A DNA stretch of 64,000 nucleotides, from assembly GCF_009674885.1 (NCBI RefSeq), contig NZ_WKKA01000013.1, forward strand, positions 1 through 64,000, written 5' to 3'. Below, in pieces: positions 1 to 64,000 of the stretch (its first letter is position 1; the number at the start of each line of letters is the position of its first letter). The translations under genes were made by a program, and so were the position numbers. The notes under the pieces are model-generated. The model ran no database searches. It was not told where the DNA came from and was given only the letters and a program-made list of their open reading frames with translations. This stretch comes from Paracoccus sp. S-4012. Its GTDB lineage: Bacteria; Pseudomonadota; Alphaproteobacteria; Rhodobacterales; Rhodobacteraceae.

Positions 1-61
1 CGGCTTCCTGTTCCTTGATCATCCCGATGATCTGCGCATCGGTGAAGCGGCTTTTCCTCAT
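1..61 (-). CDS. IS3-family transposase orfA, N-terminal 20 codons (partial at window edge)
   Basis: Reading leftward from the ATG at 61, the first residues are MRKSRFTDAQIIGMIKEQEA. This is the characteristic opening of the small HTH protein (OrfA) of IS3-family elements, which binds the terminal repeats and is fused to OrfB by frameshifting. A purine-rich ribosome site (AAGGAG) lies about 10 bases upstream. The frame is open to base 1; the rest of orfA and all of orfB lie outside the window. Confidence 0.8.
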   Translation of the reverse strand, partial: MRKSRFTDAQIIGMIKEQEA

Positions 62-127
62 CTCGTCTGCTCCTTCAGGTCGGGCAGACTCTACATCACG
101 GCGAGGGAGCTTACGGGGGGCAGGTCA
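1..127 (-). mobile_element. IS3-family insertion sequence, 5' end, runs off the left edge
   Basis: The terminus reads TGACCTGCCCCCCG from position 127 leftward, an end type typical of IS3-family elements. It is followed by a short leader and the start of an orfA at 61. The element lies inside the IS66 tnpC sequence, which stops being recognisable at 128. Only this one end is visible. Confidence 0.8.
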
Positions 128-257
128 CCCGCCGCAGCTCGCTGACGATGCTCTCCAGACGCCGCTGCGCCTCTTGCGCATCCGCAAGCGCCGCCTCGGT
201 CTCGGCAAGCCGAGCCCGCAGGCGGGCGTTCTCTTCGGCGAGGGCGGCGGCGGGCAT
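111..257 (-). pseudogene. tnpC: IS66 tnpC, N-terminal fragment
   Basis: About 43 codons beginning MPAAALAEENARLRARLAET are the coiled-coil, leucine-zipper-like start of IS66 TnpC. The last few codons and the stop (TAA at 111-113) belong to the inserted IS3 element. The full IS66 transposase is about 500 residues, so the DDE domain is missing. The same opening occurs at 50101 on the minus strand in copy B. Confidence 0.8.
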
Positions 258-327
258 GGGCCCGATCAGGACACAGGCTTGCGCCGATGACCATGCCGAA
301 CGCGCGCGTGAGTCATTCGGCCGCAGG

Positions 328-680
328 TCAGCCCGCGAGTTGCGGGCGCCGGGTCGCTTCCGGCCGGACGAGCCGCCAGTCGATCCCCTCGAACAGGGCC
401 GCGAACTGCGCCGGCGACATCCGCATCACGCCGTCCCGCGCCTGCGGCCACACGAAGGCGCCGCCCTCCAGGCGCTTGTGCACCAGCACCATGCCCGTCC
501 GGTCCCAGATCAGGACCTTGATCCGGTCGGCCCGCTTGGCGCGGAACACGAAGGCCGCGCCGCAGAACGGATCCAGCCCATCATCTCCTGGACCGCCAGG
601 GCGAGGCCATCCATGCCCTTCCGGAAGTCCACCGGCCGGGTCGCCACGTAGACCCGAAGCTGCCCGTGCGCGGCGATCAT
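328..680 (-). pseudogene. tnpB: IS66 tnpB (Orf2) with a single-base frameshift
   Basis: TnpB is the roughly 115-residue IS66 accessory protein. The protein starts MIAAHGQLRVYVATRPVDFRKGMDG and ends with the usual GIDWRLVRPE-type tail, but the two halves are in different frames. The break lies at 577-579, where this copy has CCC and copy B (at 50.4 kb) has CCCC, so one C was lost. Translation from the ATG at 680 runs out of frame after about 35 residues. The ATG overlaps the tnpA stop (ATGA), as is normal for IS66. Confidence 0.85.
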
Positions 681-1120
681 CGCGACGCCGTCCGCACCGC
701 CCGGAGCACCTGCGACAGTCGGACCTCGTCCACATCGGCGCCGATGCGGATGCTGACCCCGTCGACCACCAACTCGATCGTGCTCGCCGACTTGTGTCCG
801 ACGGCAGTGATCGTGGGGGGAGGCGCCTCCACCACCAGCGCGGCAAACGACGCTTCGTTCATCGACGAAGCCGGGATCGCCAGCTTCCCGGCGGCCAGCT
901 TCCGGCGCCAGTCGTAGACCTGCCAGCGCGTCACGCCATGACGGCGCGCGACATCCACCACCTTCGCCCCGGGCATCAGGCTCTCCGCGGCGATCCGGGC
1001 ACGCTCCACCTCGCTCCGCAGGCGCCGACCGCGCCCCTCGATCACGTCGATGCGGCCCGAAAAGCCGTCTGAAGAGCCGTCCAAGTAGCCGTCCATCGCG
1101 ACGTCCAATCCCGTGAGCAC
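677..1120 (-). CDS. tnpA: IS66 TnpA (Orf1), HTH accessory protein
   Basis: This 147-residue protein has the IS66 OrfA helix-turn-helix segment (PGAKVVDVARRHGVTRWQVY) followed by the alanine/valine-rich C-terminus. It is the first gene of the IS66 operon and overlaps tnpB by 4 bases. The ATG at 1120 is followed by an in-frame ATG at 1096, and either could be used. It is intact here, whereas copy B lacks the first about 47 codons. Confidence 0.8.
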   Translation of the reverse strand: MLTGLDVAMDGYLDGSSDGFSGRIDVIEGRGRRLRSEVERARIAAESLMPGAKVVDVARRHGVTRWQVYDWRRKLAAGKLAIPASSMNEASFAALVVEAPPPTITAVGHKSASTIELVVDGVSIRIGADVDEVRLSQVLRAVRTASR

Positions 1121-1179
1121 CCAAGGATCAGTCGCATGCCTCGGTCAGCAACGGCAGGAGGGGGCCGGGGAGGCGCTTA

Positions 1180-1351
1180 CCTCGTAAGTAACTGACTTTA
1201 AGGAAGGAATCTGGTTGCGGGGACAGTCAACCGCCGTAGCCTACCTCGATTGATGTGTTGGGTGTGACGATATCAGCCGCTTCGATCGCGCTCGCCACCA
1301 CCTCCGTGATCGTCACCGCGTCGGCGCCACGATCGACCGCTCCCCCCCTCG
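1180..1351. other. Interval between IS66 end and substrate-binding gene
   Basis: No intact gene is visible. On the minus strand, 1227 to about 1345 is an open stretch without a start codon that has coding-like composition (…DAVTITEVVASAIEAADIV… ending in a stop at 1227). It may be the tail of a gene cut by IS66. I do not recognise the family. Confidence 0.3.
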
Positions 1352-2428
1352 TCAGCCGGCAGAGAGCCAGGCGTTGAACCGTTCGGTCAGCTCTGTTTCG
1401 TGGTCCACCCAGAACTCGTAGGACGACCCGAGCGCATTCCTCATGTTCTCGGGATTGGTGGGCATGTGCGGCGCCATCTCCGTCTTGCCGTCATGGTAGA
1501 GCCCGACGAGTTCAGCCGAGGATTTCCGCGCCGGTCCGTAGCCGATCCACTGCGCCTGATCGGCCAGCCGCTGCGTGCCGGTGGCGAACTTGATGAACTC
1601 GAGCGCCGCCTCCGGGTTCGGCGCGCCCTTGGGAATAGCGAAGAGGTTGTATTCGTAGACCTGTCCGTCCCAGACGATCTCGAACGGCTTGTCCTCGGTC
1701 ACCGCGGCGTTGAAGATCCGGCCGTTGTAGGCGGCGGTCATGACCACCTCGCCATCGGCCAGCAGCTGCGGCGGCTGGGCGCCCGCCTCCCACCAGACGA
1801 CATCGTTCTTGATCGTGTCGAGCTTGGCGAAGGCGCGGTCGATCCCCTCGGGGGTGGAGAGCACCTCATAGACGACCTCCGCCGGCACCCCGTCGCCCAT
1901 CAGCGCCATCTCCAGCATCGCCTTGGGCACCCGCTTCAGCCCACGCTTGCCGGGGAATTTCTCCGTGTCGAAGAAGTCCGCGATGGTCTGCGGGCCGCCC
2001 TCCGGGAAGCGTGTGGCATCATAGGCGAAGATGGTCGAGAACACGATCGAGCCGACCGCGCATTCATGGAGCCCCTGCGGCAGGAAGTCCTCGGTTGCGG
2101 GCGTGCCGTCCGGGGCGGGCGGCAGGACGGCCGGGTCGATCTCCTCGAGCATCCCCTCGTCGCAGAGCCGGATAGCGTCGGCATATTCGACATCCACCAC
2201 GTCGGTCGTGACGTTGTTCGCCTCGACCTGCGCCTTGATCGGGATCGCCGGGTTGTCGGTGTCGATCGAGACGACGGTGATGCCGGTCGCCGCGTGGAAG
2301 GGCTTGTGATAGGCTTCGACCTGGCTGCGGGCATAGGTGCCGCCCCAAGACATCACGGTGATCTGCTGGGCCGAGCCGGCGGTGACGAGGAGTGCCAGCG
2401 CGGTAGTGAGACCGAGGGTCTTCTTCAT
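1352..2428 (-). CDS. ABC transporter periplasmic substrate-binding protein (PotD/spermidine-putrescine type)
   Basis: This 358-residue protein has a clear signal peptide (MKKTLGLTTALALLVTAGSAQ) followed by QITVMSWGGTYARSQVEAYH, the usual opening of family-1 polyamine/iron-type solute-binding proteins. It would capture a small cationic or amide substrate in the periplasm for an ABC importer. No permease or ATPase gene of this type is adjacent. Its ATG overlaps the last 4 bases of the creatinase fragment, so the two were probably co-transcribed. The ligand cannot be read from the sequence; the creatinase neighbour suggests creatine or a related guanidino/amide compound (inference). Confidence 0.85.
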   Translation of the reverse strand: MKKTLGLTTALALLVTAGSAQQITVMSWGGTYARSQVEAYHKPFHAATGITVVSIDTDNPAIPIKAQVEANNVTTDVVDVEYADAIRLCDEGMLEEIDPAVLPPAPDGTPATEDFLPQGLHECAVGSIVFSTIFAYDATRFPEGGPQTIADFFDTEKFPGKRGLKRVPKAMLEMALMGDGVPAEVVYEVLSTPEGIDRAFAKLDTIKNDVVWWEAGAQPPQLLADGEVVMTAAYNGRIFNAAVTEDKPFEIVWDGQVYEYNLFAIPKGAPNPEAALEFIKFATGTQRLADQAQWIGYGPARKSSAELVGLYHDGKTEMAPHMPTNPENMRNALGSSYEFWVDHETELTERFNAWLSAG

Positions 2429-3345
2429 GGCATGCTTCCCCTGCTGGATGCTGTTTGCGTTGTGATTCGCCGCTTGCCGCGGCTGGCTTCAGGTGTCGGC
2501 AGTTGCGGGCTCCCGTGCACGGCCGCGGCCTTGGCGCCGACGATCAGGTGCTCGGGGCCGTAGGGAAAGCCGGTGATATTGCGGCTGCCGGTCTCGGTGA
2601 TGACAAGGATGTCGTGCTCGCGATAGCCGCCGGCGCCGGGCAGATGATCGGGAATCGTGATCATCGGCTCCATGCTGACGACCATGCCGGGCTGCAGCAC
2701 CGTCTCGCAGTCCTCCCGCAGTTCCAACCCGGCCTCGCGGCCGTAGTAATGGCAGAGCACGCCGAAGCTGTGCCCATAACCGAAGCTGCGATATTGCAGC
2801 AGATCGGCGCTCGCGTAGAGCTCGTTCAACTCCCGCGCCACCTCGCTGCAGCGTCGACCAGGAATCAGCAACTCCTTGCCCCGATCGTGGACGCGGCAGT
2901 TGAACTCCCAGAGCCGCAGGTTTTCTTCGGTCGCGGTCTCCGCGAACAGCGTGTGCTCAAGCGCGACATAGTAGCCAGAGACCATCGGGAAGCAGTTGAG
3001 CGACAGGATATCGCCGCGCTCGATCCGCCGCGAGGTGACCGGGTTGTGCGCGCCGTCGGTGTTGATGCCCGACTGGAACCAGGTCCAGGTATCCATCAGC
3101 TCGGCATGCGGCCAGGTTCGGGCGATCTCGCGCACCATCGTCGCGGTCGAATGCAGCGCCACCTCGTATTCGGGCACACCGACCGCGACGGCCTCGACCA
3201 CGGCCGCGCCGCCGAGATCGGCGATCCGCGCCATCTTCTCGATGTGCTCGATCTCCTCCGGTGACTTCATCATCCGCAGCCGCATCGCGGGCCGGGCGAT
3301 TTCGACGAACTCCATGTCCGGGAACTCGGCCTTCAGCAGATCCCT
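2425..3345 (-). pseudogene. Creatinase (creatine amidinohydrolase, M24 fold), N-terminal domain missing
   Basis: The catalytic pita-bread domain is present. It has RLRMMKSPEE at its start, MDTWTWFQSGINTDGAHNP, GYGHSFGVLCHYYGREAGLE and the EPM segment near the end, closely following characterised creatinase (creatine + water to sarcosine + urea). Known creatinases are about 400 residues. Here only about 300 remain, and the first roughly 100-residue domain is gone. Homology begins near 3342, directly beside an IS3 orfB remnant that explains the truncation. The ATG at 3315 could still start a 296-residue protein, but the missing domain contributes to the creatinase dimer and active site, so activity is doubtful. 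The C-terminal about 25 residues also look atypical. Confidence 0.8.
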
Positions 3346-3355
3346 CTGATCACTT

Positions 3356-3460
3356 CGAAGACGGCTTGGGCATTCGGCACCGCGTCACCTGGACGTAGTC
3401 TTGCTTCAGTGTCTTCCGAACGCCTCCAACATGCCGTTATCCGGTATGTGACTCGCGGCG
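3356..3460 (-). pseudogene. IS3-family orfB remnant
   Basis: Reading leftward, PDNGMLEAF is followed after a one-base frame change by KTLKQDYVQV. These match the conserved 'DNGMAEAFVKTLKRDYV' stretch near the C-terminus of IS3-family integrase-like transposases. Only about 35 codons survive. The scrap lies immediately upstream of the truncated creatinase and marks the recombination point. Confidence 0.65.
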
Positions 3461-3637
3461 CCGTGCTCGTCCCGCTGTTCACTAGTGGAACGGCCTTATG
3501 GTGAGCCATCCGGGACGTGGGGCGCCGGGAGCGAGCCGCGGAAACGACCGAGCTTCAGCCGCTTATCGAAAGAAAAGCCAGCACTCCGGCCGGCTGGCGG
3601 AAGCTGTCCCGGTAAACGGTGTGCACCCAATCTGTCA
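3461..3637. other. Unassigned spacer between IS remnants
   Basis: Short open frames exist on both strands, but none has recognisable coding content. This is probably recombined IS or gene debris. Confidence 0.3.
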
Positions 3638-4145
3638 TCAGCGCGCGAGCGTCTTGCGCAAGCCTTGTTTGTGCCCGCGCAGGTCATAGGCCGGCGGCTG
3701 ACCGCTTAGGTCGGCGGCGATTTCCTTTAGTGCCGCCTTCTGCAGCTTGCCCGTTGAGGTTGTAGGCAGGCTGTCAACAAAAAGCACGTAAGCTGGAACC
3801 TTGTAGTAGGCCAGTTCGCCCGCGGCGTGGGACAGAAGTTCCCTAGACATGGCCGCTTCGTCCGGCACCGCAGATTTCAGCGTCACTACAGCCAGCACCT
3901 CCTCGTCCCGGATCGGATCCGGCGCCGCTACCACCGCCACCTGGGCGACCTGCGGGTGCGAAGCCAGTGCGCCCTCGACTTCGATCGCGGCGATGTTCTC
4001 GCCCGAGCGGCGGATGATGTTCTTCTTGCGCTCGACGAAGTTCAGGCTGCCGTCCCGCCCCATCCGCATGACGTCGCCCGTGTGGAACCAGCCGCCCTCC
4101 CAGGCGCGGGCGTTTGCCTCCGGGTCGTTTGTCGCCGTCCATGTC
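3638..4145 (-). pseudogene. Acyl-CoA synthetase (AMP-forming), C-terminal fragment
   Basis: About 168 C-terminal residues of an ANL-superfamily acyl-CoA ligase remain. The A8-type segment WFHTGDVMRMGRDG, the RKKNIIRRSGENI hinge motif and the catalytic-lysine region TSTGKLQKAAL are all visible. The N-terminal three quarters, with the ATP-binding P-loop and acyl pocket, are absent. The fragment joins IS481 sequence at about 4140 within a continuous open frame. The hinge wording is closest to carnitine/crotonobetaine-CoA ligase relatives (family-level guess). Confidence 0.8.
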
Positions 4146-4542
4146 CGGCAGACGGGATATGCCATGCCGCTGCAGGCACCGGTGCAAGGAAGACCGGGTC
4201 AGATGCGGGATCGTGGGCTGCAGGGCGTAGAGGCAGTCATCCAGCGGCAGCAGGCTGTGCGTCGGAAGGCGACGATCATGACCTCGTCCTCAGCACTGAG
4301 CACGGATGACTTCGGGGACGAAGGCCCCATAGGCCGGTCGGACACGTGGTCCCGCTTGCGCCATTTCTGCACGGTCGTCGGGCTGATCGAGTATCGCCGG
4401 GCCAGCGTCCTTACGCTTTTTTCACTCCGCTGTATCGCTCGACGGACCGCCTCCGGCGTTCGGGCGCTGCCGTGTAGAACCTGTCCCACATCGCCTCCAT
4501 CAAAGAGGCGTTCGGTGTATCACCTCTTCGCGGGACCATACA
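4140..4542 (-). mobile_element. IS481-family element, 5' part only
   Basis: The right end reads TGTATGGTCCCGCGAAGAGG from 4542 leftward and is followed by the transposase start. The element is cut at about 4140, where it abuts the acyl-CoA ligase fragment. The catalytic core of the transposase and the other terminus are missing. Confidence 0.75.
4199..4489 (-). pseudogene. IS481-family transposase, N-terminal HTH part, frameshifted
   Basis: MGQVLHGSARTPEAVRRAIQ and the following RYSISPTTVQKWRKR are the diagnostic N-terminal helix-turn-helix of IS481 transposases. After FRR a base has been lost (CGACGCACAGC where CGACGCCACAGC is expected), near 4260. The rest (LLPLDDCLYALQPTIPHL… LHRCLQRHGISRLP) continues in another frame up to about 4140. 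The DDE domain is absent. Confidence 0.8.
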
Positions 4543-4723
4543 CCTAGCAGGCGCTCGATTCCAAACATGGAGGCGCAACCGCCAACACACACACGGACCT
4601 GCTTATGGTGCTGGCGTCGCGCCGACAACTGCCATCCAGGCCGGATGGCAGGCCCGACCTTCGGAAGCATCTGAAGTCATTCCTGGCCAGAATTCGCCCC
4701 ATCACGGCTGCCTCGCCCGCACC
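4543..4723. other. Spacer, no gene seen
   Basis: This is flanking DNA between the IS481 end and the DapA-family gene. No coding frame or clear hairpin was recognised. Confidence 0.3.
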
Positions 4724-5650
4724 TCAGATCATGCCGAGCTCCCGCATCGTGTTTGCGATCTTCTCGCGATCAGCGCCGCTCACGTCACGAAGCGGGGGGC
4801 GCACCCGGCCGCCGGGCACGCCGCGCGCGTCTAGGGCGGCCTTCAGGATCGCGGGACCCGAGCCGAACCGGCCGGTCAGTTCTGGAGTATACCATTCCCG
4901 CATCAGGACGCGGTCCTTGAGGCCGCATTCGCGCGCCGCCTCGATGTCGCCGGCCCAGAGGTGGTCGTAGAAACCAGGTTGCGTCCGTCCCAGCACGCCT
5001 CCTGCCCCCATGGTGCCGTCGCCGCCATGCAGGCGCAGGATCGTGAGGCCCAGTTCGTTCATCGGGAAGCCGAAGACCCGGACCCTGTCCTTGAGTGCAA
5101 AGAATGTTTCCGCGAAACGCGTGAAGTCCGGCGTGGACTGCTTGATGGCCACCACGGCGTCGATCTCGGCCAAGCGCTCCAACAGCGAGAGTGGCATGTC
5201 GATGCCGGTTCCCGGCGGCCAGTTGTAAACACAGATGGGCATGCTCGCCGCGCGACCGACTGTGGTGTAGAAGTCGACGATCTCGTCGTCGTTCGGTCGC
5301 AGGTACGGCGGCGCGGTGAGGAGGATGCCGTCGAGGCCGGCAGCCTTCGCATGCTTGGCCAAGGCGATGCTCTCGCCCGGTGTGAAGCTTGAGCAGCCGC
5401 CAATCAGCGGCAGCTTGCCGCCAAGTTGGGCCCCGGCCAGTTCGAACAGGCGGGCACGCTCGGCCGGACTCATGCTGGTCCATTCCCCGGTCGTGCCAGC
5501 CAGCACCAGCCCGTGCATGCCCTCGCCGTGCAGCCATTCCAGCAGCATGCCAAGACCCGGCTCGTCGAACGACAGGTCCTCGGCGAAGGGCGTAGTGATC
5601 GCGGGAAGGTAGCCTTGCCAGTTCACGCGGGATCGCTTGTCTTCTACCAC
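4724..5650 (-). CDS. DHDPS/N-acetylneuraminate lyase superfamily protein
   Basis: This 308-residue TIM-barrel class I aldolase relative has the GTTGEW motif (residues about 50-56), the YNWPPGTGI segment with the catalytic tyrosine, and the Schiff-base lysine in AVVAIKQSTPD. Members include dihydrodipicolinate synthase, 2-keto-3-deoxy-sugar-acid aldolases and the hydroxyproline-pathway deaminase. Housekeeping dapA is unlikely in this catabolic context, so a role in breaking down a keto-acid intermediate is inferred. The gene is transcribed leftward with its own spacer on both sides. The start at 5650 fits the usual length (about 300 residues). Confidence 0.85.
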   Translation of the reverse strand: MVEDKRSRVNWQGYLPAITTPFAEDLSFDEPGLGMLLEWLHGEGMHGLVLAGTTGEWTSMSPAERARLFELAGAQLGGKLPLIGGCSSFTPGESIALAKHAKAAGLDGILLTAPPYLRPNDDEIVDFYTTVGRAASMPICVYNWPPGTGIDMPLSLLERLAEIDAVVAIKQSTPDFTRFAETFFALKDRVRVFGFPMNELGLTILRLHGGDGTMGAGGVLGRTQPGFYDHLWAGDIEAARECGLKDRVLMREWYTPELTGRFGSGPAILKAALDARGVPGGRVRPPLRDVSGADREKIANTMRELGMI

Positions 5651-5768
5651 TTGTGTTCTCCAGATGGCTGTTCGGGCGCTGCAGCGACGAAACCGCGGGC
5701 TGCCCGCCGGCTACCCGCCATGGGCCGGCGCGCCTCGAGGGCACGCCGGCATCGGTTTCAGACTGTGA

Positions 5769-7265
5769 TTACTCGCCGAACTTGGCATTACGGAGCAGCG
5801 GGAAGCCATCGCCCGTCAGCTGAACGCCCGTCAGATCGGCGCGATGCGCGAAGATCGGGGCCTGGTGGTAGAGGTAGATGAGCGGCAGGTCCTCCATGAC
5901 CTGCTCCGCCGCCTGCTGGAAGAGCGCAATCCGCTCCTGCGGGTCTACCGCGGCGCGGGTCGCCTCCAGCAGCCGATCCATCTCCGGGCTATTGTATTTG
6001 CCCACATTTCGGCCACCCGCCGAATGCAGCACCTGCGCGGCGACCGCGTCCAGATCGTTCGAGAACTGACCTCCGATCGGCCCCCAGGCCTCGAACTGGC
6101 CGTCCGACGTCAGCTGCAGCGTGGTGGCGAAATCGACCACGTTCAGTTTCGTGTCGAACCCTGCTTCCGAGGTCATCCCTTGGATCATTTCGGCCACCCG
6201 GACCGACAGCGGCCGGTTCGGGATCAGCAGCGTGATGGGCACCGGCTGGGTCACTCCGGCTTCCGCCAGCAGCGCCTTGGCGCCGTCGACGTCGCGCGGC
6301 GTGATCGGATGGTCGGTGTTGTAGAACTGCGAATCCGGGGCCGCGAACTGGTTCGCGGCCAGGTAGTAACCCGAGAACACCACATCCACGATCGCCTGCC
6401 GGTCGATCGCCTTCTCGAAGGCGCGGCGCACGCGCACGTCCTGGAACGGGCCGGGCGCCTCTAGGTTGAACATCAGCGCCTGCGAGTTGGCGGCGTAGTT
6501 CTGAAACATGGCAAGATTGGGGTCGGCCTTGACCGACTCAGCGAGCGCCGGGTCGAGCTTCTCGATGATGTCCACGTCGCCCGACTGCAGGTTCGCCAGC
6601 CGAACGCCGTCGGCGGGGATGATACGGAAGATCACGCGGTCAAACGCGTAGTCGTCCGCAAAGCGGTAGTTCGGGTCCTTCTCGAGCGTGATGCGGTCCT
6701 GGGCGACGCGGTCCACGTATTTGTAGGGCCCGACGCAGACCGGGGCGCGGCCGATGTTGTCGCCCTCGCGCTCGAGCGCAGTGGGCGACATGTAGATGCC
6801 GTTGCGCTCGGCCAAGGTCCCCAGCAGCTGCACGGCCGGCTGCGCCACGCGGATGATCACCGTCTGCGGGTCCGGCGTCTCGATCTCGGTGATGGCGAGC
6901 AGGTCGGAATGGCGTTGCGTTCCCGGCGCGCGGGCGCGGTCGAGGTTGACCTTGACGGCGGCGGAATCGAACGGCGTGCCGTCCTGGAAGGTCACGCCGC
7001 TGGCCAGCTTCAGCGTCAGGGCCAGGCCGTCGTCGGACCAGTCCCAGCTCTCGGCGAGGCCCGGCTGGATGTTGAGCTGCGGGTCGGTATAGAGCAGCCG
7101 CTCGCACATTGTGGTCAGGACGGTGATGCCGGTGGCGGTCGTGTTCGAGACCGGGTCGAGCGCGTCGGGGTCATCCGATAGCGCAAAGCGCAAGTCGGCG
7201 GCACTGGCGGCGCCGGCCAGCAGGCTGCCGGCCATCAACGCCGAAATCAGAAGCTTCTTGGACAT
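5769..7265 (-). CDS. Family-5 (peptide/nickel/opine type) ABC substrate-binding protein
   Basis: This 498-residue protein has a signal peptide (MSKKLLISALMAGSLLAGAASA) and the SBP_bac_5 fold: ALSDDPDALDPVSN near the start, GDNIGRAPVCVGPYKYVDR in the middle, and QDVRVRRAFEKAIDRQAIV. It is clearly paralogous to the protein at 17278-18777 along its whole length. It probably shares the permease and ATPase genes encoded at 22.8-27.7 kb (inference). It follows the VOC gene by 26 bases and the ridA-like gene upstream of that, so the three look like one leftward operon starting near 8180. Confidence 0.9.
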   Translation of the reverse strand: MSKKLLISALMAGSLLAGAASAADLRFALSDDPDALDPVSNTTATGITVLTTMCERLLYTDPQLNIQPGLAESWDWSDDGLALTLKLASGVTFQDGTPFDSAAVKVNLDRARAPGTQRHSDLLAITEIETPDPQTVIIRVAQPAVQLLGTLAERNGIYMSPTALEREGDNIGRAPVCVGPYKYVDRVAQDRITLEKDPNYRFADDYAFDRVIFRIIPADGVRLANLQSGDVDIIEKLDPALAESVKADPNLAMFQNYAANSQALMFNLEAPGPFQDVRVRRAFEKAIDRQAIVDVVFSGYYLAANQFAAPDSQFYNTDHPITPRDVDGAKALLAEAGVTQPVPITLLIPNRPLSVRVAEMIQGMTSEAGFDTKLNVVDFATTLQLTSDGQFEAWGPIGGQFSNDLDAVAAQVLHSAGGRNVGKYNSPEMDRLLEATRAAVDPQERIALFQQAAEQVMEDLPLIYLYHQAPIFAHRADLTGVQLTGDGFPLLRNAKFGE

Positions 7266-7291
7266 CGTTCAGGCCCTCCCCGGCCCAGCTG

Positions 7292-7777
7292 TCAGTTCAC
7301 GACGGACGTCAGCACCAGATCGCTCTGCGGATCGGTGATCTGCTGCAGCTCGACGAAATTCCCGTCCGGGTCGCGGCAGTAGCACAGCCGCATCGGCCCG
7401 ACGTCGATCGGCGCCGCGTTGAAGGCGATCCCAGCCTCAGCGAGGCGAGCGTGGTCGGCGATCACGTCGTCGCTGTCGAGACAGATGTGCGAATAGCCGC
7501 CCTGCGACAGGGCGCGGTCGTCGGTCCGCTGCGACTCGGGCGCCTTGTATTCGAATATCTCGAGAAAGGCGTTGCCGGCCTTGAGCAGGACCGAGCGCGC
7601 TGTGGAATCGGGAACGCCGGTGATGGTCCCGGCGAAGGCCGACATCTCGGTGCCGGATTCCCAGCCGAACGAGAAGACCTCCTCAAAGCCGAGAAGGTCG
7701 CGGTAGAACGCCAGCAGCCGGTCGAGATCGGCGGTGGTGATCGAAGGATGGTGGATGCCGCGCAGCATGGTCGTCAC
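7292..7777 (-). CDS. VOC-superfamily (glyoxalase/dioxygenase fold) protein
   Basis: The 161-residue protein shows paired beta-alpha-beta-beta-beta modules. The first begins GIHHPSITTADLDRLLAFYRDLLGF and the second includes GYSHICLDSDD and YCRDPDGNFVELQQ. H and E residues in the expected metal positions are visible. The family includes glyoxalase I, epimerases and ring-cleaving dioxygenases, and the exact reaction is not readable. It lies between a ridA-like gene and a transporter component. Confidence 0.8.
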   Translation of the reverse strand: MTTMLRGIHHPSITTADLDRLLAFYRDLLGFEEVFSFGWESGTEMSAFAGTITGVPDSTARSVLLKAGNAFLEIFEYKAPESQRTDDRALSQGGYSHICLDSDDVIADHARLAEAGIAFNAAPIDVGPMRLCYCRDPDGNFVELQQITDPQSDLVLTSVVN

Positions 7778-7780
7778 TCC

Positions 7781-8176
7781 TCAGGCCAGGGCGGTCGCCT
7801 CGATCTCGACGAGGAGATCGGGCGAGAAGAGGCGGGCGACCTGCACCAGCGTGCTCGCCGGGCGGTGGCCAAGGGCGTTGAACGGTCCGACGATCTCGCC
7901 CCAGTTGGCGAGCGTGGCGTCGATGTCGGTCGTGTAGACGCGGATGCCGGCCACGTTCTCGTAGGTCATGCCGGCGTCTGCCAGCACGCGGCCGAGGTTC
8001 TCCAGCACCAGCTTCAGCTGCGCCTTCATGTCGCCCGAATGCTGCGGGGCGCCGTCAGGCCCGGTCGCGCACTGGCCCGAGAGGGTCAGCATGCGGCTGG
8101 CGCCGCTGACCTCGGTCGCATGGGCGAAGCCGAAGCCGTCCTGCCAGTTCCACGGGTTGATCGAACGGGTGTTCAT
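7781..8176 (-). CDS. RidA/YjgF-family protein (enamine/imine deaminase-like)
   Basis: This 131-residue protein has the YjgF pattern: LSGQCATGPDGAPQHSGDMKAQLKLVLENLGRVLADAG, then VRVYTTDI-type and PASTLVQVARL segments. RidA proteins hydrolyse reactive enamine/imine intermediates made during amine oxidation, which fits the amine dehydrogenase encoded nearby. The ATG at 8176 was chosen because AGGAAGGAG lies just upstream. It is the first gene of the operon with VOC and SBP genes. The usual catalytic arginine (in the 'R.Y' region) seems conserved. Confidence 0.85.
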   Translation of the reverse strand: MNTRSINPWNWQDGFGFAHATEVSGASRMLTLSGQCATGPDGAPQHSGDMKAQLKLVLENLGRVLADAGMTYENVAGIRVYTTDIDATLANWGEIVGPFNALGHRPASTLVQVARLFSPDLLVEIEATALA

Positions 8177-8334
8177 CACGTGCTCCTTCCTGTTGGCGAG
8201 ATGCGCCGGGGCGAACCGGGATACGGCTCGGCCCCGCGGTAGCCGGTCGGGTCGGCCGCCGGGCGGCCCAACTTCTCTTTGCGGCAAATCGCCACAGGAC
8301 CGCCACCGCATCAATGACATGCAACCGCGCCAAT

Positions 8335-8353
8335 CGTTGCGCTGAGCGCAACG
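8335..8353. promoter_or_regulatory. Perfect palindrome, likely LysR-regulator operator
   Basis: CGTTGCGC-TGA-GCGCAACG is an exact 8-bp inverted repeat with a 3-base spacer. It lies between the divergent ridA-like and lysR genes, about 35 bases before the lysR start. Its position and symmetry are typical of a LysR-type auto-regulatory/activator site. Confidence 0.6.
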
Positions 8354-8386
8354 CATCACTAAGACCCGTCTGCGGAGGAAGCCTGC

Positions 8387-9310
8387 ATGTCCGAAACCGG
8401 CCTGCGCTATCTGCTGGAGGCCCTGCGCGCGGGGTCCATGCGTGCGGCGGGCGACCGGCTCGACGTCGCCGCCTCGTCCATCAGCCGCCAGATCGCCCAG
8501 CTCGAGGAACACTACGGCGCCGCCCTCGTCGAGAAGGGCCGGCGCGGCATACGCCTGACACGCGCGGGCGAGATCGTGGTGGAGCACTATCGCAACCAGC
8601 TCGCCGACCGCGAGGCGCTGCACGCGCGGCTGGCGGACCTGCGGGCGGTTCGCACAGGTGAGGTGACGCTGGCGGTCGGCGAGGGTTTCCTGGGCCGCAG
8701 CCTCACCGACATGATCACCCGCTTCCGCCAGGACCATCCCGGCATCCAGCTGAGCATCATCGTGGGAACCAGCCAGGACATCGCGCGGATGGTCGCCGAG
8801 GACGAGGCGCATCTGGGGCTGGTCTTCCAGATCCCGCACGATCCGAAGCTGCAGGTGCGCAACGTGATCGCCCAACCGCTGATGGTCATCGCGGCGCCCG
8901 ACCACCCCCTGGCCGAGGCCGCGCAGGTGTCGATCGCCGACCTGCACGATTATCCGCTCTGCCTGATGGAGCGCAGCTTCCGCATCCGCCAGATCCTCGC
9001 CGAAGCCGAGGCCGGCAGCGGCCGCTATCTCGCGCCGGCGGTCACGACCAACTCGATCTTCATGATGCTGGACCTCGCCCGCACCGGCGGCGCGCTGACG
9101 ATCCTGCCACGGCTGTCGGTCTGGAGCGAGTTGCAGCGGGGCGCCCTGGTCGCGATCCCGATTGCCGGCGTGGAGATGGAGCGCACGAGCGTCAGCCTGA
9201 TCCTCCGCGCCGGGCGCAAGCTCGAAGGCGCACCGGCGCGGTTCCTCGCCGCGCAGGAACGGCTGTTGCGGCAGTGGGCGCAGACGCAGCCGGACGCCGG
9301 CCGTCTGTGA
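8387..9310 (+). CDS. LysR-family transcriptional regulator
   Basis: The 307-residue protein has an N-terminal winged HTH (residues about 1-60; RAAGDRLDVAASSISRQIAQLEEHYGA) and a two-lobed effector-binding domain. The first residues are somewhat shorter than the usual LysR start. It is divergent from the ridA-VOC-SBP operon, and a perfect palindrome lies between them, so it probably controls that operon and itself. The GGAGG-type ribosome site lies 8 bases before the ATG. The ligand is unknown. Confidence 0.9.
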   Translation: MSETGLRYLLEALRAGSMRAAGDRLDVAASSISRQIAQLEEHYGAALVEKGRRGIRLTRAGEIVVEHYRNQLADREALHARLADLRAVRTGEVTLAVGEGFLGRSLTDMITRFRQDHPGIQLSIIVGTSQDIARMVAEDEAHLGLVFQIPHDPKLQVRNVIAQPLMVIAAPDHPLAEAAQVSIADLHDYPLCLMERSFRIRQILAEAEAGSGRYLAPAVTTNSIFMMLDLARTGGALTILPRLSVWSELQRGALVAIPIAGVEMERTSVSLILRAGRKLEGAPARFLAAQERLLRQWAQTQPDAGRL

Positions 9311-9340
9311 GGCGCTTGCGCCGGGCGCCGGAAGCGGATT

Positions 9341-9353
9341 TGATCGAAGATCA
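9341..9353. promoter_or_regulatory. TGATC-N3-GATCA palindrome, candidate operator
   Basis: TGATCGAAGATCA lies 20 bases upstream of the hydrolase start at 9373. The same 10-base pattern occurs at 11351 and 17240, each just before a catabolic gene. It is probably the binding site of a regulator, the best local candidate being the GntR/FCD protein at 27889. Confidence 0.55.
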
Positions 9354-9372
9354 TAGCCCAAGGGAGACCGCC

Positions 9373-10221
9373 GTGATTGCCAGAGATCTGCCGGAACAGA
9401 CGCCCATCAATCCCGCGGCCGACGCCTATGCCGAGACCGCCCTGCTCCGCTCCTCGGGCGTTCCTCGCATCGCCGACATCCCCTTCGGCGCCGATCCCGA
9501 GCAGCGGCTGGACGTCTACCTCCCCCATGCGCGGCCGCAGCCGGGCGCCGGTTGGCCGGTCTTCGTCTTCTGGCATGGCGGCGGCTTCACCCACGGCCAC
9601 AAGGAGTGGTGCGGCTTCATGGCGCCGGCGGTGACGGCGCTGCCGGCGATCCTCGTCTCGGCCAATTACCGCCTCATTCCCCGGGCCCATTCCGAGCAGC
9701 AGATGGACGACGCGCGCGCGGCGATCCGCTGGGTCATGGACAACATCGGGCAGTTCGGCGGCGATCGGCGGCGGCTGGTGATCGGCGGCCATTCCGCCGG
9801 CGGCAACATCGCCGCACGGCTGGAACTGGATGCCGGTCGGCGCCGCGCCGCGGGCATCCCCGACGGCGCGATCAAGGCCGTGCTGCCGATGAGCGGCAGC
9901 TACGCCACGCGAACCGGAAGCCTGCATCCCGATCCCGCGCGGCGGCTTCCCTCCGACAGCCCGGACTGCGCCGCCGAGTTCGACCACAGCAGCGCCGCCC
10001 CGTTCACGGTGTGCTGGGGCACCAAGGAGCGCGATCCCTTCCCGCAGAACGGCGCCGCCTTCGCGGACCTGCTGGAAAGCCGCGGCATGGAGGTGCGGCG
10101 CCTGCCGATCGAGGGCGCGGACCATTTCGCCGTCCACCTCGCAGCGGGCGACCGCGACAACCTCTATTTCCAGGCCGTCGCGGCGGCGCTTGCCCGTAGC
10201 GGCGCCGAGGTCCTGGCGTAA
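9373..10221 (+). CDS. Alpha/beta hydrolase (BD-FAE/HSL-like esterase or amidase)
   Basis: The 282-residue alpha/beta hydrolase has an oxyanion-hole HGGGF motif (VFWHGGGFTHGHKEW), a nucleophile elbow GGHSAGG and a C-terminal GADHFAVH histidine. GTG at 9373 is preferred because AGGGAG lies 7 bases before it. The longer frame from 9274 would overlap lysR. The protein at 16306-17154 (minus) is a paralogue of identical length with the same THGYKEW element. A candidate operator lies just upstream. The substrate is unknown; the neighbours suggest an ester or amide intermediate. Confidence 0.85.
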   Translation: MIARDLPEQTPINPAADAYAETALLRSSGVPRIADIPFGADPEQRLDVYLPHARPQPGAGWPVFVFWHGGGFTHGHKEWCGFMAPAVTALPAILVSANYRLIPRAHSEQQMDDARAAIRWVMDNIGQFGGDRRRLVIGGHSAGGNIAARLELDAGRRRAAGIPDGAIKAVLPMSGSYATRTGSLHPDPARRLPSDSPDCAAEFDHSSAAPFTVCWGTKERDPFPQNGAAFADLLESRGMEVRRLPIEGADHFAVHLAAGDRDNLYFQAVAAALARSGAEVLA

Positions 10222-10427
10222 TGGCCATCGTGCAGATCACCCTCGTCCGCGGACGCAGCCCGGAGCAGAAGGCGGCGATCGCCGCTGCCATAAATGCGGC
10301 GATGGTCAATATCGCGGGATCGCCTGCGGACCATATCAACATCGTCTTCCACGAGATCGAGCGGGACAACTGGGCGATCGCCGGGCAGATGCTGCCGGAC
10401 TATGTCCGCAACACCGGGAAAGGCTGA
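10221..10427 (+). CDS. 4-oxalocrotonate tautomerase-like small protein lacking Pro-1
   Basis: This 68-residue beta-alpha-beta protein (MAIVQITLVRGRSPEQKAAI…) matches the 4-oxalocrotonate tautomerase family in length and pattern, including the arginine near position 10. Tautomerases use the amino-terminal proline left after Met removal, but the second codon here is GCC (Ala). Either catalysis differs or the protein is inactive. Its ATG overlaps the hydrolase stop (ATG at the TAATG junction), so the two are translationally coupled. Confidence 0.75.
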   Translation: MAIVQITLVRGRSPEQKAAIAAAINAAMVNIAGSPADHINIVFHEIERDNWAIAGQMLPDYVRNTGKG

Positions 10428-11318
10428 TCACCGCCCGCGCCCGCTCCGCAACGACATCAGCGTCCCAAGCGCGATGATCGCCATGCCGGCCAGCGCCTGC
10501 GCGTTCGGCACCTCGCTGAACACGAGGTAGCCCAACACGCCGGCGAAGATCGCGCGCGAGAAATCCACCGGCGCGATGACCGATGCCTCGCCGACCCGAA
10601 GCGCGCCGATCATGCTGGTGTTGCCGAGAACGCTCAGCAGCCCGGTCGCCACCAGCAGCATCAGCGTGGCGGGCTCCGGAGTCTGCCAGCTCCAGATCGC
10701 CAGCGGCGCGAGGATCAGCGTCCCGATCGCCGTCTGGTTCAACAGCAGCACCTCGGCCGGGTCCGTCTGCGCCAGCCTCCGGGTCAGGATCGCCCCGGCC
10801 GCCGCCGCCGCCGCCGACACGACTCCGGCCGCGAGGCCAAGGACGGAAATCTGCTGCCCGGCCGTCGGATCCGACAGGATCAGCACCCCGCTGAAGCCGA
10901 CAAGGACGGCCGCCCAGCGCCAGATGCCTGTCGCTTCGGCAAGGAACAGCCCGGCGAAGAGCGTGACGAACATCGCCTTGGAGAAGCTGATCGAGGTCGA
11001 GACGGCGAGCGGCAGTTGCGCCACGGCGTAGAAGCCGGTCAGCATGCTGAGCATCAGCGCCAGTGACCGCAGCAGGTGCGTCCACCGCCGCTCGCCCTGC
11101 ATCAGCAGCGGCCCGAGCCGGCGAACGGCGCGACCGCTGATGAAGGCGAACTGCGTCGCCACCGAGAAGAACATGATGACGAACAGAGGGACCTCCGGGG
11201 CCACCGCCTTGATGATCATGACCATCAGCGAATAGATCAGCGCATTGACGAGCATCAGCATCGCTCCGCGAGCGTTCCCGGCCAGCTGCTCCCACCATCT
11301 TTGCATCCTGCCCCGCAT
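10428..11318 (-). CDS. DMT-family (EamA) transporter
   Basis: The 296-residue membrane protein has about ten hydrophobic segments in two EamA repeats (first about residues 18-150, second about 160-290), including the GFSGVLILSDP-type repeat ending. Such proteins export or import metabolites and amino acids. The gene is convergent with the tautomerase gene (no spacer) and divergent from hyuB; the operator palindrome at 11351 lies between DMT and hyuB. The substrate is not predictable. Confidence 0.85.
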   Translation of the reverse strand: MRGRMQRWWEQLAGNARGAMLMLVNALIYSLMVMIIKAVAPEVPLFVIMFFSVATQFAFISGRAVRRLGPLLMQGERRWTHLLRSLALMLSMLTGFYAVAQLPLAVSTSISFSKAMFVTLFAGLFLAEATGIWRWAAVLVGFSGVLILSDPTAGQQISVLGLAAGVVSAAAAAAGAILTRRLAQTDPAEVLLLNQTAIGTLILAPLAIWSWQTPEPATLMLLVATGLLSVLGNTSMIGALRVGEASVIAPVDFSRAIFAGVLGYLVFSEVPNAQALAGMAIIALGTLMSLRSGRGR

Positions 11319-11350
11319 GCCGCTCCCGGTTCCTGTTGACAGACCGTGGC

Positions 11351-11363
11351 TGATCTTTGATCA
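11351..11363. promoter_or_regulatory. TGATC-N3-GATCA palindrome, candidate operator for hyuBA
   Basis: TGATCTTTGATCA lies 28 bases before the hyuB start, in the divergent hyuB/DMT promoter region. It matches the palindromes at 9341 and 17240 exactly in its ten specified positions. Confidence 0.55.
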
Positions 11364-11391
11364 TAAATCGGTGACATGACAGGGCACATGC

Positions 11392-13386
11392 ATGACCCTC
11401 GACGCAACCGAATTCGAGATCCTCCGCCACAAGACCACCGCCGCGGCCGAGGAGATGGGCCTGACCCTGCAGCGCAGCGCCCGAACGATCTACGTAAAGG
11501 AGGTCTCGGACTTCGCCACAGCGATCGCCGGTCTCGACGGCAAGGCCTTCGCCTATCCCGAGATGCTCGGCGTCTCGGCCTTCGTGGACCTCGACCTGCG
11601 TCCGACCCTGGCAGCGTTCCCGGACCTTGCGCCGGGCGACGTGATCCTCAGCAACCTGCCTTACGCCAACGGGGCGCTCTCGACCCATCTGCCCGACCTG
11701 CAGTTGGTGCGGCCCTTCTTTCATGGCGAGCGGCTGATCGGCTACGGCTGGAGCATGGCGCACACCTCCGACATAGGCGGCGGCGTTCCCAGCTCCATCT
11801 CGCCGCGGTTCAGCGACATCTACCAGGAAGGCCTGCAGATCCCGCCTGTGCGGCTGCTGCATCAGGGCCGGATGGATGACGGCGTGCTGGCCATCTATCG
11901 CGCCAACTGCCGCTCGCCGCGAACCAACATGGGCGACGTGCGCGCGATGCTCTCGGCCCTCGAGACGGGCGAGCGCCGAATTGCCGCCATCGCAGCGGCT
12001 CACGGGGACGACGCGGTGATCGGCTTCCAGACGCAGCTGGCGGACTATGCCTGCGAGAAGGCGCGGCCGATCCTCGACCTCATCCCCGAGGGAAGCTTCG
12101 ACTACTGGGACTACCTGGACCACGATTTCGTGTCGAACATCCCGGTCCGGCTGCGCTGCCGCCTGACGCGCGAAGGGTCCCGCATCCATTTGGATTTCAC
12201 CGGCACCGACCCGCAGCTCGCCTCGGCCTTCAACCTGCCGACCGCAGGGCTGCGCAATCCCTATCTCACCATCCGCCTCCTGCATCTGCTGACCAGCCAC
12301 GACCCTACCGCACCTTACAACCACGGCCTGCTGCGTGACATCGAGGCGGATGCGCCGGCGGGCAGCGTGCTCAACCCGCAGTATCCGGCTGCCTGCGGGG
12401 TGCGCCATGCGACGGTGATGCGCCTCATCGACACGGTGTCGGGCGCGCTGCACCTGGCCAATCCGGCGCTCGCCCCGGTGGCGGGCGGCGGCACCGTGCT
12501 TCCGGTGGTTCTGGTGGACCACGACCCGGTGACGGGCGAGGCCCGGCCGATGGTGATCCAGTCGATCGTCTGCGGCTCGGGCGCGCGCGACGGTTCGGAC
12601 GGGGTGGATGGCCGCGAGGCGGGGCTGTCAAACACGCGCAATTCGCCGATCGAGCGGACCGAGGACGAAGCCCCCGTGTTGGTCGAGCACTACGGCCTGC
12701 GCTGCAATTCCGGCGGACCCGGCCGATGGCGGGGCGGCTGCGGGCTGGTCTACACCATCCGCATGCTCAAGGACGACCTCAGCGTGCTGGCGCGCGGGCT
12801 GGAGCGGTTCCGCTTCGCCCCCTGGGGCGGGGCCGGCGGGCGCCCGGCCCCGAACTGCCGGGTTGTCGTCAACATCGGCCGCGAGGACGAGCGCGAGCTG
12901 ATGCGCATCGACATGCTGCCGCTTCGCAAGGGCGACACGATCACCTTCATGACCCCCGGTGGCGGCGGCTTCGGCGATCCGTTCAGCCGCCCGCCCGAGG
13001 CGGTGCTGGCGGACGTGCTGTCGGGCTTCGTCTCGATCGAGGCCGCAGCCTGCGACTACGGCGTGGCGATCCGCGGCGAGGCGGTGGATGCGAAGGCGAC
13101 AACCGCGTTTCGGGATGGGCGGGAGGGCATCCGGTCTGACGATATCGACGCCGGCAGCTTCCGCGAGAACTGGGACGCCGTCTTGACCGACGCTCTCGTG
13201 TGCCGGATGATCAAGGCGCTCGAGCCGCTGCCGCCGACCGCCCGCGCGCGTCGCCGCCGACGCCTTTACGAAGCTGCCCTTCCGGCCCTGGCATCCGACG
13301 AGCCGCTGCACCTGCCGGACCCCGCGTCCGCCCGCGCGGCCTTCGAGCGCGAGATCGCAGCCCTGGAACGCGAGGTGCACGCATGA
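11392..13386 (+). CDS. hyuB: Hydantoinase B/oxoprolinase family subunit
   Basis: The 664-residue protein has the HyuB fold signature throughout. It starts ATEFEILRHKTTAAAEEMG, has SPRTNMGDVRAMLSALETGERR in the middle and ends with the GPGRWRGGCG and TPGGGGFGDP motifs. Together with HyuA it forms ATP-dependent hydantoinases, 5-oxoprolinases or acetone-carboxylase-like enzymes. The usual order is hyuA then hyuB; here B precedes A. A C-terminal extension of about 100 residues follows the GGGGFGDP motif. It overlaps hyuA by 4 bases and is probably co-transcribed with hyuA and the downstream hydrolase. Candidate substrates are N-methylhydantoin-like or cyclic amide compounds (inference from creatinase and the amine dehydrogenase). 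Confidence 0.9.
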   Translation: MTLDATEFEILRHKTTAAAEEMGLTLQRSARTIYVKEVSDFATAIAGLDGKAFAYPEMLGVSAFVDLDLRPTLAAFPDLAPGDVILSNLPYANGALSTHLPDLQLVRPFFHGERLIGYGWSMAHTSDIGGGVPSSISPRFSDIYQEGLQIPPVRLLHQGRMDDGVLAIYRANCRSPRTNMGDVRAMLSALETGERRIAAIAAAHGDDAVIGFQTQLADYACEKARPILDLIPEGSFDYWDYLDHDFVSNIPVRLRCRLTREGSRIHLDFTGTDPQLASAFNLPTAGLRNPYLTIRLLHLLTSHDPTAPYNHGLLRDIEADAPAGSVLNPQYPAACGVRHATVMRLIDTVSGALHLANPALAPVAGGGTVLPVVLVDHDPVTGEARPMVIQSIVCGSGARDGSDGVDGREAGLSNTRNSPIERTEDEAPVLVEHYGLRCNSGGPGRWRGGCGLVYTIRMLKDDLSVLARGLERFRFAPWGGAGGRPAPNCRVVVNIGREDERELMRIDMLPLRKGDTITFMTPGGGGFGDPFSRPPEAVLADVLSGFVSIEAAACDYGVAIRGEAVDAKATTAFRDGREGIRSDDIDAGSFRENWDAVLTDALVCRMIKALEPLPPTARARRRRRLYEAALPALASDEPLHLPDPASARAAFEREIAALEREVHA

Positions 13387-15461
13387 GTGCGAACTGGCGG
13401 CTCGGCATCGACGTCGGCGGCACCTTCAATGACCTGGTCGCGGTCCGTGAGGGAGACGGCCTGCGGATCGACTACAAGCAGCCCAGCGTTCCCGCCGACC
13501 CGTCTAAAGCGGTCGAGGCGGGCCTGCGAGGCCTGATGGAGAAGGCCGGAGTCGTTCCGGGGCAGGTCAGCCGCATCATGCACGGCACCACGCTGGCGCT
13601 GAACACGATCCTGCAGCGGCGCGGCGCGCGTCTCGCGATGGTTGTCTCGCGGGGCAACGGCGACGTGCTGGAGATCGCGCGCTCGCGCGTGGCCTCGGCC
13701 TTCGACTTCACGCTGAAGCGCGAAACGCCGCTGATCCCCCGCAACCGGGTCTACGAGATCGACGCGCGGATCATGGCTGACGGTTGCATCGACGCGCGGC
13801 CGGACGCGGCGGCGCTCGACGCCCTGGCCGAGCGGATCGCGGCGACGCGCGTGGATGCGGTGGCGGTGATGCTGCTCAACTCCTACCGCCACCCGGAGCT
13901 GGAGGCGGAGGTGGCGCAGGCGATCCGGCAGCGCCTCCCCGGCCTGGCAGTGACGGCAAGCGCCGCGGTCTGGCCGGAGTTGCGCGAATACGAGCGTGCG
14001 ATGCTCGCCGCGCTGAACGCCTATGTCCAACCGTTGATGGAAAGCTACCTCGACCGGCTGGCGCAACGCCTGGCGGCGCTGGGCCTGACCGCACCGCTGT
14101 TCATCACCACCAACAACGGCGGCTCCGTCGCGCTGGCCTCGGCCCGGGCGCGGCCGATCGAGGCGGCGCTGTCGGGCCCCTCCTCCGGCGTGACCGCGGC
14201 CATCCGCGAGGCACCCGCGCGCCTGCGCGACCGGCTGGTGACGCTGGACATGGGCGGCACCTCGACCGACATGGCGGTCGTGCTGGACGCGTTGCCCGAA
14301 TACACGAACGAGGCGAGGATCGGGGACTTCCCGGTGATCCTGCCGGTTGTCGCGGTGACGGCGATCGGCGCCGGTGGCGGATCGCAGATCATGATCGACG
14401 CGCAGGGCGTGATGAAGGTCGGGCCGGAAAGCGCCGGCTCCGATCCGGGGCCGGTCTGCTACGGGCGGGGAGGCGAGACGCCGACCGTGACCGACTGCTA
14501 CCTGACCACGGGCATCCTCGCCGCGGATGCCTTCCTCGGGGGCCGGATGCCGCTTGACGCGCAATCGGCGGCCGCGGCGCTGTCGCAACTCGGCGCAGGG
14601 TTCGGGATCGACGGCGCCGGCGCAGGCGCGAGGACGGCGGCCGCGGCGCTGCGCGTGGCGACGGCGATGATGGCGGTCGAGCTGTCGAAGCTGCTCGCGC
14701 GGCGCGGGCTGGATCACCGGGACTTCACTCTGGTCGCCTTCGGCGGGGCCGGGGCGACGCATGCGACGATGCTGGCGGCCGAAGCGGGATTGCCCCAAGT
14801 CCTGATCCCGCGCACTCCGGGAACCTTCTGCGCCCTCGGCGCGGCCCTTGCCGATGTCCGCCGCGACTATGCCCGCTCGCTCGCGGCCATGCTGACGGCT
14901 GATGGCGAGGGATACGGGCCGATCGCATTGGTTCTGGATGAACTGGTGACCGAGGCGTCGGACTGGGCGCGGGCTGAGGCGGACGGTAACGGCGCCCTGC
15001 CGCTGCACTTCCAGGTGATGGCCGAGATGCGGTTCGGGGATCAGGCCCATGCGCTTGAGGTCTTCGTTCCCGAGGATCAGCGCGAGCAACTCGATGGCCC
15101 GGCGCTGCTCGAGCTGTTCCATCAGGAACACGCGCGCCTCTACGGCTTCTCCAGCCGTGACGACGCGGTGCGCGTCTCGACCCTGCGGGTATCGGTCTCT
15201 GCCCCGAGCGGCGAGTTGCCCGATCCGCCGATGGTCATGTCCGTGTCCGCTCCCCCGCAAAGCCGCCCGGTATTCAACGCCGGCCAGTGGGTCGAGGCCG
15301 AGGTCCGCCGCCGGTCCGGTCTCGCCGCTGGCAACGTGATCGCCGGTCCGGCGATCATCGAGCAGGACGACACCACCGTCTGGATCGTCCCCGGCTGGAG
15401 CGCGCGGGTCGAGCCGGACGGCAACCTCCTCATCTCCCCCGATCAAGAAGACGAGCGATGA
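13383..15461 (+). CDS. hyuA: Hydantoinase A/oxoprolinase family subunit (ATPase-like)
   Basis: The 692-residue HyuA subunit starts with the ASKHA nucleotide-binding motif GIDVGGTFNDLVAV. MHGTTLALNTILQRRGA, TNNGGSV and LDMGGTSTDMAVV follow, then the GGAGATHA C-terminal signature. The ATG at 13383 overlaps the hyuB stop (ATGA), which shows translational coupling. With HyuB it would open a cyclic amide in an ATP-dependent reaction. The final 100 residues carry the typical HyuA C-terminal beta domain. Hydantoin versus oxoproline specificity cannot be set from sequence. Confidence 0.9.
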   Translation: MSANWRLGIDVGGTFNDLVAVREGDGLRIDYKQPSVPADPSKAVEAGLRGLMEKAGVVPGQVSRIMHGTTLALNTILQRRGARLAMVVSRGNGDVLEIARSRVASAFDFTLKRETPLIPRNRVYEIDARIMADGCIDARPDAAALDALAERIAATRVDAVAVMLLNSYRHPELEAEVAQAIRQRLPGLAVTASAAVWPELREYERAMLAALNAYVQPLMESYLDRLAQRLAALGLTAPLFITTNNGGSVALASARARPIEAALSGPSSGVTAAIREAPARLRDRLVTLDMGGTSTDMAVVLDALPEYTNEARIGDFPVILPVVAVTAIGAGGGSQIMIDAQGVMKVGPESAGSDPGPVCYGRGGETPTVTDCYLTTGILAADAFLGGRMPLDAQSAAAALSQLGAGFGIDGAGAGARTAAAALRVATAMMAVELSKLLARRGLDHRDFTLVAFGGAGATHATMLAAEAGLPQVLIPRTPGTFCALGAALADVRRDYARSLAAMLTADGEGYGPIALVLDELVTEASDWARAEADGNGALPLHFQVMAEMRFGDQAHALEVFVPEDQREQLDGPALLELFHQEHARLYGFSSRDDAVRVSTLRVSVSAPSGELPDPPMVMSVSAPPQSRPVFNAGQWVEAEVRRRSGLAAGNVIAGPAIIEQDDTTVWIVPGWSARVEPDGNLLISPDQEDER

Positions 15462-16288
15462 TCTTTCACAAGGTTGACGATTTCACCGACGCCTACGCCA
15501 ACGCGCCCCACATCGCCGGCGGCGACCGCTGGCCGGACGAATGGGTGAAGCCTGCGGCCGACTACCGCGCGGCGATGACGGCGGCCGGCCGGTTCCGCGG
15601 CGGCATCTCCTACGGCCCGCATGAGCGGCACGCGCTTGACCTGTTCCTGCCGGACGGCGCTCCGCGCGGCCTGGTGGTCTTCATCCACGGCGGCTACTGG
15701 AAAAGCCTCGATCGCAGCTACTGGTCGCATTTCGCCTATGGCGCGGTGCAGCGCGGGTTCGCCGTGGCGATGCCGTCCTACCAGCTCTGCCCCGAGGTCC
15801 GCATCACCGACATCGGCCGCCAGATCGCCGCCGCGATCGCCTGCGCGGCCGGGGAAGTTCCGGGACAGATCGCAGTCACCGGCCACTCGGCCGGCGGTCA
15901 CCTGACCGCGCGCATGGTCAGCAGCGGCACGCCCCTTCCCGCCGCGGTCCTCGACCGGATCAGGGTGGCCGTGCCGATCTCCGGCCTGCACGACCTGCGC
16001 CCGCTCATGCGGTCGGAGCTGAATGCCGACCTGCGGGTCGACGAGGCCGAGGCCCTGGCCGAGAGCCCCGCCCTGCTGCGGCCGGTAGGCCATGCCCGGA
16101 TCTGCGCCTGGGTCGGCGGCGCGGAACGGAGCGAGTTCCTGCGCCAGAACGAGCTGCTCGCCAACGTCTGGACCGGCCTCGGCGCCGCGACCTGCGCCTA
16201 TGCCGAGCCCGACCGGCACCACTTCGACGTGCTGGACGGCCTGACCGATCCCAACCACGCGCTGACGCGGATCGTGACCGACGTGTGA
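15458..16288 (+). CDS. Alpha/beta hydrolase (kynurenine-formamidase/arylformamidase-like)
   Basis: The 276-residue protein has the arylformamidase-type oxyanion motif (VVFIHGGYWKSLDRSYWSHFA), nucleophile elbow TGHSAGGHL and the closing RHHFDVL histidine. Family members cleave N-formyl or carbamoyl-like amides. It starts 4 bases before the hyuA stop (ATGA), so it forms the third gene of a hyuB-hyuA-hydrolase operon. It might cleave the ring-opened product (inference). Downstream, 17 bases separate it from a convergent hydrolase gene. Confidence 0.85.
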   Translation: MIFHKVDDFTDAYANAPHIAGGDRWPDEWVKPAADYRAAMTAAGRFRGGISYGPHERHALDLFLPDGAPRGLVVFIHGGYWKSLDRSYWSHFAYGAVQRGFAVAMPSYQLCPEVRITDIGRQIAAAIACAAGEVPGQIAVTGHSAGGHLTARMVSSGTPLPAAVLDRIRVAVPISGLHDLRPLMRSELNADLRVDEAEALAESPALLRPVGHARICAWVGGAERSEFLRQNELLANVWTGLGAATCAYAEPDRHHFDVLDGLTDPNHALTRIVTDV

Positions 16289-16305
16289 ACGACGGCGCGC
16301 GCCCG

Positions 16306-17154
16306 TCAGGGCGTGCCCAGCATCCGCTGCCGCACCTGCCGCGTCCACGGCACGGCGGGGTCGCCCGCGCGCAGGTGGACCTCGAAGTGGTCCAAACCCG
16401 GCTCGATCAGGGTCTCGACCTTCTGCCCGCCCGCCGCGAGGGCCGCAGCGAATGCGGCGCCCGCCTCGTGAACATAGGGCTTCTCGGCTCCGCCCCAGCA
16501 GATCAGGAACGGGTGCCGCGCGCCCTGCGCCGTCACCAGCTCGACCGGGCTGTCGGGATCATCGGCACCGACGCGCAGCGCCGGATCGGCCTCCAGATCG
16601 CCGAGCCGCCGCTGGAAGTTGCCGCTGATCGGAAAGACCCCTTGGATGTCGCTGTCGGACAGCCCCGCGGTTTCGCGGCGATCATGCCGCAACGCCATCT
16701 CCGCCGCCGCCTGCGCGCCCGCGGAATGGCCGCCGAGGTAGATCCGGCGCGGATCGGCCCCGAACCGCAGTGCCTGATCCCGCATCAGCTTCAGGGCCGC
16801 GAAACAGTCGTCCAGGATATCCCGATGCGCCGTTCCGGGGGCGAGCCGGTAGCTGGCGGAAACGAGGATCGCCGGAAAGCCGGTGACGGCCTCGGCCATG
16901 AGGCTGCACCACTCCTTGTAGCCGTGGGTGAAGTTGCCGCCGTGAAAGAACAGCAGGACCGGCAGGTCCCTGCCCGAGGGGGGCGTCCAAACATCCACCT
17001 TTTGCCAGTAGTCGGGACCGTAGACCACATCTGCGATCAGCCGCATCCGCCCTGCCTCGGCCCGCGCGGCCGCGGCCGCATGCAGTTCGAGGCAGCGGGC
17101 GGCGTAGGCATCGGCGTCGGGATTGATCGGGGATTGCGGCGGAAGCGCGAGCAT
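16306..17154 (-). CDS. Alpha/beta hydrolase (BD-FAE/HSL-like), paralogue of the 9373 gene
   Basis: The 282-residue protein has the same architecture as the 9373-10221 enzyme: LLFFHGGNFTHGYKEWCSLMA, nucleophile elbow GGHSAGAQ and a C-terminal LDHFEVHLRAG. The start ATG at 17154 gives LALPPQSPINPDADAYA, similar to the paralogue's INPAADAYAE. It lies divergent from the substrate-binding gene at 17278, and the 17240 palindrome between them could control both. Confidence 0.85.
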   Translation of the reverse strand: MLALPPQSPINPDADAYAARCLELHAAAAARAEAGRMRLIADVVYGPDYWQKVDVWTPPSGRDLPVLLFFHGGNFTHGYKEWCSLMAEAVTGFPAILVSASYRLAPGTAHRDILDDCFAALKLMRDQALRFGADPRRIYLGGHSAGAQAAAEMALRHDRRETAGLSDSDIQGVFPISGNFQRRLGDLEADPALRVGADDPDSPVELVTAQGARHPFLICWGGAEKPYVHEAGAAFAAALAAGGQKVETLIEPGLDHFEVHLRAGDPAVPWTRQVRQRMLGTP

Positions 17155-17239
17155 GGGCGCCGAACCTCTCGTCCTGAAAAGTGAAGCAGCGAGCCGAAGC
17201 TGCCGATTGACTCCAATGCGAGTCTCTCGCAGCCTTTTC

Positions 17240-17252
17240 TGATCTATGATCA
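17240..17252. promoter_or_regulatory. TGATC-N3-GATCA palindrome, candidate operator
   Basis: TGATCTATGATCA lies 25 bases before the substrate-binding protein start and is followed by an AT-rich ATATAATAATC stretch that could be a -10 region. It is the third copy of the same pattern in the catabolic region. Confidence 0.55.
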
Positions 17253-17277
17253 TATAATAATCGACAGGGAACACGAG

Positions 17278-18777
17278 ATGCCTCTGACCAAAGCTGTTGC
17301 GGCTCTCCTCCTGAGCTGCTGCCTGTCGGCGGGCGCGGCAGGTGCCGCCGATCTGCGCATCGCGCTGGCAGACGACCCGGACGCGCTCGACCCGGTGTCG
17401 AACTCCGCCCAGACGGGGATCACCGTCCTCAACACCATGTGCGAGCGGCTGATGACCACCGACCCGCAGCTCAACGTCGTGCCCAGTCTGGCCGAGAGCT
17501 GGAGCTGGTCGGAGGACGGTCTCGCGCTGACGCTCAACCTCGTCCGCGATGCCAGTTTCCAGGACGGGACCCCGTTCGACTCGGCCGCGGTCAAGCGCAA
17601 TATCGAGCGGGCGATGGTTCCCGGCACGCAGCGCTATTCGGACGTGTCGAGCATCTCGGCGATCGAAACCCCGGACCCGCATACGGTCGTGATCCGGGTG
17701 TCGGAGCCTGCGGCGCAGCTGGTGGGCAAGCTGGCCGAGCGAATCGGCATCATCCTGTCGCCCGCGGCGCTGGACCGCGAGGGCGACAACATCGGCCGGG
17801 CGCCGGTCTGCATCGGCCCCTACAAGTTCGTCAGCCGCGTGGCGCAGGACAACCTCGTCCTCGAGAAGGACCCGGAGTATCGGCTGGCCGACCAGTTCGC
17901 CTTCGACCGGATCATCTTCCGCATCATCCCCGACGACTCGGTCCGCTTCGCCAACCTGCAGTCGGGCGACGTGGATCTGGCCGAGAAGATCGACCCGGCG
18001 ATGTATGAGACGATCGAAGGTGACGAGGGGCTGGACCTGATCCAGTCGAGCGCGCCCAACAACCAGGCGCTGATGTTCAACCTGGCCAACGAAGGCCCGC
18101 TCCAAGACGTGCGGGTCCGCCGCGCGCTCGAGCTGTCGCTGGACCGGCAGGCGATCGTGGATGTGGCGTTTGCGGGCCGGTACCTGGCGGCGAACCAGTT
18201 CGTCGATCCGGGCTCGCCCTTCTACAATGCCGACCATCCGATTCCCCCGCGCGACGTGGAGGCGGCGAAAGCCCTCCTCGCGGAGGCCGGGCATACCGCG
18301 CCGGTGCCGCTCCGCATCCTGGTGCCGAACCGGACCCTGCCGGTGCGGGTGGCCGAGATGCTGCAGCTGATGTCCAGCGAGGCCGGCTTCGACACGAAGC
18401 TGGACGTCGTCGATTTCGCCACCACCCTGCAGTTGACGGCGGACGGCGATTTCGAGTCCTGGGGACCGATCGGCCCGCAGTTCGCCAACGACCTCGACAC
18501 GCTGGTGCAGCCCGTCCTGCACAGCACCGGCGGGCGCAACGTTGGGAAATACGACAACCCCGACCTCGACGCCGTCCTCGACGACACGCGCTCGGCCACC
18601 GACCCCGAGGCGCGCAAGGCGCTGTTCCAGAAGGCGGCGGCGATCGTGGCAGCGGACGTGCCGCTGATCTACCTCTACCATCAGGCGCCGATCTTCGGCT
18701 TCCGTTCGGACCTCGAGGGCCTGCACCTGACGGGCGACGGGTTCCTTGAGCTGAAGGGCGTGACGCTCGGGAGTTGA
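17278..18777 (+). CDS. Family-5 (peptide/opine type) ABC substrate-binding protein
   Basis: The 499-residue protein has a signal peptide (MPLTKAVAALLLSCCLSAGAAGA) and SBP_bac_5 features, including ALADDPDALDPVSNS, GDNIGRAPVCIGPYKF and LYHQAPIFGF near the end. It is a close paralogue of 5769-7265. The convergent neighbour is the 3' end of the permease/ATPase operon, so this is the likely periplasmic receptor for that transporter. The AGGGAACACGAG ribosome region precedes the ATG. Confidence 0.9.
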   Translation: MPLTKAVAALLLSCCLSAGAAGAADLRIALADDPDALDPVSNSAQTGITVLNTMCERLMTTDPQLNVVPSLAESWSWSEDGLALTLNLVRDASFQDGTPFDSAAVKRNIERAMVPGTQRYSDVSSISAIETPDPHTVVIRVSEPAAQLVGKLAERIGIILSPAALDREGDNIGRAPVCIGPYKFVSRVAQDNLVLEKDPEYRLADQFAFDRIIFRIIPDDSVRFANLQSGDVDLAEKIDPAMYETIEGDEGLDLIQSSAPNNQALMFNLANEGPLQDVRVRRALELSLDRQAIVDVAFAGRYLAANQFVDPGSPFYNADHPIPPRDVEAAKALLAEAGHTAPVPLRILVPNRTLPVRVAEMLQLMSSEAGFDTKLDVVDFATTLQLTADGDFESWGPIGPQFANDLDTLVQPVLHSTGGRNVGKYDNPDLDAVLDDTRSATDPEARKALFQKAAAIVAADVPLIYLYHQAPIFGFRSDLEGLHLTGDGFLELKGVTLGS

Positions 18778-18786
18778 TCGCTCGCC

Positions 18787-18811
18787 GGGGCGGCGGGTCA
18801 CCTGCCGCCCC
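18787..18811. terminator. Bidirectional terminator-like hairpin
   Basis: GGGGCGGC and GCCGCCCC form a perfect 8-bp stem around a 9-base loop. It lies exactly between the stop of the substrate-binding gene (18777) and the stop of the convergent oxidoreductase gene (18812). There is no strong U-tract, which is common in GC-rich genomes. Confidence 0.55.
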
Positions 18812-20242
18812 TCAGGCGTCGGGGAGCCGGAAGTGGCTGAGGGGCACCGGCTTGACCGGCGTGCGAACCCGCGGCGGCCCCACCTCCTCGAGGCTGCGGC
18901 CCGTCACCTCGGCGGTGATCTCGGCCAGGCTTCGGCCGCAATAGCGCGCCTGGCAAGCGCCCATTCCCGGCCGCGCCAGCAGCTTCACCGCGTCGCTGGT
19001 CCCGAGGAAGGGATTTCCGCCGAGCGTGGCCCCGATCTCCCCTCGGGTGGTGCCTTCGCAGCGGCAGATGATCGTGTCCGGCCCCTGCAGGCTGCGGAGC
19101 AGCCCCTCGGGCGGCGTCGACAGCTCCGCCAGAAGGGCGGCAAAACGGCGGCATTGAGCGGACGCACGGCGGGCGCGGCGCAGATCCGGGGCCGAGACGG
19201 TCAGGCCGAGATCGCCAAGAGCGGTCAGCGCGGCCAGCCTGCCCTCCGCGACCGCCGTATGCGCGCCGCCGATCCCGGCGATCTCTCCCGCAACATGGAG
19301 GGCGGGGACACTGGCGCGCATACCGTCATCATGGGCGACCACCCAGCCGCCCTGCCACGGAGCCCATCGCATCTCCGCCCCGGCCAGACGGGCGAGTTCC
19401 GCCGAAGCGGTGAAGCCGTAGCCGATCCCGACCGTATCGCAACCGACCCGCTCCTCGGCGCCTTCAGGCCGGCCGTCGCCGCTGATGCGCGACACGCGAG
19501 CGGTCTCGACTCCGTCCCGGCCTTGTGCGGCGACCACGGCCGAGCCGAACCGGATCGGCACCCCGGCGCGCAGCAGACGGCCGAGCGCAGCCGCGGCCTG
19601 CATGAGAAGCCGCGAGAAGCCCAGTCCCGTCAGAGGACGCCGCAACATGGCGAACACCCGCGACTTCCGCTGGCTGAAGATCACCGCCACCGGGGGTTTC
19701 CCGAAGGCCAGCATCTGGTCCGCCACGATCAGCAGCAGCGGATGCGAGCCTGCCAGCACCACCCGCTCGCCGGGCAGCACGCGCTGCGACTTCATGAAGG
19801 CCTGCACCGCCCCTGCCCCCATCACCCCCGGCAGGGTCCAGCCGGGGAACGGCACCGGCATGTCGTAGCATCCGGTGGCGAGGATCAGCCGTTCCGCGAC
19901 GATCTCGTCGAGACCGGTACTGCTGGTAGTGGCGAGGCGGAAATGGTCGCTGCCGGACTGCCCCGGCGTCAGCAGGCCCCAGACCGAGGTGTCCGGCCGC
20001 CAGTCGATGCCCGTCAGGGCACGGGTTTCGTTGGCTGCCACGACCCCCTCGACGTAGCCGGCGCCAAACCGCTCCGCCCCGGCCGAAAACCCGCGCGGTG
20101 CCTGACGAAAGATTTGTCCGCCGGGAGCCTCCTGCTCGTCGATCACGACCGCTCGCGCGCCCGCTGCCGCGCATTCCCGCGCCGCGGCCAAGCCTCCGGG
20201 ACCGGCCCCGACGATTGCAACCTGGTAGATCGCTTCGGTCAC
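18812..20242 (-). CDS. FAD/NAD(P)-dependent oxidoreductase with BFD-like 2Fe-2S domain (HcnB/opine-oxidase subunit A type)
   Basis: This 476-residue protein opens with the dinucleotide-binding motif VAIVGAGPGGLAAARECAAAG. A second GxG domain lies mid-protein, and the C-terminal domain carries the cysteine motif CRCEGTTRGEIG … GMGACQARYCG. The architecture matches the alpha subunits of opine/hydroxyproline/cyanide-forming (HcnB-like) dehydrogenases. The start is GTG at 20242, overlapping the preceding 2Fe-2S gene by 4 bases. It works with the next two genes as a membrane- or soluble-type three-subunit amine dehydrogenase that passes electrons onward. Confidence 0.85.
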   Translation of the reverse strand: MTEAIYQVAIVGAGPGGLAAARECAAAGARAVVIDEQEAPGGQIFRQAPRGFSAGAERFGAGYVEGVVAANETRALTGIDWRPDTSVWGLLTPGQSGSDHFRLATTSSTGLDEIVAERLILATGCYDMPVPFPGWTLPGVMGAGAVQAFMKSQRVLPGERVVLAGSHPLLLIVADQMLAFGKPPVAVIFSQRKSRVFAMLRRPLTGLGFSRLLMQAAAALGRLLRAGVPIRFGSAVVAAQGRDGVETARVSRISGDGRPEGAEERVGCDTVGIGYGFTASAELARLAGAEMRWAPWQGGWVVAHDDGMRASVPALHVAGEIAGIGGAHTAVAEGRLAALTALGDLGLTVSAPDLRRARRASAQCRRFAALLAELSTPPEGLLRSLQGPDTIICRCEGTTRGEIGATLGGNPFLGTSDAVKLLARPGMGACQARYCGRSLAEITAEVTGRSLEEVGPPRVRTPVKPVPLSHFRLPDA

Positions 20243-20538
20243 GCCTTTGCCCCCAGTCCGGTCGAGACGACCATCCCGGCCTCGACGGCGGTCACGCAGG
20301 CCCGAACCGTCAGCGGCTCCTCGCCCGGCCGGGCGACCTCGATCCGGCAGTCGAAACAGGTGCCCATGCCGCAATAGGGCGCCCGGCCGGAGCCGTCGGG
20401 CATGCGCCGGAACACCCGGACCCCGCGGGCGAGCATCATGCCAGCGAGGGATTCGCCCGCAACGGCGCTCACTGCCTCGCCGTCCAGGGTCAGCGTCACG
20501 CGCGCGGCGGCGGCGTCAGGTTCCACGAGCCGAGCCAT
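20239..20538 (-). CDS. Small 2Fe-2S protein (HcnA/opine-oxidase gamma-subunit type)
   Basis: The 99-residue ferredoxin-like protein has the plant-type cysteine spacing in APYCGMGTCFDCRIEV and a further Cys in RACVT. Such small subunits bridge the FAD subunits of HcnABC-type amino-acid dehydrogenases. The ATG at 20538 was chosen because it starts one base after the upstream gene's stop (20540-20542). It overlaps the next gene by 4 bases. Confidence 0.85.
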   Translation of the reverse strand: MARLVEPDAAAARVTLTLDGEAVSAVAGESLAGMMLARGVRVFRRMPDGSGRAPYCGMGTCFDCRIEVARPGEEPLTVRACVTAVEAGMVVSTGLGAKA

Positions 20539-20539
20539 C

Positions 20540-21745
20540 TCACGCCCCCATGAACATGTTGATGTGCCCGAATCGGTCGGGCGCGTAGATCGAGACATCC
20601 ATCGAGGTCCGGCCGGCGTCGATCATCTCGGCCAGCAGCGCCGCATAGGTCAGGCCGAGCGTGAAGGCCGAGCCGCCCGTCGCGACGAAGAAGCCCGGCG
20701 CCTCGGGCATCTCGCCCAGCAATGGCAGCTGGTCGGCCGTCACCCCGACGATTCCGGTCCAGCTCCGCAGCAGGGTGCGTTGCGCAAGCGCGGGGACCAC
20801 CGTCAGCGCGGCGGCGAGGTTGCCGCGAATGGACTCGAGCCGCGGCGCCGGGGGCCGCAGGGTGTCGAAAGCGCCCTCCGCGCGCTCGAACCGCGCTGAC
20901 CAGCCGCCGCCGATCAGCAGGTTGCCTTCGCGCATCTGCTTCAGCGACAGCCGCCGGCCGACATGCTGGATCAGCAGCGGGATGAAGGGCACGGCGGCGT
21001 CGGTGGCGTTCATGCTGAGGGCGACCGGGAACACGGGCAGGTGCAGCCCGGCGAGGGCCGCGACCTCGCGCGACCACGCGCCGGCGGCGTTGACGACCGT
21101 GCGCGCGCGATCGATCCGGGCTCCTCCGTCGCCGGCCGGCCCGCTCTCGATCCGCCAGACCCCGCCATCCCGGCGCAGTCCGGTCACGGGCGACCAGGTG
21201 CGGATCTCGGCCCTAGCTCGCAGCGCGGCCCGCGCCAGGGCCGCGGTGATCAGCCGCGGATTGCCATGGCCCTCGACCGGGCAATGCGTGGCGGCGATCA
21301 CCTTCGGCCCGAGATAGGGGGCCATGCTCCGCAGTTCGTCGCCATCGATGATGCGGGTCGGCAGGCCGCCCTCGCCCTCGAGCGCCAGCTTGCTCTCTAG
21401 CAGGGCGATCTGCTCGGCATTCTCCGCGACCATCAGGCCGCCGTGCTGTACGACATCGAGGTCGGTCTCGCCGAGCGCCTCGGTGATTCCGCCCCAGCGG
21501 GTGATCGCGTCCCGGATCAGCGGCAGGATCGTCGCCGCCTGCCGCGTCATCGCCTCGCCATGCGAGACCAGGCGCTGCTCGATCTGGAAGTGGAGGCTGC
21601 CGGCGTTCTGGCCGGAGGCCGCGCGGTTCAGCTCCTGCCGGTCAAGGACCAGCACGCGCGCGCCGCGCTGCGACAGGTAGAAGGCGGTGGCAACGCCGAC
21701 AAGGCCGCCGCCGATGATGGCGGCATCCCAAGGTTGATCGGTCAC
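20540..21745 (-). CDS. FAD-dependent amine/amino-acid oxidoreductase (HcnC/DadA/sarcosine-oxidase-beta type)
   Basis: The 401-residue DAO-family flavoprotein has the N-terminal Rossmann motif AAIIGGGLVGVATAFYLSQRGARV and the typical NAAGAWS segment. The C-terminal VTADQLPLLGEMPEAPGFFVATGGSAF loop is that of D-amino-acid/sarcosine oxidases. It would hold the substrate-oxidising FAD of the three-subunit complex. The likely substrate is an N-substituted or D-amino acid such as sarcosine, an opine or hydroxyproline; which one is not readable. Confidence 0.85.
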   Translation of the reverse strand: MTDQPWDAAIIGGGLVGVATAFYLSQRGARVLVLDRQELNRAASGQNAGSLHFQIEQRLVSHGEAMTRQAATILPLIRDAITRWGGITEALGETDLDVVQHGGLMVAENAEQIALLESKLALEGEGGLPTRIIDGDELRSMAPYLGPKVIAATHCPVEGHGNPRLITAALARAALRARAEIRTWSPVTGLRRDGGVWRIESGPAGDGGARIDRARTVVNAAGAWSREVAALAGLHLPVFPVALSMNATDAAVPFIPLLIQHVGRRLSLKQMREGNLLIGGGWSARFERAEGAFDTLRPPAPRLESIRGNLAAALTVVPALAQRTLLRSWTGIVGVTADQLPLLGEMPEAPGFFVATGGSAFTLGLTYAALLAEMIDAGRTSMDVSIYAPDRFGHINMFMGA

Positions 21746-21811
21746 GTCGCCTCCTGCAGCTTGCGTGCGGTCAGGCCGCTGGTTGCGCCCACGTCGATCC
21801 GGTGCACCTTC

Positions 21812-22792
21812 TCAGACCGACAGGACCATCCCGTCACGAGCAATCTCGACGCGGCCTTGGAAGTTCGCTGCGATGCGTCGCCGATATTCTTCGAACACAT
21901 CCGACCGAACCGCCTCCTCGCCGTAATAGACCCGCGACATGCGCCGCGCCGCGGGCGCGGCGAGCAGCGGCGGGAGGTGGGTAGCGACCACGCATTTCAC
22001 GCCCGCTGCAGCGGCGGATTCGCCAAGCCAGCTGGGCGTGGTGTGAGGATGGGTATGCTCCCTGCCGGCCTCGGCGAGGCTGGTCGAGCGGGTGAGCTTG
22101 CCGCCGGTGACGAGATCGGCATCGGGCTTTGCACATTCGTTCACCAGGATGTCGGCGCCCCGTGCCATCTCTTGCAGAGCAGGCGTCGGGTGGCAGTCGC
22201 CGGTCACCACGACCGCGCCATGCTCGCTGTCGATGCGGTAGGCGAGGCTCTTGACGCCGAACTTTTGGAAATGCGGCACCGCAACGGCGGTCACGCGCCA
22301 GCGGTCTGTCTCCGCGACCAGCCCTTCGCCTATATCCTCGGCGGTGAAGGGCGGCTCGGGCAGCGGGCGGCCGGGAACGTCGTCGGGCCAGGTGCCGGCA
22401 AGCCCGCGGGCGAACTCGACATCCGTATAGTGCCCGTCGAACACCATCGCCCGCGCCATGCGTGACGTGCCTTCCGGGCCCATGACTGGGAGGACCCGCT
22501 GGCGACTCGCCACCCAGTTCGAGATCATGAAGTAGCCGAAGCTGGCGATGTGGTCGAAATGCAAGTGGGTCAGGAACATCGCATCGACCTCGGTCGGGTC
22601 GATTCCCGCCCGAACCAGATTCTCCATCACCAGACGGCCGCAGTCGAACTGGAGCACTTCGCTGTCGACCAGGACCGCGGCAGACGCGCCGCCCCGGTCA
22701 GAATCGACGAGCGCTGAGCCTGAGCCCGTAATGACGAGATGCATCCCCCGACTTAGGGCACGATCTTCGTTGATCAGCGGCTTCGCCAGCAC
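21812..22792 (-). CDS. MBL-fold metallohydrolase
   Basis: The metallo-beta-lactamase-fold protein has the HLHFDH zinc motif (MFLTHLHFDHIASFGY) and later metal ligands in TGDCH and ATHLPP. It is like RNase Z/PhnP-type hydrolases. GTG at 22792 follows GGAGGA and gives 326 residues. The ATG at 22744, at the start of the fold (MHLVITGSGSALV), gives 310. A TGATC-like site (22761-22779) sits between the two starts, which leaves the choice open. It lies between the ATPase and amine-dehydrogenase genes; possibly it opens a lactone or lactam (inference). Confidence 0.8.
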   Translation of the reverse strand: MLAKPLINEDRALSRGMHLVITGSGSALVDSDRGGASAAVLVDSEVLQFDCGRLVMENLVRAGIDPTEVDAMFLTHLHFDHIASFGYFMISNWVASRQRVLPVMGPEGTSRMARAMVFDGHYTDVEFARGLAGTWPDDVPGRPLPEPPFTAEDIGEGLVAETDRWRVTAVAVPHFQKFGVKSLAYRIDSEHGAVVVTGDCHPTPALQEMARGADILVNECAKPDADLVTGGKLTRSTSLAEAGREHTHPHTTPSWLGESAAAAGVKCVVATHLPPLLAAPAARRMSRVYYGEEAVRSDVFEEYRRRIAANFQGRVEIARDGMVLSV

Positions 22793-22817
22793 TCTTCCTC
22801 CGTTGGAACGCAGCGGC

Positions 22818-24680
22818 TCACTGCCGCATCACCAGATGGCCCGGCGCGACCTCGTCGTAGACGCGCTGCGGCGGGATGAAGTCGACCGACCGCAGGGGGG
22901 TCGCGAGCTCGCCAGAGGCCACGCCGCCGCGATGCGCGCGCTGCGCAGGATCGGGCACCGGCACCGCGTCGATCAGCCGGCGCGTATAAGGATGCTGCGG
23001 GTTGTCGAAGATCGCGGCGCGCGGTCCGATCTCGACGATTTCGCCCAGATACATGACCGCGACGCGGTGGCTGATCCGCTCGACCACGGCCATGTCATGG
23101 CTGATGAAGAGATAGGCCAGACCCATGCTCGCCTGCAGGTCCAGCATGAGGTTGACCACCTGCGCCTTGATCGACACATCGAGCGCCGAGACCGCCTCGT
23201 CGGCGATGATCAGCTTCGGTTCGAGCGCGAGCGCGCGGGCGATGCAGATGCGCTGCCGCTGGCCGCCGGAGAACTCGTGCGGATAGCGCGCGGCCATCTC
23301 GGGCGCGAGCCCGACGCGCCGCAACAGCTCCGCCACGCGCGTCCGCCGCTCGGCAGCGGTGCCGATCCGGTGCGAGACCAGCGGCTCCGCCACCGCGGCC
23401 CCGACCGTCAGCCGGGGGTTGAGGCTGGCGAAGGGGTCCTGGAAGATCATCTGCGCGACGCGGCGCATCTCGCGAAGCCGGTTGCGGCCAGCCCCGAGCA
23501 CGTCGGTCCCGTCGAGACGCAGGGTTCCGCCGCTGGGCGTCGTCAGCCGCAGGATCGAACGGCCGGTGGTGGACTTGCCGCAGCCCGACTCGCCCACGAG
23601 CGACAGCGTCTCACCCGGCTGGATCGAGAACGAGACATTCTCCACTGCGTGGACGCGGTGCGTGGGTTTGCGGAACGGCCGCCCCGGCATTGTAAAGCGG
23701 GTGGTGAGGTTCTTGACCTCCAGCAGCGGCGCGGCCTCGCGATGTACGGTGTCCGGCATCTCGGGCGCGGGCTGGATGATGCCGGTCGCCGGCTCGACCA
23801 GAGGGAAGAACTGCGGCAATTCCTGCGCGCCCATCGCCCCCAGCACCGGCACCGCCGCCAGAAGCGCCCGCGTATAGGGCTGGCGCGGCGCCGCGAAGAT
23901 CTGCGTCGTCGACCCCTCCTCGACCAGGTCGCCCCGCAGCATGACCACGGTGCGGTCCGCCATCTGCGCGACCACCCCCATGTCATGGGTGATGAAGAGG
24001 ACCGACATGCCCTCCTCGTCCTGGAGGGACTTGATCAGGTCGAGGACCTGGCCCTGGACGGTCACGTCGAGCGCCGTGGTCGGCTCGTCGGCGATCAGCA
24101 GGCGCGGCTCGCAGGCGAGCGCCATCGCGATCATCACGCGCTGCCGCATCCCGCCCGACATCTCGTGCGGGTATTGCGCGAGGCGGGTGGCGGCGCCGGG
24201 AATCCGCACCTTGTCCAGCAGTTCCACGGCGCGCCGGTCCAGCTCCTTCGCCGACATCCGCGGGTCGAGGCGCAGCAGCGCCTCGCCGAGCTGGTCGCGG
24301 ATGGTGAAGGCGGGGTTCAGCGAGGTCATCGGTTCCTGGAAGATCATCGCGATCTCCCGGCCGCGGACACGGCGCATCTCCTCACTGGAGAGCGTCGTCA
24401 GCTCGCGTCCGGCCAGCTGGACCGAGCCGCTGATCCGCGTGCCAGTGGGGTTCAGAAGCCGCATGATCGAGAGCGAGGTGACGCTCTTGCCGGAACCGCT
24501 CTCGCCCACGATGGCGACGGTCTCGCGCGGGCCGACGTCGAACGAGATGTTGCGGATGACCTCGGTCCAGCCGTCGTCGGTGAGAAACGACGTGGACAGG
24601 TTCCTGACCGACAGGACCGGATCGACCGCCGGGCGGTCGCCGGCCTCGCCAGCGGCAAAGGTGGCGAGCTGTGCGCTCAT
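22818..24680 (-). CDS. ABC transporter ATP-binding protein with two ATPase domains (DppD-DppF fusion)
   Basis: The 620-residue protein contains two complete nucleotide-binding domains. The first has Walker A GESGSGKS and signature MSGGMRQRVMI (about residues 20-280). The second has Walker A GESGCGKS and signature FSGGQRQRICI (about residues 320-590). The double domain powers both half-sites of the peptide-type importer encoded upstream. The start ATG at 24680 overlaps the carboxypeptidase stop by 4 bases. Peptide transporters often use two separate ATPase genes; here they are fused. Confidence 0.9.
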   Translation of the reverse strand: MSAQLATFAAGEAGDRPAVDPVLSVRNLSTSFLTDDGWTEVIRNISFDVGPRETVAIVGESGSGKSVTSLSIMRLLNPTGTRISGSVQLAGRELTTLSSEEMRRVRGREIAMIFQEPMTSLNPAFTIRDQLGEALLRLDPRMSAKELDRRAVELLDKVRIPGAATRLAQYPHEMSGGMRQRVMIAMALACEPRLLIADEPTTALDVTVQGQVLDLIKSLQDEEGMSVLFITHDMGVVAQMADRTVVMLRGDLVEEGSTTQIFAAPRQPYTRALLAAVPVLGAMGAQELPQFFPLVEPATGIIQPAPEMPDTVHREAAPLLEVKNLTTRFTMPGRPFRKPTHRVHAVENVSFSIQPGETLSLVGESGCGKSTTGRSILRLTTPSGGTLRLDGTDVLGAGRNRLREMRRVAQMIFQDPFASLNPRLTVGAAVAEPLVSHRIGTAAERRTRVAELLRRVGLAPEMAARYPHEFSGGQRQRICIARALALEPKLIIADEAVSALDVSIKAQVVNLMLDLQASMGLAYLFISHDMAVVERISHRVAVMYLGEIVEIGPRAAIFDNPQHPYTRRLIDAVPVPDPAQRAHRGGVASGELATPLRSVDFIPPQRVYDEVAPGHLVMRQ

Positions 24681-25822
24681 GGCTCCGACCTCCGTGCCGC
24701 CTCGGCGGCCATCGGCACAACCACGGCGCGGCCGAGCGCATGCGCGCGCTGCGGCGACCAGCCGGTTAGCGGATCGGGCCGCTCCTGCACGTCCTTGAAG
24801 GGTTGCTCGAGGAGGATGGAGAGGCTGTCGGGAAAGCGGTTGCCGATCCAGTTCCAGCCCATCGAGAGGTCGGCCTCGGCCGGGCAGCCGCCGGGATAGG
24901 CGCGGCCGGGGATGTAGTCGGGGTTGGCCTTGGCCCAGTTGCGCTCGAACAGCTCGAAGGGCTGGCGGCGGGCGGGCGTCCAGGCGGGCACGTTCTCGGA
25001 CGCCCAGGCGAACACGTATTCGAGTTCGTTGTCGGCGTGGCAGTCGAGGCAGAAGTCCACACCGGTCCGCTCCATCGCGTCGCGCACCGCCGCCACCTCC
25101 GGCGCCGGGTTGTCCGCGCTCCACTCGCGGTTGAGGTTCAGCCCGTCCGCATTGGCGCGGGTGTGGCCCCGCATCCAGCCGTCCGGGTTGACGTTGGGCA
25201 CCACCTGCAGGGTCGCCGCGGAAAGCAGCGCGCGGGCGTCGGCGTCAGGGGTCAGCAGGCGCTCGAGCATTCCCTCAAGGAAGAACGCGCCCTGCGTCTC
25301 GCTCGGATGCTGGCGGGCGATCACCCAGAAGTTCAGCGGCCCGCTGCCGAGGCGCAGCATCTCGATCCGGCGGCCCTCGGTGCTCTGCCCGATCGCCTCG
25401 CGCGTGACGCCCGGCGCAGCGGCGCAACGGTCGAGGAAGGCCGCCTCCCGTTCCGGCGGATAGGGCGCGAACTTCGCATAGTGCGTCACCTCGTGCCGGG
25501 GCACGTGCCAGAAGCGGAAGGCGCGGCCGTCGAAATGATGTGCGAGCCGGGTCCAGTTCTCGCCGTCGGCGCTGGCCACCGGCCCGGCGCCAAGCCACTG
25601 GTGCGCCTGGTTCTCACGGTTCGGCAGCCGCAGCTTGAGCGAGTCGGAGGCATTCTCGATCGTGAAGCGCCGCAGAACGCCCGCGGGCCCGGTGACGCGA
25701 AAATTATACCAGCACAGGAAGTCCGTCCCTGTGTCGGCAGGCACGCGCAACCGGATGTCGCCCGGATCGCTGGCGTCGACGACTTCGACCCGGCCCGTCG
25801 GAAAATCGGCCTCGATCTTCAT
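24677..25822 (-). CDS. M14-family zinc carboxypeptidase-like protein
   Basis: The 381-residue protein has an N-terminal beta-rich M14-like domain (about 1-115) and a peptidase_M14 core. The core has IARQHPSETQGAFFLEG, which gives the metal ligands His and Glu, NVNPDGWMRGHTRAN, and LDCHADNELEY, which gives the third zinc ligand. It is homologous to the cytosolic carboxypeptidase-like group. No signal peptide is seen, so it likely trims or deamidates imported peptides in the cytoplasm. The gene sits inside the ABC operon, which supports a peptide- or amino-acid-conjugate substrate. Confidence 0.85.
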   Translation of the reverse strand: MKIEADFPTGRVEVVDASDPGDIRLRVPADTGTDFLCWYNFRVTGPAGVLRRFTIENASDSLKLRLPNRENQAHQWLGAGPVASADGENWTRLAHHFDGRAFRFWHVPRHEVTHYAKFAPYPPEREAAFLDRCAAAPGVTREAIGQSTEGRRIEMLRLGSGPLNFWVIARQHPSETQGAFFLEGMLERLLTPDADARALLSAATLQVVPNVNPDGWMRGHTRANADGLNLNREWSADNPAPEVAAVRDAMERTGVDFCLDCHADNELEYVFAWASENVPAWTPARRQPFELFERNWAKANPDYIPGRAYPGGCPAEADLSMGWNWIGNRFPDSLSILLEQPFKDVQERPDPLTGWSPQRAHALGRAVVVPMAAEAARRSEP

Positions 25823-25878
25823 GTCAGTTCCGTTCCTGTTGTCTGGCTGCATCATCAGCTCAGGCGACGCGGCGGCCG

Positions 25879-26744
25879 TCATGCCTTGACGTCCATTGCG
25901 TCCTGAAGGCCGTCGCCCAGCAGGTTGAAGCCGAGAACGGTCAGGAAGATCGCGAGGCCCGGCCAGATGGCGGTCCAGGGCGCGATCGACAGCGACGAGC
26001 TGGCCGCGTTCAGCATCGAGCCCCAGCTCGGCGCCGGCGGCTGCTGGCCGAGGCCGAGGAAGGCGAGGGCCGCCTCGGCGATGATCGCGGTGGCGATGGC
26101 GAGCGTCGCCTGAACCACGAGTTGAGGCGTGATGTTGATGAAGACATGCCTGGCGAGGATGGCGGCGTTGCCGGTGCCGATGGCATGTGACGCCTCGATA
26201 TACTCCTCGACCTTTACCACCATCGTCTGCCCTCGCGCCACCCGCGCGAAGACCGGCGCGGTGGAGATGCCGATGGCGATCATGGCGTTGGTCAGGCTCG
26301 GGCCGAGGAAGGCCGCGAGCGCGATGGCCAGGATCAGGAAGGGGATCGCGAGGAACGCGTCGATGACCCGCATCGCGACCGTGTCCACCGCGCCGCCGAC
26401 ATAGCCCGCGATCATGCCGAAGGGCACGCCGATGACGAAGGCGATGGCGACCGAGATCACGCCCGCCATCAGCGAGGCGCGGGCGCCGTAGATCACGCGC
26501 GAAAACACGTCGCGCCCAAGCTCGTCGGTGCCGAACCAGTGCGCCGCCGAGGGCGGCTTACGGACCGCGGCCCAGTCGGCGGCCGTCGGCTCGTAGGGCG
26601 CAATCAGCGGCGCCGCGACGGCGATCAGGATGAAAGCCAGCACGATCGCCGCGCCGACCATCGCCGGCTTGTGCGCCATGAAGCGGCGCAGCACCCGCGA
26701 CTTGATCCGGCGGCGGCGCGGCAGGGGGGCGGCGGAAACCTCTG

Positions 26745-26748
<4 letters not shown>
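25879..26748 (-). CDS. ABC transporter permease (DppC/OppC type)
   Basis: The 289-residue membrane permease has an N-terminal cytoplasmic tail, one TM, the FGTDELGRDVFSRVIYGARASL motif typical of DppC proteins, and about five more TM segments. The EAA-type loop (EYIEASHAIGTGNAAILARHVF) contacts the ATPase. It overlaps the upstream permease gene by 4 bases. Confidence 0.9.
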
Positions 26749-27695
<947 letters not shown>

Positions 27696-27731
27696 CCACC
27701 CCTCCCCGGCGCTGCACCATCCCCGCAGCGG

Positions 27732-27749
27732 TGATCACTGTCATGATCG
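27732..27749. promoter_or_regulatory. TGATCA-N6-TGATCG site 1, candidate GntR operator
   Basis: TGATCACTGTCATGATCG lies 36 bases upstream of the dppB-like start. Its geometry is identical to the site at 27773. Confidence 0.5.
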
Positions 27750-27772
27750 CCGGCTGGACGATCTTTGACATA

Positions 27773-27790
27773 TGATCACAAATATGATCG
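27773..27790. promoter_or_regulatory. TGATCA-N6-TGATCG site 2, candidate GntR operator
   Basis: TGATCACAAATATGATCG is 41 bases from site 1, about four helical turns. It would fall inside the regulator's coding region if translation began at the ATG at 27772, which favours the downstream GTG start at 27889. Confidence 0.5.
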
Positions 27791-27888
27791 AATCAACCCT
27801 GTCGAGTCAACGGGCAAGTTGGGGCGGCCCGCCGCGGGCCGAAGATCTCCCCGGAATGCTTCCCGGTCGTGCAGCGAAGGGATATCGG

Positions 27889-28602
27889 GTGAACAGCGAA
27901 ACCAACCGGCCGACGCTCATGCCGGACTTCGAGAGGGTCAGCACCGAAACCGTGCAGAGCCGGGTTCACGGCCGGCTGCGCGAGTTGCTGATGCTCGGCC
28001 GCTTCGCGCCGGGGCATCCGCTCAAAATCGCCGACCTCGCCGAGGCGATGGGCACCTCGGCGCAGCCGGTGCGCGAGAGCATCCGCCAGCTGGTGGCCGA
28101 ACGCGCCCTCGAGGCCCTGCCCAACCGCAGCGCGCGCGTTCCGGGGATGACGCTCGAGCGGCTGGAGGACCTGCGCCGGGTCCGCTTGGCGATCGAGGGG
28201 CTGGCCGCCGAACTTGCGACCGAGCGCGCCACGGCGGAAGACATCGACGCCCTGCGGGCGCTGATGGCGGTCGGGATCGAGGCCGACAACTCGGGCGCCA
28301 TCGACACCACCGTCCAGATGAACAAGCGGTTCCACTTTGCGCTCTACGCCATCGCCGGCTCGAGCACGCTGCTGCCCTTTATCGAGAGCCTGTGGCTGCA
28401 GATCGGGCCGATCATGCGGCAGTCGGCGGCGATCTTCGACGGCCGCGGCGGCCGCGGCAACGAGATGCACGCGCGCATGGTCGAAGGTCTGGACAGGCGC
28501 GACAAGGAGGCGGTCCGGGAGGCCCTGGCCGACGACATCAGCCGCAGCTTCAACCTGCTGGCGAAGGACCTCGCCCGGACCGCAGAGCGGCCTGCCGGGT
28601 AG
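27889..28602 (+). CDS. GntR-family transcriptional regulator (FCD type)
   Basis: This is a protein of about 237 residues. The winged HTH lies near residues 12-75 (TVQSRVHGRLRELLMLGRFAPG … AEAMGTSAQPVRESIRQLVAERALE), and an all-helical FCD ligand-binding domain follows (FHFALYAIAGSSTLLPFIESLW). GTG at 27889 was chosen over ATG at 27772 because AAGGGA lies 7 bases before it and a candidate operator overlaps the upstream start. It is divergent from the dppB operon. FCD regulators usually bind short palindromes and respond to organic acids or amino-acid derivatives, so it is the natural candidate reader of the TGATC sites across 9-28 kb. Confidence 0.85.
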   Translation: MNSETNRPTLMPDFERVSTETVQSRVHGRLRELLMLGRFAPGHPLKIADLAEAMGTSAQPVRESIRQLVAERALEALPNRSARVPGMTLERLEDLRRVRLAIEGLAAELATERATAEDIDALRALMAVGIEADNSGAIDTTVQMNKRFHFALYAIAGSSTLLPFIESLWLQIGPIMRQSAAIFDGRGGRGNEMHARMVEGLDRRDKEAVREALADDISRSFNLLAKDLARTAERPAG

Positions 28603-28654
28603 TCTGGACCCGGGCCGCTCTCCTCCACCGCTCTCCGCAACAGGACGACCGCAT

Positions 28655-30670
28655 ATGGGCCAGCCCTCCGCCCCACGCATAGACATCCGTATCCACAGCG
28701 ACGAAGCCTTCGCAGGCGGGCGCTCGTTCGACGAGACCGGCCCGTATCGGGTCCTGAACGGGCGCGTCCATCTGAGGATCGACGCCGATCAGATCGCCGC
28801 AGACGGGTTCTACGACCGTAACGCCATCCAGAGGGTCGGCGAAGGGCGGCTGGCCGCCAGCGGCGACATTTTCCTGCTGATGCCCGCCGGGCCGGGCCGC
28901 GGCAACGGGACGCTGCTGCATGAATTCGTGAACCGCGGGAACAAGCGCGCCTTGCAGTTCTTCAACAACGGGCTTCCGGGCAACCGGCCGCGGGCCGAAG
29001 CCGACGCCGGAAACGGCTGGCTCATGCAGCAGGGCTACACCCTCGCCGCGATCGCATGGCAGGGGGACGTCCTGCGCGGCGACCAGCGCCTGACGGCCGA
29101 ACTGCCGGGCTTTATCGACGACCGCCCCACCCGCATCGCGGCCGAGTTCATCGTCGAGAACGAGACCACCCGCTTCCTGCCGCTCTCCACCAAGATCGGC
29201 ACCCGCAGCTATCCCGCGGCATCCATGGACACGACCGCAGCGCGCCTGACCCGACGCCGCTACCAGGCCTCTGAGCGCGAAGAGATTTCGTCCGGCGCCT
29301 GGGCCTTCGAGCGCATCGACGGCGACCCGAGCGGCCTCGCCGCCGGCGACCTGATGGCGATGGAGCAGGCCATCGTGCCCTGCCGCCGGCACATCCACCT
29401 TTTGGACGGCTTCCGCCCCGGCTGGATCTACGAGCTCGAATACGACGCTTGCGATGCGCTGGCGCTGGACATGGGCTTTCTGCTGGTCTCGGAAACCGTG
29501 GCCTTCCTGCGCCACCACGAAGGCCCGGAGAACCCGCTGGCGGGGGCGGTCCGACATACCATCGGCTGGGGCCGGTCGCAGTCCGGACGCGCGATCCGGG
29601 ATTTCATCTGGCGCGGGTTCAACACCGACCATCGCGGGCGGCGCGTGTTCGACGGCATGCTGCCGCATATCTCGGGCGCCGGCAAAACCAACATGAACCG
29701 CTTCAGCAACCTGGTCGTCGCCGCTTCCCGGCAGCACGAGGACCACCTCCACCCCTCGGATCTCTTTCCGTTCTCCTACGCCCGAACCCGCGACCACCTG
29801 TCCGGCGCGGAGGACGCGATCCTGCGTCGGCCGGCGACCGACCCGCTGGTGATCCACACGCAGACCTCGTCGGAATACTGGCACCGCCGTGGCTCGCTGG
29901 TGCACACCGACACGAGGGGCAACGACCTTCCGCAGCCTGACCGGGTCCGCATCTATCTCTGGTCAAGCTCGCAGCACTGGTCGGACACCCGGCCGGCGCG
30001 GCCGGTTCGCGGCGCGTGCCGGGACCACCAGAACAACATTGTCACCGATCCGTTCTTCCCCGGCACGTTGACCCTCATGCGTGACTGGATCGTCGACGAC
30101 CGCGAACCGCCCCCCTCGCTGGTGCCGAGCCGCTCGGACGGCAGCCTGGTGACCGTCGCCGAGTATCGCGCCGCCTTTCCAGCGATCCCCGGCGTGATCC
30201 TGCCCGCCGAGGCCAATCGCCTGCGGCTGGTCGATTATGGACCGGCCTTCCCGGACGGCGGGGCACCGGTGTTGCCGCTTGGCGTCACCGGCGACGAATA
30301 CGCCGTCCTCGTGCCCGCCCCCGACGCACTCGGCAACGATCTGCCCGGTCTGCACTCGCCTCTTGTAGCGGCACCTCTGGCGACCGCGACTGGCTGGAGC
30401 ATGCGAACCCGGGGACACGGGCACGGAACGCTGTTTTCCTTCATGGGCACCCTGATTCCGCTACCCGAGACGGTCGAAGAGGCAGTGCTGACCGGCGACC
30501 CGAGGCCCGCAATCGTGGCGCTCTACCCAACCACAGAAATCTACAGTGCCGCTGTTCGTGCGGCCGCCGAGCAGCTGCTGAGCCAGCGTTTCGTCAACGA
30601 GGTGGGCTGTCGCAGGTTCATCGAGCTCGCAGACGGCTATGCTGGATCGCTGAACCTCCACCGCCTATGA
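28655..30670 (+). CDS. Large alpha/beta-hydrolase-domain protein
   Basis: This 671-residue protein belongs to the large, poorly characterised 'alpha/beta hydrolase domain-containing' family. The N-terminal 140 residues form a beta-rich region (IHSDEAFAGGRSFDETGPYR …). The likely nucleophile elbow is GWGRSQSGRAIRDF (residues about 307-320), and C-terminal residues fit the rest of a triad. No signal peptide is seen. It starts 52 bases after gntR and may be in its operon. The function is unknown; esterase activity on a metabolite or aromatic ester is possible. Confidence 0.75.
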   Translation: MGQPSAPRIDIRIHSDEAFAGGRSFDETGPYRVLNGRVHLRIDADQIAADGFYDRNAIQRVGEGRLAASGDIFLLMPAGPGRGNGTLLHEFVNRGNKRALQFFNNGLPGNRPRAEADAGNGWLMQQGYTLAAIAWQGDVLRGDQRLTAELPGFIDDRPTRIAAEFIVENETTRFLPLSTKIGTRSYPAASMDTTAARLTRRRYQASEREEISSGAWAFERIDGDPSGLAAGDLMAMEQAIVPCRRHIHLLDGFRPGWIYELEYDACDALALDMGFLLVSETVAFLRHHEGPENPLAGAVRHTIGWGRSQSGRAIRDFIWRGFNTDHRGRRVFDGMLPHISGAGKTNMNRFSNLVVAASRQHEDHLHPSDLFPFSYARTRDHLSGAEDAILRRPATDPLVIHTQTSSEYWHRRGSLVHTDTRGNDLPQPDRVRIYLWSSSQHWSDTRPARPVRGACRDHQNNIVTDPFFPGTLTLMRDWIVDDREPPPSLVPSRSDGSLVTVAEYRAAFPAIPGVILPAEANRLRLVDYGPAFPDGGAPVLPLGVTGDEYAVLVPAPDALGNDLPGLHSPLVAAPLATATGWSMRTRGHGHGTLFSFMGTLIPLPETVEEAVLTGDPRPAIVALYPTTEIYSAAVRAAAEQLLSQRFVNEVGCRRFIELADGYAGSLNLHRL

Positions 30671-31349
30671 CGCGGCCGAGATACTCGGCAGGCTGCAATC
30701 CCGGTCGCTACGGCTCGCTACGTCCTGCATCGCACACGCACGGCTATCGGTGTGGCATACTGCCGACTGCGAACCTCCGCGGCGAGCGCCGTCCGGCCGA
30801 CCTGAATTCCTGCAGCGGCGGCACATCGTGCGCCGGCAACGTCATAGAGCCTCTCCTGTCGGACATCTTGCCACACCGACTTTGATGATCTTCACCAGCC
30901 AGCCGGCTTAACCTGCTGTCCACGAAACCGGCAGCAGGCCAGCCAGGCTATGGAGCCCCTCGCCCCTCCAGCAATCAGTTCTTCTGACACCGCTGGAGCG
31001 CGAAACCGCCCTCGCCTGCCTGAGCGGGAGGCACTGCCGGCCGACTATCTCGCGGCGGCCTGGCAAGCCGGCGAGCCTCTCGTTGAAGGCTGTCCCGACC
31101 GCAGAGTGCTGTTCGCACTCAATCTTTATGGCCGCAATTCGCAAGATTTGTGGCGCGAAGACCGGAGACAGGCCGAAATTGAGTGGGCCCGCATCGATCG
31201 GTCGTATCAACACGATGTGACTGCTCCGCGGGAATGCAGCTGACCTCCGCAGCCTCCGGGTGAGGCGGTCTCAGGCCGAGTCCACTACCACTGCGAAAGT
31301 GCTGCTAAGGCGAGGCGACCGCACTGCATCCGGTCGGTCTCGCGACGCG
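30671..31349. other. 679-bp spacer without a recognised gene
   Basis: Only short frames of poor coding quality were seen (for example 30950-31243 plus). It separates the catabolic region from the accessory island, and both codon bias and GC content look less uniform here. No terminal repeats were recognised. Confidence 0.35.
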
Positions 31350-31532
31350 TTAGCCACCGTTCCGCCTTACAGCCTCAAGGAAGTCTGCCATGACCCGTCG
31401 GATGACCTCTGGCCGGGTGGGAAGATCGTCGAGCGTCCGGCGATAGTCGTCGATCTCGCGGATCATCTCTCGAGACATCCGGATCGTTACGGGCTCAGTG
31501 TCAGCTACTGGTCGGCCCATCTTTTTTTGCAT
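31350..31532 (-). CDS. Small ribbon-helix-helix (CopG-like) DNA-binding protein
   Basis: About 60 residues, MQKKMGRPVADTEPVTIRMS then REMIREIDDYRRTL, have the pattern of a CopG/RHH fold. The beta-strand carries TEPVTIRMS, followed by two helices. Such proteins act as antitoxins or auto-repressors. No toxin-like partner is adjacent. The start could be the GTG 6 bases upstream (better placed after TGAGGAA) or the ATG at 31532. Confidence 0.6.
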   Translation of the reverse strand: MQKKMGRPVADTEPVTIRMSREMIREIDDYRRTLDDLPTRPEVIRRVMADFLEAVRRNGG

Positions 31533-31654
31533 CGGCACGAAATTCCTCACCTGAGGGTTGACTTCACGCCTACACGGTAACAATATGGGCGAGCCGACGC
31601 AAGGCTTGCACCCCTCGCGCCGGCTCTGACCACCACGATCCTTGGGAGATCACG

Positions 31655-32182
31655 ATGGCTAACGACATGCCTAACATGCCTCTGCACGCCGCTGAAGTGG
31701 CCGGCTTCACGACCCCGCTCGCGTCTTGCTTCTCCGCCTTGCTGACCGCCCTTGCGAACTTCGTCAGCGCCGAGAGCGACCTGTCTGATGTGGATTACTG
31801 GGATCCCGCCTTTTCGTGCTGGCGGCACGACGCCGAGTCTGCACAGGACAAGGTCGTCGACGCTCTGCGGAGCGTCCATGACGCCGGCGTGAAGCGGCCC
31901 GAAGATGTTCCGATGCGGCGGCTTGCCCTTCTCCTCGACGGCATGATGGGCTCCGACGATCGCCGCGACTTCGATCGCCTGCACCGGCTGACCTCTTCGA
32001 ACGCCGCCCTGTTCCGGTGTGCTGGCAGCAGCACGACGGCGCGCCGGGCCGACAACATGCTGGTCGCTGGCCTTGCGCTCGTCGACGAACTCGCGGGACT
32101 CGATCTCTACCGCGGCTCCTCTCCCGAGGATGATCGGGCTGATCGCTCTCGCGGCGGCGAACTGCTGCCGGCGCCGACCTGA
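31655..32182 (+). CDS. Hypothetical protein (175 aa)
   Basis: The protein is mostly helical and rich in Ala, Asp, Leu and Arg (MANDMPNMPLHAAEVAGFTT…), with no recognised motif. A good ribosome site (GGGAG) lies 6 bases upstream of the ATG. It is followed by the GIY-YIG gene in the same direction about 170 bases later. The family and role are unknown. The frame appears real because of length and the ribosome site. Confidence 0.55.
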   Translation: MANDMPNMPLHAAEVAGFTTPLASCFSALLTALANFVSAESDLSDVDYWDPAFSCWRHDAESAQDKVVDALRSVHDAGVKRPEDVPMRRLALLLDGMMGSDDRRDFDRLHRLTSSNAALFRCAGSSTTARRADNMLVAGLALVDELAGLDLYRGSSPEDDRADRSRGGELLPAPT

Positions 32183-32351
32183 GCCTCGACGGCTGACGCG
32201 AGCGGCCCCGCACACCTTCGGGGGCTGGGTCGTCCCCGGCCAGCCCGAAGTTCCTCGCACCCGCAAATCCGAGCTGAGGGTCAGGTCGTCGCTGCCAGGA
32301 CGGCAGCCCACCCTGCCCTCATGCTTTCACCCATTCCAGGGAGGCACGCGC

Positions 32352-33296
32352 ATGCCCCACGCTCATGACAACAGCATTATCATTTCCGGCGAGGCTCTGC
32401 CGGTCATCGACATGCCGATCCACGACCACTGGCGCGAAGCGGCCGACAGGCGTGGCTTCGACATCACCGCGCGTGTCGCCGACCGCTACGCCCTCGCGCT
32501 CACCTGTCGCCAGTGCGGCAAGCTCTCGCGCACGCGGCTGTTCGTGCTGATGCACCATCAGCCCCGTTGCTCCCACTGCATCGAAGCGGCCTGGCGGCAG
32601 GAGGCGGCAGCGGCCGGTCTCACCTTCCAGCGCCGCGACCCGGCCAGCACCGCTTATGCTTGGTATCGCCTCCCGTGCGGGCATGACGCGCGGCGCCAGA
32701 TCGGCCTGATTACGCGTGTCGCCGCAGGCGAGACCGGACTGCGCTGCGCGACGTGCCAAGAAGCCGTGGAGGCAGCCGAGGCCCGGGCCGTTGGGTGGGA
32801 ACTCGTGGGCCCGGATCCGGCGGGTGACACGAACTATCGCGAATACCGGCATATCTCTTGTAGCCACCAGCAGCGGATCGCCCGCGGCAATGTCAAGAGC
32901 CAGCGCTTCGACTGCGCCGGATGCGGGGTCACGTGGACTGCAGCGCCGAGCTTCATCTACCTTTTCCGCGTGCTCCTGCCCAGCGGAATGCGGGTTCTGA
33001 AGCTGGGCTTTTCCAAGAACCCTAGGTCCCGCTTGCAGCATCAGCTGCTCGGCGATGGCGATCTCGCCTGCCATGTCCTGCGCGTCGTTGCGATGCCCAG
33101 CGGTCACGACGCGATCCGCACAGAGAAGGGCCTCCACACCAGCCTGCGTCGCCGCTTCCCCGACGCCGTCATTGACGCGAAGGACTTCGCCGGCGCGCTG
33201 ACGGTCGTGACCGAGGTCTACGCCGAGTGGCTCGAAGCCGAGATTCAGCAGCTGCTCGATGGCATCGAAGATGACTCCGATGACGACGGCGCCTGA
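32352..33296 (+). CDS. Zinc-ribbon protein with C-terminal GIY-YIG (T5orf172/MUG113-like) domain
   Basis: This 314-residue protein has three cysteine clusters in the N-terminal 200 residues: CRQCGK…CSHC, CGHD…CATC and CSHQ…CAGC. They suggest zinc-binding treble-clef or ribbon modules. After SFIYLFRVLLPSGMRVLKLGFSKNPRSRLQHQL (about residues 210-245) comes EKGLHTSLRRRF. This gives the Y, KLGFS, R and E positions of a GIY-YIG nuclease-like fold. The tail is acidic (DDDGA end). It sits directly upstream of the AAA/M41 gene and probably belongs to the same cassette. A DNA-cutting or DNA-binding role is inferred from the fold. Confidence 0.65.
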   Translation: MPHAHDNSIIISGEALPVIDMPIHDHWREAADRRGFDITARVADRYALALTCRQCGKLSRTRLFVLMHHQPRCSHCIEAAWRQEAAAAGLTFQRRDPASTAYAWYRLPCGHDARRQIGLITRVAAGETGLRCATCQEAVEAAEARAVGWELVGPDPAGDTNYREYRHISCSHQQRIARGNVKSQRFDCAGCGVTWTAAPSFIYLFRVLLPSGMRVLKLGFSKNPRSRLQHQLLGDGDLACHVLRVVAMPSGHDAIRTEKGLHTSLRRRFPDAVIDAKDFAGALTVVTEVYAEWLEAEIQQLLDGIEDDSDDDGA

Positions 33297-33460
33297 ACGG
33301 GCAGCCTGGGGCCGGGGCGCGGCGGCATTGGTTCCTCGCGTCCCGGAGGTCTCCGGAACGGCGGAGGCCAGGCACGTCCCCCTTCAACTCCGCCGCCGTC
33401 GAACACTCCGCCCACCGGCACCTTACTGGTGGGCCCCCATCCAATCTGTGAGGCCGCCAG

Positions 33461-35620
33461 ATGACCATGCCGCACTGGACCGATCTTGCCACAGAAGCCC
33501 TCGCTCGGATCCGCATGGCCGCGGATGGCGGCGCTGAGCCCCCCGACTCACCTGACTGGCTTGAGGAGGCTGACTGGATCCAGCCGAGGCAACTTGCGCC
33601 CTTGCGAACGCCCTCTGCAGGGGTGTCCGGCGACGAGCGCCGCCCCGGCAACGCCCTGCAGGGTGATGCCGTGCGGGCCGCAAACGATCACGTTCGGCCG
33701 GCGCCGCCGATGCCAATCGACCGGGTGCTCGTCCTGCTTCGGCTCTGCGCAGGTCTCGGCAGCGCCACAAGGCTGGATGCGATAATTCAGCCGCACGCGG
33801 TCACGGTTCTCGATCACGGCGACATCCCGCAGGAGTTGGTGCGCGAACTGCTGGTCGATGGGCTGCTGCCGGAGGGGGTTGTCACCACTTCGAAAAATCC
33901 CCTGCGGCCTCACGCCCCGGGCGACGGGCTGAACCTGTTCTCGCTCAGGACCGCGACCGAGCGTTACTATCGCGGTAGCACGGAAAGCCAGCTCACGGCG
34001 TTGCTGGGTCGCGCCAGCCCGGTGTTGCTGCTGGTCACCGATCCGGAAGACATCGCCGTCGAACTCCGCTCCGCTTTGCCCGCGGCGATCACTGTTCCGC
34101 CGGTGAACCAAGAAATCCTCCGATTCCTGCTCGGCATCACGCGCAACGGCGACGATCTGCCTGACGACCGCGACGAGTTCCTCCGCCTCCTTCCAGCTGA
34201 TACTGATCTGGGAAAGTTGAGCGCGCCGGCACTCCTTCTGGCGCTGCGCGAACCCTCGACCGAAGCGGTCGTCGAGCGCCTCCGCGCCATGGTCTCGGCC
34301 GACGAATTGACCGATCGGAAGCAGGCTCGGCGCCCTACGCTCGACGACATCGAGGGGCTGGGGGAGGCCGAGAGAATGGCACGGCGTATGGTCGCCGACC
34401 TTCTCGCTTGGAAAGCGGGTGAGGTCGCGTGGTCGGAGCTCCAGCGGTCGCTACTGCTCTTTGGCCCGCCGGGAACCGGCAAGAGCTTTCTTGCGGCCGC
34501 GATGGCCAACAGCGCCGGCATCGCGCTGGTGCGGGGCAGCCTCGCTCAGTGGCAAGCGGCAGGGCACTTGGGCCGAATGCTCGCTGCCATGAGGTCCACC
34601 TTCAGGGAAGCGCAGGATTCGGCGCCAGCCGTCCTCGTGATCGACGAGATCGATTCTGTAGGCAGCCGCACCAGCGACGATCAGCACAATGAAGCCTACC
34701 GACGCCAAGTGATCAACGCAGTCTTGGAAGAGTTTGACGGCCTGAAGCAAACGGAGGGCGTGCTCGTGGTCGGCACATGCAACGCCCCTGAAACCATCGA
34801 TCCTGCACTGCTGCGTCCTGGCCGGATGGATGCCATCGTCGAAGTGCCGCTTCCGGGCCGCGCCGCGCTCGCGCGGATGATGCGCGACGGTTATCCGGGG
34901 CAGATCTCCGATAGTGATCTCGCTCGCCTGGCGCGTGCGGCCTCGGGACACACCGCCGCCGCGATCGACGGCGGATTGCGCGGTGCGCGTGCTGCGGCCC
35001 GAGCAGAGCGGCGGCCGGTCCGACCCGACGACGTTCTGGAAGCGCTTGGGAACCGGCACGAGGCTGATGCCTCGATCTATCACCGAACTGCGATCCACGA
35101 ATGCGGGCACGCGATTGTCGCGACCGCGCTGGGCGTCAGCCGCGTCATGCGGGTGGTCCTCGGGCCCGCAGGAGGGGAGACGTTGTCGGAACCCCGTCCC
35201 CGGAGCGGACTTCTCCGGGAGATCGAAGCAGACCTCGACCGCTGCATGGCAGGTCGGGCGGCGGAGCGGCTTGTCTGTGGCAACATATCCGCAGGTTCAG
35301 GCGGGCCTTCGAACTCGGATATCGCCGAGGCAACCCGCATTGCCGCGTCGATCGACATGCGCCAGGGACTGGGCGCTGAGGGCCCGCTGTGGCTGGGTCG
35401 CAACCTGGACGGCTACCTCGAGAGCGCGGAGCGCCGCGCGCGGGTTCGGGCGCGGATCGAGCAGGCGGAGGAACGGGCCTGCGTGGTCCTGCAGCGCAAT
35501 CGCGCACTGCTCGAGGCGATGGCCGAGGCGCTGACCGCGGCCGGATCGCTCGAGGGCGAAGAACTCGAAACATGGACGCGGCAGGTGGACCCTGGCGACG
35601 GCGCCAATCCTCAGGAATGA
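33461..35620 (+). CDS. Soluble FtsH-like AAA+ ATPase/M41 zinc metalloprotease
   Basis: The 719-residue protein has no membrane segment, unlike housekeeping FtsH. Residues about 1-300 have no recognised domain. The AAA+ core begins with DDIEGLGEAERMARRM. Walker A is GPPGTGKS (about residues 334-341), Walker B is VLVIDEID and the arginine-finger/SRH region is LLRPGRMDAIVEVPLP. A C-terminal M41-type protease domain has the zinc motif HECGH at residues 545-549. A downstream SGGPSNSDIAEATRIA matches the FtsH region that supplies the third zinc ligand (Asp). The catalytic residues look intact. It probably degrades specific target proteins. It is flanked by the GIY-YIG and HTH-methyltransferase genes. 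Confidence 0.75.
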   Translation: MTMPHWTDLATEALARIRMAADGGAEPPDSPDWLEEADWIQPRQLAPLRTPSAGVSGDERRPGNALQGDAVRAANDHVRPAPPMPIDRVLVLLRLCAGLGSATRLDAIIQPHAVTVLDHGDIPQELVRELLVDGLLPEGVVTTSKNPLRPHAPGDGLNLFSLRTATERYYRGSTESQLTALLGRASPVLLLVTDPEDIAVELRSALPAAITVPPVNQEILRFLLGITRNGDDLPDDRDEFLRLLPADTDLGKLSAPALLLALREPSTEAVVERLRAMVSADELTDRKQARRPTLDDIEGLGEAERMARRMVADLLAWKAGEVAWSELQRSLLLFGPPGTGKSFLAAAMANSAGIALVRGSLAQWQAAGHLGRMLAAMRSTFREAQDSAPAVLVIDEIDSVGSRTSDDQHNEAYRRQVINAVLEEFDGLKQTEGVLVVGTCNAPETIDPALLRPGRMDAIVEVPLPGRAALARMMRDGYPGQISDSDLARLARAASGHTAAAIDGGLRGARAAARAERRPVRPDDVLEALGNRHEADASIYHRTAIHECGHAIVATALGVSRVMRVVLGPAGGETLSEPRPRSGLLREIEADLDRCMAGRAAERLVCGNISAGSGGPSNSDIAEATRIAASIDMRQGLGAEGPLWLGRNLDGYLESAERRARVRARIEQAEERACVVLQRNRALLEAMAEALTAAGSLEGEELETWTRQVDPGDGANPQE

Positions 35621-35772
35621 TGCCGATCGGCAAGCGGGTCGACAGGACGAATCCGCTCGCCCCGCCACCCGTGTATGCGCCTCAACACACACCGCCCTGG
35701 GTTGCACAGCCTCCGCGGCGCATGTAAGGGTTACTTGCCGAAAATGTAAGCATCCTTTTCCACGAGTTCTGC

Positions 35773-36684
35773 ATGCCGCTTGAACGACTTATCGAGGATC
35801 GCATGCGGTTTCACGGCTTCAACAAAACATCTCTCGCCGAGAGAAGTGGGCTCTCGCGGCCGACACTGCGGCACATCATGAACGGAAGAGGCACCATTTC
35901 CAGTCTCGCCCAGGTGCTTCCACCCCTGGCCTGCACCTGGGCGTGGTGTCCGCCGGCAAGCACGCGTCCCGGTGCTGCGCTGGCCGAGTTACGTCGGCGA
36001 CGCAGGCTGACGCAGGCCCAGGTTTCCGCCCGGCTGCTCTTGAGCCGACCTGTCATCATTGGCATCGAGAAGCACATGCGTGGGGAAGTGGCTTCGCTCC
36101 TAGGCTATACGAAACTTCTCGGAATGCCTGCTCCAATCGCCCCGATCAGTTCGAAGCGCCGGCTGATCCCCGCCTCCAACGCCCCGGAGCGAGACCGCGT
36201 CATGACTCCCCCTGCCTTGGCGCGGGCCATCTGCGGACACTTCGCGCCGCAGATGCACGGGCTGATCCTGGACCCTGCGAGAGGCGATGGCGCGTTCTAC
36301 GACCATTTTCCCGGTCACCTCGCCAAAGACTGGTGCGAGATCACGGATGGAAGCGATTTCCTGGCCTGGAAAGGTCGAGCGGACTGGATCGTCACCAACC
36401 CGCCATGGTCCCGTCTGGCCGAATTCATGGTGCAAGCGATGAAAACTTCGGACAATATCATTTTCGTGGCGCCGCTCCCCAATCTGACCACAAAGGCCCG
36501 GCTCCGGTCAATCCACGAGGCCGGCTTCGGGATCGCCGAGTTGCTGCAGTTCGAAACGCCGCGGGAATGGCCGCAATCGGGATTTCAGCTCGTCGCGGCC
36601 TGGATCAGGCGAGGACACGCGGGAGCTTGCCAATTCACGAGCCTCGAGGCCAGCGCCTCGAACTCGTGGCTACGCGCCGCCTGA
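35773..36684 (+). CDS. Helix-turn-helix/DNA N6-adenine methyltransferase fusion
   Basis: The 303-residue protein has two Cro/CI-like HTH segments (residues about 1-55, LAERSGLSRPTLRHIMNGRG; about 66-115, RRLTQAQVSARLLLSRPVIIGIEK). A small methyltransferase domain follows: a glycine-rich SAM-binding loop ILDPARGDGAFYDHFP (about residues 163-178) and a catalytic NPPW motif (DWIVTNPPWSRL, about residues 207-218). This is shorter than typical adenine methylases (no clear target-recognition domain). The HTH may give sequence specificity or self-regulation. The gene follows the AAA/M41 gene in the same direction after 150 bases. Confidence 0.7.
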   Translation: MPLERLIEDRMRFHGFNKTSLAERSGLSRPTLRHIMNGRGTISSLAQVLPPLACTWAWCPPASTRPGAALAELRRRRRLTQAQVSARLLLSRPVIIGIEKHMRGEVASLLGYTKLLGMPAPIAPISSKRRLIPASNAPERDRVMTPPALARAICGHFAPQMHGLILDPARGDGAFYDHFPGHLAKDWCEITDGSDFLAWKGRADWIVTNPPWSRLAEFMVQAMKTSDNIIFVAPLPNLTTKARLRSIHEAGFGIAELLQFETPREWPQSGFQLVAAWIRRGHAGACQFTSLEASASNSWLRAA

Positions 36685-36879
36685 CATGGAGGATCGACGT
36701 GCATCCGGCGTCACGTCCTCGACGGGGCTCAGGGTGGTCTATCATTTTCGGCCCTGAGCTGTGGTTTATGACGTCGCAAGCGCTGCATCGCACCTACCCC
36801 GAACCGGTCGTTCAGGCACTTCCAGCGAGACAGGCTACGTGATGCCGGCGGCGGACGAAGCTATCGGTCAGGTCGTGCC

Positions 36880-37017
36880 TCATTCCCAATCGAATAAGGG
36901 GATAAAGGAGCCCCCGATCCGCCCTCCCGAGGCGAGCACAGTTGCGGTCCGGTCAGCCTCGGGTCCCTCGTCCAGCAGGTAGAGAATGACGTTCGTATCG
37001 AGGAAATTAACGGGCAT
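36880..37017 (-). pseudogene. PIN-domain toxin, truncated N-terminus
   Basis: Reading leftward from the ATG at 37017, MPVNFLDTNVILYLLDEGPE is the classic VapC/PIN start with the first catalytic aspartate (DTN). After about 35 residues the sequence becomes unrelated and ends at a TGA (36880), giving 45 residues where PIN toxins have about 130. The fragment cannot form an active ribonuclease. It overlaps the antitoxin gene by 11 bases as in intact pairs. Confidence 0.7.
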
Positions 37018-37234
37018 TCGCGTCGTTTCGGGTCAATCTCTGCGAAGCAGGCAGGCGCCCCCGGAGGCTGCGCAGACGCTCCAGCACCTCTTCCGCGGAA
37101 GGTTCGCGTCGGACCGCAAGGCCCCTCTCCGCCGCCACCAGTTCGATCTTGTCGCCCTCCTTCAATCCTAACGTCCGCACCAGTTCTGAAGGCAGCCTCA
37201 CCGCGAGCGAGTTTCCCCATTTCGACACTTGCAT
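37007..37234 (-). CDS. AbrB/MazE-type antitoxin
   Basis: The 75-residue protein starts MQVSKWGNSLAVRLPSELVR, the swapped-hairpin AbrB/SpoVT fold used by MazE/VapB antitoxins, followed by the toxin-binding tail SAEEVLERLRSLRGRLP. It precedes and overlaps the truncated PIN gene. The antitoxin is intact while the toxin is broken, so it is now an orphan. An AT-rich stretch (TATATGTATAT at about 37267-37277) upstream may be its promoter/operator. Confidence 0.75.
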   Translation of the reverse strand: MQVSKWGNSLAVRLPSELVRTLGLKEGDKIELVAAERGLAVRREPSAEEVLERLRSLRGRLPASQRLTRNDANAR

Positions 37235-37693
37235 GGCATAATCTCCGATCAGCGTATCCTTGGCTCTATATGTATATCATTGCGCCCTGCCCCAAGCTGA
37301 CCAGATAATGCGCTGGCCACCCAGAGGCGCATCCCGAGGCTCGTCCTAGCCTAATGAACTTGCTTTCGGGCTTCCAGGATGAGCCTGCCGGAAGCGGTGC
37401 CCGCAGTCACTTCCGTGGTTACTCCGGAGTCCTCAGGCAGCAAGTCTCCGCGCCCGGTGACCGAAATACACCTAACTCGATCAAGCCTCAAGGATCGAGT
37501 CGCAGCTGCCTCCCGGTCATCGTGCACCTGGCGGCCTTGGACCGGCCCTGCAGCCAGCCAGAATGCCGGCTCGGCCGTGCTCCCGTTTCAGTCCTTGGCT
37601 CCGAATCCTGGCCGCGCCGAAGATACTGATTTCCTGGCACTCGGTGCTTGAGGCCGATCCCGCCTTAGGACATTCTGTCTGCACCTCTCGGAG
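37235..37693. other. Spacer with no recognised gene
   Basis: This stretch between the antitoxin and the DUF2384 gene contains only short frames of poor coding quality. No RNA or repeat was recognised. Confidence 0.3.
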
Positions 37694-38137
37694 ATGACGA
37701 TGATCCGCAGAAGCGCAGAGACGCTGAATGTTCATCGGCGAAACGCCTCCGGCCGACGCGCTCTGCGCTCGGATGCCCTGGGCCGTGACTGCACTACGTA
37801 TTTCATCGACCCTTCCCGCAATCTTGACCCCGATCAACGCGACCGGGCGCGGAAGCTGATCAGGGCCAAGATGGCTGAGCGGGTCGCCGCGGCCAAGGTA
37901 GCGATCGATCAGACCCACCGGCGCCGAGCTGCCACGACGCGCGGCGAGCGTGAGGCGATCGCGATCCTGGACCGGGTGCGGGCTTGGGCTGGAGGCGATT
38001 ATCACGCTCTCGAATGGTATCAATCGATGCCCATCGCGGCGCTGGGCTGCCGAACCGGAGAGGCTCTCGTCGAGGCCGACGAGAGCGCTGCTCTCAACGA
38101 CTACCTCGATCGCCTGGCTCTGGGAGCCTACGCGTGA
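37694..38137 (+). CDS. DUF2384/MbcA-ParS-Xre-type antitoxin-like protein
   Basis: The protein has 147 residues. The last about 38 residues (WYQSMPIAALGCRTGEALVE then ADESAALNDYLDRLALGAY) match the toxin-binding motif of Xre/ParS/MbcA antitoxins (W…P…LGG.TP..LL). The N-terminal 100 residues contain a KLIRAKMAERVAAAKVAIDQTH helix and lack the usual HTH pattern. No RES-domain toxin gene was recognised in the next 300 bases, which is unusual because these antitoxins are normally paired with one. Confidence 0.55.
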   Translation: MTMIRRSAETLNVHRRNASGRRALRSDALGRDCTTYFIDPSRNLDPDQRDRARKLIRAKMAERVAAAKVAIDQTHRRRAATTRGEREAIAILDRVRAWAGGDYHALEWYQSMPIAALGCRTGEALVEADESAALNDYLDRLALGAYA

Positions 38138-38196
38138 CCTGCAGGCTGTTGCGGTCCCTCCGCTTGATCTCCGGCCAAGTTCTTGGCCCGTCCACA

Positions 38197-38449
38197 CTAC
38201 CTGATCCACCGGGCATAGCCGAGCGCGCCCATGATCGTGACGTCGAGCCTGGCGGCCAGCTCCCTCAGCCGCGCAGCGGTGACTACGGCGAGCGGAATGC
38301 CCTCCGCCGCGCTCACGGGCAGTCAGGGCGTCGCGCTCGACTGGCAGCAGCACTGCGTCGGTGGCCGCGGGTTCGACCACAATGCGTCCGCCGGCTGCAA
38401 CGCTCGCCGCGCCGACTTGCCCGGTAAGGTGAATGGGTTGCCGCGCCAT
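38197..38449 (-). pseudogene. Small unknown gene with apparent frameshift
   Basis: The minus strand from 38449 opens MARQPIHLTGQVGAASVAAG and continues with good coding quality for about 40 codons. Another frame then carries EGIPLAVVTAARLRELAARL up to a stop at 38197. The frames join near 38310-38330. I do not recognise the family. It may be a decayed small gene beside the DUF2384 antitoxin. Confidence 0.4.
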
Positions 38450-38873
38450 GATCGGCCCCTATCGGACGGTCGACTACGTTGCCTTGCGGCAGTGCGGCTT
38501 CTCCAAACCGGCCGTTCATGTTTGCCGCAGCACACCAGAACAGCCGATCTCCGCAGCAAGTGAAACGATCGCGCGCCAGCGAGAGCAATGCTGGCCCCCC
38601 TGTCCAGAACGGGCGGAGCGTTCGCGCCGCTCGAGCGCGCATCTGGACAGGGCTGAAAGCCCGCGCCGATTCCATCGGAGATGCCGCCGCTCGCTTCTGT
38701 CGAGCCCGCACATTAGTAAAAAGGGCGGTTCAATGAGTTCGAAAAGGGTACTTTCCCGACCACCGGCCCGGAACCCGTGCGGACATCATCGATGGCGTCG
38801 CGCGCGAGATCATCGCAGCTGTTTCCCGAGCCCCCTCAAGCCCGGCACACGGCCGACAGGCGCTTACCGCGCC
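38450..38873. other. Spacer without recognised gene
   Basis: Short overlapping frames only. It includes an AT-richer patch around 38715 and no recognisable terminal repeat. Confidence 0.3.
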
Positions 38874-39869
38874 TCATCCATCCGCCGTCACGCGGCGGTA
38901 GCTGAGGTCGAGCCGGATGCGCATTCCGTCTGCCGCGAAGGTTCTCTCGAGCGTGCCGTCCATCTGGTCCCTCAGAGCGACCTCACACATCGCGGTTCCG
39001 AAACCCTGGCCCTGCACGGCCTGCTCCGAGGTCCGCTTGAAGCTCTCGGTCCAGTTGATGATCAGCCGGTGCCCCAAACGATCGCTGGTGATCGAGAGGC
39101 GACCGTCGCCTGATGCTAACGTGCCATATTTCACGGAGTTCGTGCAGAGTTCGTAGAAGACCAGTGCCAGCGGCGTGACTGCCGAACGGCTTACGATGAT
39201 ATCGTCGACCTTCACGCCCGCCGGAATTGATCCCGCGAACGGCTGCAGGATCGATTCGAGAAGCGCTTTCAGAGGCCTTTCCCCTGATGCCCTTGCCCCC
39301 TCAGCGATCGCAGGCGCTGCCATAGAATGTGCCGACGCCAGGGCAAGAAGGCGCCCGCGCATGAGGCCCACGAACTCGTCAACACTGGAAGACTGATCCG
39401 CGCAAAGCCTGAGGAGACCGCTGGCGATCGCGAAGCTGTTGCCAACGCGGTGCTTCATTTCCGACAGCAGTAGGCGCTGCTGCTCGGCCGCACGGTGCTG
39501 GTCGGTGATGTCCCGGGCGATCTTCGACGCGCCGACGACTTCCCCGTCCCTGTCCCGGATCGGCGAAATGGTCACTGAAATCGGGAACAGCTCGCCGTTC
39601 TTCTTTTTTCGCAGCGTCTCGAAATGCTGGATGCGTTCGCCCCGGCGCAGACGCTCGATGAAGTCCACCTCTTCATGCTGGCGGTCTTCCGGGATAACAA
39701 TGGTGATCGGCTTGCCCAGGACCTCCACTGCCGCATAGCCGAAGATGCGTTCGGCTGCGGGGTTCCAGCTGAGGATTATGCTGTTGAGATCCTTCGCCAC
39801 GATCGCATCATCCGAGCCTTCGATGATGGCTGAGAAATGCTGCTGCAGGTTTTCGTCCAGGACCGACAT
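38874..39869 (-). CDS. PAS-HWE-type histidine kinase
   Basis: The 331-residue soluble protein has a PAS sensor domain (about residues 12-122, with WNPAAERIFGY and FPISVTISPIRD). A HWE/HisKA_2 kinase domain follows: H-box MKHRVGNSFA with His140, N-box ELCTNSVKYG, the family-naming WxE in INWTE, and a G-box FGTAMCEVALRDQMDG. It would sense redox or light-like cues and phosphorylate a response regulator that is not encoded adjacently. Transcription is leftward. Confidence 0.85.
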   Translation of the reverse strand: MSVLDENLQQHFSAIIEGSDDAIVAKDLNSIILSWNPAAERIFGYAAVEVLGKPITIVIPEDRQHEEVDFIERLRRGERIQHFETLRKKKNGELFPISVTISPIRDRDGEVVGASKIARDITDQHRAAEQQRLLLSEMKHRVGNSFAIASGLLRLCADQSSSVDEFVGLMRGRLLALASAHSMAAPAIAEGARASGERPLKALLESILQPFAGSIPAGVKVDDIIVSRSAVTPLALVFYELCTNSVKYGTLASGDGRLSITSDRLGHRLIINWTESFKRTSEQAVQGQGFGTAMCEVALRDQMDGTLERTFAADGMRIRLDLSYRRVTADG

Positions 39870-40209
39870 GGAAAACTTCCCAGTGAGGACCGCCTCAAAA
39901 GGGCGGCCCTACGTTGATGGAGGTAACAGAGGCATCCATGGACAAGACAGATGGGCTGGCACACCGTTCGAGAAGGACCGACACATCGCCCGCAGCGCAA
40001 GGAAATTCGGGCGGAGCTTCCAGCAGCACGTCATGCTCACGCGCCTGGCGTTCCTCCGTCAGATCAATGGCGTCGCCTGAGCTATCTGCTGGGCCGGGGC
40101 GACGCAAGCTTCCACAAGCCTCGGGTCTCTGACATTTGTGAAACCAGTTAGCCCGTCCGGCTGTTGTCCCCGATGCAGCCGGAAGCGGCCTGAGAGGCGA
40201 CGACTTCAC

Positions 40210-41345
40210 ATGCCGCACCGCGATCTTCTGGAAACCATGCTCAAGCGACAGGAGGTGCTTGCGGATTTCGCCGATCTGGCGCTGCAGTCCGAGGATCTCG
40301 ACGAGGTGCTGCAGGAAGCCTGCCGGCTGGTGGCCAAGGCGATGGGCACCGAGCGCGCCAAGGTGCTGGAGATGGAGGCGGGCGATGAAAGCCTCCTGGT
40401 GCGGGCCGGAGTGGGCTGGGCTGCGGGTGTCGTCGGGCATGTGCGCCTTCCGATGGACGAGCATTCCTCGGAAGCCTTCGCAATCAACGCAGGCGAGCCG
40501 GTTATCACCCCGGACATCGCCCATGAGGAGCGCTTCGATGTTCCGCGCTTCATGAAGGACGCCAGCATCGTGGCGCTGGTGAACGTGCCGATCTTTCTCC
40601 CCCGCCAGCGGCCTATGGGCTCCTGCAGGTGGACGACACCCGGCCGAGGGATTTCGACCAGCACGACAGTGCGTTCCTGCGCACCTATGCCGGCATCCTG
40701 GGGCCCATCGTTGATCGACTGCTCAAGCTTGGGGACCTGAGGTCCACCGAGGAGCGCTTTCGCCTCACCGTCGAGGCGGCCACGGACTATGCCATCTTCG
40801 TCACTGACGTCGAGGACCGGATCACTGACTGGCTTCCCGGCGCCGCCGCCGTCTTCGGCTGGAGCGCCGAGGAAGCACAGGGGCAGAGTGCGGCCATGCT
40901 GTTCACGCCCGAGGACCGGGCCGCGGGCGTACCCGAATGGGAGGTGGAGACCGCACTGCGGGACGGGAGCGCACCCGATGTGCGCTGGCACCTGTGCAAG
41001 GATGGCTCGCGCGTCTTCATCGAAGGGACGCGGCGCAGCCTCAACAAGATCGCGGGGAACGGCTTCCTGAAGATCGGCCAGGACGTGACCGAAGGGCGTC
41101 TGACGGAGGAGCGGCTGCGGGCAGGCGAGGAACGCCTGCGCCTGTTGAGCGAACTGGTGCCGGCGCTGCTCTGGCAGACGGATGGCAACGGGGATGGGGT
41201 GACGTTCAATGCCCGCGCGCTGGACTACCTTGGACGGTCTGCGGAGCAGGTGCAGGCGGGCGACTGGCTCGCGGGGGTCCATCCCGAAGACCAGGGAGCG
41301 GCCGAGCGCGTCTGGGGCCGGCCGGCCGGCGGCAACGGCACAGCG
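40210..41345 (+). pseudogene. GAF-PAS-PAS sensor protein, frameshifted and truncated
   Basis: From the ATG at 40210 a GAF domain runs to about residue 130 (ADFADLALQSEDLDEVLQEA … VNVPIFLP). At 40605-40615 the frame changes. The GAF ending YGLLQVDDTRPRDFDQHDSAF then continues in the next frame, followed by PAS domain 1 (ERFRLTVEAATDYAIFVTDV) and the start of PAS domain 2 (LLSELVPALLWQTDGNGDG). Homology ends near 41345. The kinase or diguanylate-cyclase output domain is absent, so the gene is broken both internally and at the 3' end. This may reflect real decay or a sequencing error plus a deletion. Confidence 0.75.
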
Positions 41346-41650
41346 CCCCCTAGGAAGGCTGTCGCTACCGGATCCTTGCTCTCGACCGGACAGCCACTGC
41401 AAGCCGTATTGTCGAGGGCGGCCCGCCTTGTGCCGGGCTGGTCCAGAGATCTGCGAACGCGGAAAGTTCAGCGCTGGACCAAGGAAATCAGAGAACTTCA
41501 TGCCACACCATCCTGGCGGCACCGGACTCATGCCGGGCGCTGGCGGTCCGCTCACCGAATCTTCATGCACCATTGTGCTTGCCGCTTTTCGCCGCTGCGG
41601 ATGCCGAATATTCTGGGACAGGTGTTAGACATCAAGGTGGCGGAGCCCCG
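41346..41650. other. Spacer upstream of crtE
   Basis: No convincing gene. It contains the truncation point of the sensor pseudogene and presumably the crtE promoter, but no clear -35/-10 pair was identified. Confidence 0.3.
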
Positions 41651-42553
41651 ATGGACAACTTCGCGTTCGACGTGGCCGGGTCTGCGGCGTGGCGCCGCGA
41701 TGTGGACGCGCGTCTGGCCGAGATCGCCGCCGGTTTCGGGCTCCGGTCTCCGTCTCTAGGACAGGCGATGTGCCACGCGGCACTGGCGCCGGGCAAGAGG
41801 TTCCGTGCCCTGGTGCTGCTGATCGCGGGCGAGGCGACGGGCGGCGTCGGCCCGGCGCTGATCGATGCCGCCTGCGCGGTCGAGTTGGTTCACACGGCCT
41901 CGCTCGTGTTCGACGACCTGCCGTGCATGGACGACGCCCGGAGGCGCCGCGGACGCCCGGCCACGCATCTGGTCCACGGCGAATGCCGCGCGATCCTCGC
42001 CGGGATCGCCCTTGTGACCGAGGCGATGCTGCTTCTCGCCACGGCGCGGGGGACCGATGCGGAAACGCGCGCGCGCCTCGTCGCGATCCTGGCCGAAGCG
42101 GTCGGGCCGCGTGGACTGAGTGCGGGGCAGGATCTGGACGTCAATGCGCCGAAAGATGTGGCCGCGGTCGAGCGCGAGCAGGATCTCAAGACCGGCGCGC
42201 TCTTCGCCGCGGGCTTCCGGATGTTCGGCGTGATCCAGCGCCTCGACACGCCCGAGGTCGACATGCTGGTCAAACTCGGCAAGACGCTGGGGCGGGCGTT
42301 CCAGTCCTATGACGACCTGATGGATGTCCGGGGCGACGCCTTCGCCCTCGGCAAGGACACCGGGCGCGATCATCTGGCGCGTGACGGTGGCCGCGGGGTC
42401 CTCGCGGTGCGGAGCCTGCCGCAGGCCGAGGCGCATTACGCCGGTCTTCGGGCGGAACTCGATTTGCTGCTCGATGGCTGCGGCTTCAACACGTTGCCGC
42501 TCTCCGCGCATATCGCAGAGGTGCTGCCGGTCCGCGCGGATTGTGCTGCCTGA
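41651..42553 (+). CDS. crtE: Geranylgeranyl diphosphate synthase
   Basis: The 300-residue trans-prenyltransferase has the first aspartate-rich motif in LVFDDLPCMDDARRRRG (DDxxxxD) and the second in QSYDDLMD. It makes GGPP from FPP and IPP. The ATG at 41651 gives MDNFAFDVAGSAAWRRDVDA. It ends 8 bases before the convergent crtB, so the two transcripts meet tail to tail. crtE is often co-directional with crtB in Paracoccus; here it is inverted. Confidence 0.9.
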   Translation: MDNFAFDVAGSAAWRRDVDARLAEIAAGFGLRSPSLGQAMCHAALAPGKRFRALVLLIAGEATGGVGPALIDAACAVELVHTASLVFDDLPCMDDARRRRGRPATHLVHGECRAILAGIALVTEAMLLLATARGTDAETRARLVAILAEAVGPRGLSAGQDLDVNAPKDVAAVEREQDLKTGALFAAGFRMFGVIQRLDTPEVDMLVKLGKTLGRAFQSYDDLMDVRGDAFALGKDTGRDHLARDGGRGVLAVRSLPQAEAHYAGLRAELDLLLDGCGFNTLPLSAHIAEVLPVRADCAA

Positions 42554-42560
42554 GGACGGC

Positions 42561-43472
42561 TCAGGCCCGCGGGCGAGTCCACAAGCCGTCGCGTGATGCT
42601 GTTGGCGGGGCGATGCGCGACGCGGCGGCATCGCCCAGTCCCCGCAGCGCCAGTCCCGTCTTGGCGAGACCGGAGGTGCTGATCCGCCGCCGGTAGGCCT
42701 CCGGTCCGCCGTGCCGGATCCGCGTGCCGATCGCGCGGTAGATCCGGGCCGCCGCCGCAATCGACCAGGCGCAGCGCGGCGGCAGCGCGGGAAGCCCGGC
42801 GAAGGCCGAGGCGTAGTAGGGCTCGGCGGCATCGAGGAGGCGCAGGATGACCGCATGCAGCGCCGGCGAGGGGATCTCGCCGCAGATCTCGGCTCCCGCC
42901 GCGTCAAGCCACTCGCGCGGATGATAGACGCGTCCGATCCGGGCGTCTTCGACCACGTCGCGAGCGATGTTGGTCAACTGGAACGCCAGCCCGAGGTCGC
43001 AGGCGCGGTCCAGCACCTCAGGGTCGCGGACTCCCATGACCCGCGCCATCATCACGCCGACCACGCCCGCGACGTGGTAGGCGTAGTCGAGCGTGTCATT
43101 CAGCGTGCGGTAGTCCCGCCCCGCCACGTCCATCGCGAAGCCGTCGATCAGGTCCATCGGCCAGCGCTCGGGGAAGTCGTGCCGCCGGGCCACGGCGCGC
43201 AGCGCGGCAAAGGGGGGACTGAGAGGGCCGCTGCCGTGGAGCGCGACGAGGGTCTCGGCCTTCAGCCGCGCGAGCCGCGCCGCGGGGTCTCCCATCGCCT
43301 CCGGCGAGCCGCCGAGGGTCTGCCCGTCCACCACGTCGTCGGCGTGGCGGCACCAGGCGTAGAGCATCACCGTGTCCTCGCGGATGCCCGGAGGCATCAG
43401 CCGCGCCGCCGCTGCGAAGCTCTGCGAGCCCGCGGCGATGGCGGCCTGCAATTCGGCGACCGGCGCGCTCAT
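42561..43472 (-). CDS. crtB: Phytoene synthase
   Basis: The 303-residue squalene/phytoene synthase-family enzyme has the two diagnostic motifs YAWCRHADDVVDG (DDxxD-type) and LGLAFQLTNIARDVVEDA. It condenses two GGPP into phytoene. It is the last gene of the idi-crtWZXYIB operon and overlaps crtI by 4 bases. Confidence 0.92.
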   Translation of the reverse strand: MSAPVAELQAAIAAGSQSFAAAARLMPPGIREDTVMLYAWCRHADDVVDGQTLGGSPEAMGDPAARLARLKAETLVALHGSGPLSPPFAALRAVARRHDFPERWPMDLIDGFAMDVAGRDYRTLNDTLDYAYHVAGVVGVMMARVMGVRDPEVLDRACDLGLAFQLTNIARDVVEDARIGRVYHPREWLDAAGAEICGEIPSPALHAVILRLLDAAEPYYASAFAGLPALPPRCAWSIAAAARIYRAIGTRIRHGGPEAYRRRISTSGLAKTGLALRGLGDAAASRIAPPTASRDGLWTRPRA

Positions 43473-44950
43473 GCCGCGCCCGCGTCGGCCAGCATCACGC
43501 CGGCGGTCGCCTTGGCCGAGCCGACAACGCCGGGGATACCGGCGCCCGGATGGGTGCCGGCACCCACGATGTAGAAGTTGCGGATCGCCCGGTCGCGGTT
43601 ATGGGGGCGAAACCAGGCCGATTGCGTCAGGATCGGCTCGACCGAGAAGGCGCTGCCGTGATGAGCGTTCAGTTCCGAGGCGAAATCGGCGGGCGAGAAG
43701 ATGCGCTTGACCCGCAGGTTGGCGCGAAGGCCGGGGATCAGCCGTTCCTCGAGGCTGGAGAGGATGCGGTCGGCATAGGCCTCGCCCTCGGCCGCCCAGT
43801 CGACAGCGGCACGGCCGAGATGGGGGACCGGCGCGAGGACGTAGTGCGTAGACATGCCCGGCGGCGCGAGGCTCGGGTCGGTGACGCTGGGCGAGTGCAG
43901 GTAGAGCGAGAAATCCTTGGCCAGCGTGGCGCCGCGGAAGATCTCGTTGAGCAGTTCGCGGTAGCGGGGGCCGAAGAGGACGGTGTGATGCGCCAAGCCC
44001 TCAGGCGGCTTTGACAGGCCAAAATGCACCACGAAGAGCGACATCGACCACCGCTGCCGGCCCAGCAGCGCGGCCTTGGTCCGCCCGCGCCGGGTGCCGC
44101 CCAGCAGGTCGCGGTAGCTGTGCATCACATCGGCATTGCTGGCGACCATGTCGGCGTCGATCCGGGTTCCGTCTGCCAGAGTGACGCCCACCGCGCGCGG
44201 GCCCTCCACCTCGACCCGTGCCACCCGTGCGTTCAAGAGCAGCACCCCGCCCAGCCGCTCGAACAGCGCCACCATGCCGGAGACGAGCGCGTTCGTCCCG
44301 CCCTGCGCGAACCAGACCCCGCCGCGCCGTTCGAGCGCGTGGATCAGCGCGTAGATCGAGCTGGTCGAGAACGGATTGCCGCCCACGAGCAGCGTGTGGA
44401 ACGAGAAGGCCTGCCGCAGGTGCGGGTCCTTGATGAACCGCGCGACTATGCCGTGGACCGAGCGATAGGCCTCCAGCTTCACCAGTGCCGGCGCGGCCCG
44501 CAGCATCTGGCCGAGCTTCAAGAACGGCACCGTACCGAGGCGCAGGTAGCCCTCCTCGTAGACGCGCTCGGCATAGTCGTGGAAGCGGCGGTAGCCGTCG
44601 AGGTCGGCCGGGTTGAAGGCGGCGATCTCGCGCTCGAGGGCGGCCGCGTCGTTGGTGTAGTCGAAGCGCCTCCCGTCGGACCAGAGCAGCCGGTAGAAGG
44701 GGCTGACCGGCAGCAGCGTCACGTCCTGCTCCATCACCTGTCCCGAGAGCGACCAGAGTTCGCGCAGCGCGTCCGGGTCGGTGATGACCGTCGGCCCGGC
44801 GTCGAAGACATGGCCCTGCTCACGCCAGACATAGGCGCGGCCGCCGGGCTTGTCGCGGCCTTCGAGCAGCGTGGTGGCGATGCCGGCCGACTGCAGGCGG
44901 ATGGCGAGCGCGAGGCCGCCGAAGCCCGCGCCGATGACGATGGCCCTCAT
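43469..44950 (-). CDS. crtI: Phytoene desaturase (lycopene-forming)
   Basis: The 493-residue FAD-dependent desaturase has an N-terminal dinucleotide motif IVIGAGFGGLALAIRLQSAG, the GRAYVWREQGHVFDAGPTVI segment and the C-terminal GAGTHPGAGIPGVVGSAK motif. It converts phytoene to lycopene in four steps. It overlaps crtB and crtY by 4 bases each, so it is tightly operonic. Confidence 0.93.
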   Translation of the reverse strand: MRAIVIGAGFGGLALAIRLQSAGIATTLLEGRDKPGGRAYVWREQGHVFDAGPTVITDPDALRELWSLSGQVMEQDVTLLPVSPFYRLLWSDGRRFDYTNDAAALEREIAAFNPADLDGYRRFHDYAERVYEEGYLRLGTVPFLKLGQMLRAAPALVKLEAYRSVHGIVARFIKDPHLRQAFSFHTLLVGGNPFSTSSIYALIHALERRGGVWFAQGGTNALVSGMVALFERLGGVLLLNARVARVEVEGPRAVGVTLADGTRIDADMVASNADVMHSYRDLLGGTRRGRTKAALLGRQRWSMSLFVVHFGLSKPPEGLAHHTVLFGPRYRELLNEIFRGATLAKDFSLYLHSPSVTDPSLAPPGMSTHYVLAPVPHLGRAAVDWAAEGEAYADRILSSLEERLIPGLRANLRVKRIFSPADFASELNAHHGSAFSVEPILTQSAWFRPHNRDRAIRNFYIVGAGTHPGAGIPGVVGSAKATAGVMLADAGAA

Positions 44951-46104
44951 GACGCCGCCGCCAGCAGCGGCCTTTCGCGCAGGCAGGGAAGCGCGTCGCG
45001 GATCGGGATGGGCGGCTTGCCGGTGACGATCCGCAAGCGGTCGAGGCGGGTGAGGCGGCCGGCGTAGAAGCGCTCGATCAGCGGCTCGGGCAGGCGGTAG
45101 AAGCGGGAGAGCACGCGGTGCCGGTCCTCGGGCGCGCAGCCGCGGAAGAGCATCCGGTTGAGCAGGCGCAGGAAGCGGTCGTCACGCGCACGGGAGAGCG
45201 CGTGGGCGCGGACTGCGGCGAACACCGCGTCGGTGGTCAGACGCGTGGCGGGCACGCAATCCGCCACCTGCGCCGCGACCGGCAGGGAGTAGCCGGTGAC
45301 CGGGTGGAACAGCCCGGCGCGCAGGCCGAACGGGACGGCGCCGCTCTCCGCCTCGGACCAGAAGGACGCCGCATCGTGGGCGAGCGCGATCGGCAGCACC
45401 CCGCGCTCGCGCCGCACCTCGCGCCCGCGCCAGCCGTGGGCTTCGGCATAGCCGCCGACCGACACGGCGATGGCCTCCTCGTCCAGCGCCGCGCCGTCGC
45501 TGTAGCGGGTGTCCTCGATCAGCAGCCGCGTGGGCGAGAACGGCAGCAGATAGACGAAGCGGTAGCCGTCCTGCTGCGTGACGGTGGCGTCCATGATGAC
45601 GGGCCGGGCGACCCCGTGCGGCGCGTCCATCTCGAACTCGATGCCGACGAACTTCTGGAAGCCGGTCACCAGATGCCGGGAGGGCATCGCCCCGCGCCCG
45701 TCGATCACGCAGGCGGCCTCGATCCGCTCGCCATTGCCGACCGTCACCCCGGAGCCGTCCAGTGCCGCAATCTCCGCACCCCAGCGAAGCGTCACGCCCG
45801 GCGTCGCCGCAAGGAGCAACGAGAGGCCCTCTCCACCGACCGACGCGTATCCGGCGCGCAGAACGCGGGCGTGGTCGGGGAACCGCACCTCCTGCCCCTG
45901 CCATCGGCAGCGGATCGCCGGGGCGAGCCGGCGGTGCCAGTCGGGCGAGATGTCGGGATCGTGGAACGACCAGGTATGCGCGTTCGACGGCCCCGTGGCC
46001 CTGTCGAGCATCAGGATGCGCGTGCCCGGCCGCGCCTCGGCGACGGCGATGGCGATCAGAGCATTGGCGAGGCCCGCGCCGGCGAGGATCAGGTCGGGCC
46101 TCAT
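44947..46104 (-). CDS. crtY: Lycopene beta-cyclase
   Basis: The 385-residue CrtY-type cyclase opens with DLILAGAGLANALIAI and has the HTWSFHD motif and GYRFVYLLPFSPTRLLIEDT in the middle. It forms beta-rings on lycopene to give beta-carotene. The ATG at 46104 was chosen because it overlaps the crtX stop by 4 bases; the longer frame to 46755 is a shadow of crtX. Confidence 0.9.
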   Translation of the reverse strand: MRPDLILAGAGLANALIAIAVAEARPGTRILMLDRATGPSNAHTWSFHDPDISPDWHRRLAPAIRCRWQGQEVRFPDHARVLRAGYASVGGEGLSLLLAATPGVTLRWGAEIAALDGSGVTVGNGERIEAACVIDGRGAMPSRHLVTGFQKFVGIEFEMDAPHGVARPVIMDATVTQQDGYRFVYLLPFSPTRLLIEDTRYSDGAALDEEAIAVSVGGYAEAHGWRGREVRRERGVLPIALAHDAASFWSEAESGAVPFGLRAGLFHPVTGYSLPVAAQVADCVPATRLTTDAVFAAVRAHALSRARDDRFLRLLNRMLFRGCAPEDRHRVLSRFYRLPEPLIERFYAGRLTRLDRLRIVTGKPPIPIRDALPCLRERPLLAAAS

Positions 46105-47309
46105 GCGGCGAGCCTGCGGGGAAGCCGGGCCTCGACCAGATCGGCGGCGCGGGTGACACCGCCCGCCGCGGCGATCTCGGCAGCCGGGACGGCGAGAGCC
46201 GCGCGATACGAGGGATCGGACAGCACCGCGGCCAGCCCCTCGCGAATCGCGGCGCGGCTGGCGCGGCGGCGGGGCAGGACGCGCGCCGCGCCGTGGAAGG
46301 CGAGACGCGCGGCGGTCCCGGGCTGCTCGAAGGCCAGCGGGATCGCCACCATCGGCACCTGCGCGGCGGCGCAGTCCAGCACCGTGTTCAGCCCCGCATG
46401 GGTCACGCAGGCCGCGGCGTGCGCCAGCACCGCGCGCTGCGGAAAGAAGTCGCGCACCGTCGGCGCACCGGGCAGGCCCCCCGCCTCGGCCTCCGTCAGG
46501 CCGCCGCCATGCGCGAGCGCCAGGACGACGCCGAGATCTGCAGCCGCCTCGGCCATGGCGGCGAACAGCGCGCGGCGGCCGCCCTGCAGCGTGCCGAGCG
46601 AGGCGAAGACCAGCGGCCCACGCCCGGTCTCCGCCTCGAACGCGCCGGCCTCCTCCGTGCGGAGAGGGCCAACCGCCCGTGCGCCCGGCCCCGAGGCATG
46701 CGGGAAGTCGAGCGAGGGCACGAACTGGCGCAGGTCGAGCGCCTCCGAGATCCACTCGTGGATGTGCCGCCGCATCGGCAGGCGGTGGGCGCGGCAGCCC
46801 TCGGCCAGCGCCCGCGATTGCAGCGTCATCAGCGCGTCCGCCACCCGCCAGCCGCCGCGGTTGCGCTTGCGGCCGGCCTCGCCCTCCAGGAAGGGCCAGT
46901 TCACGAAGGGCGGCGGGATCGCCTCGTCGCGGTCCAGCGGCAGGGCCGAGGCGAGCGTGATCCGGGGAACGCCCGCCGCCTCGGCCGCGAGGCTGGCGCC
47001 CGGCTCGGCCTGGTCGGCCACGACGAGATCCGAGGCAAGCCGGCCGAGCGCCTCCGGCCCCCGTCGCACGAAGCCGCGCGTTGCCGCGGCGGTGGCGAGC
47101 AGCGTGCGGACAAGGCCCGCGCCGCGCAGATCGGCCTCGCGTGTGCCGAGGCCCTCGAAGCGCAGGCCCTCCCGCGCGGCCAGGGCCCGCAGCCCCTCAG
47201 CCCCCACCATGCGGCAGTCGTGGCCGCGCGCGGCGAGGGTGCGGGCGAGCGCGCCGTGGACCGCCGCGTGGCTGGGCAGGGCCGGCAGGCAGAACGCGAT
47301 CAGGGCCAT
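46101..47309 (-). CDS. crtX: Zeaxanthin glucosyltransferase
   Basis: The 402-residue GT1-family glycosyltransferase opens IAFCLPALPSHAAVHGALAR. The UDP-sugar-binding C-terminal motif includes HAAACVTHAGLNTVLDCAAA and a VPMVAIPLAFEQPGTAARL region. It transfers glucose onto hydroxyl groups of zeaxanthin or astaxanthin. The ATG at 47309 fits the hydrophobic start. The gene lies between crtZ and crtY. Its presence suggests glycosylated carotenoids as end products. Confidence 0.85.
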   Translation of the reverse strand: MALIAFCLPALPSHAAVHGALARTLAARGHDCRMVGAEGLRALAAREGLRFEGLGTREADLRGAGLVRTLLATAAATRGFVRRGPEALGRLASDLVVADQAEPGASLAAEAAGVPRITLASALPLDRDEAIPPPFVNWPFLEGEAGRKRNRGGWRVADALMTLQSRALAEGCRAHRLPMRRHIHEWISEALDLRQFVPSLDFPHASGPGARAVGPLRTEEAGAFEAETGRGPLVFASLGTLQGGRRALFAAMAEAAADLGVVLALAHGGGLTEAEAGGLPGAPTVRDFFPQRAVLAHAAACVTHAGLNTVLDCAAAQVPMVAIPLAFEQPGTAARLAFHGAARVLPRRRASRAAIREGLAAVLSDPSYRAALAVPAAEIAAAGGVTRAADLVEARLPRRLAA

Positions 47310-47319
47310 CCGCCCCGGC

Positions 47320-47847
47320 TCAATTCTGGCCCCGATCGGCGGGCCACGCATCCCGGTGTTGCGGCTGGCGGCCGGCCAGCGCGCCCGAGGCCTTCAGCCG
47401 CGCCTTCAGATCCTCGACCGGCGGGGCATAGACGAAGCCGAAGGACACGCAGTCGTCGCGCCCCTCGACCGCGTGATGCAGCCGGTGCGCCTGATAGAGC
47501 CGGCGGAAATAGCCGCGCCGCGGCACATGGCGGAACGGACAGCGCTGATGCACCAGCCCGTCATGGACGATGAAATAGATCACCCCATAGACGCTCATCC
47601 CCACGGCGACCCACCACAGCCAGGGCCACCAGCGGCCGCCGAGCAGGAACAGCAGGATCGCGAGCGCGGCAAAAACGACGGCGTAGAGGTCGTTCTTCTC
47701 GAACGGGCCGTGGCGCTCCTCGTGATGCGACTTGTGCCAGCCCCAGCCCAGCGGGCCATGCATGATCCAGCGATGGACCGAATAGGCCATGCCCTCCATC
47801 GCTGCCACGGTGAGCGCGACGATCAGGACCGGCCCCAGCAAGCTCAT
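47320..47847 (-). CDS. crtZ: Beta-carotene hydroxylase
   Basis: The 175-residue integral membrane di-iron enzyme has histidine clusters HRWIMHG, HKSHHEERHG, HDGLVHQR and HRLHHA and three hydrophobic segments. It adds 3-hydroxyl groups to beta-rings. The ATG at 47847 overlaps the crtW stop by 4 bases. Confidence 0.92.
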   Translation of the reverse strand: MSLLGPVLIVALTVAAMEGMAYSVHRWIMHGPLGWGWHKSHHEERHGPFEKNDLYAVVFAALAILLFLLGGRWWPWLWWVAVGMSVYGVIYFIVHDGLVHQRCPFRHVPRRGYFRRLYQAHRLHHAVEGRDDCVSFGFVYAPPVEDLKARLKASGALAGRQPQHRDAWPADRGQN

Positions 47848-48560
47848 GCCTTGCCCCGCGGCCGGGTCGCGGGCAGGCGCCACCACGGCACCGAGGGACG
47901 CAGGTGGTGTTCGTGGTGGTAGCCGCCGAAGTGAAAGCAGGTCAGCAGCGACACCGGATCGCTGACGCGGGTGGAGCGCGCGTTGTGGCGGTCGGGAAAG
48001 GCGTCGGCGCCGTGCCGGTGCGGCAGCCAGGTGCCGAAGACGAACAACTGCACCGATGCGAGGATCGAGGGCACCGACCAGAACGCGACATAGGGCCAGC
48101 GCGGCCCCAGCAGAAGCGCATAGAGGATCACGGTTCCGCCGAGCACCCAGAACTCACGCCAGCCGAAGTAGGTCCGGACGAAAGACGCGTACCAGCGCAC
48201 CGGGCCACCATGGCCAAAATCGGGATCGTCGTCGGTGCCGGCGTGGCGGTGATGGGCCATGTGCTTGACGATCAGCTTGCGCCAGGAAAACCCCGCATAG
48301 AGCATCAGCGCCAGCGAGCCGATGGCGGCGTTGACGTGCGGATGACCGGGCGCGACCGCCCCGTGCATCGCGTCGTGGGCGATGATGAACAACATCACCG
48401 ACAGCCAGGTCAGCCCGATCAGGCACAGCCCCGCGAGCATCGGGTGGGCCACGGCATCCAGATGCCAAACGGCGAAGACGTGCAAGGCCAGCCATGCGCA
48501 GAGTGCCGTCCCGGCGAGGGCGACGCTGATGACGAGGGATCGTCGCACCGCGTCGCGCAA
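47844..48560 (-). CDS. crtW: Beta-carotene ketolase (4,4'-oxygenase)
   Basis: The 238-residue membrane-bound di-iron ketolase has histidine boxes HDAMHG, HMAHHRHAGTDDDPDF and FHFGGYHHEHH. The sequence follows Paracoccus CrtW nearly along its whole length. The start appears to be TTG at 48560 after a GGGGGAC ribosome site. With CrtZ it yields astaxanthin from beta-carotene. Confidence 0.92.
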   Translation of the reverse strand: MRDAVRRSLVISVALAGTALCAWLALHVFAVWHLDAVAHPMLAGLCLIGLTWLSVMLFIIAHDAMHGAVAPGHPHVNAAIGSLALMLYAGFSWRKLIVKHMAHHRHAGTDDDPDFGHGGPVRWYASFVRTYFGWREFWVLGGTVILYALLLGPRWPYVAFWSVPSILASVQLFVFGTWLPHRHGADAFPDRHNARSTRVSDPVSLLTCFHFGGYHHEHHLRPSVPWWRLPATRPRGKA

Positions 48561-48654
48561 GCCCTGTCCCCCAACTTCGTGTAACGCCTGTGACAGACTA
48601 TATCACGACGCGACCCCTTTCCAGTCTCCGCAGCGCCGCGGCGGGTATGGCCGC

Positions 48655-49677
48655 TCACTCGGCGAGGGCGGCCCGGCGCAGCGCGGCGAGGTCGCGCGAG
48701 CCGGTGCAGAACATGGCGATCCGCAGCTGCTCAATCGCTTCGGAAAGATGGGCGGCAAGCGCCGCCGCGCCCTCGCGTGCGGCAGGCAGCGCAGCGGCGG
48801 CCTGGCCGGCCAGATCCGCGCCGAGCCGCAGGGCGCGCGCCACGTCGAGGCCGTGCCGGATCCCGCCGGAGGCGATCAGCACCGTCCCCGGCCGCATCAG
48901 CGGCGCCACGGCGGTCAGTGCCTCGGCGGTGGGGATGCCCCAGTCGAAGAACGGCGTGGCGATGCGGCGCAGCCGGTCGTCGCCGCGCTCGGCCTCGACC
49001 CGCGCCCAGCTCGTGCCGCCGACACCGGCGACGTCGAGGATCGTCACGCCCGCATCCAGCAGCCGCCGCGCGACCGGTGCTGACAGCCCCGCCCCGACCT
49101 CCTTCACCCCCAGCGGCACCGGTAGCGCGCGGGCCAGCGCCTCGATGCGGGTCAGCAGGTCCGAGAAGTCGCGGTCGCCGCCGGGTTGGATCGCCTCCTG
49201 CAGCGGGTTCAGATGCAGCATCAGCGCGTCAGCCTCCAGCATCTCGACCGCGCGCCGCGCCTCGTCCGGCCCCATGCCTAGCCGCAGCTGGACGGCGCCG
49301 AGATTGCCTAGGATCGGCACCGCGGGGGCCTGCGCCCGCAACTCGCGCCCGAGCCCGCCGGCACCCCGCCCCTCCAGCGCGATGCGCTGCGATCCGACCG
49401 CGAGACCGAGTCCGAGCGCGCCGCAGGCCTCGGCGATGGCGAGGTTGATCGCCGCCGCCTCCGGCGTCCCGCCGGTCATTGCCGAGACCATCAGCGGGGC
49501 CGAGAGGCGGCGCCCGAGGAACGTCGTTTGCATGTCGATCGTGTCGAAGGACAGCTCCGGCAGCGCATTGTGCAGGAAGCGGACCGCGTCGAAGCCGCCG
49601 TCCCGGGTGCTTTGGACGCCGCATCCGGCGCCGACGATGGCCAGATGGCCGGATTTGCGCGCCTTGATGTCGTCCAT
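48655..49677 (-). CDS. idi: Type 2 isopentenyl-diphosphate delta-isomerase (FMN-dependent)
   Basis: The 340-residue flavoprotein (idi2/fni) has the motif SAMTGGTPEAAAINLAIAE, the QRIALEGRG segment and the barrel ending SGGIRHGLDVARALRLGADL. It interconverts IPP and DMAPP, supplying DMAPP for carotenoid synthesis. It is the first complete gene of the crt operon, 94 bases before crtW. Confidence 0.9.
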   Translation of the reverse strand: MDDIKARKSGHLAIVGAGCGVQSTRDGGFDAVRFLHNALPELSFDTIDMQTTFLGRRLSAPLMVSAMTGGTPEAAAINLAIAEACGALGLGLAVGSQRIALEGRGAGGLGRELRAQAPAVPILGNLGAVQLRLGMGPDEARRAVEMLEADALMLHLNPLQEAIQPGGDRDFSDLLTRIEALARALPVPLGVKEVGAGLSAPVARRLLDAGVTILDVAGVGGTSWARVEAERGDDRLRRIATPFFDWGIPTAEALTAVAPLMRPGTVLIASGGIRHGLDVARALRLGADLAGQAAAALPAAREGAAALAAHLSEAIEQLRIAMFCTGSRDLAALRRAALAE

Positions 49678-49696
49678 GATCCCTCGCCGGCTCGGC

Positions 49697-50101
49697 TCAG
49701 TCCGCGCGGTAGGCGCGCAGGAAACCCTCGACCACATGCTCGAGAAAGGCGTCACGGTCGAGCGGGTAGTCGCGCGCGCCGCCGAGCTGGTCTTGGTGCA
49801 GGGCGCCGAGCAGCAGCGGCGAGGCCAGGGCCAGCGCAGCCATCCGCGTGTCGGCGGGCCGCATCTGCCCGCGCGCGACATGGGTGTCGAGACGCTCGGT
49901 GAGCGCAATGACGAAGGGCTCGAACATCCGTTCAATGAAGACGGGGCCGAGCAGGTCGTTCCGCATCCCCTCGACCACGCCCATCGCCAGCGCAGCTCTC
50001 CAGGCGCCTTGTGCCTCCTGCGCATCCGTAAGTGCCGCCTCGGTCTCGGCGAGCCGGGCCCGAAGACGGGCGTTCTCTTCGGCAAGGGCAGCTTCGGTCA
50101 T
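49697..50101 (-). pseudogene. Chimeric ORF: IS66 tnpC start fused to the C-terminal half of a TetR-family regulator
   Basis: From the ATG at 50101 the first about 30 codons (MTEAALAEENARLRARLAET…) are IS66 TnpC. After about 50000-50010 the frame continues as MGVVEGMRNDLLGPVFIERM … LLGALHQDQLGG, which reads as the ligand-binding C-terminal half of a TetR regulator. The DNA-binding N-terminus is gone, and the remaining 134-residue frame cannot act as a repressor. Its position immediately upstream of idi suggests it once controlled the carotenoid operon. Confidence 0.7.
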
Positions 50102-50171
50102 GGTCCGATCAGGGCACAGGGTGGCGCCGGTGACCACGCCCGATCGCGCCTGTGAGTCAATCCGCCGCAGG

Positions 50172-50522
50172 TCAGCCCGCGAGCTCTGGACGCCGGGTCG
50201 CTTCCGGCCGGACCAGCCGCCAGTCGATCCCCTCAAACAGGGCGGAGAACTGCGCCGGCGACATCCGCATGACGCCGTCCTGCACCTGCGGCCACACGAA
50301 GCCGCCGCCCTCCAGACGCTTGTGCACCAGCACCATCCCGGTCCCGTCCCAGATCAGGACCTTGATCCGGTCGGCCCGCTTGGCGCGGAACACGAAGACC
50401 GAGCCGCAAAAGGGATCCAGCCCCATCATCTCCTGGACGGCCAGGGCGAGGCCATCCATGCCCTTGAAGTCCACCGGCCGGGTCGCCACGTAGACCCGAA
50501 GCTGCCCGTGCGCGGCGATCAT
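50172..50522 (-). CDS. tnpB: IS66 TnpB (Orf2)
   Basis: The intact 116-residue IS66 Orf2 starts MIAAHGQLRVYVATRPVDFK and ends in the GIDWRLVRPE tail. One codon (Arg) is missing in the conserved DFRKG motif relative to copy A, a 3-base deletion. The start overlaps the tnpA stop. Confidence 0.85.
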   Translation of the reverse strand: MIAAHGQLRVYVATRPVDFKGMDGLALAVQEMMGLDPFCGSVFVFRAKRADRIKVLIWDGTGMVLVHKRLEGGGFVWPQVQDGVMRMSPAQFSALFEGIDWRLVRPEATRRPELAG

Positions 50523-50821
50523 CGCGCCGCCGCCCGCACCGCTCGGATGACCTGCGACAATCGGGCTTCGTCGACATCCGCGCCGATGCGGATGCTGACC
50601 CCGTCGACCACCAGCTCGATCCTGCCCGCCGACTTGTGCCCGGGAGCGGTGATCCCGGGGGGAGGCGCCTCCACCACCAGCGCGGCGAACGGCGCTTCAC
50701 TAATCGCCAAGGCCGGGACCGCCAGCTTCCCGGAGCCCAGCTTCCGGCGCCAGTCGTAGACCTGCCAGCGCGTCACGCCATGACGCCGCGCGACATCCAC
50801 CACCTTCGCCCCGGGCATCAT
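50519..50821 (-). pseudogene. tnpA: IS66 TnpA (Orf1), 5'-truncated
   Basis: This 100-residue frame starts in the HTH region (MMPGAKVVDVARRHGVTRWQ). Compared with copy A about 47 N-terminal residues are missing. The break coincides with the end of the IS6-family element at about 50833. Confidence 0.8.
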
Positions 50822-50833
50822 GCTCTCCGGGGT

Positions 50834-51650
50834 GTGCTGTCAAACTATTGCAAACTAGTTTCAATGTTCGCAGTCGGGCGAGCTTTCAGGCCGCGCCGAG
50901 CTGGCGCCACTCGGCGAGAGCGGCGGTTCGGTTCCTTTTGAAATGGTGCCGACGGGAGAGGCTGCGATCCTGGTTGAAGTGGTTTGAGACGGAGGAGTGG
51001 ACGGCGGCGAAGAGCTGAAGCGTCTTCATCCGTCGAAAGCGGAGCATGGCCCGTTCTCGTCGCCGGAACGGCAAGTGCGAGTTCTCGGCGCGATTGTTCG
51101 CATGCCAAGCCGAGTGCTGCCGGGCGCCCGCGCCGAGCTCCCGAAGCGCCGCACCGTAGGAGCGCAGCCGATCGATGACGATCCGTTCCGGCCGGCCGTA
51201 TCTGCGCATCAGTTTCCTGAGGAATTTCAGTGCCGCCTTGCGATCCCGGGTCTTCGTAACCACGGATTCCAACACCTCACCTTCGTGGTCGACGGCGCGC
51301 CAGAGGTAGTGCTGGACGCCATTGATCTTCACGAAGACCTCGTCGAGGTGCCACTTCCATTGCGGGCCCGATCGCGTGGCCGAGGCCCGCTTTCGGCGGA
51401 TCTCGGCGGCGAAGAGCGGACCGAACCTGTGCCACCAGAAGCGTACAGTTTCGTGGCTGACATCGATGCCGCGCTCGTGGAGCAGGTCCTCGACGTTGCG
51501 CAGCGAGAGCGGGAACCGGACGTAGAGCATCACGGCCAGCCGGATGATCTCGGGCGACGTCTTGAAGTACCGGAAGGGCGAGCGCTGGGTCATGCGGAGG
51601 AAGGTAGGTGCCCCCTCCCCTGCCCCGCAAGCCGGTTTCCTTGACAGCGC
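50834..51650 (-). mobile_element. IS6-family insertion sequence, apparently complete
   Basis: About 817 bp, the usual size. The two ends share the inner repeat GCTGTCAA (GTGCTGTCAA at 50834 inward and GCGCTGTCAA from 51650 leftward), flanking a full transposase gene. The flanking bases do not show an obvious target duplication. That is consistent with formation of adjacent deletions, a common outcome for IS6 elements. Confidence 0.7.
50886..51593 (-). CDS. IS6-family transposase
   Basis: The 235-residue DDE transposase has the opening FRYFKTSPEIIRLAVMLYVR, an HTH (LSLRNVEDLLHERGIDVSHETVRFW with a frame-wide match), and acidic residues in WHLDEVFVKI, ERIVIDRLRSYG and NNRAENSH. The ATG at 51593 gives the family length. 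The longer frame to 51662 starts in the terminal region. Confidence 0.85.
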   Translation of the reverse strand: MTQRSPFRYFKTSPEIIRLAVMLYVRFPLSLRNVEDLLHERGIDVSHETVRFWWHRFGPLFAAEIRRKRASATRSGPQWKWHLDEVFVKINGVQHYLWRAVDHEGEVLESVVTKTRDRKAALKFLRKLMRRYGRPERIVIDRLRSYGAALRELGAGARQHSAWHANNRAENSHLPFRRRERAMLRFRRMKTLQLFAAVHSSVSNHFNQDRSLSRRHHFKRNRTAALAEWRQLGAA

Positions 51651-51658
51651 CTTGCGGA

Positions 51659-51889
51659 TCAAGCCGGACGCAGATCCACGGTCCAGACCAGCCGCTCACA
51701 GTCGCGGAGGGGCTCGCCCTGGATGAGGAAAGCCTCGCCGTCGATCTCGATCCGGTCGCCGGTGCGGATGAAGGTGGCGAAATCGGAGCCGACATTCTCC
51801 ACGCCGACCTTGGCGAAAACCGCCGTCAACGCTGCAAACGTCGCCGAGGCGAGCGGCCAGAACTGCCATGACTGGAACATCGCGTTCAT
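51659..51889 (-). pseudogene. Chimeric ORF: EamA-like N-terminus joined to a phage head-tail-type C-terminus
   Basis: From the ATG at 51889 the first about 40 residues (MNAMFQSWQFWPLASATFAA … VGSDFATFIRT) read as the first TM helix of a short EamA-like transporter. After about 51770 it becomes GDRIEIDGEAFLIQGEPLRD … WTVDLRPA, resembling C-terminal parts of small phage head-tail joining proteins. The two halves are in frame, but the protein is probably meaningless. It ends 9 bases from the IS6 element and likely records a deletion. Confidence 0.55.
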
Positions 51890-51900
51890 CGGGAGCCTCC

Positions 51901-52278
51901 TCAGCTCAGCGCACGGACGAGATGCAGTCCGGCAAACAGACCGCCAATCGCAAGTACGAAGGACGCAGCTACGTAGAGGGCAGCCGCCCATAACTGCCCG
52001 CGCTCATAGAGCAGCGCCACATCGAGCGAAAATGCCGAGAAGGTCGTGAAGCCGCCGAGCAGACCGGTCGTGAGAAATGAGCGCCAGCTCTGTCCAGGAT
52101 CTGCCTTGAGCGCGAACCAACCAATCAGCAGGCCCATGATAAACGAACCCGCGACATTGACGACGAGTGTGCCTAATGGAAATCCGGCGCCTGCCACCTT
52201 CAGAGCGGCAACATTGACGCCGTGCCGCAAAGCTCCGCCGATGCCGGCTCCAAGAAATACGATGAGATAGAAAGTCAT
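51901..52278 (-). CDS. crcB: Fluoride exporter CrcB/FluC
   Basis: This is a 125-residue, four-helix membrane protein with the signature GGALRHG, the GLLGGFTTFSAFS motif and an NVAGSFIMG segment. CrcB proteins form dual-topology dimeric fluoride channels that expel F-. The ATG at 52278 was chosen by homology. A fluoride-riboswitch motif lies 80 bases upstream in the same direction, which strongly supports the call. Confidence 0.92.
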   Translation of the reverse strand: MTFYLIVFLGAGIGGALRHGVNVAALKVAGAGFPLGTLVVNVAGSFIMGLLIGWFALKADPGQSWRSFLTTGLLGGFTTFSAFSLDVALLYERGQLWAAALYVAASFVLAIGGLFAGLHLVRALS

Positions 52279-52333
52279 CGATGACCCCGCTTGTTGTTTC
52301 AGCAGGGCGCCAGACGGGACGATCAGGATATAG

Positions 52334-52406
52334 CTCCTACCGCGCCGAAAGCGCCCGGTAGGAGTCATCAGCCTTGCGGCGGTTATCGGGGGAACCCCAT
52401 CCCCAT
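52334..52406 (-). promoter_or_regulatory. Fluoride riboswitch (crcB motif) with expression-platform hairpin
   Basis: On the minus strand from 52406, GGGGATGGGGTTCCCCC is followed by AACCGCC, GGCTGATGACTCCTAC and the complementary arm GGTAGGAG, separated by a stable GC hairpin (52334-52364). The aptamer consensus (GATGG…TTCC, AACCGCC, CTGATGACTCC) is well matched. The hairpin shares the 3' CTCCTAC segment with the aptamer, so fluoride binding could switch the structure. No U-tract follows, so control may be translational. Confidence 0.85.
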
Positions 52407-52469
52407 CAAAGATGCACGTTAGCAGCGCATCCGCGCTCTGTCACTGCGTAAGCAGCGCGCCGCGCAGGA

Positions 52470-53339
52470 TCAGCTACCCATTCCCAGGTTCTTGCTGACT
52501 CGGGCCGCCTCGAACAGCCGTCGCAGCGCGAAGCTTCGGACGATGGAAACGCCGGTGAAGACCAGCCCCAGCTGCAGGTTTTGCGCGAGCGTCGTGTGCA
52601 GACCGAAAATCGGGAAGATCAGGATCTGCGTGATGACCGCGATGCCGTAGCCGACGATCACGTTGGCGATCGATTCAACCAGCGACATGAGCCCGTCGCC
52701 GTCGAGGATCGCGTCCTTGCCGGTATCGGCATGCCAGCGCCCCACGGCGACATCGACATAGGCCGGGCTGATCTCCATCGCGAAGACGCGGCGACCATTG
52801 GCTTCACCCGCCATGATCTGCGAACCGGAGCCCGAGAACGGTTCATAGCAAAGCCCACCCCGCGCCACATGCTGGCGCATCGGGATCCCGAAAGCGTCGA
52901 GCGGTTTCGGCGTGGGGTGGTCGGGCCGGTCGTCCTTGGCGAAGCTGGGCAGCGCCCACGTCGATGCGAGGATTTCCTCCGCCACCTTCGGCGGGCGGTT
53001 CGAGCGGCGCCAGCCCATGAAGCAGGGCTCGTGCTTCCAGAGGTAGTGCGACCGGGTCAGAACCCCGCGGTCCTTCACCCAGATGATCTGCTGATGGACG
53101 AAGGCCCCGGCCTTTTCCCAACAGGCTTCCAGCATCGCCTGGCGGCGCGAGGCGTGCCAGCGATACCAAGCCGCATCCTCGGTGATCGCCTCGGCGACGG
53201 CGGCACCGATGAAGCCGTCGTAGAGTTCCTCAGCCCCGCCTGCATAACCTTCGAAAATAACGAAAAAATCCGGCCGCAGCCAGATCGGGAGAACGCTTTC
53301 GCAAGGACAGGTGGCGGAGGGGATGGGCCTGAAAGACAA
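52470..53339 (-). pseudogene. Chimeric ORF: truncated phage DNA methylase joined to a DUF7220-like membrane protein
   Basis: The N-terminal about 215 residues contain fragments of a beta-class phage-type DNA methyltransferase (HPTPKPLDAFGIPMRQHVAR and the FSGSGSQIMAGEANGR region), but the SAM/DPPY catalytic start is missing. After about residue 215 it continues SLVESIANVIVGYGIAVITQ plus two hydrophobic stretches, matching the DUF7220 small phage membrane protein. A deletion joined two phage genes in frame. Neither half is likely functional. Confidence 0.6.
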
Positions 53340-53797
53340 CCTTCTCTGAAAGCGAGATTCTCATTTTTACTCAGTTATTTTCTTTATGCGCGCCGTCGTC
53401 CCTTTGTCGGATCATCTCTCCGCGCCCGGCTGCCAAAATTCCTAAGTTGCCGGCTTCCGCCCGGGTTAGGCTGTGGATCTCCAGATAGCGGCTTATCGCA
53501 CACGCTGGACAGGCATAAGCGTTGGAAACATCTTCAGCTGTCTCATTTTTTGGCTTCATCATTCCGTGCGGGATTGCAGTCAATCTGCAAGCTAGCATCA
53601 CTGTCGATTGTTTCTCCGGCTTCATCCATGAAGGTCAATCTGGCAATTGAAATTACGCCATCGGATTCTTCTACCACGAAAGGCTGAGAAACATGCTGAC
53701 CCGCCTGCAACTGCTGCCCAGAGGTCTGGAAGGGCCGATCAACGCCAAGCTGCAGGCCCAATTCGTTCCCCAGTGACGACAGGCTGAAATAAAATGG
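53340..53797. other. Spacer with no certain gene
   Basis: Several short frames exist, such as 53371-53625 minus (84 aa). They lack a ribosome site, signal or recognisable motif. The GC content is lower than in neighbouring catabolic genes, like the whole 53.3-55.5 kb stretch. Confidence 0.3.
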
Positions 53798-54007
53798 CTA
53801 GCCATCCGGTGTCGTGCCGGGTCCGCTGACCTCTACATCGAGGGTTCCGTCTTCGATATAGATGGCGCACTGCCTTGGCGTGAGTTCATAGCTCTCAACG
53901 GCCGTATCAAGAAAGCCCCGGGCAGTTGGCTCGGCCGTTGCCACGGTTTGCGCAGAAGCGAAGGAGAGGGGCAAAAGAAAGAAAACCCCGGCAAGCGTCA
54001 GCTTCAT
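53798..54007 (-). CDS. Small secreted protein, unknown
   Basis: The 69-residue protein has a clean signal peptide (MKLTLAGVFFLLPLSFASAQ) and a single cysteine in the mature part (TPRQCAIYIEDGTLDVEVSG). The start is 17 bases after the preceding gene's stop, so the two appear co-transcribed. The family is not recognised. Confidence 0.5.
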   Translation of the reverse strand: MKLTLAGVFFLLPLSFASAQTVATAEPTARGFLDTAVESYELTPRQCAIYIEDGTLDVEVSGPGTTPDG

Positions 54008-54024
54008 GAATCTCTCTTTACAGT

Positions 54025-54828
54025 TCACGGGTAGGACCAACCATCATGTTCAACCTTGAAGATGCGCAGTGGCGTGCCGGGCTTCGTCGTATCTGCGCGC
54101 AGATAGTAAGTGGCGCGCTGCGGCTGACCAAAATTGGCGAAGTCCACATGTATGGTAATCATTCCACGCAACATCGGGTGATCGGCATCGGGCTGGGGTT
54201 CGCCGATGCTCCCGTCGAAATCCTGCGCGCCGTAAAGCGGGTGGGCACCGAGCTCGCCCGATGCAAGCAGGGCCACAATGTCGTCGGCAAAGTACTGATG
54301 CGCCAACGACGGATCAAAGGGGCTAGGATAATTGCCGTTTTCTGATTGGAACTGGCGTTCATAGACCTCACGAACCAGATCCTGCGCTTTCGCGACCGGA
54401 TCGATGTTGGCGTCAGCCGCATACGGTTCCGCCATGGTCGGGGTTTGAGTAATCGCCTCGGCACCGTCAGGCGTAATATAGCGCTGCGCCACCCACCCGG
54501 CCTTGCTTAACGAAGTGTCGCGCATCAGGCACCAGCGCGGCGGCAGTGCGTCTACCTGCGCCTGTGTCATCGCCGAATAATGCTGGGCGTTATAGAACGG
54601 GACGCAGGTAATCTGTTGCATGCCGCGTTCGTCATGGGCAAAGGTTTCAACCACCGGATAATTGGTCCCTGGCCCCATGCGCCCGTTCAGCACATCGTTT
54701 GCGGCAACGCCGGTGACGCGCCAAGCATCAGGACCATGCCCGTCGATCTCGGCCTGGGCAGAGGTGGCGGCCACAAGCGCGCCAACCGCCACGGCACCGA
54801 GGCGCGCCATTCGCAATTGTTTCATCAT
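54025..54828 (-). CDS. Secreted SH3-like domain protein
   Basis: The 267-residue protein has a signal peptide (MMKQLRMARLGAVAVGALVA…). It then has a bacterial SH3-like segment (DVLNGRMGPGTNYPVVETFA … CLMRDTSLSKAGWVAQRYI, about residues 42-115). A C-terminal domain follows (about 130-267, ITIHVDFANFGQPQRATYYL) that resembles DUF3828-type proteins. Likely periplasmic; the substrate is unknown. It is upstream of the small secreted gene at 53798. Confidence 0.65.
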   Translation of the reverse strand: MMKQLRMARLGAVAVGALVAATSAQAEIDGHGPDAWRVTGVAANDVLNGRMGPGTNYPVVETFAHDERGMQQITCVPFYNAQHYSAMTQAQVDALPPRWCLMRDTSLSKAGWVAQRYITPDGAEAITQTPTMAEPYAADANIDPVAKAQDLVREVYERQFQSENGNYPSPFDPSLAHQYFADDIVALLASGELGAHPLYGAQDFDGSIGEPQPDADHPMLRGMITIHVDFANFGQPQRATYYLRADTTKPGTPLRIFKVEHDGWSYP

Positions 54829-55499
54829 GAACTCCTATTGGGAGGAAGCGGGCGATCGATCACCGCATTCGTCATCGGCGTCATGCAGTGCGGATTGAGC
54901 AGCGTTGGGCTAGCCTAGACAGGAAACCTAACTGTGTCTATACTGCATCCCAGAACTGACTGTAAGGACTGTGTTTTCCGGCGCAGCTTGGGGTTTCTGG
55001 CGCTGGTCGGTCCAAGATCGATGTCGTCAAGCGAGTTTGCGTGTCATACTTTTCGCCAAATCCGTCTTCATCCCGGGTGCCATGCTGGTCGGCGTGTCAG
55101 CCTGCAACACACCAGAAAATGGTGCCGAACGCTCGCATCGCGGGGCGGAGTGAATGGCTGAAATTCTTCTGCTATCAGCCATAAAATGTAACAAAACATC
55201 GCAATGAAGAACGCCCGGGCGGTTAAATGGAGTGCATCATGGTAGGCCCGACGATCCAATGAACACCAAAGGTCGAGCCAATATCAGTGCCGCATGCGGT
55301 CGCAGAAGGCACCGATATCTGCAAGTCTGAGCGCGATTCATAGATCCAGTCCTGCGCGAACCGCGCCTATCGGATAAGGTGTGGCAACGTCAAACGCGAA
55401 GCCTGAGCGCCTCACCAGTAAAGAAAGAGCCGATTTGGATAATGGTATTATTTTGTTTCAGGAGACTAATGATAGCGTCGCATCAAGGGGGCATCCTTT
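54829..55499. other. 671-bp AT-richer spacer
   Basis: The GC content looks lower than the window average. A short lipoprotein-like frame ends at 55153 (GAMLVGVSACNTPENGAERS), reminiscent of an entericidin-type lipoprotein end, but its start is not clear. No other gene was recognised. Confidence 0.35.
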
Positions 55500-56090
55500 A
55501 TGACAGAATATTGGCCGAAAACCTACCTTGCTCTGGCCATGGCAAGCGGGGTCTTCTGCGCCGGACCAGTTCACGCGGAACCTGCGGCTTTTTGCGGAAG
55601 CGGCGGTGCGCGTGACTGGGCTCAGGTTCGCCAGGCCCTGGTTGGCGATTGGCAGGTTATCCATCAGTCCGGCTTTGCCAGAGCTGGGGGCATGACGATG
55701 CCATTTAGCGCGGATGACAAGGTCGAAATCATGACATTGTCAGTCAACGAGGATCGATTGATTGGCAACCATCCAGGCATGCAGAACCCTCTGATATTCC
55801 ACCATGCAGAGGAGGGACGCTGGAATGTCGATCGGGGCGATCCTTACAAGCCGGATCCGGTCATGACACCCGATGAGGTTGGCGTGATGTATGGCTGTGA
55901 TCAGATGGAGATGCCGCGGCTGATTGGCACCTCGAGCGCGGTGATTGAAGGTATGAAAATGAACTTCACTTATCGGGTCCTGGCGGTTGATCGGACCACG
56001 CTTTATGGCGTGATGGAAGTGACTGGCACAGCTCGCGGCCACGAATTCTTGGCACGACGAACCGTATGGCTGCGGGCGGCGGGCAACTGA
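55500..56090 (+). CDS. Hypothetical secreted protein
   Basis: The 196-residue protein has an N-terminal signal (YWPKTYLALAMASGVFCAGP VHA, cleavage after AHA-type site near residue 26) and a mature domain starting EPAAFCGSGGARDWAQVRQAL. It ends VTGTARGHEFLARRTVWLRA. The family is not recognised. It faces away from the leftward secreted genes at 54-54.8 kb. Confidence 0.55.
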   Translation: MTEYWPKTYLALAMASGVFCAGPVHAEPAAFCGSGGARDWAQVRQALVGDWQVIHQSGFARAGGMTMPFSADDKVEIMTLSVNEDRLIGNHPGMQNPLIFHHAEEGRWNVDRGDPYKPDPVMTPDEVGVMYGCDQMEMPRLIGTSSAVIEGMKMNFTYRVLAVDRTTLYGVMEVTGTARGHEFLARRTVWLRAAGN

Positions 56091-56251
56091 TATTGAGTAT
56101 CAGGGCGCAACGACGGTCGTACAGTCCCGGGTGAACGGCGCTGGCAAGGTCTTAGGCGTCTGATTTCACGGGTGGATGGTGCGATCCCCTTGCAGGAACG
56201 GAGAGCGGCCGGCCGGGTGTAGAGCCCCGCCGGCAGTGATGGATCCCGGCT

Positions 56252-56725
56252 TCATGCCAGCGGCTCCCAGCCCGAATGCTCGAAGTGCTCACCATAAGCA
56301 TTGAGCGCGTGGACGATTTTCACGGCTCCATCCTGAGCCTCGCCGGATTCCAGCTCCGAAATGCCTTCGAGGACTTGCCCGAGCACCAGATGGAACTGCT
56401 CGTCGACCTCGGGGGCGAGCACGCAGGTGCCGACCATGAAATCGACCTGCGCCTGAACCCCGGCCGCAATCTCCTTCGCGGCGTCGGCGGCCAGCGTGCC
56501 GTCATGGATCGTGTCCAGGTTCGCCGCCATCGTGGCGCGGATCGCGTCCATACCCTTGTGCATGTTCTCGTCGCCCTGCCATCTGGCCCCTTCGTTCAGG
56601 GTGAGTTCGATGGTTGCGGCACCATTCCCGTGGTCATGGGTCTGGGCTGCGGCGGGTCCGGAGACGGTCCCCAGGGCGAGGGCCACGGACAGGGCGAGGG
56701 TGGCGAGCGACTTGCGATATTGCAT
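56252..56725 (-). CDS. Periplasmic four-helix-type protein (DnrO-like)
   Basis: The 157-residue protein has a signal peptide ending near PAAAQTHDHG. A helical mature domain follows with LTLNEGARWQGDENMHKGMD, a pattern like periplasmic proteins near denitrification genes (DnrO-type). It contains one conserved cysteine (VGTCVLAPEVD). It is upstream of apbE in the same direction, so may belong to the redox module. Confidence 0.55.
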   Translation of the reverse strand: MQYRKSLATLALSVALALGTVSGPAAAQTHDHGNGAATIELTLNEGARWQGDENMHKGMDAIRATMAANLDTIHDGTLAADAAKEIAAGVQAQVDFMVGTCVLAPEVDEQFHLVLGQVLEGISELESGEAQDGAVKIVHALNAYGEHFEHSGWEPLA

Positions 56726-56744
56726 GGCTTGTCTCCTGTTTTCA

Positions 56745-57821
56745 TTATGAGCCGGCGGCTGCCGGTGCTTGCATGATTAAAGAATAGGGTGTCCGTCGAT
56801 GCCGAGGAATTGGCGAACCAGGCAAGGTTGACTTGCACCGATGCACAGGGACGCGGGGCTCGTCCGCCCCGGCCGGCGCGCCGAACAGGTGGCCTGTCGC
56901 CAGCGACCGGATGCCCTCCGCCTCACGCAGCAGGAACACCGCATCGAGGCCGAGGCGGCGGGCCAATGCGGCACCCTCCACCTCGCCCAGCACCATCAGC
57001 GCGCTCGCCCAGGCGTCGGCCTCGGCACAGGTTCGTGCGACGACGGTGACGGAGGCGGGCGGGTCGAGCAAAGGTGCGCCGCGCTGAGGATCCATGGTGT
57101 GGGGCAGGTCCCGCTCTCCTGCCCGGACCCGGTGCCGGTAATCGCCCGTGGTCGCGACCGCGGCATCGCGCAGGACCAGCACTGAATGCGCCGCGCGTCG
57201 GTGCGGATCGGGCGTTTCGACGGCCACGGCCCACGCCTGCCCGTCCGGCCGCGAGCCAAAGGCGCGCATCTCACCGTCGATGCCGACCAACGCCGCACGA
57301 ATGCCAAGCCGCTGCAGGGTCTCGGCCAGCCGGTCCACGCCGTAGCCCTTGGCGATGCCGTTCAGATCGAGCGTCGCCGGCGCGGCTTTCCGTGCGCGGC
57401 AGGCGGCGTGATCGAGTTCCAGCAGCTCGTGCGCGGGGCGGCGGGGAACGGAAAGCGCCTGCCGGATGCGGTCCGCGCCGGCGGGTGCCGGGCCGAAGCC
57501 CCAGGCCCCTACCGCGTCGCCCATGCCGATGTCGAACGCCCCGCCCGAGGCGCGGCCGACCTGCAGTCCCAAGCGCAGCACGGCCATGAGATGCGCGGGC
57601 ACGGGCACCCACTCGCCTACCGGTGCCGCGTTCAAGCGCATCAGGTCGCTGTCGGCGCGCCAGGTGGACATCTGCGCGTCGATTTCGTCAACGGCAGCCT
57701 GCAGCGCGTGCTGCACAGCTGCCGGGTCAATGCCGTCAGCGAAGAACAGCGCCGACCAGCGGGTGCCCATCGTGGGACCGCTCAGCGCGCGGCGCGTCAG
57801 GTCAGTAGATGTCTTCGACAT
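56745..57821 (-). CDS. apbE: FAD:protein FMN transferase
   Basis: The 358-residue ApbE protein has MGTRWSALFFADGID at the start, DLNGIAKGYGVDRLAETL mid-protein, TTGDYRHR and PHTMDPQRGAPL toward the end, all family motifs. It attaches FMN covalently from FAD onto Thr/Ser in substrate proteins. No signal peptide is evident at the start as called. The DUF2271 protein at 60019 carries a candidate target motif. It overlaps the preceding PepSY-reductase gene by 20 bases. Confidence 0.88.
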   Translation of the reverse strand: MSKTSTDLTRRALSGPTMGTRWSALFFADGIDPAAVQHALQAAVDEIDAQMSTWRADSDLMRLNAAPVGEWVPVPAHLMAVLRLGLQVGRASGGAFDIGMGDAVGAWGFGPAPAGADRIRQALSVPRRPAHELLELDHAACRARKAAPATLDLNGIAKGYGVDRLAETLQRLGIRAALVGIDGEMRAFGSRPDGQAWAVAVETPDPHRRAAHSVLVLRDAAVATTGDYRHRVRAGERDLPHTMDPQRGAPLLDPPASVTVVARTCAEADAWASALMVLGEVEGAALARRLGLDAVFLLREAEGIRSLATGHLFGAPAGADEPRVPVHRCKSTLPGSPIPRHRRTPYSLIMQAPAAAGS

Positions 57822-60009
57822 AGCGTCCCTCGGCTTTCAGCAGCGCGGGCGTCAGCCCCGCAGGAAGGAGGATATCGGCCAGCGCAGCGCTGACGCCCGC
57901 GGCCATTCCGCGCCCGCCGCAGACCATCACCCGCGCGCCCACGCCGACCAGCCGCGCGACCTCGGGTGCCTCGTTCCGCAGGGCGTCCTGGACATAGTGT
58001 GGCCGCTCGCCGCGTGAACTGGCGGTGAAAAGGCGGGAGAGGCGTCCTGCCCCGTGCCAGTCCGCCAGTTCCTCGCGGTAGAGGAAATCGCTTTCCGGGT
58101 GTCGCATCCCGAAGAACAGATGCACCGGACGGCGGCGCGCATTGGCGCGGATGAAGCCCGCAAGCGGTCCGATCCCGGTGCCCGCGCCGATCAGGATCAG
58201 CGGCTTTCCTGCTCGGTCCGCATGGAACCCCTGATTGCGGCGCAGGAAGGCCTGCACCGTCCCCCTGGGCTCCAACTCCGAAAGCTGCCCCGAGCAGAGG
58301 CCATCCGGCTGCTTGCGCACCACGATCTCAATGAAACCGTCGCGCGAGCCTGAGGCGAGAGAATAGAAGCGCGGCACGGACGAGTCTTCGGGCAGGATGC
58401 CCAGCAGGTCGCCCGCTCGATAGCGCGCGGATCCATGCCCGGTCAGCCGTTGCCACAGAGTCGGGGAAGGCCACGCAAAGCGCAGGATTGCGGTCGGCGC
58501 CTGCACCTCGGCGCCGTAATCGCGGCGCGAGATCAGGGTGAGGGGTTCGCTGGCGGGTGTCACCGGTTGGTGGACGAGTTCCAGCGGCATCCCCAGCGCC
58601 GCGCCGAGCGCATGTCCCCAGCGGGCAAAATCCTGCGGCGACTGGCGGTCGATGCTGTCAATTGGGAGAAGCTGCGGCCAGCCCTTCGCCTCGGCGGCTG
58701 CGGCCACCGCTTCGGCGAAGGCGCAGAAGGCCGGAAAGCTGCGGTCACCGAAGCTCAGCACCGCCAACGGCGCACCCGGCGCGCGGTCCAGCCGCGCCAG
58801 CCTGTCAAGGAAACCCTTGGCCGATTCTGGGGCGCAGCCCTCGCCATAGGTCGCGGCCAGGATGATGAACCGTGCGGCCTGCGGATAGCGCGTTGGGTCG
58901 AAGCCGGTCATCGGCGCGACATGGACGCGCTGCCCCGCCTGCGACAGCGCCGCGTGCAGGGTAGCGGCAAAGCCCCAGGTCGAGCCACCCTCGCTGCCGA
59001 CCAGCAGGACCGTCTCGGCCTGTCGCGGCGGGGCATTGCCCCGGATGCGGGGCCGCGCGCGGTGCGAGGTCAGCCACAACAGCACGCCGGTTCCGACCAT
59101 GACCGGGACGCCCAGCGCCATCAGCCCGAGCACCAGGCCCAGCACAGCCGCCCCTTGGCCGGTGTGCAGCATGAAGATGGTTTCTGACACCTGCTGCCAC
59201 GCAGACAGATCGGCCCAAGCGAGCAACGCGCCGGTTCCCTGATCCAGATAGCCGGTGCCCTGGTCGGTCTTGAGCGTGTGGACATCGGCCGGATCATTCG
59301 GATCGGCCAGCGACAGGCTGCGGAAGGCGGCGACTGGCAGTTCCTGCAAGGCGCTTGCCCCGGCCAGGTCCATGCCGGTCTGGCCGCTGACCTCGGCCGG
59401 AAAGGCGGGGGTGCTGGCGCCGTCTGGCAGCAGATCGAAGGTCGAGGCCGACATCCACAGCCCCGTCGCCGCGGACAACACGAGGCCGACCACGGCGATC
59501 CGTGCGATTTCAACATGCAGCCGCCCGGTCAGAGACCCGCGCAGCGGGGCGAACCAGCGTCGCCAGCCGCCAACCCGGCGCGCGACCAGCGCCGCGCCCG
59601 AAAGCGCAAGCACCAGCATCGCGCCCGCGCCGACCGCCGCGACGATGCGCCCGGCGTCGCCTAGAAACAGCGAGCGGTGCAGGTTGGTCAGCCAGCGCTT
59701 CACCGGGGCGGGATCGGTGGGGGCGGCGTCCTGCCCGGTCACAGGGTCGATCACCGCGGCCTGCGGCGTACCCCCGTCGAACCAGTAGGCGGTGACCTGC
59801 CCCGACGGGGCGCGCCGGATCTGCTCCAGCCCCGGATGGCTGGCGGCAATGGAGCCGGCGAGATCGGCCACGGAGAGGCTGGCCTTGGCTTGCGGCGAAG
59901 ACAGCCGCTCGGCCGCGGGATAGACAGACAGGATCGCCCCGGACAGCGCCAGCACGGTCAGCAGCAGCGTCGCAAGGATGCCCGGCCAGCGATGGAATGC
60001 GCGGATCAT
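57802..60009 (-). CDS. PepSY-TM/flavodoxin/FNR-type membrane flavoreductase
   Basis: This 735-residue protein joins an N-terminal PepSY-TM part and a cytosolic reductase part. The PepSY-TM part spans about residues 1-330 and has several TM helices, opening FHRWPGILATLLLTVLALSG. A flavodoxin-like domain (about 340-480, VGSEGGSTWGFAATL) and an FAD/NAD(P)-binding ferredoxin-reductase domain (about 520-735, FYSLASGSRDG, GAGTGIGPLAGF, VMVCGGRGMAAG) follow. It would carry electrons from NAD(P)H across the inner membrane. It is co-transcribed with DUF2271 and apbE. Such chains supply electrons to flavinylated periplasmic proteins. Confidence 0.85.
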   Translation of the reverse strand: MIRAFHRWPGILATLLLTVLALSGAILSVYPAAERLSSPQAKASLSVADLAGSIAASHPGLEQIRRAPSGQVTAYWFDGGTPQAAVIDPVTGQDAAPTDPAPVKRWLTNLHRSLFLGDAGRIVAAVGAGAMLVLALSGAALVARRVGGWRRWFAPLRGSLTGRLHVEIARIAVVGLVLSAATGLWMSASTFDLLPDGASTPAFPAEVSGQTGMDLAGASALQELPVAAFRSLSLADPNDPADVHTLKTDQGTGYLDQGTGALLAWADLSAWQQVSETIFMLHTGQGAAVLGLVLGLMALGVPVMVGTGVLLWLTSHRARPRIRGNAPPRQAETVLLVGSEGGSTWGFAATLHAALSQAGQRVHVAPMTGFDPTRYPQAARFIILAATYGEGCAPESAKGFLDRLARLDRAPGAPLAVLSFGDRSFPAFCAFAEAVAAAAEAKGWPQLLPIDSIDRQSPQDFARWGHALGAALGMPLELVHQPVTPASEPLTLISRRDYGAEVQAPTAILRFAWPSPTLWQRLTGHGSARYRAGDLLGILPEDSSVPRFYSLASGSRDGFIEIVVRKQPDGLCSGQLSELEPRGTVQAFLRRNQGFHADRAGKPLILIGAGTGIGPLAGFIRANARRRPVHLFFGMRHPESDFLYREELADWHGAGRLSRLFTASSRGERPHYVQDALRNEAPEVARLVGVGARVMVCGGRGMAAGVSAALADILLPAGLTPALLKAEGRYVEDIY

Positions 60010-60018
60010 CTTGGTGCC

Positions 60019-60480
60019 TTATTTGTGCGAAACCCTGGCGATGTAGCGCGAGCCGGTGGCGCTCGCCCCGGCTGCGGTGAGCGGCAGTTCGACCTCGTTC
60101 GGGCTGTCCCGCATCTCCTCGACCGAGGCATCGACATGCAGCGTGTAGCCCGCGTCGAACAGCGCGTCGGCGAGATCGAGTGTGATTTCCAGCGTGCGGC
60201 CCGCGCCGACGCTGGCGCCGGTGATGCCGTCGACCTGCCGGGTGTCGCCGCCAGTCATGCGATACCAGCCCGAGAGGGAATCGTAGTACTTCGACTTCTC
60301 GCCGGCCATCCACAAGCTGCCCACATAGGCGCCCTGCGCGTCGGTGACATAAAGCGCGAGATAGGCGCCGTCGCCGCCGTAGTTGTTCAGCGTGGTGGTC
60401 AGGGTGACGGGCCGGGCCAGCGCGAGGCCGGGAAGGGTCAGCGCGGTGGAAAGGGCCAGGACGGCGGCAAGGGATTTCAT
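60019..60480 (-). CDS. DUF2271 periplasmic protein with ApbE-type flavinylation motif
   Basis: The 153-residue protein has a signal peptide (MKSLAAVLALSTALTLPGLALA) and the DUF2271 domain (residues about 25-150). It includes VDGITGASVGAGR, an ApbE target pattern D-x-x-T/S-G-A-S/T. The Ser/Thr at the end would carry FMN. The gene lies 9 bases upstream of the PepSY reductase start and belongs to the same leftward operon. Confidence 0.75.
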   Translation of the reverse strand: MKSLAAVLALSTALTLPGLALARPVTLTTTLNNYGGDGAYLALYVTDAQGAYVGSLWMAGEKSKYYDSLSGWYRMTGGDTRQVDGITGASVGAGRTLEITLDLADALFDAGYTLHVDASVEEMRDSPNEVELPLTAAGASATGSRYIARVSHK

Positions 60481-60557
60481 GATCGGGGTTCCTTCAGGAA
60501 AATGCGAGCGGGCTTTCCCCGGCGCCGCTTGTGTTGGGCGCCGGGAAAGAGCAGCAC

Positions 60558-60914
60558 TCAGTTCGCGGGTGCGGGTGCGGGTGCGGGTGCGGGTGCGGGT
60601 GCGGGTGCGGGTGCGGGTGCGGCTGGCGCCGGCGCGACGGGAGCGAACTCCTCCAGCTCCGCCTTGATGACGTCGAGGGTTGCCGGGTCGATCTTGGCCT
60701 CGATCGTGTTGCCGCCAATGTCGGTCACGTGGACCTCGTAGCAGCCGTCATCCAGCTCCGTGGAGGTGATGGTCCAGCCGTAGTCGGTGGCCAGTTGCGC
60801 CACGGCTTCCCACGACTGCATCTGCTCGGGCGTGACCACGCAGTCGTCGTCGGCAAAGGCGGCGCCAGCGGGAAGGACGGCCAGCACGGCAAGGGTCGCA
60901 AGCATCCGTTTCAT
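60558..60914 (-). CDS. PepSY-domain protein with (Ala-Pro) repeat tail
   Basis: The 118-residue protein has a signal peptide (MKRMLATLAVLAVLPAGAAFA) and one PepSY domain (about residues 28-90, LATDYGWTITSTELDDGCYE). The tail has about ten Ala-Pro pairs encoded by a tandem GCGGGT repeat (on the plus strand). It is homologous in arrangement to the protein at 61644-62078. It is probably a periplasmic partner or inhibitor-type domain for the reductase. Confidence 0.75.
   Translation of the reverse strand: MKRMLATLAVLAVLPAGAAFADDDCVVTPEQMQSWEAVAQLATDYGWTITSTELDDGCYEVHVTDIGGNTIEAKIDPATLDVIKAELEEFAPVAPAPAAPAPAPAPAPAPAPAPAPAN
60565..60618. repeat. Tandem hexanucleotide repeat (GCGGGT)9
   Basis: Nine perfect GCGGGT units in a row lie inside the 3' part of the PepSY gene. 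On its coding strand they read as Pro-Ala codons. Copy-number slippage would change tail length without shifting the frame. Confidence 0.95.
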
Positions 60915-61073
60915 TTCTGATTACTCCTGTGTTGCGGTTATCGGATGATGCGAATCTGCGCCCCGAGGCTGACAGGCCGCTGAACCGGCGCGGAAATCTT
61001 CGTCAGCTTGCCGTCAGCAACGGAAAAGGCCCGGCCTTTGGGGGCCGGGCCTTCGGTTCGGAGTGTAGGGAAC

Positions 61074-61588
61074 TCAGCGCAGGCTCATCCGCCGCAGCGT
61101 TCCGTCGCGCAGGACGAACTGGTGCCACAGCGCCGCCAGAGCGTGCAGCCCGGCGAGGAGCAGGATGATGCTGCCGGCGCTTTCGTGGAACTCGGCGATT
61201 GCGCCGGGCCGCCCTTGAATCAGGGCGGTCAAGGCGGGAAGGTGCAGACCGAGGAGCTGCACCTGAACCCCCATCTGCGAGGCGACATACCAGCCGGTGA
61301 CCGGCAGCGCGATCAGCAGGGCATAAAGCAGCCCGTGCCCTGCGGCAGCGACGACCGCGAGAGGGGCGACCGCCTCCCTGCCTGCGCGCCGCCGCCCGTC
61401 AAGCGCAGCAGCAGGCGCGGGAGGACGAGGGCCAGCACCGCCAGCCCCAGCGTGAAATGCAGAAGCGGCGGGTTCTGGACGACTTCGCGGCCGCCCTCGG
61501 CGGTGGCCCAGGCGCCCAACACGGCGGCGGCCGTCACCCAGTGGATGACGACCAGCGCCTTCGGATAGCGAGCGATGGTTTCGGTCAT
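61074..61588 (-). pseudogene. Cytochrome b561-type membrane protein with frameshift
   Basis: The start at 61588 gives TM-containing MTETIARYPKALVVIHWVTA with the family histidine. The C-terminal half (MGVQVQLLGLHLPALTALIQ … GSIILLLAGLHALAALWHQF) lies in another frame ending at 61074. The frames can be joined near 61390-61400 around a GC-rich run, where one base appears lost or two gained. If the frameshift is real the heme-binding b561 is broken. It could also be a homopolymer-type sequencing error. Confidence 0.75.
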
Positions 61589-61643
61589 GACGTCGTCTCC
61601 GGCGGGGCGGGGGTTGTGAGGTGGTGCAGCGGCGGTTGCGGGC

Positions 61644-62078
61644 TCATTTCACGACGACCGCCGGCGGCGCGGCGTTGCCGAGGAGCCCGCCGGGCGGCGG
61701 CAGGTTGGCGGGCGGTGCCGTCAGCGGGGCGCCCTGACCACGCTCGTGCACCTGACGCGGCCCGTGGTCGTCGTCATCGTCATCATCCCGGCCCTCACCG
61801 CGCCGGTCTTTACGCTTCATCTCGACGACCTCGAGGGTTGCGGGGTCGAGCTTGGCCTTGAACGCCGCGCCCTGCGCATCGTTACCCCTGACCTCATAGC
61901 AGCCATCGTCAATCTTGATCCGGCCGACCTGCCAGCCGCGCGCCTTGACTGCGTCCTGCACCGCCTGGCGCGGCTGCCACCGCTCCATCGGCACCTGGCA
62001 GTCATCATCATCGGCATGGGCCGCGCCTGCCATGCCAAAGGCAGCAAGCAGGGCACCCAGCAGCATGTGCTTTTTCAT
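61644..62078 (-). CDS. PepSY-domain periplasmic protein
   Basis: The 144-residue protein has a signal peptide (MKKHMLLGALLAAFGMAGAAHA) and one PepSY domain (about residues 35-90, VQDAVKARGWQVGRIKIDDG then CYEVRGND). An acidic stretch (DDDDDDDH) and a hydrophilic C-terminus follow. It is divergent from the response-regulator gene 62238 and shares its promoter region. Confidence 0.75.
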   Translation of the reverse strand: MKKHMLLGALLAAFGMAGAAHADDDDCQVPMERWQPRQAVQDAVKARGWQVGRIKIDDGCYEVRGNDAQGAAFKAKLDPATLEVVEMKRKDRRGEGRDDDDDDDHGPRQVHERGQGAPLTAPPANLPPPGGLLGNAAPPAVVVK

Positions 62079-62237
62079 CGCATTTGCCCTTTGTCCTTGT
62101 TCAGGCATCATCTGCCGCAAGTGATCGCACGTGTTCCTGACGACCAGCTTAAGCGCGCGGCACCGTCGCTTCAGGCTGCCGACAGGTTGGGCAGCGAAGC
62201 TTGCGGGGCAGCGGGCAGGCTTCAGCAAGGGGACTTC

Positions 62238-62858
62238 ATGCGGATCCTTCTGGTCGAGGACGACACCATCCTGGGCGCCGCGGTGCGCGACCACATCGCC
62301 GCCGACGGGCATTCTGCCGACTGGGTCGGGCGGCTGGACCGCGCGGCCGAGCATCTGGATGCGGCGCCCTACGACCTGATCCTGCTGGACCTGATGCTGC
62401 CCGACGGACGCGGCATCGCCTTCCTGCGCGGCCTGCGGCGACGCGGCGACGTGACGCCGGTGATCATCCTGACCGCGCTCGACCAGATCTCGGACCGGAT
62501 CGAGGGGCTGAACGCGGGCGCCGACGATTACCTGACCAAGCCTTTCGACCTGGCCGAGCTTTCCGCCCGGCTGGCGGCCGTCGCGCGGCGCTACAGCGGC
62601 AATCCCAACCCGCTGGTCGATCTCGGCGAGTTGCAGGTCGATCTGACCGCGCGGGAATGGGCGCTGTTCGAGGCCTTCGTGCAGCGGCCCGGCCAGATGC
62701 TCTCGAAAGCCCAGCTCGAGGACCGGCTCTACGCCTTCGGCTCCGAGGTAGAGAGCAACACCATCGAGGTCCATGTCAGCCGCCTGCGCAAGAAGCTGGG
62801 CGCCGAGGTGGTCGAGACCGTGCGCGGGGTCGGCTACCGCCTCGGGGACCGGCGGTGA
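62238..62858 (+). CDS. OmpR-family response regulator with shortened linker/winged-helix start
   Basis: The protein has 206 residues. The receiver domain has the acidic pocket (LLVEDD), phosphoacceptor D51 (LDLMLPDGRG), T79/T80 region (ILTALD) and K101 (YLTKPF). The winged-helix domain has LTAREWALFEAF and HVSRLRKKLG. The stretch that normally lies between the receiver and LTAREW is shorter than usual by an estimated 15-17 residues: ELQVDL is followed at once by TAREW. The typical 4-stranded beta platform start is therefore missing. The gene overlaps the histidine kinase start by 4 bases. Confidence 0.8.
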   Translation: MRILLVEDDTILGAAVRDHIAADGHSADWVGRLDRAAEHLDAAPYDLILLDLMLPDGRGIAFLRGLRRRGDVTPVIILTALDQISDRIEGLNAGADDYLTKPFDLAELSARLAAVARRYSGNPNPLVDLGELQVDLTAREWALFEAFVQRPGQMLSKAQLEDRLYAFGSEVESNTIEVHVSRLRKKLGAEVVETVRGVGYRLGDRR

Positions 62859-64000
62859 GAGGACCGGCCAGCCTTCAGGGGCGGCTGTCGCTGTGGCTGA
62901 CACTCGGGGCCGTTCTACTCTGGGCCGTGGCGGCGGCATGGACCGCCGTGCATCTGCGCCACGAGATGGACGAGGTCTTCGACAGCGCCCTCGAGGAAGC
63001 GGCCCAGCGCCTGCTGCCGCTGGCGGTGCGCGACATCATCGCGCGGGAGAAGGACGACAGCCCCGACCAGGGCGTGGCCACCCTGCGCGAGCATGACGAG
63101 TATTTCACCTATCTGGTGCGGGACGCCGAAGGACAGGTGCTCCTGCATTCGCATCGGGCCGACCCGGCAGTGTTTCCCCCCTTCTCGCGCCTGGGCTTTG
63201 CCGACACCGCGACGCATCGCATCTATTCCGACGCCGCCCTTCGGGGCACGATCACCATCTCCGTCGCCGAACCGCTGGCCCATCGCGCGCATGTGGCGCG
63301 CGAGGCGCTGGTCGGGCTGGCGCTGCCACTGGCATTGATCATTCCGGCCAGCCTGTTCGGCGTCTGGGCCGCCGTCCGCGCCGCCATGACCCCCATCCGG
63401 CGCTTCCGGGAGGGGATCGAGGCCCGCGGTCGCGGCGATCTGTCGCCGATTCCGGCCGAGGGCCTCCCCTCGGAGTTCCAACCCAACGCGCGCGCGGTGA
63501 ACCTCCTACTGGACCGCTTGCGCCGCGCGCTGGAGGCCGAGCGCAGCTTTACCGCCAACTCGGCGCACGAGTTGCGAACCCCCGTCGCCGGTGCGCTGGC
63601 GCAGGTGCAGCGGCTGATCGTCGAGGCGCCCGACGAGGACACCCGCAGCCGCGCCCGTCAAGTCGAGGCCGCCCTGCAGCGGCTGGCGCGGCTGTCGGAA
63701 AAGCTGATGCAGCTTGCCCGTGCCGAGGGCGGCAGGCTGCAAGCGGAAACGCCGGTCGATATCGCAGGGGTTCTGCGGATGCTGGTGGCCGACATGCGGC
63801 GCGAGGCTCGGGACCGGATCGAACTGACGCAGCCGGACGCGGCGGTGATGGCGTCGATCGACCCGGACGCCTTCGCGATCCTCGCCCGCAACCTGATCGA
63901 GAACGCCATGCGGCATGGCGCGCGGGAGGCGCCTGTGCAGGTCTCGCTCTCGCTGGACGGCGTGCTGCGCGTGGTCAATACGGGGCCGGTGGTGCCCGCC
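62855..64000 (+). CDS. Sensor histidine kinase, partial (runs off the right edge)
   Basis: GTG at 62855 overlaps the regulator stop. The 382 visible codons encode an N-terminal TM (WLTLGAVLLWAVAAAWTAVH), a periplasmic sensor of about 130 residues, and a second TM (LVGLALPLALIIPASLFGVW). A HAMP-like linker, H-box ANSAHELRTPVAGAL (phosphoacceptor His) and N-box NLIENAMRHG follow. The rest of the ATP-binding domain is outside. QseC/PmrB-type kinases are similar. It probably controls the adjacent PepSY/ApbE redox genes. Confidence 0.85.
   Translation, partial: MRGPASLQGRLSLWLTLGAVLLWAVAAAWTAVHLRHEMDEVFDSALEEAAQRLLPLAVRDIIAREKDDSPDQGVATLREHDEYFTYLVRDAEGQVLLHSHRADPAVFPPFSRLGFADTATHRIYSDAALRGTITISVAEPLAHRAHVAREALVGLALPLALIIPASLFGVWAAVRAAMTPIRRFREGIEARGRGDLSPIPAEGLPSEFQPNARAVNLLLDRLRRALEAERSFTANSAHELRTPVAGALAQVQRLIVEAPDEDTRSRARQVEAALQRLARLSEKLMQLARAEGGRLQAETPVDIAGVLRMLVADMRREARDRIELTQPDAAVMASIDPDAFAILARNLIENAMRHGAREAPVQVSLSLDGVLRVVNTGPVVPA

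Follow-up and report, generated by a model that had tools for sequence, protein, structure and literature searches.

TGATC-N3-GATCA palindromes as predicted operators of a GntR/FCD regulator in a hydantoinase-type gene cluster of Paracoccus sp. S-4012

Among the GntR-type proteins is CsiR of Escherichia coli. A regulator similar to CsiR accompanies the caprolactamase CapA/CapB of Pseudomonas jessenii, whose gene cluster also encodes an omega-aminotransferase and a 6-oxohexanoate dehydrogenase (PMC6061476). According to PMC13274462, the GntR-type protein PxpR of Corynebacterium glutamicum represses the 5-oxoprolinase operon pxpTABC and binds the substrate 5-oxoproline, which is the inducer of the operon. 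Atu1419 of Agrobacterium fabrum is described as an FCD repressor of the VanR subgroup, which acts on hydroxycinnamic acid degradation (PMC7797058). For operators of the FadR/FCD subfamily the main text of PMC4494728 gives the consensus TKGT-N3-ACMA and names NanR and BioR as exceptions.

The window analyzed here comprises 64,000 nucleotides of Paracoccus sp. S-4012. Exact copies of TGATC-N3-GATCA were found at 9341-9353 (TGATCGAAGATCA), 11351-11363 (TGATCTTTGATCA) and 17240-17252 (TGATCTATGATCA) and are referred to as candidate operators 1 to 3. Three copies compare with 0.05 expected, and at least three copies occurred in none of 100 dinucleotide shuffles of the window, a null which is generous because the window contains more TGATC than expected (265 vs. 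145). The rarity by chance claimed in a preliminary description of this DNA (0.06 expected) was thus confirmed. If one mismatch is allowed, the window contains nine matches (2.5 expected), the additional six being located at 9, 7452, 14379, 16775, 20133 and 37239. A matrix trained without the window, with the consensus TTTGATC-N3-GATCAAA, ranked the three sites first to third. Operator 1, whose spacer GAA is unlike the A/T spacers, took the third rank. The third-best score in the window was 20.7 and did not exceed 18.0 in any of the 100 simulated sequences; the single best score reached up to 24.8 in these simulations. Measured from the site end to the chosen start, the distances are 28 bp for hyuB (ATG 11392) and 25 bp for the binding-protein gene (ATG 17278), in agreement with the 20-28 bases given previously, whereas the hydrolase start (GTG 9373) follows after 19 bp and not 20.

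Operator 1 precedes a gene encoding an alpha/beta hydrolase (Hyd1, 9373..10221, plus strand, scanned as 9274-10221). Operator 2 is situated between the divergent genes for an EamA-family transporter (10428..11318, minus strand) and for the hydantoinase B/oxoprolinase HyuB (11392..13386, plus strand), both assigned by domain scan. It overlaps the predicted -10 element of a promoter-like sequence for hyuB, TTGACA-N17-GATCAT (11336..11364, plus strand), with 10 of 12 consensus matches and 0.1 such sequences expected in the 2.2 kb scanned. Downstream follow, on the same strand, hyuA for hydantoinase A (13395..15461, start approximate, scanned as frame 13200-15461) and a second alpha/beta hydrolase gene (Hyd2, 15458..16288), the product of which also matches a solved kynurenine formamidase weakly in sequence. 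Operator 3 lies upstream of a family-5 extracellular substrate-binding protein gene (17278..18777, plus strand, domain scan), where a simple scan revealed no sigma-70-like promoter. The minus strand then encodes a FAD/BFD-like, sarcosine-oxidase-alpha-like oxidoreductase (18812..20374), a FAD-dependent oxidoreductase of the DAO family (20540..21745), a metallo-beta-lactamase-fold hydrolase (21812..22792), a fused oligopeptide-type ABC ATPase (22818..24680, start approximate, scanned as 22818-25124), an M14 zinc carboxypeptidase (24677..25882) and the ABC permeases C (25879..26748) and B (permB, 26745..27695).

The proposed reader of the operators is a GntR/FCD protein encoded at 27889..28602 on the plus strand (scanned as 27772-28602, the longer frame beginning with ATG 27772). 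It possesses an N-terminal GntR winged helix-turn-helix domain (PF00392, 50.4 bits, cut-off 27) and a C-terminal FCD effector domain (PF07729, 84.2 bits, cut-off 24.3), and stays below the cut-off of the McbR/YncC-type equivalog PRK11414 of NCBIfam (107.1 vs. 225 bits). In the permB/gntR intergenic region a degenerate fourth operator may be present at 27766..27778 (TGACATATGATCA, two mismatches, 16.65 bits); by matrix score it is the best separate position behind operators 1 to 3, and it is not significant alone over 64 kb. Of the two locations for which TGATC-like variants had been described earlier, the gntR promoter is plausible. The other, 22761-22779, was rejected: its best position (22764) has two mismatches and matrix rank 15 and lies inside the metallo-hydrolase frame, which is conserved in locus L031. 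The permB/gntR region contains two everted pairs GATCA-N6-TGATC, one of uncertain role at 27733..27748, which also occurs in L031 (once, at 2757), and one at 27774..27789 overlapping a minus-strand sequence that resembles a promoter directed at permB. Five such pairs were counted in the window against 0.06 expected, and since three of them lie elsewhere the shuffle null is unreliable for this spacing. The everted pairs are a possible second operator class.

A stricter yardstick than the dinucleotide null is provided by the own genome, in which TGATC-N3-GATCA occurs nine times in 3.80 Mb. Three of these copies are assembled within 8 kb here, and the other six lie inside reading frames, five of which are supported by Pfam matches that exceed the curated threshold (UvrC, haem peroxidase, M16 peptidase, an ankyrin protein and chorismate synthase) and the sixth only by a match below it. 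The any-spacer word is present in 58 of 61 related genomes, a set that contains the own genome, at 0-37 copies per genome. The preliminary description had regarded a word common genome-wide as evidence against the regulon; the low number in the own genome argues for the regulon, whereas copy numbers as high as 37 among the relatives mean that only the A/T-spacer form (TGATCWWWGATCA) is close to regulon-specific. The word as such is not rare; what stands out is its clustering, its position before genes and the A/T spacer. In 13 genomes 16 A/T-spacer sites were detected, all of them within the cluster or at the promoter of the GntR orthologue in genome G409. They are distributed over seven genomes, and five of the six genomes without an exact A/T-spacer site do have a GntR orthologue. 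The 60 relatives without a close GntR orthologue contain 19 such sites, and no relative of the window's GntR protein was detectable in their flanks of up to 4 kb on each side. Coverage by ORFs was rejected as a control for intragenic position, because 14 of the 16 regulon sites are also located under ORFs of at least 100 amino acids, compared with 17 of the 19 control sites.

A chance occurrence or a general GATC feature, connected with methylation or the nucleoid and without a specific reader, would fit the general enrichment of TGATC and the wide distribution of the any-spacer word. The intergenic pairs are, however, specific in spacing, conserved at particular genes and tied to one regulator, and the probability of such an explanation is negligible. 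Within 12 loci, 13 intergenic TGATC/GATCA pairs have a spacing of 3 and at most one pair each any other spacing between 0 and 20; the approximate coding mask hid four more pairs of spacing 3, each of which belongs to the cluster. A palindrome with a fixed short centre is typical, though not obligatory, for the FCD subfamily, and the spacing-3 pairs have this form, which would suit binding by such a protein.

A GntR/FCD orthologue (58-60% identity) is encoded in six of seven orthologous hyuB loci, and the same six loci carry an exact or one-mismatch site before both hyuB and the binding-protein gene. These sites are exact at both genes in L031-L035 and have one mismatch at both in L037, so that, together with the window, each of the two promoters has an exact site in six of eight loci and a one-mismatch site in one. 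These counts and the p-value given below are not independent, because several comparison loci are closely related (L032/L033, L034/L035 and four genomes of the group g178). In L036 the sites at hyuB and the binding-protein gene are missing, as is the GntR orthologue in the genome, an absence which could reflect the incompleteness of a metagenome-assembled genome. LysR regulators recognize a T-N11-A box, with which the 13-bp palindrome is formally compatible, and a LysR-type protein is encoded at 8387-9310, ending 30 bp before operator 1. With this protein as query, a match was obtained in only one of the seven hyuB loci (L033, 27%) compared with sites in six, and G409 has an exact site at its GntR promoter and neither a LysR nor a HyuA/HyuB match within 40 kb. 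The LysR gene is not conserved together with the sites, and its product was rejected as reader, being a highly improbable one. Because these words and this regulator are retained together in related bacteria, a single switch protein encoded nearby very probably docks at the palindromes, and we regard them with good confidence as predicted operators of the GntR/FCD protein at 27889. The catabolic regulon suggested in the preliminary description is supported by the conserved sites in six of seven hyu clusters and at the G409 promoter, and the alternative that the word is absent from related hyu clusters does not apply.

Exact or one-mismatch copies precede gntR in seven loci (L034, L035 and L047-L051), two-mismatch copies only were found in the window and in L037, and no site with up to two mismatches occurs directly before gntR in L031, where the gene follows Hyd1, in L032 or in L033. 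G409 encodes a GntR orthologue (58%) with the exact word at its promoter and no hyuA/hyuB within 40 kb, which indicates that the site follows the regulator; the orthologues of G092 and G239 have one-mismatch words at this position. Promoter words with at most one mismatch were present in 5/5 orthologues outside hyu loci, four of them from one genus, vs. 2/29 distant GntR paralogues (Fisher p = 7.5e-5). A search for orthologues on plasmids with the L034 protein as query yielded none at E 1e-45, and order-level sampling around G092 and G409 brought no further findings. The own genome contains 10 matches to the GntR query, query included, and two distant paralogues of other species (L010, L015) have such words at their promoters, so a different FCD-type paralogue might be considered as the main reader. 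Across loci the sites accompany the linked orthologue, and they are absent from the only hyu locus whose genome lacks it; of 22 paralogues whose recognition helix has a residue other than Gln or Met at the variable position, none has a word with at most one mismatch; an unlinked paralogue is quite improbable. The recognition-helix stretch is nearly unchanged among the hyu-linked orthologues.

From these comparisons we infer binding, repression, autoregulation and effector release by the linked GntR protein. Each subunit of a dimer would contact one TGATC half-site, the distance of which would be fixed by the mostly A/T spacer of 3 bp. As operator 2 overlaps the predicted -10 element of hyuB, bound GntR protein should block RNA polymerase. 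The gntR region is probably self-controlled through the degenerate site near 27766. Substrate would enter through the oligopeptide-type ABC importer, and an acidic or amino-acid-like metabolite of the pathway would bind the FCD domain and release the repressor. An activating or dual function of the GntR protein is rather unlikely: some FCD regulators are activators, for example CitO (PMC4746285), and the distance between site and start is not fixed, given that the hyuB site is about 97-99 bp before the start in L032-L037, which qualifies the argument from position. The overlap with the -10 element and the ends of the three sites 19-28 bp before the starts suit blocking instead, and both PxpR and Atu1419 act as repressors and have palindromes at their target promoters (PMC13274462, PMC7797058). 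The sites would most likely serve as operators for a repressor of the FCD-GntR type, which a metabolite of the pathway releases.

Sister loci additionally carry genes for tryptophan dioxygenase and kynureninase. No site with up to two mismatches was found within 300 bp at the kynureninase promoters of L034, L035 and G409 or at the aldo/keto reductase promoters of all seven loci examined. As an unlikely, speculative extension, an FCD subgroup with Gln or Met at one position of the recognition helix (TS-x-[QM]-PVRE) might read its own GATC-N3-GATC code, and the regulon might control the uptake of a tryptophan-derived compound (oxindole-type or an oxidised-tryptophan peptide) and the ATP-dependent opening of its lactam, feeding it to kynurenine formamidase and kynureninase. 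The proposed operator itself makes the pathway testable, since in sister loci it also marks genes for tryptophan 2,3-dioxygenase or kynureninase; this would link a HyuA/HyuB pair without assigned substrate to tryptophan-type chemistry.

The literature searched contained no published occurrence of TGATCNNNGATCA and no paper on a TGATC palindrome of an FCD-type GntR protein, and none of the literature matches listed describes a GntR regulon joining kynureninase or kynurenine genes with hydantoinase genes. Like the CapA/CapB cluster (PMC6061476), the window encodes a HyuA/HyuB-type ATP-dependent lactam hydrolase pair; its proteins score far below the curated caprolactamase cut-offs (428.7 and 226.7 bits vs. 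1000 each). As in the case of PxpR, a GntR-type regulator adjoins genes whose products serve uptake and the ATP-dependent hydrolysis of a lactam, and a palindrome is located in the promoter, although the site proposed for PxpR, AGATTGTTCAACAATCT, is different and PxpABC with a secondary transporter takes the place of HyuA/HyuB with an ABC importer (PMC13274462). With Atu1419 the locus shares an FCD regulator (a repressor there, a proposed one here), a catabolic region and several sites; the Atu1419 palindromes overlap the -10 element, as predicted here at hyuB, or lie between -35 and -10, but the operator ATGTATACAT retains GT/AC and is bound by a DNA-looping tetramer (PMC7797058). By sequence, the closest solved structure in the PDB is 4p9f of the E. 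coli protein McbR (YncC), which has the same GntR/FCD architecture at only 113.5 bits, and Thr in the recognition helix where the window's orthologues have Gln. The FadR/FCD consensus is likewise a palindrome with a 3-bp centre and A/T-rich surroundings, and weaker extra half-sites beside palindromes, reported in PMC4494728, also neighbour some of the sites here. The string GATC is found nowhere in the main text of that paper. With GATC in place of TKGT, the candidate operators have no GT/AC pair and differ from the subfamily core TKGT-N3-ACMA. The arrangement of the regulon is ordinary, while its operator word is unusual for the GntR family. By comparison alone, an operator is proposed here for an FCD regulator not yet characterised; it is a candidate exception to the rule that operators of this family contain GT/AC, and a defined residue is available for mutation.

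Three exact copies of the palindrome TGATC-N3-GATCA are located at positions 9341, 11351 and 17240, as the preliminary description had claimed, whereas shuffling of the window gave an expectation of 0.05. They end 19, 28 and 25 bp before the start codons of a hydrolase gene (Hyd1, 9373), hyuB (11392) and a gene encoding a binding protein (17278), respectively. The whole-genome count amounts to nine palindromes; the remaining six all lie within open reading frames and have G or C in the spacer, and five of these frames encode a Pfam domain above the curated cut-off, the sixth only below it. With any spacer the palindrome is not rare among relatives, being present in 58 of 61 genomes with 0–37 copies per genome.

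The surrounding region encodes an EamA transporter, a family-5 binding protein, a fused oligopeptide-type ABC ATPase and two permeases, together with two alpha/beta hydrolases, HyuB, HyuA (13395), two flavin oxidoreductases, a metallo-hydrolase and an M14 carboxypeptidase. Regulators are a LysR protein and the GntR/FCD protein (27889). For HyuA and HyuB caprolactamase is the nearest NCBIfam family, yet scores are far below the cut-offs. Among 60 relatives searched no close orthologue of the GntR regulator was detected (top identity 42% within the genus and 44% within the class), suggesting acquisition of the cluster by transfer. A second family-5 binding-protein gene (5769-7265, minus strand), whose product resembles the protein encoded at 17278 in its N-terminus, has no operator just before it among the best 25 matrix hits of the window. 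Further elements are a Fluoride riboswitch (RF01734, 52352-52413, minus strand; 59.3 bits, gathering score 34), an identical 16-mer, GATCAGGACCTTGATC, at 508-523 and 50352-50367, and an FtsH-like protein with AAA ATPase and M41 peptidase domains (33461-35620, plus strand), relatives of which (40-43%) are encoded on two Paracoccus plasmids. A 175-aa frame at 3638-4165 (minus strand), which contains an AMP-binding enzyme C-terminal domain, is possibly a gene remnant.

Scanning species genomes of bacteria and archaea with HyuB yielded seven orthologous loci (L031-L037, 63-71% identity), by title from two Neorhizobium, Corticibacterium, Oryzicola, Alsobacter, Hyphomicrobiales and an unclassified proteobacterial genome, the last three being metagenome-assembled. 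Exact sites at both hyuB and the binding-protein gene were found in five of them; in L037 both genes are preceded by one-mismatch copies, and in L036 neither has a site. Including the window, six of eight hyuB promoters thus carry an exact and one a one-mismatch site, and the same holds for the binding-protein promoters. In L032-L037 the hyuB site-to-start distance is about 97-99 bp, compared with 28 bp in the window. A GntR orthologue (58-60% identity) is encoded in six of the seven loci (8e-120 or better), whereas the L036 genome gave only paralogue-level matches (2e-47); this genome holds six any-spacer copies elsewhere and zero A/T-spacer sites. As it is metagenome-assembled, the absence of gntR could be a mere gap in the assembly. 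Before gntR, a one-mismatch site is present in L034 and L035 and a two-mismatch site in L037; none with two or fewer mismatches was found in L031, where gntR follows Hyd1, L032 or L033.

In intergenic DNA of 12 loci, 13 convergent TGATC pairs had a spacing of 3 and at most one pair each other spacing; the intergenic mask was approximate, and four more cluster sites fell under coding. A matrix of 23 sites from other genomes, with the window left out (consensus TTTGATC-N3-GATCAAA), ranked 11351 (25.1 bits), 17240 (25.1 bits) and 9341 (20.7 bits) first to third, while no third-best score among 100 third-order simulations exceeded 18.0. Not counting a shifted match that overlaps the hyuB site, the next hit was a degenerate candidate operator at 27766 (16.65 bits), in the gap between the ABC permease B gene and gntR. 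Its support is its place before gntR and not its score, since the simulated single best reached 24.8 (mean best 16.4). The same gap holds two everted GATCA-N6-TGATC pairs (27733-27748 and 27774-27789, 41 bp apart), and a third occurs in L031 at 2757; such pairs could represent a second binding arrangement. The hyuB site overlaps the -10 element of a predicted TTGACA-N17-GATCAT promoter; the same scan revealed no such promoter for the binding-protein gene.

A class-wide draw of 385 genomes (E 1e-55) revealed three further GntR orthologues outside the own genome, and one family added two more. In genome G409, which has no hyuA or hyuB in the 40 kb compared, gntR and an ABC-type gene are divergent and have the exact word between them; G092, G239 and two further genomes have one-mismatch words at the gntR promoter. 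Promoter words with at most one mismatch were therefore present in five of five non-hyu orthologues and in two of 29 more distant paralogues (p = 7.5e-5, which is only indicative because four of the five genomes belong to one genus). The word TGATCWWWGATCA occurs in 16 copies across 13 genomes, in seven of them, every time within the cluster or at the promoter in G409. The 60 relatives contain 19 copies; in the stretches compared around them (at most 4 kb on each side, several being shortened by contig ends) no relative of the window's GntR was detectable. Judged from these sequences, the palindrome follows the GntR regulator. Words of this type are also present at the promoters of two distant FCD paralogues (L010, L015); a wider subgroup of FCD regulators may therefore share the motif. 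Genome G050 contains an exact TGATCTGTGATCA (L044, 12802) about 2.5 kb past the gene of a GntR paralogue (39%) whose variable helix position is occupied by Met.

This position belongs to the recognition-helix stretch TS-x-QPVRE common to the hyu-linked orthologues and G409; its Gln is replaced by Met in several relatives and by Thr in most paralogues. Among 34 promoters (L002-L030 and L047-L051, own genome left out) the word with at most one mismatch was found in 7/12 with Gln or Met and 0/22 of the rest (p = 1.5e-4). The link between residue and word is only a lead, because it was noticed post hoc and the sequences are related.

For the substrate, sister loci give a clue. In L032, and near-identically in L033, an overlapping double operator lies immediately 5' of a kynureninase gene, behind which tryptophan 2,3-dioxygenase and Hyd2 are encoded; in L034, L035 and L037 the dioxygenase gene lies 5' of Hyd2 and has a one-mismatch operator. 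In G409 a kynureninase gene lies about 4 kb from gntR, and a distant relative (31%) of the dioxygenase is encoded nearby. On the other hand, no operator was found at the kynureninase promoters of L034, L035 and G409, and neither enzyme was found in the window or the compared stretches of L031 and L036; the window's genome has kynureninase on another contig. The window's Hyd2 (15458) matches a solved kynurenine formamidase weakly (54 bits), its best match being a putative esterase (255 bits). An aldo/keto reductase gene lies near the GntR orthologue in all 11 comparison loci with an orthologue (L031, 4907-6070; L032-L035 and L037, about 8400-9600; G409, G092, G239, L058 and L059); the window gave no match to it, and in 7/7 loci examined the promoter of the reductase gene itself lacked the operator. 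Given this evidence in both directions, a substrate of the tryptophan type is a reasonable lead in the sister loci; in the window's case it is unproved.

The catabolic regulon proposed in the preliminary description proved right in its main interpretation, since the sites are kept at orthologous hyu loci and follow the regulator: on sequence grounds the three sites and the FCD-GntR protein are predicted to form a local catabolic regulon whose operator departs from the consensus. Unlike the FadR-subfamily core TKGT-N3-ACMA given in PMC4494728, whose main text does not contain the string GATC, this operator does not fit that pattern. In the best reading the GntR/FCD protein would be a repressor blocking the promoter, from which a pathway metabolite would release it; sign, autoregulation and effector we infer. 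Published precedents are PxpR (PMC13274462) and Atu1419 (PMC7797058).
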